64,000 nucleotides of DNA from Thuidium tamariscinum (Eukaryota; Streptophyta; Bryopsida; Hypnales; Thuidiaceae): the NCBI GenBank assembly GCA_947034885.2, contig OX344754.2:10299001-10363000 (forward strand). Direction: 5' to 3'. Under the pieces are notes generated by a model. That model had not been told where the DNA came from. It ran no database searches and saw only the letters and a program-made list of their open reading frames with translations. The position numbers and the translations under genes were made by a program. Below are positions 1-64,000 of the stretch, piece after piece (position 1 is the first letter of the stretch; every line of letters begins with the position of its first letter).

Positions 1-1440
1 AGAGGAGGTAAACCGCTCCCATTTGATTTTCATTCTCATTGTTTAACTGTTAAGTTTCTTTTTGCCGAATGCTTGGAATTAAATTTAGGCACAATATCAT
101 TTGATAGAATAGAATACAGTAGGATAGCTTGGTTGAATTTTAGAATAGAATAGTTAGAATCATAAACACAAAATTAGATTAGAAACACTTAAAGACGTGA
201 CTAAAAGAGTTCATTGCTTGGAAGGCTTTCTTTTAATACCCAATTAGAAAGAAAACTCAATTAGACTCAGGACCCGTGTGATAAACTCCTAGCTCGAGGG
301 TGGAGTTAAGAGCGCTTACACACCTCCACTAACTTTTTGAGGTGGTACTTGCTCCCACATGTGTCCGGAGTTCCCCACGCATTCCCTACACGTTCCCCAC
401 GGTCATTGGGGCCCAAACTCTCCAAAAAGGCATTGGGGAGCCTTAAACCCCATTTTCTCCTCCATGTGTTGTCCCCAAAAGGCTAACTTTTGGAGTTTAG
501 CTCCGAATGGCAAACGGATTGCGCCATTGGGTCCGGAAGGCCATAATTAGCCTAAAAAATCCCTTACCCCTTAAACTATGTCCCAATTCTCAAAGAATCT
601 TAGTGTAAGCTGGAGTCAAAGTTGGGATAAATTCCCAACTTTTGGAGTTTGGCAATTTTGGACCCCAAACCTTCACCAATCTCCTAAGTACATAGAAGGG
701 GGTAGGAATAGATCCAAAGTAGGCCTCGATCCGATGTCGTATGGCCCCAGTACGCCGGTCAACTGCAACTTCCGTCATTTAAATTGTCAGTTGGGGAGGA
801 ATGTCGCCGATTCGGGATCTTTCAAATATCGATTTGTCTTGAAACTTGGAGAAGCACTCCGTTGGTGTGAGACCGCCTCACTGGATTTTTAGTGGGATTT
901 TACCGCACTTTGGGATATTCTTTCGAATTCCCACCCAAAGTCCACCGCGGTTGACCGTCTGGGAAAATATCCAAACAATGTTGGAAAATTCCCAAACTTT
1001 AGAGGGGACCATCCATAGGATCCCCCCACTTGGATGCAAATCTGCATCCCCATTGCGTGCTCCTAGAATTAGGAAATTGTCCGGTACCTGCATTTCAAGG
1101 TTAGTATTCCGCCCGTATTCTCTTCGATGCTATGGGAAGTGGGGGATTCCTCTTAGATTCCCCCATGAGGCCTTCCTAACCTATCTAGAGACTTTTTAGG
1201 CTTCTTACCCTAATTCTACACATCACTATCAGTTTGGCGTCTATTTAGCTAAGGCAAGGCCCGTTTTGGATGTAAACTATCATGAACCCCCTCTAATGAC
1301 CAAATGGCATATTGGTATGTGTAATGCCAATACTGGTTTAATGCCCTTTTGTGGGTTTTATGAGCCTAATTATGCCTTAGATTATGTAGGAATTCGAAAA
1401 AAGAACCTGTGAGTCCCCGGTGACGAATCGGGGGCTCACA
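1..1440. other. No recognisable gene; GC-richer low-homology stretch with a terminal hairpin
   Basis: I find no coding region with a recognisable product here. The open frames between 359 and 1199 are short, overlap on both strands and look like chance. Base composition is more GC-rich than the AT-rich spacers further right, which could mean an old retroelement remnant, but no reverse transcriptase, integrase or LTR boundary is visible. A hairpin lies at 1409-1439, with arms GTGAGTCCCCG and CGGGGGCTCAC (10 of 11 pairs), just before the LRR homology begins. Confidence 0.4.
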
Positions 1441-1447
1441 CACACCT

Positions 1448-1926
1448 TTATAGTTTCAACTTTATAAGACATTTCAAGCCTCCAATGCTTTGAGGAAGCA
1501 CTTCGAGAGATGCACACCCTCTAAGATCTAACTCTTGAAGAGCATCTAATTCTTTGATGCTCTCTGGAAGCTCACTCAAAGACTTACACTCACGTAGATC
1601 CAACTTTCTAAGACATTTCAAGCCTCCAATGCTTTGAGGAAGCACTTTCAAAGATGTACATCCTTCAAGATCTAGCTCTTGAAGAACCTCTAGTTCTCCA
1701 ATGCTCTTTGGAAGCTCACTTAAGGATTTCTACAATCTCACCCCCATAGATCCAACTTTCTAAGACATTTCAACTATCCAATGCTTTGAGGAAGTACTTT
1801 CAAAGATGTACATTCTTCAAGATCTAGCTCTTGAAGAGCCTCTAGTTCTCCAATGCTCTCAGGAAGCTCACTCAAGGATTGACACTGACGTAGATCCAAC
1901 TCTGTAAGACATTTCAAGCCTCCAAT
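1448..1926 (-). pseudogene. LRR gene fragment, downstream half (split by the CACTA element)
   Basis: On the minus strand this encodes leucine-rich repeats of the form KVLPQSIGGLKCL..LDLR.C.SLSELP.SI.EL.ALQEL. They are near identical to those of the NLR gene at 47528-50713. The piece starts abruptly at 1926, the exact edge of the CACTA element, and continues in the same frame from the fragment at 35146-35430. A frame-breaking patch lies at about 1720-1745. There is no NB-ARC domain, so this is a detached LRR tail or a remnant paralogue. LRRs of this kind normally serve in pathogen sensing, but this copy is very unlikely to be functional. Confidence 0.85.
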
Positions 1927-1946
1927 CACTACAAGAAGGAGGGGTG
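1924..1946. repeat. CACTA left end: AAT duplication plus terminal inverted repeat
   Basis: AAT at 1924-1926 is followed by CACTACAAGAAGGAGGGGTG. The first nine bases match the other end exactly, and the next ten or so match imperfectly. Confidence 0.92.
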
Positions 1947-3762
1947 ATTTCAGTATGGTTTTCTAGTCAGAAAATGCATACTTAAAGCACAAGACTTTTA
2001 AGTATTATTTACTAAAAAACATGTGTCTAGGACGCGCTTTAAAGGACTCATTAAAAGGTCATCCATTTTAGTTTTTAAGACTTAGAAAAATGTCTTTTAA
2101 ATAAACCTTTCCATGTAAAAACTATTAATACTTCCATCTTTGTTAAAATAAATGGATGCCACTTGTCCTCATGAGATTTTGAGGATCAGTACATCGCAAA
2201 CTTTTGCTTCATTCAGCTTTGCCACTTGTAGTGTCTGCATTGATCAATATTTTTAAAAATTTCTTCGTTTCCAAAATCAAGAATGGATGAAACTGTAGCA
2301 GCTCAGTTCCTTTCACAATACATCCTATACAACCACTCCATCATTGATGAATCTTGAAGAGGAAGAGGTACAAATTTTTCATTTTTCATTTAATAACAGC
2401 TTGGGAGCTTAGAATAACAATGCCGTATACAGTAAACTCTTGTAAGAGCTTAATTGCAGTCTGCACTCAGAAGCACTCACGTAACAAATAGAAGCTGAAT
2501 TTAGAAGATGATATTGTAATCAATAACAAGATATGCTATATTGCATAGCTTTCTCAATGACATGCACTGCTGCATGGATAGTTCTCAGAGAAGCCCTTGT
2601 TTCTCAACTCCTACGATAGACCACCACGAGTACCTCAATCTGGCATCCAAATGTACCTGGTCATCGCTTCTTAATAGAAAACGACCTCTCATACTATCTT
2701 TCATGAAGTGCGCATGAATGTTATTTATTTTTTAAGTAATACAAACTTCTGTGCACCATTCTAACATCTGTGGTGCACTCACACAGTACCCGTCGTCGAA
2801 CACGGTACACACATAATTATTTTCCAAACAACACTGCCACTGACCGCTAAGCGCTTCCTTCCAATTCTCAAATGTGGAGGAGATTGGAGGGCCATAAAAT
2901 TATAGAACCAAGACCATCCTTCATCGTCTTGAACTTCACTTGCTCTTTCCAACCAAATGGTGTTGGACAGGGTTCAGAACCAGCACTTGCACTGTGAGAA
3001 CTTACTTTAATGGTACATCAGCCATTCGGTACGACTTTCCTCGCATACTTCAACCCTTGTTTGTCCATCAATATGCCTTCCCCTATATCTTCTTCTTTCC
3101 CGTTCACGATTGTAGCGAATCGTATCACGTCACCACATTCCACTTCCTGTATTCCACGAGTTGGTGAACGTCAAAGCCATATGAATTATGGCGGTCTCCA
3201 TTCCATTGAAAACTATAGAAAACCACATTAATTACATACTTTGTGATTGAGTTAATGAGCATCTTCAATATCTCCATCACACTAGAGCTCACCACTTACT
3301 CTAAAATGCTCATGAGAACTTATCTTGTTTTCCCCATTGCAATGACCGATAAATAGTTGGGATTTAAACATGTTCACCGCCACATTTTACAACTACTGCT
3401 CTCTTCCATGTATTGGACATGAAATCCTTCTCAAATGAGTATAGCTTCACTCACCTGTGTTTGATTCTCTTCAAATAATTCTTCAAGAGAGGTCCTGCGT
3501 TCTCCAGCACGTTCGCATGTCCTTGGGGTCTAGTTCGGAACTTCAGTTCTGAGGATTTCGGATTTGCATTTCATCCCTGAAATGACGTTGCTGTACTTTG
3601 CCGCTGATCCTTTCGAAGGCGATATGTTTTCTTTCATGACTGCTGAAGCTGCGATACATCACCCACCTCATTGTTATACATGGGAAAAACTATCTTTCCA
3701 ATAGTACGTTGACCGTTTTCTTCCTCTATATTCTCATAGAAGAATCTTTCTTTCAGACGTAC
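1947..3762. other. CACTA left subterminal region
   Basis: No independent gene is supported. This AT-rich stretch lies between the left end and the TNPA-like gene. Short motifs around CTTTTAA recur at 1980-2110, where subterminal transposase-binding repeats would be expected. The most downstream TNPA exons may extend into 3634-3762, but I cannot place them with confidence. Confidence 0.4.
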
Positions 3763-5667
3763 CTCGGCGAACTTTGTCCACAATACCCTTGCCGTCACTG
3801 GGTCTGAGAATGACGTCTGACAATTTCTCCGACGCGAACTCCTACATCTGCAGAGGAAAATGCAAAACGGTGATGGACCCCGAAATCCCGAATTCTCTCT
3901 GCACAGACAGGGATTACTTTCCACCGAACTCTGAACTTCCATCCTTTCGTTGCACCACTAAGCTGAATCAAATGTCGGATTCTTCCACGTCTGGTACTTC
4001 ATGACCACTGAACTCAAGCAAATGGGTACGGCAGACCTATTAAGGAGACAAATTATTCACCGAGCAATACCATGCAAATACGATTACGGTTTACTCTTTT
4101 TCAACTAAATTTGTGTGTGCACTTGAATTCTACGGTTCGAATTTTTTTTTACCTGGAAGTCTCTTTCCTTCTTCGAGGTCTCCAGCCACTGTAGCTGCCG
4201 CTTCAGATTCCTAATTTGGCTATCTACGTCGTCTTCCTCCGATGCAGCGCAATCTTCAGGCAGTGGAGAGGAAGTCGACATCTTCTTCAACTTCTCACCA
4301 ACTGTTCCCTGAAATTCGCAAAGGTTGACGTCAGTTTCCCAATCCATATAGAAACAACTATTTATATATGGCAAAGCATCTACGGATACTGATTATATCT
4401 CACCTTGTTTTCTTCTTCTTCACAGATCTTGACATCCGTCTCATCGACTTCCAGAAGAAGTCGACGAGTTTGCATGCTCTCGCCGCCCAGTTCCTCATCA
4501 TTTACTGGAATCTGAATTAAACGAATGAAGCTGGTCAGAAGAAGAACCTAGAACTTGATGCACATTCTGTAAAATAACAACTACTAGAGAATAATATTCC
4601 TAGAGTTCTCAAACGCAATTCAAGAAATTGATTTACCAAATTCAACTTACCTCAACCTCCCGCAAATCATGCCTTCCATTGTTAATATTTTCGCCACTTT
4701 TCATTATTCCTTTGATTCCTGCTGAGGTTGATGGTGACGCCTCCTGCTTCTTAGAAGATTTCTCGACAATTGCCTTAATTTTCTTCCAGTGCGTGTCGCT
4801 AACATCATCCGGTTTCACCCCTTTCTTTGCTTTGAGACATTTGTATTTAAGCTGCATTTTTCGATTTCGTATGTACTTGGTTGCTGATTTTTCGAACATC
4901 TGTCAGGCTTTGTGAACGAATCCCTCGAATTTCCACTCTCTCTCTAGAGCATGCCAAATGCTGTCCACTACTTGCTTTGGATGATGGTTTATGTTGTCCA
5001 TACTGGGATCCAGACGGCCGCACTGACCACGAATTGCTGCTTTCCACGCATGTCGATGAATGCCTCTCGGTTTCATGTTGGCATCAACGTGAATGACGTA
5101 GGGCGATTTCCGAAGAACTCTCCGATTTGAGGTCAAGTACCTGGCTCTCGTCCCCCGCCACCTGTTCAGTCTCTTGGTTCGCAACGCTCTCTGTTCAGGA
5201 GTGGGATTCTCAAGTACAGGGAAATCTTCCTGAGAATCTGATTCTTCGCCTGCACTTGTCCGCATCATATCTGGTTTACGTCTTCTCTTTGCTTCAGCTA
5301 TATGATACGTTGCTTCATTCCAAGTGCTTCCAGTAGCAGGTTCTTCTTTTATGGACGATTTTCCTACTATCTCTTCTCCGTAGAAATGAAGCAAGCCTGA
5401 TGATGACCCCACCAAGCTAGCGGTTGTCTTAACTAGAGCTCGCAAGACTAGGTCCTGGAAGTTAGAATTTGACGGCGAAGGTATACTTGAACTTCTCGGT
5501 CCAGATGCTGCGACAGTTGACGGTGCTTTTGAATTCAAGTGCTCTGCGGCAACCTCATTTTCAAGGAATCCGCTTGTGACTGAACGAGCAGGGTCATGCT
5601 CCAAAAAATCTGGATGACAAGAAGCATCCGAGCTATACTCTGCGCTTGCCTTCCCATGTTGTCCCAT
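3763..5667 (-). pseudogene. TNPA-like transposase gene (plant transposase, Ptta/En/Spm type), one in-frame stop
   Basis: In En/Spm elements this protein binds subterminal repeats and acts with TNP2. The first exon runs from the ATG at 5665-5667 to a GTAAGT donor near 4652. It has a serine-rich N-terminal half, a basic stretch (KRLNRWRGTRARYL), then the family core with YVIHVDANMKPRG, LDPSMDN and the SDTHWKKI segment. The core is interrupted by TGA at 4903-4905, where CGA would read through as HKARQMFEK. Likely later exons, each with plausible GT-AG sites, lie near 4514-4405 (acidic), 4307-4153 (coiled coil, NLKRQLQWLETSKKERD) and 3843-3763. It is transcribed divergently from TNP2. The family call is good; exon edges are approximate. 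Confidence 0.72.
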
Positions 5668-7213
5668 GACTTCAGATGACCTCTGTTTCTATGTCGAAAC
5701 GAACGTTCACAAATGAGAGGCACGTTACAATCATACATCGACAAGACGACAAAGTCTAGACGAACGTATTATAAATTTCATTCTCATTTTCCTTTCTACT
5801 AGATGTTCATGAGCAAGAAGGAGGAGTACTTGGTTCAACAAATAATGTGGACTCGTCTTTGAGGAAAAAAAAGACGTCGAGTGACTTCCTCCAAGAACCT
5901 CTGGAAAGGTGCGCTGTTTGCTGATCCAACTTGATGAGTGCTCACAAATTCCTTTTTCTCAGGACTTGGTACTCCTTTACGTCTAAAACAGTGCCATCAG
6001 ACTCTCACTCATGCTCTCATTCTTTGAACAAATGCAGCCGCTTCGACTACTTCACTCTGAGACACTATCTTAATTTTAGTGGAACCCTTGTCAAGGCAGT
6101 GGACTTCAACAACTTGAACGGGAAACAAGAGAGAGCTTTTTCGACTGCAAGTGCCCTCCTCTAAACAAAGAAGCATCGCCGTCCATTTCCTATTACACGA
6201 AAATTTCATAAAAATCCAGCTATTACCTACAGGAATATGATACCGCACTTCCTGATTCAACACGGAGAAATCCAAATATAGGATGTGCATTAAATGCATG
6301 CATGGTCTTCCGCTTGTTTTGATGGCTCCCATATTTGCAGTGACGGCAAATTCATCATACGAACCACATTCTTCGGAACACCTGTTACGGGTTCCACGCT
6401 AGAATGGTCATGCACGCACGTTCAAAGGTAGTGATAATTTATCTCACATGAATTCCTACTCACTAAAGTTGGTAGAAGGAATCCACAACGACAACTTCCC
6501 GTACATCTTTCACACTGAGTAAACCACTTCCATTACCCCACAATAATGTTATGTCAGTGGTGTTTGTTCTTACCCCCTATGACGAAGGACCCCTCCCTTC
6601 TATTGGAACGAGTGACTGAAATATACCATGTCATTCGTCAACTATAGTGAAATGAAATGTCTTCTGCACACCTCCCGCTGCCATGCACATGTACTAAGAC
6701 ACAGTAATACTTGATATTCGTAAATTAATTTACATCCTCTTCATACAAAGACTGAACGCTGTTTCACTTGGACGTCGTCAGTTTCTAATTTCAGACACTA
6801 AGATTTTCAAAAGGCTTTTCATCATTCAGAACTTCATTGAGAGCACAATACAAAGTTAAATGCATTCAAGCTTATTGAAGATAAATCAAAGATTCTCTCA
6901 TGTTGTTTACACAAACCCAAAAACTAAGTCCAAGTTCTCTTAGTTAAAAGGAACAATTGCTTCGCTGAATGCAAATTTCCACCGCAGACCAGTAAACATC
7001 TGATGTCCTTAGGCTAGAGCCTTATCCTATTCCGTGCTGTGACGATAAACCTGCCCATACATGTAATTTGCGCCACGTCAGAATTTTTTGCCACATAGGA
7101 GCCTTTTGACACGATTGCATTCTCTTCAACATCGACACACATACTCGACCAAAGCAGGAGACAGATCGCACTCACGGCATTGCAAACACGCTTGCATTCC
7201 TCCCACTGTCGCC
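5668..7213. promoter_or_regulatory. Divergent intergenic region between the TNPA-like gene and TNP2
   Basis: About 1.5 kb separates the two divergent transposon genes. It has no credible coding sequence, so promoters for both should lie here. No specific box is called. Confidence 0.4.
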
Positions 7214-10200
7214 ATGGCGCAAGTACATGAAGAAAGATATGTCGATTTTCCTCTTTTGGCGGAGGCTTTGAACACACTTGAGCGTTCACGTGCTGACCAC
7301 AGACTACTGGGGAGTTATAAATGTCCTTGCACAGAATGCAAAAGAGGCGGACGGCCCATTCTGCGGAGCACAATTGACAAGCATTTGAGACAACACGGCA
7401 GAGATCCCACTCTGAAGCACTCTATGATTATAAGTGATTCTTCTCTCACTTACGTATCCTTCAAAGTAATGCAAGCAATTGTGCAAGATTCTCTGTTTGA
7501 CTTCCAAGTTCATTGAATTGCTTCTTAATGATTAGGGTTTGGAAATCACCAGAACCTTTTCTTCTTGTTTTACTCTTTTTTGTCCACAGTCTCACTCACG
7601 TAAGAGTTGAAGCCAGAAAATTGAAGACCTCTTTGCAATACGACTTAGGGTCCAAAATTTTCAGTTTAGGGTTATATTTCTAAAAGTAGTACTTCTCTCA
7701 CAGTTTTGCACTCACTCTCAAATTCGTAGATCCATCTTCTTTGCATTGATATTCAAGTAAACTTGCCGCTTCTTTCATTTTTTTCTCCCCTCTCTTGCTG
7801 CTTCATGGAACCCTAATGTATTCAACCCAATTCACTGTGTCATACTTGTCATTTCTTATGCACCTACAAACTGATTGATGCTTCATGCTTTCAAAAACTC
7901 TTCTACACTTAAAAAACTTCATTTCACAGTGGTGATCTCAACTTCAAAATAGTACCTAATTGTAGTTTCTTCATTTTATGCAGCCTGAAGACTTCGACAA
8001 TGACATGTTTGCTTCTGGTGAGTCCCACGATTCAACGATTCTCGAACCCCCGCAGTCTGATGCTCCACCTGAGGACGACCTCGACGAAGGGATGGACTTT
8101 CATCGTCTCACAACGGAATGGTTTCGCAGAGTCGATGACTGCAGAGAGGGATTTAATCGCACTCTTGATGAAAATGAAGACTGCCCTAACAATGACGAAC
8201 AACAGTTTCTTGATCATGCAGACCTCGACATGGAAGACTGGTTAAAGCACAGCCAAGTACCTTTATACCAAGGTTCGAAAATATCCACTCTTGCTTGTGT
8301 GCTTGTACTGATGAACTTCGCCCACTTACACAATGTGAGCAATTCGTTCATGGATGAATTGCTTTCTTTCTTTACTTTGGATGTCCTACCCAAACTGAAT
8401 GGATTACCTAAAACTAGACATGAAGCTTGGAGGTACATTGATTGTCTGGGACTTAGTTTCAATGTCATTCATTGTTGTCGCAATGGCTGCATTCTATTCT
8501 GGAAAGATAGAGCTCAACTCTCGGAATGCCCTCACTATCAAAGTTCGAGGTACATCACAGGGAGTAATAGTATTCTAGTCAAGGTTCTCCGGCATTTTCC
8601 ACTTATACCTCGACTCCTTCGGATGTACCATTGCCGAGACATTGCATCTTTGATGAGATGGCACGAAAGAAACCCCAGTATTGATGGAAAGATGCGTTCA
8701 CCTTTAGACAATCCTGCTTGGAAAAAAGTTGAAGAAATAGATGCATCTTTCTTTAGTAATTCCAAGAATATCAAACTCGGGTTAGCCCTGGATGGCATGA
8801 ATCCTTTTGCCGATATGTCAACTCGACACTCAACGTGGCCGGTTTTTTTGTTGAATTATAACTCACCTGGGTGGCTGGTCACCAAACGCTTCTTTGTCAT
8901 GCTTTCTCTGATAATACCAGGGAAAGAGTCTGTGAAGTCTACGAATGTTGACATTTATTTAGAACCTCTGGTAGATGAATTGCTTCAGTTATGGGATGGG
9001 GTGCCAGCTATTGACATATCTGAGACAACGCTACCGAAGAAATTTACTTTGAGAGCTATGCTCCTATGGACTATTCATGACTATCCAGGGTATGGCTTAA
9101 TTTTTGGATGTGCTACCAAAGGATATCGTGGCTGCCCTATTTGCGGTCCACAGGTTGATTCACGGTATTCAAAGAGCTTGAAAAAAAATATTTTTCAAGG
9201 CCATCGTCGATACCTACCTGATGGTCACCGTTTCCGATTTTTAACTCAAGCATTTAATGGCAAGGAAGAACATCGTTGTAAGCCTTGTAGAGTTTCAGGT
9301 ACCCAACATAAGAAGAGGGGTGAAGGAAGAGAACGTTGGCTAGCTGCGAGAGGTGTTCCTGGATCTGACAGTGATCTTGTAAGGAATCATGGTGTCAAGT
9401 GCAATTCCATCCTATTCAAGTTGCCGTATTGGGAGGTAAGTAACAATAATTACCTTTCACTCCGTTGACTAGTGATTGACATTTACAAAGCCTTTTCGGA
9501 GAATTCGCATGTAAACATTTTCATTCTACTAATGGAACTTCAGATGATGAAGTTTAAGTACTCTTCTCTTACCTCTGCAATTAATACAATTGTTTTCATT
9601 TTGCCTCCTAATTTTGCTTTTGCATGATGCTACTGCAGAAACTTCTCATTAGGCATGTTCTCGATACTATGCATATTGAAAAAAACGTTTTCGAAAATCT
9701 GCTGAAAACGGTCTTTGGCATGAAAGATGGGCCTACAGTCCGACAAGATATGATGGAAGTGGGGTGCAAGTCACGATTGCACATTCGTCCAGCTGAACCA
9801 CCAGCAACCGGATTCCATATGCCTAAAGCTCCATATATACTTCCTGAGGAGAACAAAAAGATTTTCATTGAGAGATTATCTAACTTGAAGGCTCCAATAG
9901 GATTCATGTCAAACATGAAGTCTCGCATATTCCCAAATGGAACTCTTCATGGTCTAAAGAGTCATGATTATCATGTTTTGATGCAGGAACTGCTTCTAGT
10001 ATGCATAAGTGGTTTGCTACCCCCCAAGTGGAGAGAGCTATCATGCAACTGAGATCTATTTTCAGGAAACTATGTTCGAAAACTATAGATCCAATAGTAA
10101 TGCATGTCTTCACTGAGGAGGTCGCTATTACTATGTGTTTACTAGAAAGAGAATTTCCGCCCTCTTTTTTTGATCCTATGACTCATTTGATTGTGCACCT

Positions 10201-11069
10201 GGTGGAGGAGATGTATTTATGTGGTCCTATGCAGAACCGTTGGATGTACCCTCTAGAAAGGTACATGAAATACATGAAGTCATATGTTCGAAACAAAGCT
10301 AGACCTGAAGGGAGTATGGCCACTGGAAATGCGTTAGAGGTAGGTCTTGGTCTTTGCACCGAATATATTTTGGAATGTGAATCCACTCGCGTGTGAGTGT
10401 GGGACGCTGAAGAGGAACTTGGCAATAGCGGAGAGGTCACTTCCTCGATGTACTCCACAAGAAATCTTTCTACTGAAGAAAGAAATTGGGCTCACACCTA
10501 TGTCCTTAACAACTCCACCTGCCTCACAGATTTGAGAGAGTGAGTTCTTTGATGCATACAGTTTATGAATTCATCAGACCCTATGAGTTGTCACACTATT
10601 GTTGCTAAAAGATTTTTTTCAAATCCTAGGATGGAGCCAGTGAAATGAAGCACTTATCTCTGCCTATTCCACTTATTTTGTGGCCTTTCTTGTAAGTCAA
10701 ACTAACTATATTGTAATGACGTTTTTTATGAATCAGGAGTCATGCTCAACTTTCTTCAGACATTTTGCACCAGAGAGAAGCTTATAGGCGACAATCTCAT
10801 CCAAGACAGAGGAAGCACTTGCAGTACCCAGAGCATTTGCAACTAATTCCAGACTTTCCTGTTTGGTTGGAGGAAAAGATTCAAAGTGGAGAGCAGGATT
10901 TTGAAGAAGATGTTGTGGATCTGTCACTACCTCCTGCTCTGAAGGTCCGTTCTTTCAAATCCATGAAAGCATACGGTATGCACTTGCGTGTTGAGTCAGC
11001 GGAAAGGAGCTGTAGAACATCAAATTGTGGCGTTACTGTCACGTGTGAGACATTGCAGCAGAGTAGTCG
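7214..11069 (+). pseudogene. TNP2-type CACTA transposase, 5' part
   Basis: This is the main transposase of the CACTA element. Exon 1 starts at ATG 7214 and encodes a transposase-associated zinc domain (CPCTECKRGG..., then DKHLRQHG). Exon 2 (7984-9435) encodes the tnp2 core, including GLALDGMNPF, NVDIYLEPLVDELLQLWDGV and HDYPGYG...CATKGYRGCPICG. Exon 3 (9639-10539) begins KLLIRHVLDTMHIEKNVFEN and contains the DUF4218-type block FPPSFFDPMTHLIVHL and YVRNKARPEGS. Exon 4 starts at 10737. The gene is dead in three ways. The run of six C at 10020-10025 shifts the frame by one. TGA at 10394-10396 replaces a likely CGA before VWDAEEE. A large element interrupts exon 4 at 11070. The C-terminus resumes at 32386. 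Confidence 0.92.
11065..11069. repeat. Target-site duplication AGTCG, left copy
   Basis: AGTCG at 11065-11069 recurs at 32381-32385. Joining 11069 to 32386 keeps the TNP2 frame and gives QSSRGDRNP, the expected family sequence across the break. Confidence 0.93.
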
Positions 11070-11614
11070 TGTGGCAACCTAGAATTCACCTAAGTAGGTT
11101 CTTAAGCAAAATACGGGAAAAAGGGATCTATTCAATCCCCATTTTTTTTTTCTTAGTTTGACGCACAATTAGGACCAAGACCGGAAACCAGAAAACTGCA
11201 GACCGGAAGCAGAAAACTACGCTAAAGAACAGCGTAAGAAAACCCGGATTCAGCCCACCTAGCGACCGAGACCGGATAGGCAATGAGTGGCTACCGAGCC
11301 TAGAGATCGTCAGGAACTCTCCCACGTGACCAGACTAGTTTAAACCTAACGGTCAGTAATTAATGCTAGGGGAAAAGTATAAGACCAGGGGAGCAGGGCC
11401 AGGTCCTGCCACTTTCTTGCACGCAATTCGAGAAAGGGTCTTCCGGCCAGAGAGAGAGTATTCGGTCTACAGACAGAGAGAAGGGATAGATAATCTGTCA
11501 ATCCGGTCTGGCGTATAGTTGAGCGATTAGTACTAAGCTAGTTGAGAGGTTCTTGAGCGCGGGAGGTTCAGTCAAGTTGGACCGCGCCTAGATTGTATAG
11601 GCGTCAAGTGAGAG
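11070..11614 (+). promoter_or_regulatory. E1 left end and probable leader of its gene
   Basis: This GC-richer leader ends at the ATG at 11615. It holds several CCGG-centred repeats (near 11190, 11207, 11245, 11272 and 11500). A TATA-like AAAGTATAAGACC at about 11374 precedes pyrimidine- and GA-rich sequence, so transcription probably starts a little downstream. Confidence 0.45.
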
Positions 11615-13718
11615 ATGGAAGGGGAAGTGCATGAAGGGCTAATTCTAGCCTTCCGGAATGTCAATCCGGTTGTACCAACTGATGCATACGACAAGCGGGA
11701 GCTGGAGGAAGACCTCAGGCAGATGGGTTGCGAGGGGTTTATGGCTCATCCCTGGAACCTGAAGGATGAGGCGATGGTGGAGGAGCTGCTGGCCAGTCAG
11801 ACCAACGAGTGGAAGGGGACGGTCCGGGCGCTGCCAAGGGAGTGGAGTGCGGCTATGTGGCGCAAGGTGTACGCCTTCGAACAAGGAGGAGATGCGACGG
11901 GCACCTGGACGGACAAGTTTCACCAGGGTAAGTTCCGCAGGCCCACCAACCCAAAGGATGGCTTCACGATGGCCGAATGTGTGTCCGCTAGACACAAGAG
12001 GCTGCTACGGTTCATGATGGCGATCTTGAACCTGGATAGGCCTAGTAGGATTACGGTCATCGTAGCCAACACCATTTTTGGTGCGCTGTCGGGAGACCGA
12101 AAGATAGATTGGAGGTTAGTCATGAGGGACCGAATGGACCGAATGGTGAAGGGAATTGGGAAGTCTAAACCCTCTCCCATTTCACCATTCCTGTTTCATT
12201 TGTATCATTCGTTAGACCTCTTGAGAGAGAAAGAGAGGGAAAATTACGAGGTAGGGGCAGCAATGATAGAATACGAAATTGCGAACCCGGAAGCTGAGGA
12301 CGACCAAGATGAGGAGGACTCCGAGGAGGAGAGTCAGGAGGAGCAGCAAGAGGGCATACAGGAGGGAAAGGAAGACCCAGAGGTAGGAAGAGAGAATCCG
12401 CCTCTAGAAACTCCCGTGGTAGTAAGAGAAGCCCAGAGATTAGATCCGGTCTGGGAACAGGATCCCTTGCTAAGGATCCTGCGAGACTTGGATGACTTTA
12501 GAAGACACCACCTAGAGGAGAGAGGGTTGTTGCAGGGCATAAGCCGAGCCCTAGGCTCTATCCCACCCTCCAAGATCATGGAGGTGTTGGGAGAATTGAT
12601 TCAGAAGGCACATGAGAGCCGGGACAGAGAGGAAGTGCTCCAGCTGACAAACCAGGTCTCAGCCCTGAGGAGGGATCTCCATCACGCCCAGGAGGAGTTG
12701 GACGAAGAGAAACGCCTCACCACGCAGGCCCGGAACACTCTCGGAGAAATCCGGGAGTTCATCACACATCCAGGCGAGGTCGTCAACAAGGCCATGCTGT
12801 TCGACAGGAAGGTGTTGGAAGCAGGCAAGATGGTAGGTCCCCAGATGCTCACAGCTCTCATGGCCTACAACAAGAAGATGGAGACAGCGTTGGAGAAGTG
12901 GCGATCAGTGGTCACGGAGGTCCAGGCTAGCTCTGCTCCGGACCTCCGGTCTCAAAACCGGAAGAGCAGAAGATGGAGGAGGAGCAGGCGAGGGAGCAGC
13001 CACCACTAGTGGCAGTCGAGGTAGAGGCCGGCACCTCCGAATCGGCAAAGGAAGAGGAGATCAGGTCTGAAGCCGTGGCGGAGGAACCTGTCCCACATAC
13101 CCGGATTGAAGAGCCCAGGGCTTCTCAATCCGAGAAGACCAAGGAGCCGGAACCCGAGCCGATTGTGTTGTGGGAGATTATCCGGGGAACGACACCGCCA
13201 AGGGAGAAACCAAGTTCATCAACTTGCTGGACGATTCTCCGAGCAAGTCATCACCCACGGTCGTCACACAACCGAAGACCGGAGGGGAAGCAAAGGTAAT
13301 GGTGCAGGTCCGCTCCATATTGAAGACCGGATCTGGATCCGGGTCACCAAGTAAGGGACCAGCCCGGATTGCCGAGAAAGTGGGAGAGTAGATCCTACAG
13401 AGCAAGACAGTGCACCATCCGCCCATCACTGGATTCAAGAAGAGGACCACAGAGACACCCACGGTGAAGCGGAAGACCCGGGTTGAAGAAGAAGAGGAGT
13501 CAGAAGAGGAAGATGAGGACTCGGAGGGGGAGACCGACTTCGGTGATGAGTCGGACCAATACTCGGATGCAGACCAAGCACTAGCGGAGACCACGAAGAC
13601 CAGGGCCAAGGCGCGGGGTAAAACCAAGCCGAAACCCAAACCCGTCAAGATGTACCGGTCCCCGAAGAAACAACCAACCCGGAAGGGTGCATCGCCTATC
13701 AAGCGAGTAAGAAAATAG
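11615..13718 (+). pseudogene. E1 gene: acidic coiled-coil protein of unknown function, broken frame
   Basis: I do not recognise this protein with certainty. The first frame (11615-13009, 464 residues) has a folded-looking N-terminal half of about 220 residues (motifs SARHKRLLRFMMAILNLDRPSR and IFGALSGDRKIDWRLVMRDRM), then an acidic stretch and a long coiled coil at about residues 330-450. The half resembling a capsid or plant-mobile-like domain makes a Gag-like role possible, but this is a guess. Coding then moves to a second frame near 12970 and a third near 13165. TAG interrupts at 13389-13391 before a highly charged tail ending in basic PKKQPTRKG sequence at 13718. The three segments share charge pattern and order, so I read them as one decayed gene of about 700 residues. 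Confidence 0.55.
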
Positions 13719-14733
13719 GGGAGCATTAATGTCAGGTAGATAGAAAGGCGGCTAAGGCAGGATATATTTAGGTTAGGAATTTTCGAACTTAGACCGGATC
13801 CAGATATGTAGGATCTGGGATCCTATTTTATTGGTATTTTTGTAGTTTTGTGGAAGTCAACCCGCCCAAGTTGTAGAGGAATGTTACGTGGCATTCTTGG
13901 CGGCTGGTGTTGATTCCATTTGCGCTTTTAGGTTTCCTTGTAGTTTAGTATTTAAACCCGGTTCGTAATTGAATCCGGGCGCGCATTATGTTATCTTACT
14001 TTCACAAGTTTTTGTGTTGCAAATACAAGTCAAAACCTTTCTGATTCACTCTGGAGTGGACTATGTGCATGGGACCTTGTCAAAGTCTTATGGTGATGGT
14101 TAGGATTGCAGCCTTGTGTGGATAAGTGTGTGCCCGGATGTTCAGTTTATCCGGTCTCTGGACTTAAAGTGAATTCGGTTTTGATAGGGAATTTGTGCAG
14201 GATCTCACAGTGTTTTCTGGAACAAATCTAGGGAGTATTCGATAGGGATAGACACTTGTAGAGTCTGGGTTTGAGATCGGGAAGTACCCAGCCAAATGCC
14301 AACTGAATGGTGATCCGGTCTCTGTAGAAGAAAGAAGGACTAGTGAGGAAATTCAGCTCTCTTGCATAAGCTACCGCCCTTATTCTACCAGGACTTAGAC
14401 TAACTGGGTAATCTGTCGTTGTAGTCTTTGTTAGGATTAGGCAGGAGTGCTTGCGTGACCTGCTGGGCCGGATTAGTCCCGGTCCAGTTGTGAGGTATTC
14501 CGGTCTGGTTGTAGTAGTAGTTTCTTTTTCTTGCAAGTGGAACTTCTGACACTTTAAAACTTGAAGGGTAGGAGTAAGCTTCCTTCCTAAACACCCAAAC
14601 AAGCAGATCCCTCTTGTTATCAAGGTAAAACTTACATTTGGTTACTAAATCTAGGGACTGGACCAACTACTAGTAACCGGTCTTTAGCTCCATATCTAGT
14701 AAGGGTAAGTATAAAGGTGATAAATATACTGGT
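13719..14733. other. E1 noncoding region downstream of its gene
   Basis: There is no supported coding sequence. CCGG-centred words recur in both orientations at about 13790, 13970, 14130, 14150, 14310, 14465, 14500 and 14680. This is the density expected of subterminal protein-binding repeats. The region stops at the TGGT duplication of element E2. Confidence 0.5.
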
Positions 14734-14749
14734 GGGTGTAAGTACGCTA
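14730..14749. repeat. E2 left end: TGGT duplication plus 16-bp terminal inverted repeat
   Basis: TGGT (14730-14733) is followed by GGGTGTAAGTACGCTA (14734-14749). The exact reverse complement sits at 32109-32124 and is followed by TGGT (32125-32128). Confidence 0.85.
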
Positions 14750-15539
14750 CGCCTAAGCAGTTTAGGCAAAATCTCCCTGTACTGTTCTGTATTCAAAGTA
14801 CAAATTAGTACTTGATGTACTTCAGCAAAGTAGATCTAGGCCGTTGATTTTTGATGTCAGAGATGCATTTGTTTGGGAGCAAAGTGCGAGATGATTCCGA
14901 ATCCTAAGCAACCTTAATTGAATGTGCCAGTTGTGTGAAGTATAATTCATGTTGTTAAACTGCCACACAGTCTTTTAAAAGCCATGCCATTCAATACCGA
15001 CCTGATTGAGGTGGCTAATGCTGACGCACTGCACTGTCTGGGGTCGCAACTTAAGGTGATCTGGTTAGGTTTACTTTAAAAAAAAGAGAAAAACTAAAAT
15101 TTGATTCCCAATGGGCAATCCAAGGGCTGGATTTGAATTAGCCCACCTCAACCTTCCCGCTAGTTGGATCTTGAAGCATCCAAAGGCCAAAATCGTGTGG
15201 CCTTGATGAGCATCCAAGGGCTGATCTTAAATTTGCCCATGTTATTTGTTAATTTGCTAAAGGATTAATTATTGATTAAAAATTTTAGACGAAATTTCTA
15301 AGCTATTAGAATATGTAGAGATAAAGTTTTCAAACTTGCAACATTGTATAAATGAATTCACCAAAATCTTCAAAAAAATAGAGCATGTGGATTATAATAG
15401 CCATTCATATCATTATTACAATTATACATGTAGGACTCAAATTGAAATCCTATCATTTTAGTTCAAACATGTGGAAACTAGAATTAAAAATGGATTCAAC
15501 GTACTCATTTTGATTTAGGATTAGAGATGATAAGGATTC
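14750..15539. other. E2 left subterminal region
   Basis: This is noncoding. GTAC words cluster at 14795-14825 just inside the inverted repeat. The rest is AT-rich with no feature I can support. Confidence 0.4.
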
Positions 15540-17190
15540 TACAAATCCACTTCCCATTTTTTTAATTGAATACTAAGAGATTCTATTTTTTATTTAGAGT
15601 ATCAAAGTTATATTCTAGGTTCCACAAATCCACTTCCCATTTAATTATTTGAATACTAAGAGTTTCTATTTTTCATTTAGAATAATAAAGTGATACTCTA
15701 GGTTCCATGAATCCACTTTCCATTTTCTAATTTGAATACTAAGGGTTTCCATTTTTCATTTAGAGTAATAAAGTGATACTCTAGGTTCCACAAATCCACT
15801 TCCAGGTTCCACAAATCTACTCCCCATTTCTTTTATTTGAATACTAAGGGTTCCTATTTTTCATTTTTGTATATTAAAATGCTACTCTAAGTTCCACAAA
15901 TGTACATTCCATTTTTTAAAATTTTAATAAGTCTAAGAGTTCCAATTTTTCATTTTAGTGTATCAAAATGATACTCTAGGTTCTACAAATCTATATCCCA
16001 TTTTTTAAAATTTGAATACTCAGAGTTTCCATTTTTCATTTAGTGTGTGAAAATTGATTGTGGGTTCCACAAATGTACTTCCCATTTTTTTTTTTGAAAA
16101 ACTCAATGTTTCTATTTTTCATTCAATGAGTGAAAATTGATTGTGAGTACAACAAATCTACTTTCCATTTTTAAAATTTGAAAACTAAATAATTCTTTTT
16201 TTCATTTAGAGTATCAAAAATATACTCTAGGTTCCATATATGCACTTCCAAGTATCTTTATTGAATAAACCTAGGGGTATTTTGACTATTTTCATTTCTA
16301 GTATCAAAATGATACTCTAGGTTCTACAAATCTATATCCCATTTTTAAAAATTTGAATACTCATAGTTTCCATTTTTCATTTTAGAGTATCAAAATGATA
16401 CTCTAGATTACACAAATCCACTTCCCATTTTCTAATTTGAATACTCAGAGTTTCCATTTTTCATTTAGAGTAATGAAGTGATACTCTAGGTTCTACAAAT
16501 CTACTCCCCATTTCTTCTATTTGAATACTAAGAGTTTCCATTTTTCATTTTAGAGTATCAAAATGATATTCTAGGTTCCACAAATCCACTTCCCATTTTT
16601 TAAATTTGAATACTAAGATTTCTAATTTTTCATTTTAGTGTATCAAAATGATTTTAGGTTTTACAAATCTACATCCCATTTAAAAAAAAATTTGAATACT
16701 TAGAATTTCTATTTTTCATTTAGTGTATGAAAATTGATTGTGGATTCTACAAATCTACATCCCATTTTTTTAAAATTTGAATACTCAAAGTTTTCATTTT
16801 TCATTTAGTGTGTGAAAATTGATTGTGGGTTCCACAAATATACTTCCCATTTTTTTTATTGAATAAATCTACAAGTCAAGAGTTTCTATTTTTCATTCAG
16901 TATGTGAAAATTGATCGTGAGTACCACAAATCTACTCCCATTTTTTATTTCAATACTAAATGATTCTATTTTTCATTTAGCATGTGAAAAATGATAATGG
17001 GTATCACAAATGTACTTTCTATTTTTTAGATTTGAATACTAAAAGTTTATATTTTTCATTTTTAAAATAGCATGTGAAAATTGATTGTGGGTACAACTAA
17101 TGTACTCTTTTTTTATTTGAATACTAAATGTTTCTATTTCTCATTCGGTGTGTGAAAATTGATAATAGAGTCCTCAAATCCACTTCCCTA
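15540..17190. repeat. Tandem array, about 20 units of roughly 82 bp
   Basis: Each unit reads approximately CCACAAATCCACTTCCCAT, a T-rich run, TTGAATACTAAGAGTTTC, ATTTTTCATTTAG, then AGAGTATCAAAATGATACTCT. The last part is an 8-base palindrome arm pair around AAAAT. Units begin near 15550, 15632, 15714, 15819, 15903, 15993 and so on to 17178. Divergence between neighbours is moderate, and some units replace the palindrome with ATTGATTGTGGG. The array lies wholly inside E2. Confidence 0.88.
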
Positions 17191-18360
17191 TTTTTTTTAT
17201 CAATTGCTTCCTATTCAAATGGGTAATCAAATTTTTTTTTTTTTTTTTTTTCATCAATTTTTATTAATTTTGGATAATCAAATGCTTTTTGTTTTTTTCA
17301 TTGATTTTTTTCTATTTTTTAATCAAATGAGCCTTTCCATTATTTCATATATTTTTAATTTTAGAAAAAAAACATTAGTTCATTTTGTAGATAAATTTGG
17401 TAGGTTTTATGATTTAAATAAAATTTCACAATTCATCTATCTTACATACTCAAATACACTTCTATGAATAACAATTTAAAGTTTCATTTTCTATAGACTT
17501 ATCATGTGGAACTACTGTACATAATATACTATTGATGAGTTACATATATGTCTAATTTGGACATAGAATGACCTTTCATTATCCCATAATGATTGGCATT
17601 CCCAACTCAAGCGTACTTTATAACAATGTGAGTTGGCTTCATACATCATCAGAGGGGAACGGAAACTGGATTATCAAGTAGAGGTTGTTTGAATTGGTAG
17701 ACCACTTTTCGCTCCCCTCCGATCTTTTGCTATTTTTAATTGAAAATTTGAAAATTATCTTTTGTTGCTTTCATCTAATTCCAAAATTTATTTTAGGATG
17801 TATTATTTAATATTATTAAGTGTTTCTATTTTGAAAATACAATTTGAGACATATTGTTGACGTTTGTATGTTCTACATTGAACAAATAAATAAGTCTTTT
17901 AGATTTGACTTGTAGAAGTTTGGTAAGATATAAATTTTGGTAAAATCTACAATGGTAAGACACATAGAACAAATGATTAAACAGAATTAGGTGATGGAAT
18001 TATTCCATAACAATTGACATTCCTAATTTTGAAAGCCAATACAAACGGTCATGTTTAGACTTTATAAATAAAGAAAAAATTTCCACTAGTGAGTCACTAG
18101 TTGAAAATCATTTCAAGTGGTGAATCACCTATGGAGATACTTTGCTTTTGTGGTTTTAATATCAATTTTTTTTAATTTGCTTTCATATACTTCTATATGT
18201 AGTTATTTTTCTTCCCATTTTTACTAGTTCAACAAGATAATAAATTATTGATAAAGAGCTTATGTTTTGGAAACATCTCAATTCCTTAAAAATTAATTGA
18301 AGGCTTCAAAATAAGACCCTACATGTCATACCTAAGTCCAAAACCAAATTAGTAGGTTAA
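17191..18360. other. AT-rich spacer upstream of the coiled-coil/RING-like gene
   Basis: T-rich low-complexity sequence at about 17190-17340 is followed by unique AT-rich DNA. An open frame at 17159-17467 is only a product of T runs. No gene is supported. Confidence 0.5.
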
Positions 18361-18479
18361 GGCAACCGGTGGTCACCAGTTACCTCTTGTGCTGCGTAGG
18401 GGAGGTGACTGGTGACCCCCGGTCACCTTCGTCTCTCTCAGGAGCGAAGATGGCTTTGGCGCCAGACTCACCTTCGAAA

Positions 18480-18605
18480 CTTGGTGAGGTGGTGATCGGC
18501 GAGGTGGCGATCGGCGAGGTGGGTGATGGGCGTGGTGGTGATTGGCGAGCTGGGCGATTGGCAAGCTGGGCGATTGGCAAACTTTCCATTGGCGAGTTGG
18601 GCGAT
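18480..18605. repeat. GC-rich minisatellite just upstream of the 18664 gene
   Basis: Imperfect repeats of GGCGAGGTGG-GATC type drift into GGCGAGCTGGGCGATT across about 125 bp. The array ends some 60 bp before the start codon, in the probable leader or promoter. Confidence 0.75.
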
Positions 18606-18663
18606 CGGGAGTTAGGTTTTTTTTTGAGAAAGTTCCTACGGTGTGAGCGGTGTGAGGGACACA

Positions 18664-21600
18664 ATGGGGCGTGCGCGCGTTAGAGAGAAAGGTTTAGAGG
18701 ACAAGGAGGTGACGGTGAAGTCTGAAACCAAGCGGTCCAAGTCTGCCGATGTAGGGTCGGGTGCCACGAGATCGGGTTCGGCGAGTGGCGACGAAGAAGA
18801 CGTCCAAGTTCTTGAGGGTGCAGCTAGAGTTGTTGCAAAGACCAAGGGGAAGGGGAAGCAGCTAAGGGCGCTTAAAGTCTTCACTTCTGTTGAAGATGTT
18901 GAGGAGGAAATCGCGAGGTTGAAGAAACCACCCCGATTGCTCAAGAAGCATGATTTTGAGACGGAGTATGGACTCGCCAACGAGGGGGACAACCCGCATC
19001 ACTTCCGCAAGAATACGGTAAGTGCCGAGTCTTTGAGGAAGCTCTTTGGGAAGCCATATGGTGAGGGTGGGCGGGCCGGGTATGCTTGGGGTGGATGCAG
19101 TGTAGAAGAGGTAGTGGATAGGGTGAAATTTTTGCACCCGATCCTCTACCAGCATCCCGAGGACAAAACCCCAACTTTGGTCACGATTCGCTTTGCCGAA
19201 GGGGTGGTTCGAGAGTACGAAGAAGGGAGTGGCAAGGTGAACTGGTGCGCGTTTGGTGAAGAGACTAACAAACGCCAACGCAGCCGACACACGCTGGATC
19301 GGAACAAATTGGACGAATTGAAGAAAGCAGTGGCGTCCAGTACCACAGATGGAAAGCGAGCCCCAGTCCGCGGGAAGGAGTGGCGCGGATTCAAGGTGGA
19401 GCCTGGTGTACAGGTGAAGATGGAAGGGGAGAAGGAGGGTAGCGGCAAGAAGCGAGCCCTAGTCGATGCCGTGGAGGAGAAGGGTAGAGCTTCTAAATCG
19501 CGTCCTCTATCGATGGCTGAGTGTGATGGTGTAGGATTTGAATCCGGAATGGCTTCAGGGATTTGCGCGCCAGACGTTGTTGTTGGGGGGGTCGCAGGGG
19601 TGACTTTAAAGAAGTCTGTTGCTGAGGAGCGCTTGATGGACGTTCACCAATTGATGGAAGTGATCCGCTTGGAGTAGCAACACCTTTGGGGATTGAAGAA
19701 AGAGGCAGGACAACGGCTTGAAGGAGCCCACTTGAATCTCAAGCAATCTAAATGGGGAATGGGGTCGTTACAGAAGCAAGAGCTACAGAAGAAGGTACTC
19801 ATCAAGACATTGGAGGAGGAAGGCAAAGATGCTTTCAAGGAAATGATAAAGATGGAAGGAATTCAAGAGCAAATGCAGGAGGAGTCTTTGAAGGTGAACG
19901 CTGCAAGACAGGAGGTGGACGAAGCTGAAGCTGCCATGGCGTCAGTGATAAGAGGTTTGGAAAGTAGTCAATTGCAATTCGATGCCCTAGCAGCAGAGAA
20001 ATTTCAGTTGAAGGCGGGGAGGAGTAATTTGAACTTGTTTCCAAGGCCCATGGTGTACTCAGCCCAAGATCCTCCTTCACCATCATGTGATTTTGGGTGT
20101 AAGAGCAAATCCATTAGAATTACAGGGTGCAGCTTGTGTTCATTCTCATTTCCTCAGAATGACATTGTAGTCTCCTCATGTAAGCATTTGTATCATCCTT
20201 TTTGTGCTTCAGTAGTTTTTGCTAGACATTGCAAGTGCGTGGCAGAAGGTTGCCAAGAATTGTCACATCCGGAGTGGTATCGAAGCTTTGGGTGGGGAGA
20301 CCCAAATGCAGAGCTATCACAGAGAGAATCAATGCTTGGGCTGCCTAAAGAAAGAAGGAGACTAATGAGGGAAAGAACAGACCGAGCTAGATCAAGGGTA
20401 CCGACAATTGGTAAGTTCACATTTGAATTCATGTTGTCTCTTGTAATTTGAATTGTATGCTCATGTGCTTATTGTATATGAGGGTGTCTTCAAGTACTTG
20501 CTTCCTCAAATTGTCTATTTTTGTACTTATCTCTTGACATTGGAATGGTACTGACAACAGGGTCCACGGACGAGGATGTACTAGGAGGACCTACAACAGG
20601 TATTTCTCTTTTTTTGCGCTTCATTTCTAAGGTACTATGAACAAAGTAGTACTGAACAATTGGTATCTGAGTACATACAATACTTCTGGGTACCCCAACC
20701 TAGTACTATTGAACTATGAGCTCCATTCGAAAGACATCCTATAGAATTGTTTGTACTAGTTGTGCATTTTGTATTATCAGTTAGCTAGTATATTTAGTAC
20801 TTTGATATTTTAATACCCAGTATCCTAAGTACATTTGGGTTCATGGAATACTTATTTGAGGAGTACATTTGGATTTTTTGTACATTCTTCTTGCTTAATC
20901 CATTGTGTTCTTTGTACATTTGTATTCTTAGTACAACCATTTCTTCCTTCGTTTGTATTTCTGTACTTTTTGTGATGAGGCTTTTTGTATCAGGGGTACA
21001 TTATGTACTTCTCCTTTCTGTAAGATGCTACGCCCGTCACTAATCTTGTGAGCGTTATGGCAGACTCCTCTTTAGAATTTGCCCCTCATGCATCAGCGTA
21101 TACTGAACCACTTCGTCTAGCCGAGGGAGAGACAAGTCAAAGGACTTGCTCGGGAAGAGATTTTGACGGTTTAGGGGAAGGACCTGTTGAGATCCGGAAG
21201 CAGAGCAGTCCTCAGGTTCTTGAACAAGAGGAGCCGCAACGCTCAACTAAGGTGTGTGTCATGGAGTGCTTAGATGATGGTAAGAGTGGCCACGCCTCTG
21301 AAACTCTTCTGGATTCAGACTCATCTTCATCAGATGACGAAGTAGACACCATGGTGCCTGCTCTGCGTTCATCCTCAGGCACCAGCCTTTCATCTGCCAA
21401 GGAAGAGGGAGACGGTGAGCCGGAAGTTGCCGCACAAGGGAGTGGAGACATCATCAAATCGGCAGATTTGGGTCCCAAGAACTTAGAGAAGCAAGGCCAA
21501 GAGGGTCCGATACCAGAAGTCGCACAAGGTGAGGTGGCCAAGTCCTCGGAATTTGGGTTGACTTCTGAGGATAGCGACCCTACTGGCGTTATGTTTTATG

Positions 21601-22448
21601 TTAAGCTGCGTCCTCGGCTAAATTCAGGTCTTTCTGTGACAGAAGAGGGACTGGTGCCTGAGAAGGCGTCGGAGCCCAAAGTTGCAAGCCCGATGGTACC
21701 CAAACCGGGTTCACAATGCTTGGTGGGGCAACGAGGAAGAGAGATGGATATTGGGAGCAATGTCGCCGACATGGAGGGTACTGCAAAAGGTTTGGAGGAT
21801 AACCACGTGGTACAGGCTGTGGCCAAAGTGGTGGAGGGTTGTGAGAGGGGTGCGGATCCTGTGCTACAAGAGCTGGAGGCTGGGGTAAAGGCTGTGCACG
21901 ATGGAACAACGGAAGTACAAGCCGAAGCAACCACAGGTAAGGCCTTGGTTCAAACATCTCCAGAGTCAAAGGTGGTGGAGAGCACAACAGTGGCATTGGA
22001 GGCGGGATCAACGTCTCCAAAGTCAAAGGTGGTGGAGAGCACAGCAGTGGCATTGGAGGTGGGAGTTGTGGCTGTGCAAGCAGAAGGTGTGGCCGTGCAG
22101 ATGGAAGAAATTGCGGTTGTTCCTCAACCAGCAAGGTTGCCATTCAAGGTGAAGGCCAAGAGGCTGAGAGGTCCAACATTGTCGGATGACGAGGAGGTGG
22201 AAAATATGTCCGCCCCTGAGAATCTGTACTCTGTGGATAAGAGAACTTTTAAAGACTTATCCCAGCTTGCTGCTGGTGTTAGTGATAGTGCAGTTGTTGC
22301 TCCAGAGAGCAATGTTCGGACCAGATCACGTGTTGCTAAAGAGGTGGATGCAGCAGCGGTTAACAAGGCTAAAGGAAAAAAGAGAAGGGGTGAAAAGGTA
22401 GGTGGCCCTTCCTCGCTGAAACGAGGGAGAGCTGCCTTTGCAAAATAG
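18664..22448 (+). pseudogene. Coiled-coil and RING-like zinc-finger protein gene of E2, one in-frame stop
   Basis: Three exons fit: 18664-20410, 20561-20599 and 21025-22448. All junctions are GT-AG, phase 1, and the summed length of 3210 nt is divisible by three, giving about 1069 residues. The start is the first ATG of the frame (GRARVREKG). In order the product has a basic N-terminus, a conserved-looking block (DFETEYGLANEGDNPHHF, FGKPYGEGGRAGYAWGG), a coiled coil at about residues 345-450, a RING-like cluster (CSLC...SCKHLYHPFC...CKCVAEGC) near residues 488-535, then a long acidic, serine- and valine-rich tail ending in basic KKRRGEKVGG. TAG at 19675-19677 interrupts the frame, and coding resumes at once in the same frame. 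It could be a ubiquitin ligase or chromatin adaptor, but the function is unknown. The SET gene follows 300 bp downstream. Confidence 0.7.
20411..21024. other. Introns of the 18664 gene, extremely GTAC-rich
   Basis: Two introns surround the 39-nt exon at 20561-20599. Between 20461 and 21010 I count about 19 GTAC tetranucleotides, against roughly two expected by chance. Confidence 0.7.
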
Positions 22449-22744
22449 TTAAACCGCATAGTCTATTTTTGCTTTGTATTTATTTTTGTATTTGGTCCAT
22501 TGAGCTGTGTTGGTCAGCTCTTAGTATGCAGCTATATTCTATATCTATTAGAGAAGGTTTGTAAGGGCCCTCCCTCATTCAAAATTGTCACTCCAAATTC
22601 TTGTGAGACTGTTGAGTGACTTGTGGTTTTTTAATGTATGCAAAGTTCGTGATTTAATTAAACTAGTACAGTTGGTACTCCGAAGCATTGGCTTAGACTT
22701 TAATTTACTTGTCTTTCTGAAGTATAACGTGGGTAGTTTGGTTT

Positions 22745-24418
22745 GTGGGATGGGGTAATAACCAGGAAGAGATTTGGTATGATCCTGAAGATTTGTCTAA
22801 GGGGATGGAAGGGACTCCTATCAAAGTTGCTGACTTTGACGTGCCTTTGCCTTATTTTCAGTATATGAATTGTAGTCTAATTTATGATCAAGCGCAGATA
22901 TGTCCCACCCTGAAGAGCCTGCACCATGGGGACTACTGTCAATGTTCCAACAGCTGCATGGATGGTAGTTGTCCATGCCAAGCACATGTTGGAGGTGGAG
23001 GTGCATATCCCGGAGGCATTCTAGCAGATCAGTTAATCGAGGGAGATGACGATGGTACTCCTCATTTCTGTAAGAAAGGGACCCCATGTATGAGGGGTAG
23101 AGAGTAGTGCAAGGGTCATGTTCCTCATACTTTCCTTAAGGAGTGCAATGTGAAGTGTGCATGTGGCAGTGACTGTTGCAATCGTGTTGTTCAGCAGGGG
23201 ATGAAGTTTCAAGTAGAGGTCTTTCATATAGCCCTCACGGGATGGGGGATTCGAGCAGCTGAGCATATACCTAGAGGTGCATTCGTTTTTGAGCTGACAG
23301 GTGAGATTTTGACTACTGCTGAACTTATTGATAGAAATAAGCTGGCAAAGGGCCTACTCTCCTATAGTATGGCCATAAGAGGATTTTCAGCTCTTGTAAG
23401 AGACTGCGAGTTCCCAAACGCTGGGAACGCATTGGGAACACTAGGAACGCGATGCTGATGTGGTCGAGCGACTACCACGTCATAAAATAATAATTTTTTA
23501 TTAATTTTAATTAAATATTAAATATTTTGAAAATATTTTTTTGAAAATATTTTTTTTTTTTTAAATCATTTTTTTTCTATTTAATACATTCTGAAGTTTT
23601 TTGGAAAAAAAAATTTTAATTTTTTTTTTTCAAAATTCAAAAATTCAGACTAGCAGGGTGCTGGTCTACAGCAGTGGGAACAATTTCGGGGAACACCCTT
23701 GAAACGGTCTCTTGGGGGCCCAGAAATCCTCTTATGTCTTGATGCAGACTGGGCTACTGAGCACATTGTAGACGACAACAATGCTTTGAACTTGGATTCC
23801 ACTCGCTTTGGAAACGTGGCCAGATTTTTGAACCACAGGTACAATTTACAATTCATTTTTTGTTAATTTCTTTCGCTTTAAATTACTTCTTTGGGAAGAC
23901 TGTCCATTTTTTATTGGGTGTTATGGCTTTAATTACAGCTGTGGTTTAGGGGTCATAGACTTGGTCTCTTCGAAATTTAACAATGTGTCTACATTCTTGA
24001 ACCTCGGGATAGAGTTGGGCAACGTTTGCCTTTAAATTGTTTCTCAATGTTCAATACCTTTGATACATTGACCCTTGCAATTGGACATTACAGATGTGGA
24101 GATCCGAATCTAGTAGACATGCCTGTCTCAATTGGAAGTATCGACCGCCATTTCTATCATATTGCCTTCTTCACGAATCGAAGAGTTGAAGTTGGAGAGG
24201 AGTTGACGTGGGATTATGGCACAACGTTTAATGACTCTGAAACATCACAATCTTCTTTTGCTTGTAGGTGCAGCAGTGTCTTATGCAGGCAAAAGTTGTG
24301 TAACACTAACTTGCCCAAAGACGAGGTGGGTGACACTTCAATGACTGTAGCCGAGTTGTTGGCTACTGCACATCGAAAATTTCTCACAGACCCATCTAAA
24401 CCACGTAGGACCAAATGA
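22745..24418 (+). pseudogene. SUVR-like SET-domain histone H3K9 methyltransferase gene, broken by a stop and a MITE
   Basis: The order of motifs matches plant SUVR1/2/4 proteins, which methylate histone H3 lysine 9 in repeat silencing. A short N-flank (DLSKGMEG...PLPYFQYMN) precedes a pre-SET zinc cluster (CQCSNSCMDGSCPC, then KCACGSDCCNRVVQQG). The SET domain has the cofactor motif GWGIRAAEHIPRGAF, LDADW, NVARFLNHRCGDPN, HIAFFTNRRVEVGEELTWDYG, and a post-SET CRCSSVLC. An intron at 23839-24093 splits NHR, and the product ends at 24418. The first exon lacks an ATG and probably has an upstream partner (acceptor near 22723). Two lesions are present: TAG at 23105-23107 in the pre-SET region, and a 355-bp MITE between MAI and CLDADW. 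All catalytic motifs are otherwise intact. Confidence 0.88.
23378..23732. mobile_element. MITE (TA target duplication, Tc1/mariner-Stowaway-like) in the SET domain
   Basis: Left end AGAGGATTTTCAGCTCTT and right end (reverse complement) AGAGGATTTCTGGGCC form an imperfect inverted repeat that continues for about 40 bp to GTTCCC. TA flanks it at 23376-23377 and 23733-23734. Removing it and one TA joins SYSMAI to CLDADW in frame, the expected SET sequence. Its core is AT-rich. Confidence 0.85.
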
Positions 24419-25309
24419 ATTAGGACTTTGCAATGGGGCTTTCAAAGGTAGGGGTGTTTTAGTGATATTTGTACTCCATGTACTCCATGTACATGTACTA
24501 TATATAAAGATGTAATATCTACTATATGTACAAAGTGTGTACTATATGTACAAAGTGTACTCTATGTAAAAATGTATTGTTTTTTGATATTTTAAGGAAT
24601 CACTATTGCAATCTCGTTTAGTGTGAATTAATAGTGATTTCTAATTTAACTGGTCACTTGCGGACTGCCAATGTTCTCATCAGCCTCTTTCATGTGTAAA
24701 ACACTCTTGTTCGTTGAAGTATATGGACCAATTTTGTACATGGAACAGGAGGAGTAAGTCATGCAATACCAAAGTTCTAGCTCCCAGTTTTGCTACTTTA
24801 GAGTGAACTGTAGAGGATGTTTTGTCCATTGTGCGTGCAAGTATTAAAGCCTTGGCCATATTGTCATTACCCCGTTCCACAGTGCACAAGATTATATTCA
24901 ATTTATATGTAAATGTAATCAGACAAGTTTCTTGAATGCGAAAGTTACATTCTTTAAAAGAAAGGTCATTGTCATTGTATCGATTGACCATTTAGCTTTC
25001 CACTTGTTCTTCAAGAACTTCCCCTTTAGAGATGAACATTCATTCAAACATTCATTCTAAAACAACTCTTTGTATATTCTTGGTCAATTATTTTGCCTCT
25101 ACAAATTCAAGCCCAACATGTGGTCATCTTTCTAGAGTAAGGAATGCAAACAAATTATGGCAAAGCTAGTGTGGGACTACTTAGCATCCCAACTCCCATG
25201 ATCTATACAAAAAGTCTGATGACACCATTTATCTTTATTTCTTCTAATCCTCATTATAGGGTCTACAATCCATACCAGGTTCCTATTTATTTATTTATTT
25301 TTTGAATGT
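24419..25309. other. Spacer downstream of the SET gene, GTAC-rich at its start
   Basis: At 24470-24570 there is a run of GTAC words (TACTCCATGTACATGTACTA, then repeats of CTATATGTACAAAGTGT). The rest is AT-rich and noncoding. Confidence 0.5.
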
Positions 25310-25790
25310 TTTCATATTTAGGTGATGTGTGCATTTCATCATCACCCAATTTTTTTCACCACCTAAGAAAACATTCTTGTGAATGTTTTTTTAGGGGTTG
25401 ACATTCATTACCTTCCCATTTTTTTCTTTCAAAAGTTTTCTTATATAGGTAATGGGTGTATACCATCACCCAATTTTTTTCATCACTTAAGAGAACATTC
25501 TCATGAATATTTTCTTAGGTTTTGGCATTCATTACCTTCCCATTTTTTTTTCTTTCGAATTTTTTCTTATTTAGGTGATGTGTGCATTCCATCATCACCC
25601 AATTTTTTTCACCACCTAAGAAAACATTCTTGTGAATGTTTTTTTAGGGGTTGGCATTCATTACCTTCCCATTTTTTTTTCTTTCGAATTTTTTCTCATA
25701 TAGGTGATGGGTGCATTTTTTTTTCACCCAATTTTTTTCATCACCTAAAGAAAAAGAAAACAGTCTAGTAAATGTTTTCTTAGATGTTGG
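25310..25790. repeat. Four tandem repeats of about 125 bp
   Basis: Units contain TTAGGTGATGTGTGCATT, CATCACCCAATTTTTTTCA, CACCTAAGAAAACATTCT and GGCATTCATTACCTTCCC. The CACCC word recurs near 25345, 25467, 25600 and 25727. Open frames across it on the plus strand are by-products of the repeat. Confidence 0.85.
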
Positions 25791-27369
25791 CATTCATTAG
25801 CTCCCTACTTTTTTCCCTTGTAAATGTTTCAATTTGTTGTCACTAGCATTTGTTCCCTTCACCTTTTTTTCCTTTTTGAGTTTCTTATAGGTGTCTTGAA
25901 ATTCGTTTCCTATATTTGGTGTTGTACTAGTGCAAAGGTCTTTTTTTTAATATTTGATATATTCACTTTAACTAAATTCATTCTCCATTCTTTTGTGCAA
26001 TTAGTAGGAATATGATTAATAAGCATATTAAATATGCTCATTAATCCAATCGTTAAGTGCTTCATTAGTATATCATTGGATTATTTCCTTAAAATTAAAA
26101 GTTGTAAAAACTCTGAGATTTATATTTGGAGCCATACAATTAGTGGAAAAAAGCTTCTAGTGCTCTTCCATGTACCATAGCTTCAATACCCAAACCACGA
26201 ATCAATGTTTGAAAATTCATTTATTTTTAAAAAAAAACTAAAAATTAAAATTTTGGAAAGGACTGATGGTGATCATATTTCACCAAAGGGTTGATTTTGA
26301 AACCATTTTGGGTATGTAGGATTACATGTACAAAGGGTCCCTATTTGCATGAATTGTAATATTGTTTTTTTTTAAATTCTTTTGAGTGGACACATGATTC
26401 TTTAGTGTGGGAGAAGAATACATGAATTTCGAGTCTATATCATTAATGTTTTGCACTCCATAGTACTCAAAATCCCTAAATTGTAAAGTGTGAAAAATTA
26501 GCTAAATTAAAATTTAGTTAGAAAATATTTTTTTGAAATTTTTGAAAAACAAGAAACCTCATTACTATCAATAAAAATTTCAAATAAATTTGCCTAACCC
26601 TAAGGTGTCCAAATTCATCTCTATTATTAACCCTTTAAGGACCGTGGTTGATTTGGGGGCAAGTTTGGGGGGCGGGTGTATTTCTTCAAGAAAGTGAATT
26701 TTGTGGCCACTCTAAGTGTAATCTTAGATCGAACCGTATAAAGTGTTTCTATAAGGGAGATTATTCAACCTAACCAAAAATCAAACTCATCCAATGGTAC
26801 AAATTGCTATAAATAAAGTAGAAGGTCCATAAATCAACCTTTTAAGGGCTAGAATTGAATTTTTGGAAGGTGGAACATCTTTATATATTTTTCAGTAAAT
26901 TTTTCTCAAGAGGCAAGTAGAATAGGCATCTAATCCTTGTCGTTTCATATTTTTTGAATCTTTTTGAAATTAGTTACAAATTTTTGAAGTTCACAAAAAA
27001 TGGTCATTTGTAGTCATCAAAAGCAATACACTTCTAAAAGCTGAGTTTGTGATTAACTATAGGTATATCCAAATCAGAGGGCAACTAGTAAATGAACATC
27101 TCATTTCTCACCTATAACACAGCTTCAGATAAGAAATATTACACTTAAAAGCGAGTTTAAAAACTCACAACTATTTATTAGTTCATGCAGTACATATTGT
27201 ATACAGAACATATAGTACATATAGTGTATCTTGTACATATGGTACATGTAGCACATAGAGTACTTGTAAGGCATATCTAGCTTGAAGCTCTCATAGTACT
27301 CAAAGTATCTACTGATACTTCCAAATATGCTTTGAGTTCCCACAGCCTCAATGCTACAATGCAACATAG
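25791..27369. other. AT-rich spacer between convergent E2 genes
   Basis: No gene is supported. A GTAC- and GTACAT-rich patch occurs at 27180-27265, downstream of the DDE-type gene, where its transcript should end. Confidence 0.5.
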
Positions 27370-30300
27370 TTAATCACCATTGAATGCCCACCACTCCCGT
27401 AAGGCATCTTCACATATCCGTTGTGTTTCACTAGACACCTTGTATACATGAGTTCCTTTCACCCTATGAGAAGCTAGAACCATAGGGAATTTACAAGCCC
27501 GAACTAGATGAGCCTCTACATGAGCATCAACTGCCCTGTCACAAAGCACGTAGGTCTTCTCTCCACGCCCGTACTTCTTGAAGTATTGTGCTCGAATCAC
27601 AGCGTCTCCAGCTCCAAAAAATCCCCCCCATGGACATGTCATGGACTCCTGTAACACAAACTTCTTGGCCACACATTGGAGGATGTAGTATTCCACCCCA
27701 TCTTCGTTATCCTCCTCTGCAGGTATCATGAAGTTGTCGCCAATTTCTACCAAGTCACCAACCTCTTCCGAAATACCATCATACGCCCAGTTTGCTTCAT
27801 TGTCCATCTCTTCGACTTGTTGAGCTACAGCAGCAGTATTGAAAGGCTGCAACCTTTGAACCCGCCATTCCTGCACATGTGCTGAATTTTCACACTCAGT
27901 CCAATCACCATCAATACATGGGATACAAAAGCATGACAATTCACGAGTCCTAAGCAGGGTAGGGTTAGTTATAGAAAAGCCTGAAATGGAATAAAGACTT
28001 TTGGAGCCTGGCAGAGTGTGGCATTTGATACTATTATCAGCATGATCGACATCCGAATCTCCAATCAGCCAAAAAATACGAGAAAGAGGGGAAGTTGTAG
28101 CTCGTGCGTATGAGCTGGGTACACGTTCGGTGTATTTCTCATCCAAGAAATCCACTACATCAGCAGCATTCCGTAACGGCCGCAAGGGATTCTCAATCTG
28201 CTCAGCAGCCAATGCCCTTTTCACCACCGCACCTGCCCCATCCCATTCGCCCTTTCCATGAGCGGATTCAAAGAAATTCCAATTCATCTTGCAACCTCCA
28301 GTGAGCCCAGGGTAGCGTGCCACAAAATACATAGCTGTTGCACACTTGAACTGTGCACTACAGCCGTCACTGAACACCCAATGCTCCTCCGGAGTGAATC
28401 CAGAGTCAGTTAGCCAATCCCAATGCAACATCAGGCAATGCTGAACAAAAGCAGAGTCGTGGGATTTATCATTAGAGATATAAAAGTGGGTCTGCTTCAT
28501 AGTCTGGTCTCCTTCTTTCCACATCGTAATGTGAACCAATATGGTCACACTTGTACTGTGATAATACAAGCTCTGCACCTCATTCTGGATGGCAAAGGAG
28601 TAATTTTCAGCATAGTCAATGTGGGATACAACAACCCCCTCGGGCACATTTTGCATCATCAGTTGGCACTGCTCATCCTGCCATCGAGCCTTGAAGTTGT
28701 GCGTGACAAATGTAGTGACGGTTTTCTCCATGTATGCCAAGAATTCGTGTGCAGGTGTCTCTTTGAAAGCCTCCCTAATTCTTTTTTTGGCTCTTCCGGT
28801 CTGAGAATCCACTCCCACCTGGTAGTACTCAAAGCACTTCCACTTCAAGGTAAACGTGTTAGAAGTAGATAACTCAAGAGGACAAAACAAAAGCAAACGA
28901 AAACCACATCTAGAACACTCTCCCATAAGGCATTCCAGTCTGTGCCAAACATCAAACTCCCCTTTCGGACACACACATGCTTCCCACAGTAAGGTTATCC
29001 GCTCAAAAATGTGCTCATGTGCACAACAACCCCCCTCTTCATTGCCTTTGCAAATAATACAAGCACAAGCACAGTTAACATGCAGCCCTCTAAGCTTGTC
29101 TCTTAGATTCCTCAATCCAATCTTCATGAAATCGGTTTGAACATGGTAAATACAACAACATGTATTTCGCTCCTTTAGTTTCCGCACCCACCACGGCTTT
29201 AACCTCTCAAATGCCCTTTGCCGCACACTACATTCAAGGTGGACTTCCTTGAAGCGCAAAAAAAATGAGGTCTGCAAAACTCAGAGACATGTAAAACATG
29301 TACAATAAGAACCTTTTTTGCAAACCTTGTACGTGAGAAATATACAGAATGTACTAATTGTAGAAAAGTACCATAACAATGTACTAGGAGTCATGCATGT
29401 ATTACACACTGCAATACCACCTTCAGGTTTCAAAGGAGACATTATACAATATGTACATTTTATATTACATAAAGTTCATCACAGTGGTAGATTATTATGA
29501 AAATTGAAAAGTACAAAACCATCCCAGTACCATTTGTACTTTGATTCGTATGACCACTAACAATGCCATATGTACAAAGGGTATGTAACTAGGAAACAAA
29601 GTACAAGAGTACCTACTACACCTAGGTTCAGGGTCATCCTTCAGGTTTAAAGTTGAATATGTACAAGCTAAAATTCCATTTTGTACAACATGATCCCAAA
29701 GTGCTCATGACTACATATTAACACCTTAACCACTACATGAACAGTATTAAACATACACAGTACTCCTCATGCCATGAGCTATTGATGTACTTTTAATACT
29801 CGTAGGACATGGGGTCCAATTATTGTAGAGCTCATTCTGTTCTCTTCTAAGCAAATTCTAGCAAAACTACTTTGACTAACATGAATTTGGACTCCAAAAC
29901 ATAAGTAAAAAGACAACACCTCAATTGTAAATTCCAACATATCTGAGAATCACACAGATAATGCGTCGGATGAGGCTCCGTCCAATCCTTTAGATCTACT
30001 CAGTGTTTGATCACGTCCTTTTTGTTTGGAGAGACCTTAGTCTGGGCATTCCACCATACATGAATGCATTGTTTGACGTAGTCAGAGAGTCCCCCTCTCT
30101 TCTTATGATGTAAGCGAAGCCCTAAAACTGTTTCCTCATAATCAAGGAGCACAACCCTTCTATTCAAAGCAATATTGATACTCTCTGCTGATGTTTCCAA
30201 AATACGAGACAATGGCCTCACCCAATCAATTCCCAAGCTTACTGCTGCATCCAACAGAGCACTCTTCCTGGCTAACAACTCGTTGGAGTTTGCTACCTTT

Positions 30301-30737
30301 ACTAATTGCAATTCATTCTTGAAGCTCTCAATGAATGAGTGAATGATCTTAGCTTCCTGCGGCCGTGCATAGTACTCAGGCAACAAAGGGGAAACACTAC
30401 TGTGGCGCAATAACCTCTCCACAACATCTCTCCTACTTTGTGGACCGGGACAGCCTCTCAACTCCTGCCCTAAATATTGCACTAAACGAAGTGAGATTCG
30501 ATTAGAGTCTCTCGGTGATAGACTGTCTTCCGAAACACCTGGTGCTACAGAAGCTATAATAAGTGCCTCTTCATGCCTTTGTCTTTCTCGTGACCTCTGC
30601 AAAGACTTTCTTACTCTTGCGTTCTCAGTTACCAAAATCTGTTGCTCTTCTTGTAAGCGAGCTGCATTGGCCCTAACTGCTGGACCTGGACGACTAATGC
30701 CATTTCGTACTCGTTGTCTCTTGGCAGTGTTACCCAT
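27370..30737 (-). pseudogene. DDE-type transposase-like gene of E2, one in-frame stop
   Basis: Two main exons are clear. The 3' exon (29271-27370) follows an acceptor TTTTGCAG. It encodes about 630 residues: a Cys-rich zinc-like region (NTCCCIYHV; CACACIICKG; ECSRCGF), then candidate catalytic blocks HIDYAENY, VFSDGCSAQFK and FFESAHGKGEWDGAG. With residue 1 at 29277 these give D221, D304 and E337 or D346. The C-terminal part (VGDLVEIGDN...EYYILQC) looks like a compact beta domain. The 5' exon (30738-about 29940, acceptor TTTGTTTAAG) encodes a basic coiled coil and KTKVSPNKKDVIKH-like sequence. It is cut by TGA at 30000-30002, after which the same frame continues as EPHPTHYLCDSQ. Related proteins of unassigned class are scattered through eukaryotes, from memory. 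This is the best candidate mobility gene of E2. Confidence 0.7.
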
Positions 30738-30889
30738 TCTTAAACAAAAGAACAGACAAACGCACGTTAGTCATCTACCGTAAACCAGAGTATGTAGTTC
30801 AGAAGTTGTGAAGATGACAAGATCCAATGTAAGCATTGCATGCAGGAAGGTCTGAGGAGCATCGGTTCAAGAGAATTTGACAGAACTCA

Positions 30890-31256
30890 CCCTCATAAAT
30901 AACGGTGGTCACTTCCTCAACAAAAGGGATTCGCAGCTAACAGTTGAAGGCCCAGTCGAAAGTCTCACGGAAGAAAAAGAAGGTGTGAAGTCCGAACTTG
31001 TGGTGGGATATGATGTTGGATCTGAGCTAGTGAATAGAGATCGCCTGGAGGACTCGTTCTGTGTGTTGCACAAGCCTAAATAGAAATTAATGTTTCCTTG
31101 CTTGGACACTGGGGTTTCTGAAATGTAACCAGAGTCACTAGTCTGAGCACTAATTGACTCAAAACAACGAGAACCCAACTCAATAGGAAGACTTGCAGTG
31201 AAATATGAGGTAATAAGTTTTTGAACCAGGACAGCTGGGTGTTGTGTAGACATCGC
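30890..31256 (-). CDS. Possible 5' exon of the DDE-type gene
   Basis: On the minus strand an ATG near 31256 opens MAMSTQHPAVLVQKLITSYF, followed by a serine- and threonine-rich stretch to about 30909. A good donor, GGGTGAGTTCTG, lies near 30890, and the acceptor for the next exon is just above 30738. If spliced this would be the N-terminus of the transposase-like protein. The frame ends slightly before the donor, so either the junction is elsewhere or there is a small lesion. Confidence 0.35.
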
Positions 31257-31329
31257 CATCTTTCCTAAACCAAGACAAACAGCTTGCGCAAACATCACCA
31301 AGTATTGACCATTGCACAGAAGTTTCAAA

Positions 31330-32108
31330 GCACTAAAAATCCAAGGAAAACTGTGATTCCATACAGCCTAACAGCACAGGGAATCACAAACCAAGCCGGA
31401 GGTGCACAGCAAACGTAGCCCAGACTCAGGAGAGAGACGACGATGACGTGGCCGAAGAAAACAGTGGCGCCGCCACAACAGACCGGCGTCCAAGACAAAT
31501 CAAATTTGTCAGGATGCGCAATTAAGGAATGTTCCTTCGGTCAAAGTACAAAAATGTACTAAGAGTACTCTTGGTATCTGAACAACATATAGAAGTGCCA
31601 AAAAATAACTAACGGAAAAATTTGTTTTTTCTTTAATTGACTAGACGCCATTCTAGAACTAGGTGCCAACATCTAGAATCTTCAATCTGATTGGAAAAAG
31701 ATGGATTTTTCCACCAGATATAACTTGCAAACAAAAATTGACTTCTTTTGAAGATTTCGGCCAAACTGAAGCTGTAAATAAAAAAGTGAGGGTAGATTCG
31801 AATACGCTGCCATTGCTTATCTTCATTGCAAGAAGAAAAGAAGTACTTTGACTTCCCACCTCTAAGATATTTGTACTTTCCTTCAAAAAAGTGTACTGTG
31901 ACAATTTACTGAGCATACTAAAAGTACAAATTTCTCTCATTGAACTTGGTAATTCAAGAAAGGGACAACATGCACATGAACTTAACATGTAACAAGTCTA
32001 GCAAATAAAAAAAAATTGGCAAAAAATCCCCCCTAAGTAATCACAATCACAAGTGCAAAGTCGAGTTTTCTAGAAAATTGGCTTTGTGACTCAAAAAAGT
32101 ACGGGGTC
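31330..32108. other. E2 right subterminal region
   Basis: This is noncoding, probably the promoter side of the minus-strand gene. GTAC words recur at 31545-31580, 31840-31935 and 32098. No other feature is supported. Confidence 0.45.
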
Positions 32109-32128
32109 TAGCGTACTTACACCCTGGT
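32109..32128. repeat. E2 right end: 16-bp terminal inverted repeat plus TGGT duplication
   Basis: TAGCGTACTTACACCC (32109-32124) is the exact reverse complement of the left end, and TGGT follows at 32125-32128. Confidence 0.85.
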
Positions 32129-32380
32129 ATAAATAGATATACAAGTCTTGAAAGATAAAGGATTGATCTGGTAATCAGGACTAAGGAAATCTTAGGAACC
32201 TTTGAGATCCGGACCGGATTAGTCTTTTGCTTGGGTTTTGTTGTGGTAACTACTAACGTATTCCGGTCTTTCGTCAACTTTCGACCAAATCCTTTGGGAA
32301 CGATACACGAGTCACTTTAAGGCTAATTTAGTACATTCTAACGCCTTAGAGAAGGAATTGTGCTTTCCTGTGCTACGACA
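32129..32380. other. Right-hand end of element E1
   Basis: This 252-bp segment carries the same CCGG-centred words as 11150-14700 (ATCCGGACCGGATT near 32209, TTCCGGTCTT near 32261). It ends TGTGCTACGACA next to the AGTCG duplication. Confidence 0.75.
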
Positions 32381-32385
32381 AGTCG

Positions 32386-32980
32386 CGGGGATAGGAATCC
32401 TGTTATAGGTAAGGTAACGTATTATGGAAAAATACTGGAATTACTGGAATTGGACTACGGACGCTTAAGACCTGTTGTTTTGCTTTGTGATTGGGTGGAA
32501 CCTATTAGTAGAGGTGCAGCAGCATGCATGAAAAAAGACAAGTACGGTTATACATCCATGAAGTGGAGCAGACTTATGCGGAGGTCGTCAAATTCCTTTG
32601 TCTTTCCACTACAGGTGTCCCAAGTTTTTTTTGGCAATAGTTTTTTCGAAGAAGGCTGGTTTGTAGTTCTTCAAGTAGAACCTAGATGTACCCGCGTCGT
32701 TAACGATGTCTTGGGAAACTTCGATTTACCTTCCTCAGATTGGGCCGTTGAGAATTTTAGAAATCCTGCTCTTTTAGAAGAAGCAGATGTGGGCGACGAT
32801 GTTGATGTCCACGCCATTGACATTGAGGGGGACATAATCACGGCAAACGATTTAGTTCGTGCCCACCTTCAAGTGGAGGAAGAAGCTGAAATCAAGGACG
32901 AAGAAGGATCCCAGGACGAGACTTCGCTGGAGTTCGAGGTTGCAAATTCCGGAAGCGATGATGACAATGAGTGGAACTGA
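32386..32980 (+). pseudogene. TNP2 3' part (DUF4216-type C-terminal domain)
   Basis: This is the continuation of the TNP2 gene interrupted at 11069. It encodes RGDRNPVIGKVTYYGKILEL, then LDYG...VVLLCDWVEP, KKDKYGYTSMKWSRL and QVSQVFFG..., the hallmarks of the C-terminal domain in plant CACTA transposases. An acidic tail ends at a stop at 32978-32980. The apparent ATG at 32360 lies in E1 and is not a real start. Nothing is missing between the two halves: codon CG-C is rebuilt exactly when E1 and one AGTCG copy are removed. Confidence 0.93.
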
Positions 32981-35125
32981 ATTAAATATTGAGGTTCACA
33001 AGGCTTTGTCTTGGACTTATCTCACCAAGAACTGCAGTTACCTGCGTAGTTTTCAAGTGGTAGTAACGCGTGATTGATTGTGCAGTTGGAGAGGAAGAAT
33101 AGTTAGTGAGTGAATTGAGTGTGTTTCAAGGTGCAAATGTCAGCAGGGAATCATTAGAATGATTTAATTCATTTTTTGGTGAGTCATTCATGAAGAATCT
33201 GATTTTGCTTTTGGAGTCGCTATATTTGTAAGTTACTTATAAGAGAGAAAAGTGGGTTCTGAATTGTGGAGTCTTAATCTCTGTGATATTGAAGGTCGAC
33301 AGAGTCTGCAAGCGTGTCAACAACATTGAGAGTTGATGAGATTTTAGAGAACGACTTCTTGGAGAAGAGATCTCTGAAGTCCACTATTTTGATGGTAAGC
33401 TAGGTCAATGTTTAAGAAGCCACGCCAATCAGTTCGAACATAACAAAGAATGGAAGATGCTTTTCACCGCTCCTCATGAAGTCGGCCGGTGGCATTATCT
33501 TTATAGTTCTCCGTGTATGTGGCAGGGGAGTTAGCAAGCGAAGGAAATTTCTTGAAGTGGTCAGAGCTATTTTGAAGTCGAAATGATGGAAAGTAAGGTA
33601 ACTTCCCATTGCAACTGCAGGCTTGCGTTAACTTTTTGTGAATTCTCTACGACATGCTGAAGTCGTGCTTCTGTGGAAGTGTCTACTATGTCATTCAGGA
33701 TCTTGTTCTTGTGAGGCTGTAGTCTTTGAATGTAAAGCATTGTCAAATGACTGTCATGTAAGGGGGCAGAGGAAGTGAAGGCGTGAGTTAGAGTTGTCAC
33801 GCATGGAATGTTCTGTGAGGGTTAATGGAATTATTGAACACATTAAGATACCAATAGTTAGCCTTTGTTTGAACTCTAATTGCCATAATTGTTGATTTTC
33901 GTAGCAATGGCATAATGCGAGCTGTGTTTTTCATAGAGACGATGAAATCAAGTCGCAAGCATCTTGAAGAAGCTGAGCATTTAGTTTGTAATTGTATTAG
34001 GTTTGAAGATGATATATTGACAGTGAAGCTGCAGAGAATGTTTCTAGTGAGGGGAGGTTCATTTTAGAAGAGTGGTAACTCAGCAACGGAATCTGAAGGT
34101 GGCTGATGTTTCGAGCTCGGAGTCTTGCTCTAATTAGCTCACACTACTGAAGGTACAATTGAAGATTTGACTTCGAAGACGTTGGAGGAGCTTTATCGGA
34201 GTAGTCAACAATGCAGGGTGAACGAAACAGTTTTCGGGACTCTTATTCTTCATATGCTCTATGAAATCATCCCCTTTTTGAAAGAGAATTTGGTAGTTAA
34301 GGTAGGTACACCCAGAAGTGCCAATTTTTCATATTGTGTGTAGTTCCTGTTATTATGGTGTTCAGATTTTTACATAGTCTTGTTGGTGAGTGAAAGCATG
34401 TTCCAACACACCAAAGAACAATGGATTTGGATACGGTATGCAGAAGTTATTAACAGTCAAAGTGTATTTCTGAAAGCGCCATCTATAGTCTGGGTACATG
34501 ACTGATTTTGAAAATGTATACACGTTGTACACGGCGCTTTAAGGTTAGGTGCCATTTTGGATATACCTACCTTACATTCAAATAGAAAGGAAGAACTGCA
34601 TGACTGTAATGCATTTTGTGAAATAATTTTGGGCCACAGAGCTGAAGACTTTGAATGCATGTGCATGAGTAAAAAAATTTCTTATGGCATTCAAAGTGTT
34701 GAGATTTTTCCCTCCATCAGCAGAATTTTGGTGGGCCTAATACTTGTTGCATGAAGTCGTATTTGTGGTCCCCACAAACATTTGGGTCAGTCCAATGTCA
34801 GCAAAAGCTTCCAACACATGAAGACTCCGCTAGTAAATTCAGCCGAACTTCCGGGCAGTGCAAGCTGTTTCTGCAGGCCCTCTTGGGGGAGCCCAGATAT
34901 TTTTTGTATGTTTTTTTTTTCAATTAAAAAAAAGTTTATGTTATATCATCCGCATAGCCCTTGAAAGTCAGGTGCTGTTCACAAGCTACAAGGACCAATT
35001 CCCTGGTCAAACCTGACCTTTTAGCAGAATGCGCTTCCACATCACTGAATCTCCTCGTCTTCTGCAACTTTTAAGCAACTTCATACGGTTTTCAGTAATT
35101 TGATACTAAAACTATTGCTTCAAAA
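32981..35125. other. CACTA right untranslated and subterminal region
   Basis: No gene is supported across about 2.1 kb. It lies between the TNP2 stop and the right terminal repeat, as expected for a 3' untranslated and subterminal region. Confidence 0.5.
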
Positions 35126-35148
35126 ACACCGTCCCCCTTGTAGTGAAT
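35126..35148. repeat. CACTA right end: terminal inverted repeat plus AAT duplication
   Basis: CACCGTCCCCCTTGTAGTG ends at 35145, followed by AAT. The sequence after it (AATGCTTTGAGGAAGCAC) resumes the LRR gene. Confidence 0.92.
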
Positions 35149-35430
35149 GCTTTGAGGAAGCACTTTCAAAGATGTACATCCTCCAAGATCTAGCTCTTCA
35201 AGAGCCTCTAGTTCTCCAATGCTCTTTGGAAGCTCACTCAAGGATTGACACCCCCATAGATCCAACTTTGTAAGACATTTCAAGCCTCCAATGTTTTGAG
35301 GAAGCACTTTCAAAGATGTACATCCTCCAAGATGTAGCTCTTGAAAAGCCTCTAGTTCTCCAATGCTCTTTGGAAGCTCACTCAAGGATTGACACCCCCA
35401 TAGAGCCAACTTTGTAAGACATTTCAACAT
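35146..35430 (-). pseudogene. LRR gene fragment, upstream half
   Basis: Minus-strand LRRs (LTKLALWGCQSLSELPKSIGELEAFQELHLGGCTSLKVLPQNIGG type) run from 35430 down to the CACTA border. There SIG is cut after SI and continues as GG at 1926. Upstream of 35430 the homology stops without an NB-ARC domain. The repeats are almost identical in DNA to those of the NLR at 47528-50713, which implies recent common origin or conversion. Confidence 0.85.
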
Positions 35431-35865
35431 TAGAAGAGAGTTGGACCCTCAAAATGGCTGTGAGAATTCTTACTATTTTAGTCACTATTATAAGTTGCCC
35501 GTTCCTAAAAATAATCTGTCCACATAAGCATTGAGGCCAGAGACTGGATTCTGAGTGGCCTATGATTGGTCCGTGGCGTGTGTCCTATAACTGGCCATTA
35601 TGATGAATATGGAGGTTTCTCTTTCTTGTGTCCTTGTGATCACTGAAATCTTGACACGTTGATGGTTATTATAGGCGCATCTGTACATCTTCTTTAAAAT
35701 CAAGTTCCCCCCAGTTTTTAAAATTGTTCCCTTCCAAGTAATCAAACATCTGTTTTGGAGCTTTCAGATCCCTCGCGCCTCTTTTGAATTAGCTTTGATG
35801 AAGCAAGCCTGCTCTTTTAAGATGTTTGTATTAAGTTGTCAATAGTTCTTCTCTTTGATGTTAGA
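35431..35865. other. Intergenic, no feature seen
   Basis: Unique sequence between the LRR fragment and the next gene. It could hold the promoter of the 35866 gene. I see no specific motif. Confidence 0.4.
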
Positions 35866-37574
35866 ATGAGGCCCCGATCCAGTATTCAAGCTGTGATTTT
35901 TTACATCAAGGGTGAAGCAGGGGAATGGGTTCCAATACAATTTGAGATAAATTCTTGGGTTATTCTTGCGCCTGGAAGAAGAGGAGGGCACATACGGGAT
36001 GCAATCAGGCATGGAGGCAATTCAATTGAGGGTGCTTATAAGGCCAAAATATTATAGTTTCGCTTCAATTCTAATTCGAATGTTGTCTCTGAAGATAAAG
36101 TCCAACATGCCTACATGTACAAGCAACTTGAGTTGGATCTGCAAGCTCCACTGCCAATGGAAGGTGCAAACTGTAAGTTCAATCTTCTATTAACTATGAA
36201 AGTTTTAGACTTTAGAGTTTTATAGTAATTAAGAAGTCCATAATGCTACCAACTGATATACAGCTACTGCAGTATATGTCAAAGTGCATTGTTCATCTTA
36301 ATTTGACTGTATCGCCATTTCATCAATGTTAGTATTTCTTCATCACTTCTTCTAGGCTTTTACTTTCTTGATTGAAAGAAAGTATATGATTGTTCAATCT
36401 GTCTAAAGTGTGCATATGATTTTAAGAGAGGAGTGTTCAATAAGATTTATATGTGATAGCATTTTATATTTGGAAAATTTGCAGACCCTGTTGGGATTAG
36501 TAATTTGAAGCTTTGGCAAATTGCATTCTAACTTTAATGTTGAAAATAATTTATTAACTCATTTATTGATATTTTGAATAGATTTATATCTTTCGGAGTA
36601 TGTTGATTGGGTTGATGCAAAAAGCTTGCTGGGAGCAATCATGGTAGTTCATGCAGACGTAGGCGAACCTTATCGAGGAGGCCGTAGCCATAGAGAACTC
36701 CTACGTGATAGTTTATTCTTTTACAACGCGTTCTACTATCCTAGAATAAGTAACCAAGCTCATGGCCGTCTTGAGCCTATTCCATTACCAAACTTTAACG
36801 ATTCATTGTGGCTGCTCCCCAATATGGCAACCACTGAGTCGTTTAGAGCTAAGTTGCGGTTAGATTTCATATCATCAATGAAACCCACAACAGGCAGTCA
36901 ACAAACGCACTTACAGTGGTTTATGCCTATAACGGTAATGGTTGATCTTTTTGCGTGTGCTGAGAATATTCGTCAAACTAGTATTTTTTTTGTTTTCAAA
37001 AGCGTCACTCAAAAATTAATGCCATCCCTAATGGACGCCAGTTGGGATAGTAAAATCACTACAGGGGCTGATATTATTAAATGTGAAGTAGATTGGACTT
37101 CAATTGCTTTCAATTTCCACATCGACAGGTCGATGTTGTATACAAATTTCCAGTTCAATCGTCAACGTCTCCAACCTAACAATCAATGGCAATATATAGA
37201 TCAAACTGGTCCTATTGATATTATATTTATCACATGTGAATATGGAGATGGGCAAATTGATATTGAAGTAAGGAGAAACTGGTAACTATCAAATGTGCGC
37301 CAAGAGATAATTATCACGTTGGGCTTAGACTACCCAACAGATTTTCATATGTGGATTGTTCAAGATGGCCAAGCACCCACAAAGGTATGAACTTCATTTT
37401 GTGTATTGCCAAATTCTAGTTCTAGTAAGTTGCCTCTGTAACTTCATTTTGTCTATTGCCAAACAACTTCTTAATGGTGAGTTCCATGTGGTACAGGTGA
37501 ATCAACGTAACGAAAGAAACTTCACTGCTACTGATGTCCTACTACCGAAATGGATTCGAATCTTCTCAAGTTAA
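35866..37574 (+). pseudogene. Unrecognised three-exon gene with two in-frame stops
   Basis: I do not recognise the family. Exons 35866-36172, 36582-37384 and 37497-37574 have GT-AG borders and matching phases, and give a product of about 395 residues. Features include GEAGEWVPIQFEINSWVILAPGRRGGH near the N-terminus, a central GEPYRGGRSHRELLRDSLFFYNAFYYP, an aromatic, beta-rich C-terminal half, and KWIRIFSS at the end. There is no signal peptide or clear membrane segment. TAG at 36055-36057 (likely from CAG) and TAA at 37283-37285 interrupt the frame, yet coding character continues through both. It may be a decaying host gene or a capture from elsewhere. Confidence 0.5.
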
Positions 37575-38857
37575 TTGACGTGGAGTACTTAAGACCCTCA
37601 ACTTGTCAACTTACAGGAGGCTTAAGGGTCTCCTGTAGAACTACAAGTTCATCAAAGGTTGGAGTTGCTGAGTCTTGGGTATTTTGATTTGGTCACCTGG
37701 AATTTTATGTTTGCTGATCAATAATGCTATTCAAGCTGTAAAATCAAGTTATATATTCAATACTATCTTAACTACCAGATTCGATAACAGCTATCAAGTA
37801 CCGAAAACGGCACCACCAAGCAAGAAGCCAAAATCAGCTTCACAACAGGATCAAATCAGGATTAGATATGGATGTGATCACAATAGATTGACTGTTATCC
37901 TATGATGCCTAAGTATCTCCCTTGAAGTTAGACATGATAGTATTTTGAAACATTTTTATAGAAATAGTGGACCCAGTTCGATGGAGTTCAGTGAATCTAG
38001 TATACATCATCTCAATTCACTTATTTGTTTCAAGTATTGTGTGGAAAGTTGAAATCAAGTCACGATGCATTTCCTTGTTTAAGCTAAGAATTCATGAAAC
38101 CTAATATGATCATCATATATGTCACGTGTGAATTTAATATTTGCATGTAAATTAATACAAAATTGTTTTTTAATTTAATTAGACTTAAATTTGTACATGA
38201 TTATGCAATTTATGCGTAGGGATCTCCGAAGGGGTTGTAGGTTTCTTGGCTTCCACCGCCTCTTTTGCTTCAATTCCACTTCCACGCTAATTGTTGAACT
38301 CATCTGTAATATCTGGAATCAATGCATAGACTAGCAAAATTGTTGATTTGTAGGCTCGTACAGATACAGGTTTGTATTGAAGCATGTGAAAGAGCAATTT
38401 TGATAGGAATCGAGAGATTGTTAAAACTGAAGGAACTCTGTATGCAGGAACTCGTTTTCAACCTGCGCTCCGTCGCTACTTCTGCAGTGAGCTTCGATCA
38501 GTGATTCAATCGTTGTGAAGACCTGAACAAGATTGAGACCAATGCTATAAACACTAAATTATCCAAACAATCGCAGAGCGAGAGCGGAGCAAAACACTGG
38601 AATTGAAGCAAAGGACTGTAATCATTATAGTAATTGATGAAGCCATGAAGGGCTGGCAACTCGGATCAACACGCACGGTTGAGTCTTCCTCGAAGTCTGG
38701 AAATATGCACTAATCGATCATATGGGATCATATTGCGAACTTGCAAATTGCTTCAATCCAATTGCCTCAGTGAGTCAAGTATGACATGCTTTCATACCAA
38801 CAAGTGTGATTATATGAAATAATCACTAGATACTTCAACCTCTCATGCCAAATCAAA
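37575..38857. other. Intergenic with a diverged repeat copy
   Basis: No convincing gene. A short frame at 37675-37905 is unsupported. At about 38570-38700 a segment (GGACTGTAATCATTATAG, AGGGCTGGCAACTCGG, CGGTTGAGTCTTCCTCGAAG) is a diverged copy of the repeat family found at 54900-55100 and 56300-56420. Confidence 0.5.
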
Positions 38858-38861
38858 GTAT

Positions 38862-39949
38862 GGGTGATTGCATGAAACACTTGTACTGCTGTGTTGCATC
38901 ATGTTTTGTGGTGACTAGTTTTTTAGCCATAACTTTTGTTTTTTAGCTCCAAATGATTCAAATTTTTTTAAATGGGTACTCATAACTATTATACATTATT
39001 CAAAAATTTTGAGGATTTAAAAAAAATATTTTACTATTTTTAAATAGCCCTCGATTTTTTGTCACACATTCCAATTTAGGGGTTTTTAGTACTATTTAGA
39101 ACCCCAAAAAATGAATTTTGAGCTGAAATTTTGAGAGGATGTTTTCTTAGTAGAATTATAGCTTATCGCAAAAGGAATTTCAAAAATAGTCATTTTCATG
39201 TGGTGTAGAAGTCTACAAAGAGACCTTTTTTCTACTTGCTTTTTGAAACGTGTAAAACATTTTTTTGGTGATTTTCTTGGTTAAGCCTTATCACCAAAAA
39301 GTCTTCTCAAATGGACTATTTTAATTTTAATTTTTAATTTTAATTTTAATTTTTTATTAATTAAAACATTGAAGTATGTATTTTCTTCACCGGAATTCTA
39401 TGTGTTCTATGTCCAAAATTCTAGTGAAGAAAAATACAACTTCAACATTTTAATTTGTAAAAAATAGAAAAAATAAATTTAATGAAATCTAAAAATTGGC
39501 CATTTGAGAAGACTTTTTGGTGATAAGTCTTGACCAAGAAAATCACCAAAAGAATGTTTTATATGTTTCAAAAAGCAAGTAGAAAGAAGGTCTCTTTGTG
39601 GACTTCTACACATCAAAAAATGACTATCTTTAAAATTCCTTTGGAGATAAGCTATAAGTCTACTAATAGAATATCCACTCAAATATTCAGTTCAAAATTC
39701 GGTTTTCTGGGTTCTAAATAGTACTAAAAACCCCACAATGTCAAAGTGTGACAAATTAACAAAATTGAATTTTAAATATCAAATGATTTTTTTAAATTTG
39801 TAAGAAATAAGGATAATAATTTGAGTCAAGATATCTAGGAAGTTTTTTTTATTTTGGGCACTTAGTTTTTTATTCAAAAGTTAGAGCCATCTTAAAGCGG
39901 TCAACCCAAAAAACGCAACAAATAGTACAGATGTTTCGTGCATTCACCC
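38862..39949. mobile_element. M1 element, copy a (GGGTG ends, TSD GTAT)
   Basis: It starts GGGTGATTGCATGAAACAC and ends with the reverse complement of GGGTGAATGCACGAAACA. GTAT flanks it at 38858-38861 and 39950-39953. The 1088 bp form an almost full-length foldback: sequence near 39260-39300 pairs with sequence near 39495-39560, and so on outward. Small open frames on both strands are chance. Confidence 0.9.
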
Positions 39950-40005
39950 GTATCAAATTCTTCTTCTCATGCAGTATTGACCACTTGATATCTAAATTTT
40001 GTAAG

Positions 40006-40739
40006 GGGTGAATGCAAGAAACACCTGTACTATTTGTTGCGTTTTACTACAATACTCATGACTTTTTTTGGAGTACTTTAAAATTAGAAAATCAATTTGA
40101 AAAAAATTTGAAAAATATGAAAAACATATAGACTTCTAAGATGAAGGTTTTCACTAAAGGAAATTGATAGAAAAATTCTCTAAGTAGGAGAATTTAAAAA
40201 GCACCAAACCTCAAGAAAATACATGCCTTCATGTTTTAATTCGGGAAAAATAGTAAAAATAAGTAAATACAAAAAATAAAAAGTGTCCATTTGCAACAAT
40301 TCTATGGAGATGGTCATTCACCAAAAAAAACATCAAAATAATATTTTATATGTTTCAAAATTCAAGCAGAAAGAATCTCACTTTGTAGACTTCCACACCA
40401 CATAAAAATAACTTTTTTCAAAATCCCTCATGTGTAGAGATGTAAATCTACTAGAAGACCATCTCATCAAAATTTCATCTCAAAACCATTAAAAAAAAGG
40501 TACTCCTTAGTACTAAAAACCTCCAAATTCTCATTTGTGACATTTAATCATTAGTACTATTTTAGTATTAAAATATTTTTGAAAATTATGAAAAAGTTAT
40601 GTAAGGTGTATGATAGACATGAGTACCTTCTATAGAAATCTTGAGTCATTTAGAGAAAAAGTGCAAAAATTATGGCCAAAAAACAGATCAGCACTTAGCT
40701 TGTGACGAAAAATAGTACAAGTGTTTCTTGCATTCACCC
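40006..40739. mobile_element. M1 element, copy c (TSD TAAG)
   Basis: Ends are GGGTGAATGCAAGAAACACC and the reverse complement GGGTGAATGCAAGAAACACT. TAAG flanks it at 40002-40005 and 40740-40743. It is 734 bp, noncoding, and closer to copy d than to copies a and b. Confidence 0.9.
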
Positions 40740-41276
40740 TAAGCGCTACACGGCTCTTTTTATTGCAAGTCTTCTGAACAATAAGGCTCGAGGAATTGCA
40801 TAAATGCTTTGAATGGCTCTTTCACGATAACTTGAACATGCAACTATGCTATATAACCATGCAGTTTATGAAGTATCCTAACGCCAAGTTTTGAACCTTT
40901 TTCTGCTCCAAATCTACAATAATCGGATCATAATTTTAAAATAGAAACAAATGACTTGCGTTCATAAATGAATGGAGACTAAAAAGATGGCAAAAGTCTC
41001 TGCAAGAAAGAGGCTATTGATCAATCATTTGCAATCAGAAACTTGGATCGACTTCATACCTAGTTTTTGAATTCCGAAGTTGCTTCATATTCCTCAAAGG
41101 GTGCAGTTCCTTGGTATTCATCACAATTCGTCGCAACTTGGTCTGTCACTGCTAGATCTTCATTCAGATTTTCACAATTTGGAATCCAACGTGATCCCTA
41201 ACGAGTACAAGTTTCTCGCCATGTTGCATGATGGGCTGCAGCACTAGAAGATATTGATCGCTTACGCCTAGCTTGT

Positions 41277-44200
41277 ATAGCAGCATCACCAATTAAGTCA
41301 AGAAACTCCTCAATGTCATGTAAGCTTTTATTTTGAAACGATGTTGGATTATGCGATCCCAATGTTCATAAACCTGTAGTAATGGATTCTTTCGCAATTT
41401 GCCTCCTGCATGTTGAGTATGGCGGTGATAGGCTACTTTTGCTGTATGGAGAGATTTTTCCATGCCTTGGCATGACCACACCACTAGTGATCCATATTCA
41501 TTGATGAACCAACATGCGTGTCGGACTATAACATGCTGTTACATTTCAAATACAAGTTGTCAAATTCATGAAAAATTGAATAATAATTTGACAAACCAAA
41601 ACATGTTTGATATCAGAGTTTTATTGAGCCTTATCACATGAATTCAAAAATTCTCTTGGTTGGTGAGGATTGGTTTTATACATTGATTTGGTAGGGTTGA
41701 AATCGATTATAATGAAGGAAGCTACGAAATAATTTGTACACCTCAGTATCTTGAAATCGCAATTCATCACTTCTATCTTTGCTAGGAGGCAGGTTAGGAA
41801 ACATACCATGTGCTGAGTCACATGATGTTCACCAAAACACTACACAAATAATCTTCCCCAAGATTCTGCCTTATCTTTGAAGTTGTGCACTTCATTGTTA
41901 TTGAGAGTTAGCTTTGTGAAGTACTATCTTAAGTCATCCAATCCAGCCCACATGTCCATTTGGAACCTCTTAGTAGTTCCTCCATCTTGGAAGTTACGTA
42001 ATGAATTCACGATGTCTTTCCAAAGTTTGTTGGATCCTCCAGGCAAGGGACTTGTTTTGAATATTTTTGAGCAACTAGCTCCACTGAGCGAAGGCTTGTT
42101 AGACACGTTGTTTGATTTTCCAGACAAATCATTGTCTTTGAAAATTATTATGTTCCCGCCATGTGCCCCTGTTGAAGATAATATTGCTTGCATTTCATCT
42201 ACTGCTTGTTTCTGTTGGATCTTATCCCGAATGGTCCAAATATACATGAAGTGGAGGTGAAGTATCTTTTCCACTATACGGTTCAAAGTATGAAGTGTAT
42301 ATATATGAACTCTGTCCATTGGGATTTTTAGAATGGACTTCCATCTACCTCGACCTCGTGCACCTAGAACTGGTTTCGCATGGATGCAGTTGGAGAAAAG
42401 GTCGCCACTCCACGAACTACTACGCTTGCTCATTGTTAGCATTGCTTGGGCAGTAGTAGTTATAACCGGTTTAGTTCGTTCTTGCATACAATAAATGCAT
42501 GTATGCAATGTATTTGCTCCATGCTTTAGACCATACATAACCTTAATGGTCTTCATATTTGCCGCTAAGTGCTACTGTACTTTGAATTCACCGATATTCG
42601 GTACTTTCAATAGTTGTCCATCCTCCTGGGCAGATATCAAGTTAGGAATTGTTGATTTGGCAAACACCTAGGACAATACCTCGTAAGATTCTTTAGGCAC
42701 TTGGAAGCTTGCTACTGGCCAGATCTCACGTTCAGACTGCACTAAAAAATAGCGAGGACTATTTTTTGGAATATCGAGGTCCAGTGCTCGATTCATAATG
42801 GTGATGGACACACATTCTAACTTTTGTCCATGAACTATTTTTGCCTCATCCAATTTAAGAACAAAGATCAAAGGGTCACCTTGTAATTCTGAAAAAAACA
42901 CCAGTTGACATTGACCAAATTAGATATAGTCTCAAGTATTTATACATGTTTCTCTCAAAATAATTGAACAAAACTAATTGATTGTCTTTCAAAACTCATG
43001 CCCCAACTACAGGTTGATGAATATAGACATTTTGAGTTGGTGAGTCACTCAATCAATAGGAAAGTTCAACAAACAGACAAGTAGATTGAGACACCTAAAG
43101 CTATATCTGACCTCTTTAAAACAACTGATTGAAGAAGTTTCAAACAAGAGCTACTAAGAAGAAGTTCTAGAGAATTTTATTCTCAAATTTCTCAATGTCA
43201 ATGTAATTCATCGAGCTCCCCAACTAACCAGCAAGTGACCAACTTCCCAGCTAACCAAACAAACAACCTTCATAAATGCTATAAGATTAGATAAAATTTT
43301 GACATTATTAGAACCATATAATAATATAATCAAAATCAAAAGGCTCAAAGCCAATCAATGCCCTAAATTTGGCATTCTCAAGTCTCAACCTACTAAGGAT
43401 TCCTACTTTTAATTTTTCAGCTTTTAAAAAGAATCTCCAACTAGTGAGCTCACCGAGAGATGGAAAGAAGCTTTCGATAGCTTCTAGAATCTCTCAAAAG
43501 TTTAAAATGAGAATGAAAATTTCAATTCTGCAATGAAGTCAATGAAGGTTACGGTACATTCATGCATGCAAATCAAGTTGAGGGTGATTGCATGAAACAC
43601 TTGTACTGCTGTGTTGCATCATGTTTTGTGGTGACTAGTTTTTTAGCCATAACTTTTGTTTTTTAGCTCCAAATGATTCAAATTTTTTTAAATGGGTACT
43701 CATAACTATTATACATTATTCAAAAATTTTGAGGATTTAAAAAAAATATTTTACTATTTTTAAATAGCCCTCGATTTTTTGTCACACATTCCAATTTAGG
43801 GGTTTTTAGTACTATTTAGAACCCCAAAAAATGAATTTTGAGCTGAAATTTTGAGAGGATGTTTTCTTAGTAGAATTATAGCTTATCGCAAAAGGAATTT
43901 CAAAAATAGTCATTTTCATGTGGTGTAGAAGTCTACAAAGAGACCTTTTTTCTACTTGCTTTTTGAAACGTGTAAAACATTTTTTTGGTGATTTTCTTGG
44001 TTAAGCCTTATCACCAAAAAGTCTTCTCAAATGGACTATTTTAATTTTAATTTTTAATTTTAATTTTAATTTTTTATTAATTAAAACATTGAAGTATGTA
44101 TTTTCTTCACCGGAATTCTATGTGTTCTATGTCCAAAATTCTAGTGAAGAAAAATACAACTTCAACATTTTAATTTGTAAAAAATAGAAAAAATAAATTT

Positions 44201-46287
44201 AATGAAATCTAAAAATTGGCCATTTGAGAAGACTTTTTGGTGATAAGTCTTGACCAAGAAAATCACCAAAAGAATGTTTTATATGTTTCAAAAAGCAAGT
44301 AGAAAGAAGGTCTCTTTGTGGACTTCTACACATCAAAAAATGACTATCTTTAAAATTCCTTTGGAGATAAGCTATAAGTCTACTAATAGAATATCCACTC
44401 AAATATTCAGTTCAAAATTCGGTTTTCTGGGTTCTAAATAGTACTAAAAACCCCACAATGTCAAAGTGTGACAAATTAACAAAATTGAATTTTAAATATC
44501 AAATGATTTTTTTAAATTTGTAAGAAATAAGGATAATAATTTGAGTCAAGATATCTAGGAAGTTTTTTTTATTTTGGGCACTTAGTTTTTTATTCAAAAG
44601 TTAGAGCCATCTTAAAGCGGTCAACCCAAAAAACGCAACAAATAGTACAGGTGTTTCGTGCATTCACCCTTGATGATAATATTATTATTAGGGTTTTCTG
44701 ACTCATGAACATCATTTTGAATAGGAATACAATTGTAAGATATAATGATGCAAAGGAAGAATGATAGTAATTGGAATTCTAAATAATCTTCACCTTCTCA
44801 GGTCTTACAATCTTCTAAAGTGTAAAATATTCTCAAATTGTGTTAAAGCAAAATCAAGATATACTAATCTAATTCTCTCACATTGATTAGAAATTAATAA
44901 CAAATACCTCTACAACCTAAATTTTTGGAATTTGATGTAGCAATTACCTTCTGGGGTGAATCCATAAAGTGCCACCATAGTTCTCTGAACTGTTTCGATA
45001 TCGACGAAAAAAGAATTTTTATTGCTCAATGTAACTTTACTTGGTTCTTTTGATCTCGCCCCAGGAACAATCAGTGTGCCATTGATGCTGTAGTATTCAC
45101 CAATCATGTCTTTGAGATTCTCATTCATCTCCCTTCTAAGCTTTGAAATTTGATAAGGGTTAGACAGACATCTAAGTCGAATTCCCTTTCTAGCGGCCTG
45201 CACTCTGCCCTTGAAAGTTTTGTAAATTGCACCGTATCCATTGCATGTGACTCCATCTCTGTCACATGTCTCTAGTATTTTTCAGGACCCACATTTGCTC
45301 CTACTCTATCCAAATAACAGTTGATCATCTTCTTTCCTACAAATGTCATTCTTGGAGTTTCTAACATAGCCGACATCTCTGTTTTGGATAATAAGCTACC
45401 AAACAGTCGACTACTTGCAAGTTGCGATTCTCTATCACCGTACAATCGAGATGATCTCCCTTCATTTGCGTTCCTCTCTTGAACTTTCCTTGCAGTCTCT
45501 GACCCCACCAAGCACCTGGCCAATCTTTTCTATAATTTTGCATGTACCCCGGACTGCTTCAGGTTGCTCAAGTCTCGACGTGGCCTCACTTGCAGTCGAT
45601 AGCCATATGGAGTCTTTCATAGTTTGTTGAATTTGATAACCAAACGATTCAATTCAGCCTTGGTTTTTGAAAGTTCTGCCTTAATCGATTGTACTTCTAA
45701 TCAATGACATGTAACCAGATTTTGTCGTTCTAATTCACGATTTTTTTGTGCTACTTCAAGCTCCAAATCACTGGCTAACTTCTCAGCATATCCAACATGG
45801 ACTTCCATTTGTAAAACACTCAAACGCTCTTCTAATAAACTCTTCTCTGATTGCAATATTTTGATCTCATTTTGAAAGAATGTTGCATCTTGCAACTGAG
45901 TTCGTTGTAAGTCTATCTGTAATTGTAACTAATGAGTTTGTTCTCTAAAGGCTACTATCTCCTCTCGACACTCTAATCGCACACTCTCTGAGCTTTGTGG
46001 ATGTAACTTGTGCACATATCCAAACAAGCCGTTCTCACCATCCCCTACGAACTCTAGCAAACCTTTGAGGGAATCAAATTTTGGACGTTTCCCTGTACGA
46101 TGATCCACTGGATATATACTTCCATCAAGCCAAGGTCAATATTAGTATCTCCTGCTGTTCTCTTTGCTGAAAAAGTAGACCTCGATGGTTGCTCATGGAG
46201 GAACTTGCCACACTGAATTAGAGGTGCATACTTCGGATCAATTGAAGCCTGTGCCTTATAGAGCGGCACATTTGTCCGATGAGCCAT
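41277..46287 (-). pseudogene. Decayed multi-exon transposon-like gene of unassigned family
   Basis: Conserved-looking blocks lie in order on the minus strand. They are an N-terminus at 46287, a coiled coil (45895-45701, KSLLEERLSVLQMEV), a block at 45223-44910 (NGYGAIYKTF, SNPYQISKLRREMN), then 42900-42560 (KIVHGQKLECVSITIMNRAL, SEREIWPVASFQVPKES). Next come 42556-41924 (VMYGLKHGANTLHTCIYC, MYIWTIRDKIQQKQAVDEM, STGAHGGNIIIFKDNDLSG) and 41500-41290 (WSCQGMEKSLHTAKVAYHRHTQHAGGK). The last blocks recall, from memory, an unclassified transposon protein family found in plants and animals. TAG codons at about 42667, 42570 and 41923 and a probable frame break near 45260 show decay. M1 copy b sits between two exons. 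Confidence 0.55.
43582..44669. mobile_element. M1 element, copy b (TSD TTGA), near-identical to copy a
   Basis: It is the same length (1088 bp) as copy a. The only difference I found is one base near the right end (AGATGTTTCG versus AGGTGTTTCG). TTGA flanks it at 43578-43581 and 44670-44673. The different flanks exclude a simple segmental duplication. Confidence 0.93.
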
Positions 46288-46688
46288 GCTTTAGTTCTAG
46301 CGCGCTACACACAAATTGCCAAAATTTAAGCACCCATGATTGCATTAGCCAACTTGATAAAGTTGAAGATGAAGATAAAAAAATCTTTGAAGACTACTAG
46401 CATCTAATAAATGATCATCTTCTCACTTGCAGCACTGATCGAAGTAAACTAATACAATCGCCTTTTATGATCTCAAATACAAGCATTTTCTCATTGAAAT
46501 TTCTTCATTGTCTATTTGATACCTTAACGAATCTTGATCTTAGAATTCACTTGCATTGATCAATTAGAACTAACTAAAACAATTGTCATTCAGGAGAAGA
46601 GTTGAATCCTATAGTACTGGAGCTTGAGAGGAGAGAATATAGAACGATTTTAGAGCAATTTAACCAAAAGAACTGAAATCCAAATATA

Positions 46689-47139
46689 GGGTGCACTTAA
46701 GGTAACATGAGCCACGGACGACGTGCTTTGGGTCCTTTTTTGAGTCCTTTTTGGAATATTTTGTAGAATATTTCATTCAAAAATGTCTCCAATTGCATTG
46801 AAAATAATTCAAAATATATTCAATTGAAATATTGATGGCAAATTCTATTCAAAAGTTCAAAAATTTGAATGAAAAGGTTTGTTATTCATCAAATAAAGCA
46901 CACCACTAAGGAGTACAAAGGACTGGTTACAGTACCTTTATAAGTCCTTTTGATGTCTTGTTTTTAGTTAGAATGCATTCATATTTTGACACATAATTTG
47001 TCTATATATATAAAACATTGACTTATAATTTCTTTTCATTCTTTTGAATATTTGTAGTTGTTATAATGAAGATTCCATGGAAAAAAGCACTGGTTAGTGG
47101 TTACAGGATTTAGTGGCTCATGTTACCTTAAGTGCACCC
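46689..47139. mobile_element. M2 element (GGGTG ends, TSD TATA)
   Basis: A perfect inverted repeat of about 27 bp begins GGGTGCACTTAAGGTAACAT, and TATA flanks it at 46685-46688 and 47140-47143. It is 451 bp, AT-rich and noncoding. Beyond GGGTG it is unrelated to M1. Confidence 0.9.
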
Positions 47140-47143
47140 TATA

Positions 47144-47527
47144 ATACTACCTTACAATTATATATCTTGAAGATGCACAGAATCAATCGCTTTGCAAAGC
47201 CCAATAATTCTTACTTTACTACTCACAATCTCGTACTAAGTAAATTGATCGACCTCAAATGAGAATAGGTTGCTCAATCCTTTGATACATCAAGTCATCC
47301 AACTATCTCCAAAAAAACACCCCAATCTCAAACAAGTTTCAGCATCAAGAAACTGTTGATCATGCAAAAATCAAGACAAGTCACTAATTGTCTATTCGAT
47401 CCAAAGAATGGTACATGTCATCAACCCGCCAAATGGGGTGGCCACGATTGCTTTAGCAAGCTTTGGGCCACCACGTAAGATGTTGTTCAATCCAACATCA
47501 TTGAGCTGCCCAATTCGACATCATTAC
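47144..47527. other. Spacer downstream of the NLR gene
   Basis: AT-rich sequence without a gene. It should contain the 3' untranslated region of the NLR. Confidence 0.4.
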
Positions 47528-50500
47528 TCAAGCACTTAATAGTAGTGAGACTACTTCCATTACACTGGCCCGCCTTTCTTGCATTGAGGCAGCCCCTTTT
47601 GGGGTCCATTTTTCTTCTAATGAGCCTCCAATGCTTTGAGGAAGCACTTTCAAAGATGTACATCCTCCAAGATTCAACTTTTGAATAGCCTCTAATTCTC
47701 GAATGCTTTTTGGAAGCTCACTCAAGGATTCACACCAACGTAGATCCAACTTTGTAAGACATTTCAAGCCTCCAATAATTTGAGGAAGCACTTTCAAAGA
47801 TGTACATTCTTCAAGATCTAGCTCTTGAAGAGCCTCTAGTTCTCCAATGCTCTTTGGAAGCTCACTCAAGGATTGACACCCCCATAGAGCCAACTTTGTA
47901 AGATGTTTCAAGCCTCCAATGCTTTGAGGAAGCACTTTCAAAGAGGTACATCCTTGGAGATCTAGCTCTTGAAGAGCCTCTAGTTCTCCAATGCTCTTTG
48001 GAAGCTCACTCAAGGATTCACACCGACGTAGATCCAACTTTGTAAGACATTTCAAGCCTCCAATGCTTTGAGGAAGCACTTTCAAAGATGTACATCATCG
48101 AAGATGTAGCTCTTGAAGAGCCTCTAGTTTTCCAATGCTCTTTGGAAGCTCACTCAAGGATTGACACCCCCATAGAGCCAACTTTGTAAGACATTTCAAG
48201 CCTCCAATGCTTTGAGGAAGTACTTTCAAAGATGTACATCCTCGAAGATGTAGCTCTTGAAGAGCCTCTAGTTCTCCAATGCTCTTTGGAAGCTCACTCA
48301 AGGATGCACACCCCCACAGACCCAACTTTGTAAGACATTTCAAGCCTCCAATGTTTTGAGGAAGCACTTTCAAAGATGTACATCCTCCAAGATGTAGCTC
48401 TTGAAAAGCCTCTAGTTCTCCAATGCTCTTTGGAAGCTCACTCAAGGATGCACACCCCCACAGACCCAACTTTGTAAGACATTTCAAGCCTCCAATGCTT
48501 TGAGGAAGCACTTTCAAAGATGTACATCCTCGAAGATCTAGCTCTTGAAGAGCCTCTAGTTCTCCAATGCTCTTTGGAAGCTCACTCAAGGATGCACACC
48601 CCCACAGACCCAACTTTGTAAGACATTTCAAGCCTCCAATGCTTTGAGGAAGCACTTTCAAAGATGTACATGCTTCAATATCTAGCTCTTGCAGAGCCTC
48701 TAGTTCTCCAATGTTCTCTGAAAGCTCACTCAAGTATTTACACCAACATAGATCTAACTTTGTAAGACATTTCAAGCCTCCAATGCTTTGAGGAAGCACT
48801 TTCAAAGATATACATTCTCGAAGATTTAGCTCTTGAAGAGCCTCTAGTTCTCCAATGCTCTCTGAAAGCTCTGTCAAGGATGTACACCAACTTAGATTCA
48901 AAACTAGAAGAGCTCACAATCCACACATATTTGGAGGTTTTGAATCAAAGTGATTATTTGAAAGGTCTAGATATCGTAAAGCTTGCAAGTTGGAAAAGAA
49001 TGCCTCAGGAATATTCAATGTTTTCTCCGAAGTGGATAATTCAGATAGCAAACATACTCGAAGATTAGGAGCATGAAGTTGGTTTGGCCATTTCGTAATG
49101 TTGCTTTGAACAAATGACATCCCATGGATTTCATTAAGTGACTTGTTTGCAAAAAGTGATGTCAACACTTTTCCTGATTGAAACCAACATTTGGATGCAC
49201 AATCCCATGGTTTTGATTGATCAATGATGTACATTGCAAGGTCTCGTAGAATGTCATGTACAACAATGTATCCACGTTCACGATTCCAATCAACCATGGA
49301 TCGCTTTACAAGAATTTCAAGGTGTCTTGTAACTTCGTCTGTGGCTTCTTGTCTATCGAGTGCACCAAATAATCCTTCTGCAATCCACATCTTGTATAAA
49401 AGAATAACTGGAATGTCGTAGTCTTTTGGAAAAGCAGCACAATACAAAAAACAAGTTTTTGTTGTGTCGTGCTTCAAATCATTGTAACTTAATTGCAAGC
49501 GGTGATACAATTCATGATCCACATTGGAATCCAATAATGGCTTGGATTCCTTCAATTCCAATAGAGCACAACGCCATTCAGCCATGTCATTCTTGTCAAG
49601 CATTGCACTTCCAATAACTTTCAATGCTAGTGGAAGCCCCTTGCATTCTTTGCAAACTTTTCTTGCCAAGTCTTCTAATATATTTGGTGGAGGAGTACCA
49701 TTTTCAAATGCATGAGTACAAAATAGTTTCCAACTATCTTCATTTGAGAGCTCTAGCACCACTTCCACTTTAGCATGAACTTTAGAGAGGACCGTTGCAC
49801 TTCGGGTTGTTATAAGAGTGGTAGACCCTGGAGATGAGGCAATATTCAACCAATACATCATTTCTCGATGATCACATTGATTTCCCCACACATCGTCTAA
49901 AATCAAGAACATCTTCTTCTTCGCAAATGCATTCCATAAGTATGTCCGTTGGTCTTCTTGGTTGCAATGAACATATTCCTTCTCAAATATACGATCATTC
50001 AAGAAATTCCCCATGGTTTTGTACAAGTCCGGTATTCTTGCATCCAAACCAACTGTAATCCACAAGATCCCCTTTGCCCCATATAAAGCTTTGATGTCTT
50101 CATCATTATTCAATTTCCTAGCAAGCAAAGTTTTCCCAGCTCCACCCCTTCCTTGCAAACCAAAGAAAGTAGGCTTAGTTGTTCTATAGCTTGCCAATAT
50201 AGATGTCTTGAGATTGTTGAATGGTTTTTCCACCCCTACAATCAAAGAAGGAGTTGTTTGTGTTACAAAATCAACTTTTGATTTTGGTTGGTTATGAGAT
50301 GAGTTTGAAGATTGCATATTAGTACCAAGTGTGGCTAGAATTGCATTCAACCTTGCCTCATCAATTTGATTAGTAATGTGTTGTAAGCGAGATGGTAATT
50401 TGTGCCACTGCTACACCTTCATGAATCTCATCCACTTGCCATACTTGGTCTCCTTCAAACATTCTTCAAGAACACTTTGAGCATTGAGTAGTATTGTATT

Positions 50501-50713
50501 GAACTCTGACAACCAGTTTAAATGCTCTTGCGTCCAATTGGTTGAGTTTTCCTCAACAACCTTGAGCAAAGGAATAATTCTATCTACCTTGAGCTTGAGA
50601 ACTTTGCAACTTTCTTTGACTCTTATAGCCCCTTTGGCACCATCAATCACCTTTGTCAACAACAAACTCACTGCTGCTCCCACCAATGCTGGAGTAAAAA
50701 GTGGATCCCCCAT
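47528..50713 (-). pseudogene. RPW8-like CC / NB-ARC / LRR resistance-type gene with three in-frame stops
   Basis: NLR proteins are intracellular immune receptors with an ATP-driven switch. One frame of 1062 codons runs from the ATG at 50711-50713 with no frameshift. Residues 1-100 resemble an RPW8-type helical domain. The NB-ARC follows, with P-loop GRGGAGKT, kinase-2 MFLILDDVW, GSTTLITTRS, CKGLPLALKVIG, CFLYCAAFPKDYD and an MHD-like VHD. The C-terminal part is about 16 or more LRRs in 48-residue pairs. Stops are TAG at 50411-50413 (after MRFMKV), TGA at 48914-48916 (after NMCGL, likely from CGA) and TGA at 48095-48097 (GGA expected). The tail from about 47630 to 47528 is not LRR. Apart from the stops all functional motifs are intact, so inactivation looks recent. 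Confidence 0.9.
47640..48910 (-). repeat. Homogenised 144-bp LRR tandem array
   Basis: About eight tandem units of 144 bp, each coding two LRRs, differ by only a few bases (for example GGAAGCACTTTCAAAGATGT and CCAATGCTCTTTGGAAGCTC recur in nearly all). The same units occur in the fragment at 1448-1926 and 35146-35430. Confidence 0.9.
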
Positions 50714-52356
50714 GGTACCTTATAAAATGGAAAAAAGAAGATTTTAAACTCTCGTAGCAATCTAGAATGTGGCATAAAGATTGCATTCACATAACAACTC
50801 AAAAAGATTACAATCAAGGACATAATTGTGGCTAGTTTTCAACCCATCTCAATATAAAACTAAAATCATTGAAATTAGAATGCAAGTTCTACACAAGTTT
50901 TACAAAGAGTTTTAAATACATATCTAACAGTATGCCTTATCAAGAAAAATTCCTAATTGGTATCGTCATCTTCTATTGAATACTTGATAAAAGCATTAAT
51001 CTTACAAAATTCCATCTCATGCAAGTTTACCAAGGTCCAAGTTCATCAATGAAGTTCATATCAACAACAAGTCACACGTAGTTTTCAATGAATTACAAAT
51101 GAAAAATGAAAAATCTACTTTCCTATAAAAATAGGAATAAGTAATTTATCTATTAGTGGATATGATGGTTGCCTTATCCTTGTAGGACAAATGAATCTTT
51201 CAATTTGTTTCTCCTCTATAGATAGTTGAATACATGAGTTGTTGAAAGTAGTAACAATTCATGCTTTCTAATAGTGTAAAAATATTTTTTGAATTTAGAA
51301 ATTGAACAAAAGAATCAATAAGTTGTTTTCAAATTCAAGAGTCATTGGATTGACTAACAAAATCTTCACCATGATGGTTGACCAACTACTTTAAACAATC
51401 AATCTTATCCATATATACCTTCAAAAGTAATGCCCTAAAAATTACCATTTTCATTGATGGTTTTGACTCTCCTAAAGTAAAAGTAGTTCCTTGACCTTAA
51501 GTCCCAAGGCCTTTTGAAAGTCAAATTCCACTCAAAATTGCAACTTCTATTGCAAAGTGCAAAAGAGCTTTTAGAAATTGTTATCTTAGTATACTTAATT
51601 TGATCTTGCAATAAAACTGGAGAAGAATGTGTAGAAGAAATATAGATTGCACTACTATGGATTGCAAGAAATTTGCATTTGAAAGAAAAAAAATTATTCT
51701 TTTCACACCCTACTTAATTAGATTTAAAAGCTTTGAATCTTCTTAACTTCAATTTTTTCCACAACATATGTTGAAGTACTAAAATGGAAGTCTCAAAAAA
51801 AAATTCCAATAAAATTTACTTGATTTTCGTCCATTTAAAAAATATTAAATAGAAATAAGTTTTAGAGTTGAATAAGAAAATAAGCCACTATCAATTCTAA
51901 GATGAAATTGAAACACAATAATCCTAATGACAAGATTCTTCTAGCAAACAAACTAATCTAACCAAACAATTTTTCTTGAGAAATAGTAAAAATTAAATTT
52001 TAAAATTCAAACTTTAAAATCATTTTTTCAAGAAGACATTTATATTAGCCAAAAACCAATACTGTCCATAACTTTTTCATTTCTAATCTTAATAGAATGA
52101 ATTAAATCTTTCTACACTAACAAAAGTATTTTTAGTGAAAATGCTTGCTTTTGAACACCAATTGAAATAAAAATGTATTTTCTAAAAGCTAATGTGCATT
52201 CCTATTTTCAAAAAAAATTCAAAAATTCATGATGAAAAGTGCTATTGTAGAAAGCTACACAAAATCCATTTCAATCCATACATGGACAATGGGACTTTTA
52301 GGATTAACTATTCTATTTTAAACTAAAAACCTTCATTTTACCATACTAAAATATAC
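50714..52356. other. AT-rich region upstream of the NLR
   Basis: No coding sequence. It should include the NLR promoter, but no specific element is called. Confidence 0.45.
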
Positions 52357-52360
52357 CTAG

Positions 52361-53083
52361 GGGTGATTGCAAGAAACACCTGTCCTATTTGTTGCGTTTG
52401 GCTGATTTTTTCGGGAGTACTTTAAAATTAGAAAATTAATTTTAAAAAAATTTTAAAAATATAAATAGTGTATATACCTCTAAGATGAAGGTTTTCACCG
52501 AAGGAAATGGATAGAAAAATTCTCTAAGTAGAGAACTTGAAAAGTGCCAAACCTCCAGAAAATACATACCTTCATGTTTTAATTAGGGAAAAATAGTGAA
52601 AATAGATATTTTCAAAAAATAAAAAGTGACCATTTGCGACAACTTTATAGAGATGGTCATTCACCAAAAAAACCACCAAAATAATATTTTATATGTTTCA
52701 AAATACAAGCAAAAGGGAGCTATTTTTGTAAACCTCCACACCTCACAAAATTAACTTTTTTTTTAAATCCTTACCTAGAAAGCTAGAAGTCTATTAGAAG
52801 ACCATCTCATCCAAATTTCATGTCAAAATCATTAAAAAAAAGGTATAGCTCAGGTATAGAAAACCCCTAAACTGCCAAGTGTGACATCCAATCGGGGTCT
52901 ATTTATGGATAGTAAACTATTTTTGAAAATCATGAAAAAATTATGGAAGGTTTATGATAGTTATGAGCACCTTCCAACCAAATCTTGAGTCAATCAGAGC
53001 TAAAACACAAAAGTTATGGCCAAAAAACGAATTAGAATGCGACGTGTGACACAAAATAGGACAAGTGTTTCTTGCAATCACCC
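52361..53083. mobile_element. M1 element, copy d (TSD CTAG)
   Basis: Ends are GGGTGATTGCAAGAAACACC and the reverse complement GGGTGATTGCAAGAAACACT. CTAG flanks it at 52357-52360 and 53084-53087. It is 723 bp, noncoding, and related along its length to copy c. Confidence 0.9.
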
Positions 53084-53087
53084 CTAG

Positions 53088-54344
53088 GTTGGGCCTCAAT
53101 CTCAATATTCAAGATTGATGATCTTAGATTTGATGCACAACCATAAATATCTAGGTTGCAAAACTATTGGAAATTTTTTTGCAATAAGGTTCCTTGCCAA
53201 ATCCAACAAAAAAACATATTCATTTGATTAATGATGGAATTGGTTTTGAAGAATTAACACTCTTGTTATACTACAAAAATTCAAAAATTCAAGTCCACTT
53301 TGCATACTTGACTATACAACATCTACAATATTTTTGTAAATTTTGTCAAAGACCAAACTCTATAAGATGAATACAACCACTACATACAAAATGCTAATGA
53401 GTTGAAAAAGGCACATAAGTATTCGTACTATTACCTCCAAAAATGTGAACTATAAGATAAAACATCCATAACTATCAAAATAAGCAACTCCGCATGGTTT
53501 GAGGCACCTTTTTCTTAAAAAATTCATATTCTCGCAATGTTTGCAATTGAAAATCAAGAATTTTGAGAAAAAATTAGAATGTTTGGATAAGGCATCAAAT
53601 TTCTACGAATTTTTAAGTCCCTAGGACACCCTAAATCGTGATCTTATAAAGTTGCCTTCATTCTCACACCAAAAATCTAATAAAATCAAAGCCCACGAAC
53701 CAAAATTAAGAATGGGGATGGTTTCAAGGTACTTTGGGAGATAAATTAAGGTTACTCTAATGTCAAAAAAAGGGTACACTAATGGTTATGGTTATGGATG
53801 CTTCTACCTTATATCCAACCTCTATTCTATGTCCTGTAAGTTATTGAAATCATACTATACAAACATGGGTATATATACATATATGTTTTTATACAAATGG
53901 CATCAACTAGTTAAGAATACAAATACATTAGAACATGTGAACCTATATAAAATACAACTTGTACCTCATACTTTGATCCTTCCCCATCAAAACAGACATG
54001 TCAACAATGAGCATGTTATCACTGAGTCTCCAAATCTGCTAAATTACCACACAAGAAAGAAGGAATGAAGTGGTACCAACGTATTGTTGCGATCTTTAAG
54101 TGAGAACAGCAGCACTTCGTTGCAGCTAATGTCGGCAGATCCGTCCCAAGCTGGTTCCTTCTCCACACCGACAATCAGAACCTGCGTATTCTTGATCAAA
54201 GTATTTCACTCCATCGCGAATCCACTGAAGCCAAGACTCCACGACCTCCGAGCAGCTGCAGATGCCGCATCCAAACGCTTGCAACCTTGCCTGCTAAGCT
54301 CGTCCAGCCACGGGAATCAAACGACTCCAGCCAAACCAACGTCA
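53088..54344. other. AT-rich spacer, then start of the repeat region
   Basis: No gene is supported. A frame at 53760-54068 is AT-driven. The frame at 54084-54452 reads into the tandem repeats and has no recognisable domain. Confidence 0.4.
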
Positions 54345-54900
54345 CAGAAACCTAAGTCCAACGCCAGGTCGGTGTTTGAAACACACAACCTCCTTGGGCC
54401 GGAACAATATGCCAAATTCCACACCAGCAAGCTCGTCTCGGCACCACAATAAGACTAAGACCAAGACCCAGTTTCGCAAGCACAAGGTCGCCCAAACGAC
54501 TGCAGCTGAGAAAACCACGGCGAAGCACTCCAGATGCAAACTAAACTAACGGGGAAGGGCTCGCAAGAAGGATGCGGTTGCAGCGACGATCTTTGAAACA
54601 AATAACCTCCTCAGCATGCCAACTTCCACAGTCAGTCAAGCTCGTCTCGGCACCACAACAGCATACTAAGACCCAGTTTCGCAAACCCAAGGTCGCACAA
54701 ACGATTGCCGAGAAAACCTTGGCGAGGTGCAAACTAAACTAATGGGGAACGGCTCGCAAGAAGGACGCGGTTGTGACGACGGTCTTTGAAACAAACAACC
54801 TCCTCTGGCCGGAACAAAATGGCAAATTCCACAGTCAATCAAGATCGTTTGGCACCACAACAAGACTAACGAGAGCATTCAAGTTTCGCAAAGCCAGAGC
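54345..54900. repeat. Three tandem units of about 190 bp
   Basis: Units near 54345-54540, 54541-54730 and 54731-54900 share TTTGAAACAAACAACCTCCT, GGCCGGAACAA, TCGTCTCGGCACCACAACA, AAGACCCAGTTTCGCAA and AAACTAAACTAATGGGGAA. A further copy starts the unit at 57747. Confidence 0.8.
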
Positions 54901-55300
54901 CGAGCGAAGCACTCTTGAAGCAGAGGACTGTAATCATTACGGTAACTGGTAAAGCCGTGGAGGGCTGGCAAGTCGGACTGAGTCTTAAGTTCCTCGAAGT
55001 CGGAGTCTCGGAGAACGTGCACTGGTCAATAACGTGGTGTACAGCGCCGAAATTTCTACAGTGCTTCGAATCCACTAATCGGGGAATTCGCCATTTCTTC
55101 GCTGTTAAAGGACCCTGGTGGAGCCGGCCAGCTCCCATTTCCGTCCCCCGAGAACTGAAAACTTGGGAAATTGGAGTTCATCCTGGCATCCTGCAACTTA
55201 TTTGGGATCCTTGTATTAGCTGAGTGAGGATGTCAGACACACCAAAGGTAACTACTGTAGTGTAGTACATGGGCAGTCGGTACTGGAGTCCTGCTTGCAC
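54901..55300. repeat. Dispersed repeat, first full copy
   Basis: A GC-richer segment includes GAGGACTGTAATCATTACGG, AGCCGTGGAGGGCTGGCAAG, CTCGGAGAACGTGCACTGG and CTAATCGGGGAATTCGCC. It recurs at 56290-56660 and, more diverged, at 57940-58290. Short open frames on both strands are repeat by-products. Confidence 0.75.
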
Positions 55301-56099
55301 ATCCATTTGGGGGCAACAAATTTGTCCCAGGTAGCAAATGTGCACAGGGATGTTCCAAACTACGCTGAATACACACCGAATAAATTGTATTCATTAATGG
55401 ATGGCATATATGTTCAAATTAATGGGACTGTAAACCATAGATATGGTTCATGTTTTGCATTCACTACAGTAATGTTTTGTATTCATTGTTAATTGGATTT
55501 ATGTTTTCAATTACAAAATTGGATTCATGTTTTGTTCAAAAATTTCAAATCTCCAAATTCACATTTATTCTTAAGATTCATATTTACTATTATGGTCCTG
55601 TTTATTAAATTGAGATGAAATGGACATTTTGACTCTATAGCCCAGTTCCTTGAGATAGCTATTCTAACAAATCAAAGATTTATGAACATATCAATCTTTA
55701 TAAAATCTAAAATATGTGGATGTCACAAATATATATTAAAGTCTCAATTGTCCAAAAAATTCAAAATCAAATACTTATTTTCATCTGAACAAGTGTGCCT
55801 TGTGCCGTTGCCACAACCAAAATTGAAGGAAAAATAATTTTTTAATTTTTTAATTTATTAAAACTTTGTTATTAAAAAACTTTCTTGCCGTGAGTTCAAA
55901 TGCCATGAAACCAAGCCCGTGCACTCCTCCTCACCAAGAGCTTTTTGACAGTACCAAGCACGCAGGAGATTTCAACGTGACAAACAAAACAAACAAAACT
56001 ATCTATTTTAAGATATAGATGTAAAGTAAAAAAAACAAGTATGAAACTACAAATTGTCTCATTTTCATTTTTAAAGAATATGGCCTTAACCCCTAACCG
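55301..56099. other. AT-rich spacer, no feature seen
   Basis: Nothing supportable beyond AT-rich sequence separating repeat copies. Confidence 0.4.
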
Positions 56100-57745
56100 A
56101 CAAGCCGATGGCCGTGGATTGAACGACTCCAACCAAACCAACGTCGTAGAATCACAAGTACAGCACTAGGTCGGTCTTCGAAACAAACAGCTTTCTCTGG
56201 GACAGACTCCCAACTTCCACACAGTCAAGCACCACAACAAGACTAGCTGAGACCAAGTTTTGCAAACACCAGGTTGCCCGAACGACCGCGGAGCCAGAGC
56301 CGAGCGAAGCACTCTGGAAGCAGAGGACTGTAATAATCATTACGGTACGGTAATTGGTAAAGCCGTGGAGGGCTGGCAAGTCGGACAGACACGGTTGAGT
56401 CCTAGTTCCTCGAAGTCGGAGTCTCGGAGAACGTGCACTGGTGTACAGCGCCGAAATTTCTACAGTGCTTCGAATCTACTAATCGGGGAATTCGCCTTTT
56501 CTTTGCTGTTAAAAGACCCTGGTGGAGCCAGCTCCGTCCCATTTCCCCGGAGAACTGAAAACTTGGGAAATTGGAGTTCATCCTGGATTTGGGATCCTTG
56601 TATTCAGCTGAGGATGTCAGACAGACCAAAGTTAACTACTGTACTGTAGTACAGTACACGGGCAGTAACTTACTCCATGATACTGTAGTGAGGGGCAGGG
56701 AGAACTGACCCCCTCGCTCCGCCACTTGGGTAAAACACTGTAATTTTTTATTTTTCACACTGATTTTTTTTTGCAAATTTTGAATTCATATTTGCGATCA
56801 GAGACCGCAAATTAGCTAGGGGGTGAAGAAAGCAGGGGTGATCACGGCCCCAACTAGGGGGCTTTTTGTTTTGATTGCACCTCTGGTAAGGCCGAGCGAG
56901 GGGGCCAATCCACCCAGATCGTAGTGAGGGGCATTCAGTTTTGTACATTCATCCGCCTTGCTTGGAGAAGAATTCGGAGCCTTTGCAGCTTTCAGTTGCA
57001 GTTTGATCCTGATTCCGATTGACGAACTGAAGACCTGGTGCGGTCTAATCGCAGCCTTCAGCTGGTCTGAAAAAAGGACTTGCGTTGCTGTAACTTACTC
57101 CGTATTATTCTTGTTCCAGGCCCGCAGCCAAACGACCATGAGTTGGGACGTGAGAATTAGCATAAGGTGTGGATTTGCTTTGTGGAGCTTTTAGTTGGAG
57201 CAAACATTAGGATTGATCTCTGCGTTTCACAATTTCTTTTGTTGCAATAGAACAACTAATTTGAGTGTTCTTCATCTGCTTTTTGATCCTCACATCATTA
57301 TTGAATAGTCATAAAATATTCATTAGAGATGGTCAAAGCCAAAATATATAGATTTTCATTGTTGTTCTTAGGGAGGACTATTAGCATGTCTTTTAGGATT
57401 CTATTGTGGTTCTTTGAACTCCATAGACAATTGTATTGGTAATTCCAAAAGCATCCCTTCAAGTAGTGAAATAACGAACCTTTTTGTAGAGAGTATTCCT
57501 AGAAGTTACAAAATATTGACTACTCAACTCCAATTCCATCCCTTTCAGCCTTCTTCCAATAATTTTAACTACATTAGAATGTAAAATGAAGGCCCAATTA
57601 GTTCCCAGTAGTAGGGAGCCGGGAGCCCTTTTGTAAGAAGGTGGAGGATAGGTAAAGCTTTTGAGCTATAAAAGCATTCTTTAATGTAGAGTTACATTGT
57701 TCTTTTTCATTGCATCAAGAATGTACAAATAGTATACATTTCAAA
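56100..57745. repeat. Segmental duplication, unit 1
   Basis: Four blocks occur here in the same order as in 57747-59420: the GGTCTTTGAAACAAAC block, the GAACGTGCACTGG/AATCGGGGAATTC block, the GGTCTAATCGCAGCCTTCAG block, and the GGTCAAAGCCAAAATATATAG ... CCCTTCAAGTAGTGAAATAA block (57330-57475). No intact gene is evident. Confidence 0.75.
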
Positions 57746-57746
57746 C

Positions 57747-59420
57747 TAAACTAAACTAATGGGGAAGGGCTCACAAGAAGGACGTGGTTGTAACGACGGT
57801 CTTTGAAGCAAACAACCTCCTCTGGCCGGAACAAAACGGCAACTTCCACAGTCGATCAAGATCGTCTCAGCACCGCAACAAGATTGGCGAGACCAAAATA
57901 CGCACACAGCATGTCATCGAAACAAACGCAGAGCGAGTTCCGATCTGAGCGCTCCAGAGGCAAAGTTGTTAATGGTGAGGCGTGCAAGGAGGACGCAATC
58001 ATTTGTTGAAAAAAAACAAGAAAGAAAGTCTTCCTCGATAGTCGGAGAACGCGGATCACGTGGGCCAGCCATCATGCAGCGCCGATATTAGTATTGTACA
58101 GTACGCTTCAAATCTACAGTAACATACTAATCGGGGAATTCCCCGTTTCTTTGCTGTTCCAGCCGACTCAGTAAAAGACCCAGGTGGAGCCAGGTCCCAA
58201 TTCCCCGCGAGAAGAACTTGGGCAATTTGAGCTCAAGTTTCATTGGGATGAGGGCAGGACCCTTTCGTGTAGATGAGGATTGTCATGCAGCCGAAAATTA
58301 TTAATCACTCAGCAATGCAGTTGGGGCACATTTGTATGTTCACCCTTCACTTCTGTTGATGTGAAATCTGGAGCTTTGCAAACTGAGTTCTATCAACGGA
58401 GACTTGGTGTGGCCTAAGCTTAGCCTTGGTCCGAAGGAAGGTCTTTTGTTACTGTAAATGTTACTGATCCCAGCTCCCAACCAAAAGGATCATCAATTGA
58501 GACTTGAGAGTTCATACGAGGTATGCATAGCAGGTTCTTTTTTTTCATTTCTTGTGAAGTGCCAAAGTGGCCATATTTCATTTTATTGTGGAGCTCCAAA
58601 TCTCAACATTCATCCATATATTGGATAGAAAATATCATATTACCACATAATACATATCTATCATTCTATTTTCATCCATTATTTGGCAATTTCATCTTCT
58701 ATTTCAAAAAAAATTGAAGTTCATTGGCGATTTCATCCAAAACTTTACTGTTTTTTTCCTGTAGGCTTGGTGTCAGGCCAAAAAATTTGGTGCAATTTTG
58801 TACCAAATTGCCAAAAAAAACAACCCTGATGCATAGCCAATGTGAACCCTTTGACCATTGCAAATATTGAGATTGATCAATTTTACAATTTTTTAGATGA
58901 AATAAAACAACAATTTCATTTTTTAGATGAAATTGCACAATTGAGAGTTTTCATACACACTGTGGTCATAGGCTCATTTTTCAATAATAAAAAGATATTT
59001 ATTTGAGGTGGTCAAAGCAAAAATAGATAGCTTCTTATTGTTGTCCCTAAGGGAAACTATTTATGTCTTTTGGAATTTCATTGTGGTTCTTTGAATTGCC
59101 TACTATTTTTTGATGGTAATTCACAAGTGTCCCTTCAAATAGTGAAATAATAAAGGATCATTTTTCCATTAAATTATTCCTCAAAGTTATAAAGTAGTGA
59201 TTATTCGACTCCAATTTCACCCCTTTCAACTCCAATTCAACTCTTTGTACAATTATAACTACATTAGAATACACAATTGGTTTCCAATAGTAGGGAGCCA
59301 TGTAAAATAAGGTAGGGGATTAATAAAATATTCAAGCTCCAAAAGTGTCTTCAAATGTAGAATTACATTTTTCTTTCTTACTTGCATCAACAATGTATAA
59401 ATAGCTTACCTTTCAAGGAG
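57747..59420. repeat. Segmental duplication, unit 2
   Basis: This has the same block order as unit 1, with considerable divergence. The last block (GGTCAAAGCAAAAATAGATAG ... CCCTTCAAATAGTGAAATAA) lies at 59009-59150. No gene is supported. Confidence 0.75.
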
Positions 59421-60281
59421 GTAAAACACTATTTTTGGAAGCAAAAAGACAATGTGAATGAATAGACAAAGGACAAAAGAGACAACAAGGCTCATTCATA
59501 TGTGAAACTTTTTTAGTGACCATTGCATTTCAACTTCAACAATTCATACTAATTCCACAAAGCTCCACAAAAATGTGAAACAACTTGAATAAAATGCTAA
59601 TTTTCCGTTTTTCTTTCTAGGAAGATTAAGTGAATATAATTCAAGGACTTTTACCTCACCAAGTTAATTTTTACCTTTGAAATGGATGCTTTATGGACCA
59701 CATACCTTGTACACTAAGGTAGAAGCACTAGTAATCAACCGCATTAAAAAATCAACTTGTAGGGTGAGGTATTTTCTGACCTTAGGGTAAAAATGAAGCT
59801 TATCTAGAATGTTTTCTTTGTTTGTTTTTTGTCTTTTTCAAGGTTGGGACTAATAAGGTTATGACACATGTGCAAAAGAAGTGAGTAGAAAAGTAATTCT
59901 AAATTAGTTGGAAATGAAAGACTCTTAATATTAGAAATAGGTGCAATATACTTTTTGGCTCCAAAATTTACAATAATAATTTCAATTTTGGGGATAAAAA
60001 TTTTGAAAAATTCTCTATCCCCATCTTCCTACTTAAGAAAAATGTCCACCAGCTCTTATTCTTCACCACCTACTCCAAAATTGCATCATAAGGGATGTTT
60101 TTTAAACCTTTGATTCTGGGAGACTTGGTTCATCAAACCTTATAATGTTTGCATCCACACAATAAATTTCCTCAAAAGAAGTGAGTCTAGATTGATGAGG
60201 TTGTTGGCTACAAATTTGTATGGTGAGGAATGCAATAATCAATTCGAATTCAAGTTAAAGTAAGAGGTTGTAAAATGGAGC
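59421..60281. other. AT-rich spacer, no feature seen
   Basis: I see no gene or structured repeat here. Confidence 0.4.
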
Positions 60282-60397
60282 GGGCATTAAAATGGTACCC
60301 TATCTTAAATGTACAACATTTGTACATGTTGCTTTTTCATAGCCTTCGGTAGTGTAATGACCGTGTACATTTTAGCTAGGGCACCATTTTAGAGCCC
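60282..60397. mobile_element. Small MITE-like inverted repeat, 116 bp
   Basis: Left end GGGCATTAAAATGGTACCCT pairs with the reverse complement of the right end, GGGCTCTAAAATGGTGCCCT, and the match continues to AAATGTAC. I could not find a clear target duplication. Confidence 0.65.
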
Positions 60398-61599
60398 TAT
60401 GCCCTTTCAACTTCAAAATTTGATAACTAATTCAGAAAACTTCAAAATATATTAAACGACTTGGATTAGATGTGAATTCCACTTGTCTTTTTAGGAAAAT
60501 ATAATGAAATTTATTTTGAGATGTTTCGCCTCCCCAAAATTCAGTTTCAAGCCTTAGATGGTCCATTATAGGACCTTCTACCTTATGTTACTTTTTTAAG
60601 AATGATCTTGCTCTGCAGAGCTGTTTGGTTTGTGACTTTTAGGGGTTAGATGAATGGTTAACCCTTAAAAGATGGGCCTATGACCACTGGTTGGAAGCCC
60701 CCTTGCTGGTCGCTCAATTTGATACCGTTCAGGAACCAATCAAGTATGAAATTTTTTATTTTTATTTTTCAGAGATGGAAGTACATATCTTCTGCACTTC
60801 AAAGAAATTTCAGATTTTTTTGAGGAAAATTGATTTTTATGAGATTTTTTGAAGAAAAGATGAAGAAAAAATCATAGAAAATAGAAATTTATCTCAAAAA
60901 ATCTGAAAATTTCACGATGTGTGTAAATTGTAGAGACAAACATCATGGTGTAAACTCAACTTCCGTGTACACCTATTAATAGGTTGCAGTGGACATTAAA
61001 AATGCAGCCAAAATTCAAAGTGCAATAAAATATTCAATTTTACGAATTTTTCCAAAATTCCAATTGGAGTAGAAACTAGAAGAAAAGACCTTCATTTCAT
61101 TAGTTGGTCTCAAACTCAAAAGATGTCATTTTCAAGGAGAAATTTCAGATTCAGTCAATTTCTTAAAATACACTAAAATGGCAAATTTTGCCATCCGTTT
61201 TCTCTCATTACTTCTCAACTACATGAAAACAAATAGTAGTTAGACTAAAAACTCAATTGGAGACTCTTTACAACTGAACGTGGAAGGTCATTAAAAAAAC
61301 AGTGGATGAAAAAATTACTGTTTAGGTCCTCTGCTGCCCCCTCAAAGTCATCCGAAAGCCAAAAATTGGCGCCGGCGTCGCTTAAGGGTTAAGGTACATG
61401 CCTTCTTCATGCAATGGAATTCAGTTTCATTCGTGTCAAAAATAGAATTTAAAGAATTTAAGAAAATAAAGTTAGATGCTACTTGACCCACGAATCGACA
61501 GCGTATCCAATCTCCTGCAGATTTCCTGGGCTGGAACAGTCAAAACGTAACTCTGTGTGTGCTGGAGATTTTTGTTTTATTTTTTTCTAAGTTAAGTTA

Positions 61600-62000
61600 A
61601 GGTAGAACCACCCGTAACCGATCATTTAAGGTATTTTAGGCATGATCTAGTGTAGTGCAAAGTAAAAAAAATATTTTAAAAGGTGTAAAGATAAAAATTA
61701 TGGGGATTGCAAAAACTTTGGTAATTTTATCAGATGAATTGAAATTACTATGAATTTGGGAAGGCATAAAGTGTGCTTGACCAAATGCCAATCTATGGAG
61801 TCTTCTAATTTCAATCACGCAAAAGACTACATTTTTTATCCCTCTCTTCTACTTTTTTGCACATTACTTTGGAACATGTGCGATGAACTTTTAGTCCCAA
61901 CTTTAAAAATGAGAAAAAAAACTCATTCTAGCCTTGATTGGAAATATGTCCATCATTAGATTGGCTATGGAGGGCCGATTGGTTATAGGTGGTTCTACCT
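61600..62000. mobile_element. MITE with TA duplication in the loop of the foldback
   Basis: AGGTAGAACCACCCGTAACC on the left pairs with the reverse complement AGGTAGAACCACCTATAACC on the right. TA flanks both sides (61598-61599 and 62001-62002), as in Tc1/mariner-Stowaway MITEs. It is 401 bp. Confidence 0.8.
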
Positions 62001-62745
62001 TACTTGCCATGGATTTCAGTGCACTTGACATTTCTAGGGGTTCAGTTCCCGAGTTCATTGGCTCTATAACATTTGAATTATTTTTTTACAAAAAACACCC
62101 TGTGACATATTGGTAGCAGAGATTTAAGGCATGTAAGGGAGAAACACCCATTTCCGTCCATGTATCTTGCGGTGGACTGTAGAGTCACTCAAATATGTTC
62201 CTAGAGTGTAGTTAATCCCTAAGCGACGTGGGCACCATTTTGTGGTGTTCAGCTGACTTACCCGGGCCAGCAGAGGGCCTTCACAATAGTTTTTTTACCC
62301 ATTTTTTTCAATGATCTTTCATGTTGAGTTACGAAGAGTGTCCTACTAAATTTTTAGTCTAATTGGTGTTTTTTTCAGATAGATGAGAAGTAATTAAGGA
62401 AAATGAATGGCAAAATTTACCATTTTAGTGTGTTTTGAGAAATTGAGTAAATCTGAAATTTCTCCTTGAAAACAACATTTTTTGAATTTGAGGCCAACTA
62501 GTGAAATGGAGGTCCTCTATTCTAGTTTCTTCTCTAATTGAAATTTTGGAAAAAATCTTAAAATTGAATATTTTATTGCAGTTTGGACTTTGGCTGTATT
62601 TTAATGTCTATTGCATTCTAATTATAGATGTACACGGCAAGTTAGTTTACACCATGGTGATTCTCACTTTAATGTTCACACATGGTGAAATTTTCAGATT
62701 TTTGAAGATTATTTTCTATTTGATATGAAATTATCTTCAACATAA

Positions 62746-62937
62746 CATTCAGTAGCCCATGGAAGGACTGCCTTCCCCTTGGTGAAGTTCCCATCATCTA
62801 ATTTCATCTGACATTTCTTGGAGTTGCAACTTTAGTACTAAATGGTGTGGAATACCATTGGTGCTGGATGGAATGGTGTGGGATATTCCACACCATTTCA
62901 TCCGTTGGGAGGCAGTGTAACAGGCTACTACTGAATG
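62746..62937. mobile_element. MITE with TAA duplication in the right arm
   Basis: CATTCAGTAG and CTACTGAATG form the ends, ACTGCC/GGCAGT lies a little further in, and TAA flanks both sides (62743-62745 and 62938-62940). A 3-bp TAA duplication suggests PIF/Harbinger type. The left arm lacks this segment, which confirms an insertion. Confidence 0.65.
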
Positions 62938-63064
62938 TAATGAGTCAGTTTTTCTTCAAAAAAATTCAGAATGTACAAATTTCCTCAAAAAAATCTGAAA
63001 TTTCTGTGAAGTACAGAGGACATGCAGTTTCATCTCTGAAAAATAAAAATAAAAATGTTCATAC

Positions 63065-64000
63065 ACATCTGGTTATAAAATGGCAACAAACTAAGTGATA
63101 GAGAGAGCAGCTTGAAACCGGTGATTATATGTCCGGCATTTCAAGGTTAATGTATTTGCCACATGTGAGATTGTAATTTGATGATACAATTGAAGGACAT
63201 TTAGGAAAATCTGGTTGGTTGAGTGGTGATTTTCACACGGTTTATTTTTAGGTGCACCTATTGCACACTTTCAATGGTCTAGGGAGCCATTACTTCAAAA
63301 AAACATAGAAATTACATACAATGTCCGAAAATTCTATTTTTTTTTAATATTCATAATTTTTAACTCACTAATACTAGAAAAATATCAATTTTAGGAAAAT
63401 CTCCCTTTAGCTATGCTAAATTCCTTATTTGGACGTTTTTGGGTGCTTCCACCATATGGACGAGCTGGTTTCTATGGAAATCATGCTTTTTGAATCTGTG
63501 CTAATCATCTATTTAAAAAAATTTCAAAAGTATTCAATAGAGATCAAACTACTAATTGTGACCTGTCCTTTTTGGACAAAATTCTAAAAATGAATAATTG
63601 CAATTCTTGCTTCTACGCAAGATTTCTCTATCATCCATTGCACTCTTAGTGGCCGTAGTTTTACAAGGTTAACCAATGTTGAAGGAACAATATTTAGGGT
63701 GAAACATTACTTAGGATGAAAAATATTCTTTGGATGACTTTACCTAAATGTAGGATGAAAAAAACAAAATGTATCGTCATCCAATTCTTGATTGGAAGTT
63801 GTTGGAGTTCATTTTCAAAGAATAGTATTGCAAATTCCTTCATTATGGTATTACAAACTTTTTCTAAAAGAGAAGATGCTTAATCCAAAGATCCCCCTTA
63901 TATTATATTTTTGGCTATATTTGTTTGTTCACCCTTGATGTGGATTTTAGCCATAGAAAATGTATTTTTGAATTGAGTTTGACTAATGAAACAAAACATT
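63065..64000. other. AT-rich sequence, no feature seen
   Basis: No gene, RNA gene or clear repeat recognised up to the end of the window. Confidence 0.4.

Follow-up and report, generated by a model that had tools for sequence, protein, structure and literature searches.

Positions 14734 to 32124 of the window (the whole 64,000-nucleotide stretch of Thuidium tamariscinum DNA analyzed here) are occupied by a DNA transposon of 17,391 bp whose 16-bp inverted ends match perfectly and which is flanked by a 4-bp duplication. The left terminal inverted repeat, GGGTGTAAGTACGCTA (14734..14749, + strand), recurs inverted as an exact match at the right end (32109..32124, − strand), and the flanking sequence reads TGGT on both the left (14730..14733) and the right (32125..32128). 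Searching the whole window for GGGTGTAAGTACGCTA with up to 3 mismatches returns 2 matches, namely the two ends, against a mean of 0.16 matches in shuffled controls (1 of 100 shuffles reached 2); genome-wide, the exact 16-mer GGGTGTAAGTACGCTA has 12 matches versus 0 for a reversed control. A previous sequence-only reading of this stretch had proposed both the perfect inverted repeat and the 4-bp duplication, and both are confirmed: the two ends form the sole such pair in the window, and the duplication is exact in 15 of the 18 copies tested. The contrary reading, in which the inverted repeat is a chance occurrence and the genes within it are ordinary chromosomal neighbors, has nothing in its favor, and is refuted by the genome matches relative to the control, by colinear copies elsewhere with duplications of their own, and by an empty site; we assign it a negligible probability.

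Near the left end lies an AT-rich array of roughly 83-bp repeats, identified by repeat search (15503..17209). Beyond it is gene 1 (18628..20451, + strand), an ORF encoding a coiled coil and then a conserved RING-H2-like Cys/His pattern; the window copy carries an in-frame stop at 19675-19677. The eight Cys/His residues of this C3H2C3-like pattern are invariant in 3 sequences, in a region that the predicted structure does not resolve; the Pfam zf-RING_2 match (E=0.18) is under the cut-off, and the last Cys/His spacing exceeds that usual for RING domains. The coiled-coil/RING-like gene of the sequence-only reading is upheld as a coiled-coil gene, and its RING survives only as a conserved Cys/His pattern.

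The SET gene lies on the same strand. Its N-terminal part is probably an acidic ORF of low complexity at 21024..22448 (+), which precedes the SET exons; Pfam matches place the pre-SET domain and the first part of SET at 22721..23866 (+), and an ORF at 23981..24418 (+) holds the second SET exon and the post-SET cysteines. In the window copy, the first of these SET segments is split by a 363-bp insertion (23374..23736) with 12-bp perfect terminal repeats, CATAAGAGGATT. A second insertion of about 833 bp (26209..27041) was found by alignment to be peculiar to the window copy, and in the alignment the 6 remaining full-length copies lack both insertions. The pre-SET and SET matches of the window copy are real, yet under the Pfam cut-off; the cut-offs are passed in copies with open frames (pre-SET and SET in L011 and L057; SET in L031), and the post-SET CxCx4C is present in the exons of both the window copy and L031. 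All three features are kept in the window's own family (A) and in a second family (B), and an intron at the SET NHxC motif is conserved, as read in a single copy from each of the groups A, B, and C'. Among PDB matches of the SET profile, EHMT1/2 are closest (5e-34), and SUV39-type enzymes are matched as well; SUVH4 scores 8.4e-20, with SETD2, an H3K36 enzyme, near it at 1.7e-19. Judged by its pre-SET, SET, and post-SET cysteines, the predicted protein is SUV39/G9a-like, that is, of the SUV39/KMT1 type. The SUVR-like SET gene that had been claimed is thus recovered in its pre-SET and SET matches, which are sub-cut-off in the window, but the window gene itself is interrupted by the 363-bp insertion.

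The remaining genes lie on the opposite strand. The DDE-type protein gene of the sequence-only reading corresponds to a transposase-like ORF of 636 aa (27370..29280, −), the main transposase exon, in which the acidic residues D222, D305, and E345/D347 are conserved. An upstream exon at 30000..30770 (−), absent from that reading, would be joined to it at a junction suggested by sequence conservation and splice-like sites. The main ORF has no Pfam match at E≤1, and the transposase has no NCBIfam match and no PDB sequence match; its predicted structure is weak (mean pLDDT 44.9), and of the 7 A copies, 2 keep the transposase exon open. A fourth conserved ORF, likewise missing from the sequence-only reading, is a small one at 30909..31262 (−), recognized by conservation, with a PCNA-interaction-like motif that reads QKLITSYF in A and B and QQCITDYF in C'. 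The PIP-box of PCNA-binding proteins is a QxxI/L/MxxYF-type motif; the small-ORF motif matches this type and is a putative PCNA docking site.

The same arrangement recurs elsewhere in the genome. We found seven full-length colinear copies of family A (15,429-17,509 bp), and 13 TIR-bounded copies of family B, each enclosing matches to the transposase, SET, RING-like, and small-ORF genes; one empty site for the element is present as a paralogue. None of the examined copies with the ends of the window element encloses the transposase alone, and the lone short copy (791 bp) contains none of the genes. Single copies often have broken frames, and none of those examined was shown to be intact in all genes; the SET frame is still open in copies other than that of the window.

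Across transposase groups A, B, and C'/C'', 39 of 40 transposase clusters have a SET gene no more than 30 kb away, always on the other strand from the transposase (39/39); gene 1 and SET share a strand in 76 of 76 cases, and the identities of transposase and SET are correlated (Spearman 0.78, n=37). Given the bounded copies, the exact duplications, the empty site, and the presence of SET near nearly all of these clusters, we conclude that SET and the RING-like gene are both part of the element; what had been argued from position is borne out by the copies, by family B, and by the strand and cluster counts. At 65 of 105 SET loci no transposase was detected within 30 kb, and 38 SET loci have a gene 1 homologue with no transposase detected. 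One might suppose that the cargo (SET, RING-like gene, and small ORF) consists of host genes caught by chance, as in Pack-type elements, with no role for the transposon. The many broken frames in single copies would fit such a history, as would a deeper transposase lineage of the same genome (C), which mostly does without a detectable SET gene (SET nearby in 3 of 56 clusters). Chance capture is disfavored because the genes have been retained: the same set of genes, with order and strand fixed, is found in two TIR-bounded families and C', the small ORF keeps an open frame in each of its 15 family B matches, and SET dN/dS between C' and C'' is 0.29-0.35, well below 1. Although dN/dS was incalculable for many SET pairs owing to saturated dS, and one close pair gave 3.7, these ratios indicate that SET is under purifying selection between subfamilies. 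We consider chance capture very unlikely.

By its described features, the element most likely fits the known Sola superfamily. In the accessible text of PMC10741241, Sola elements are characterized by 4-bp duplications, DDD transposases, and TIRs from 11 bp; most measure 2-9 kb and some exceed 15 kb, and they are present in the moss Physcomitrella. The present element resembles them in its 4-bp duplication (15/18), its short TIR (16 bp), its size (15.4-17.5 kb in 7 full copies), and its moss host. The sequence-only reading, which had compared the ends with those of common plant superfamilies, had suggested a possibly undescribed type. That suggestion is not supported, because duplication, TIR length, size, and moss occurrence are all stated for Sola (PMC10741241). 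One could still argue that the 4-bp duplications, GGGT ends, and size merely resemble Sola, since the transposase lacks any Pfam, NCBIfam, or PDB sequence match; the searched libraries, however, showed no sign of a Sola model, so that the same silence would be expected of a Sola transposase, and we regard an undescribed superfamily as unlikely. PIF/Harbinger (HarbingerS), in which duplications are 3 bp, is rejected on the 4-bp duplication and the lack of a Pfam match at E≤1. CACTA/EnSpm elements have CACTA ends, a 3-bp duplication, and a tnp2 transposase; they are rejected on the GGGT ends and 4-bp duplication, and the tnp2 gene found in the window (7966-9465) lies outside the element. Also rejected are MuDR/Mutator, with duplications of 7-12 bp against 4 bp here, and Ginger, with a Gypsy-like integrase and TIRs of 40-270 bp (PMC10741241), against no integrase match at E≤1 and a perfect 16-bp TIR here.

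Taken as a whole, the locus is in our judgment probably a giant multi-gene cut-and-paste transposon, most likely Sola, with the SET, RING-like, and PCNA-motif genes as stable cargo. An RNase H-fold transposase would cut at the GGGT ends and insert at breaks staggered by 4 bp. The SET protein would methylate H3K9 or another lysine, probably working together with its RING-like neighbor, and would act in trans on chromatin to the element's benefit. Of the conceivable routes, we rate tuning the silencing of its own family or insertion site above attacking rivals; such self-directed marking by the SET protein is offered tentatively. It is also conceivable, if short of probable, that the SET protein is not a silencing writer but a decoy or altered-product enzyme shielding the element from host silencing. 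The element's NHRC and ELTWDYG motifs depart from NHSC and LT(F/Y)DY, the forms usually seen. In the accessible text of PMC12730594, chromatin genes carried by transposons are for the most part interpreted as acting against silencing, with Vandal proteins and fungal TET/JBP as examples. Retention of the pre-SET, SET, and post-SET features in A and B nevertheless speaks for a working enzyme, and sequence cannot tell the direction of effect. A more elaborate form of self-directed marking, which we think improbable in its entirety, would have a self-contained module (SET writer, RING-like partner, and PCNA-docking peptide) mark the element's own newly replicated or inserted copies, and possibly related elements, with replication-coupled H3K9 methylation; the element would thereby manage its own silencing, and its lineage would have seeded a sizeable part of the genome's SET-domain loci.

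Several known systems offer partial parallels. Sola1-1_Ec32 of the brown alga Ectocarpus is a giant Sola-1 of 21.5 kb that, like our element, carries a chromatin- or DNA-modifying gene running counter to the transposase; its cargo is a ParB + DNA methyltransferase gene rather than histone-type SET, RING-like, and PCNA-motif genes (PMC12477816, accessible text). HarbingerS and MuDR elements named in the oomycete Phytophthora are also DNA transposons with SET histone methyltransferase genes, but belong to other transposase superfamilies and another kind of host, and KDZ and other fungal DNA transposons are similarly giant and retain an epigenetic enzyme, in their case a TET/JBP DNA dioxygenase rather than a histone methyltransferase, alongside other transposases (PMC12730594, accessible text). 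SETMAR (PDB 3bo5), itself among the PDB matches of the SET profile, likewise links a SUV39-type SET with a transposase, but there a single host gene of primates is fused with a mariner transposase, in contrast to the separate genes of a multi-copy element seen here. Searches of one open-access library, which leaves out most subscription journals and Repbase Reports, brought up the SET genes of oomycete transposons and the DNA methyltransferase of the brown-algal Sola-1; in the texts covered, neither Sola elements nor plant DNA transposons were described with a SET gene, which is weak evidence of novelty.

The SET gene is retained across many diverged related copies, from subfamily to subfamily. 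H3K9 methylation is a main mark in host silencing of transposons, and with a lineage that keeps its own putative H3K9-type methyltransferase gene under apparent selection, the question of which party controls silencing would be open to direct test in a plant. Transposon genes may, moreover, be included when plant SET genes are counted.

The window copy, a 17,391-bp element at 14734..32124, is bounded by perfect 16-bp terminal inverted repeats (TIRs; 14734-14749 and 32109-32124) with a TGGT duplication adjoining both ends, which bears out the sequence-only reading of a perfect inverted repeat flanked by a 4-bp duplication. The source genome, 363 Mb in size, contains 12 exact occurrences of the 16-mer and none of its reversal used as control, so the inverted repeat is no chance event; the window itself corresponds to C6:10299001-10363000 of this genome. 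The element is inserted within a CACTA/EnSpm-like element, with a tnp2 transposase gene to the left of the insertion (7966-9465, + strand; Pfam E=7e-68) and a DUF4216 match to the right (32342-32977, +; E=2.3e-6, just below cut-off); an NB-ARC/LRR resistance-type gene occupies several open frames at 47531-50410 (-) and points to a plant as the source, possibly a moss. Comparison with empty sites yielded an element-free paralogue of the insertion site near C2:10455249-10456235 of the source genome, where both window flanks align (94.4% and 91.5%) around one TAGT.

We examined ten further TIR matches, 20 kb inward of each. Six are full-length copies, colinear with the window copy and 95.8-97.6% identical to it outside gaps; one, of only 791 bp, retains both ends and has a GCCA duplication; and the other three are partial or nested within the stretch examined. 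The genome search for copies with these ends and 4-bp duplications thus produced, with the window copy included, seven full-length colinear copies of 15,429-17,509 bp (family A), of which five have exact duplications (AACT, TAGA, TGCT, ATAT and TGGT) and two inexact ones (CAGA/TAGA and TGGA/TCAT).

Searching the source genome with the window transposase gave at least 83 matches, falling into lineages A (93-98% identity), B (64-84% by piece), C'/C'' (43-59%) and C (38-43%). Contig C11, 17.5 Mb of the 363 Mb, holds 24 of these among the matches listed; judging from them, this small contig may be repeat-rich or a sex chromosome. The family B right end, set by a homology boundary common to 13 other copies, starts GGGTTGAAGTACACTA. 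A merged end pattern allowing at most one mismatch gave 122 matches vs 82 in the control, and therefore many one-mismatch end sites are chance. Exact B ends pair up in at least 13 cases among the matches listed (two pairs have one mismatch at one end), twelve spanning 16.0-21.1 kb and one 39.5 kb, with an exact 4-bp duplication in 9 of 10 pairs tested. One C-type element (L033) has an apparent start at 1714 with GGGT...CTA (GGGTAAAAACAAACTA), where homology to other copies begins, and degenerate telomere-like TTTAGGG repeats, matching the extreme end of contig C6, lie toward the left of a family B element (L029, 1834-1869).

From left to right, the window element comprises an AT-rich repeat array, gene 1 (+), an acidic stretch and SET gene (+), the transposase gene (-), split into two or more exons, and a small ORF (30909-31262, -). 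In the structure model, gene 1 has confident coiled-coil helices at 2-112; further along its sequence comes a RING-H2-like Cys/His pattern that does not vary among three sequences compared. The small ORF carries QKLITSYF, which we take from its consensus to be a PCNA-interaction-like motif; it is open in all 15 matches of at least 92% identity, all family B, and in a C' copy it lies between SET and transposase, unlike the A layout.

Position had suggested that the SET and RING-like genes are part of the element, and co-occurrence, fixed strands and the enclosing family B pairs now support this. In neighborhood counts from tabulated genome-search matches, SET lies within 30 kb of transposase clusters in 10/10 cases for A (ten clusters representing nine elements, one split by insertion), 22/22 for B, 7/8 for C'/C'' and 3/56 for C; the corresponding values for gene 1 are 10/10, 21/22, 6/8 and 22/56. 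SET is opposite the transposase in 41/42 cases and gene 1 in 58/59; where gene 1 and SET occur together, both run in the same direction in 76/76. Altogether 40 of 105 SET loci are near a transposase, vs approximately 3 for random positions (largest of 500 runs, 10), and 76 of 105 are near gene 1, vs approximately 4 (largest, 11). Transposase, SET, gene 1 and small-ORF matches all lie inside every one of the 13 family B pairs, and transposase and SET identities increase jointly (Spearman 0.78, n=37, pairs matched by hand). SET dN/dS is 0.29-0.35 between C' and C'' (dS 0.75-0.92), 0.17-0.22 between A and B-type copies (dS saturated), 0.40-0.58 among recent B copies, 0.70 for a close C' pair and 3.7 for one close pair, the last value being based on very few changes; dS is beyond calculation for many distant pairs. 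Given these values and the co-occurrence with transposase, purifying selection has acted on SET as it moved with the element. Gene 1 seems to have accompanied the transposase for longer than SET, because it also occurs beside some C transposases without a detected SET. Separately, 38 SET loci (e.g., C1:2576116 and C3:15132647) pair SET with a gene 1 homologue on the same strand, often approximately 3 kb apart, with no transposase detected within 30 kb; these could belong to additional transposon lineages, be degraded copies or represent a pair of host genes.

One A, one B and one C' copy have a GT-AG intron at the NHxC motif of the SET gene, and the codons read across it give NHRCGDPNL, NHRCGDANL and NHRCEDANL, respectively. 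In the window copy an insertion of 363 bp (23374-23736) breaks the gene; it ends in perfect 12-bp inverted repeats (CATAAGAGGATT) and has no visible duplication beside them. A relative (87%) sits in inverted orientation inside the repeat array of another copy (L027, C11_1373897p; at about 3399-3740 in the joined sequence), and the insertion looks like a small mobile element in its own right. Four of the seven full-length A copies keep the first SET ORF open across most of pre-SET and through the NH motif (260 aa in three of them and 245 aa in the fourth), and all seven keep the second SET ORF open; of the open-frame copies, L011 and L057 exceed Pfam cut-offs for pre-SET and SET, and L031 for SET alone. 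A profile of ten SETs, compared with proteins of known structure, best matched EHMT1/2 (5e-34), then SETMAR (1e-31) and Clr4 (5e-25), followed by SUV39H2, DIM-5, SUVH6 and SUVH4 (8.4e-20) and then the H3K36 enzyme SETD2 (1.7e-19). By similarity, this ranking favors a putative H3K9-type enzyme.

Sola transposons are described as sharing 4-bp duplications, short TIRs and sizes above 15 kb with this element, and as occurring in a moss (PMC10741241). The 21.5-kb Ectocarpus Sola-1 is likewise giant with a modifying-enzyme gene opposite the transposase, there a ParB + DNA methyltransferase gene, here SET (PMC12477816); SET genes are also reported for Phytophthora HarbingerS and MuDR elements (PMC12730594). 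From these described features we read the element as a putative Sola-like giant transposon, and its cargo set as new.

In the mechanism we envisage, the transposase would produce a 4-bp stagger as it cuts and rejoins at the GGGT ends, the SET protein and its RING-like partner may act in trans on chromatin, and the PCNA-like motif would link the small protein to replication. As to silencing, we give equal and only tentative weight to two opposite effects read from sequence: the SET module may relieve silencing, or it may mark copies of its own element so that their silencing is controlled.
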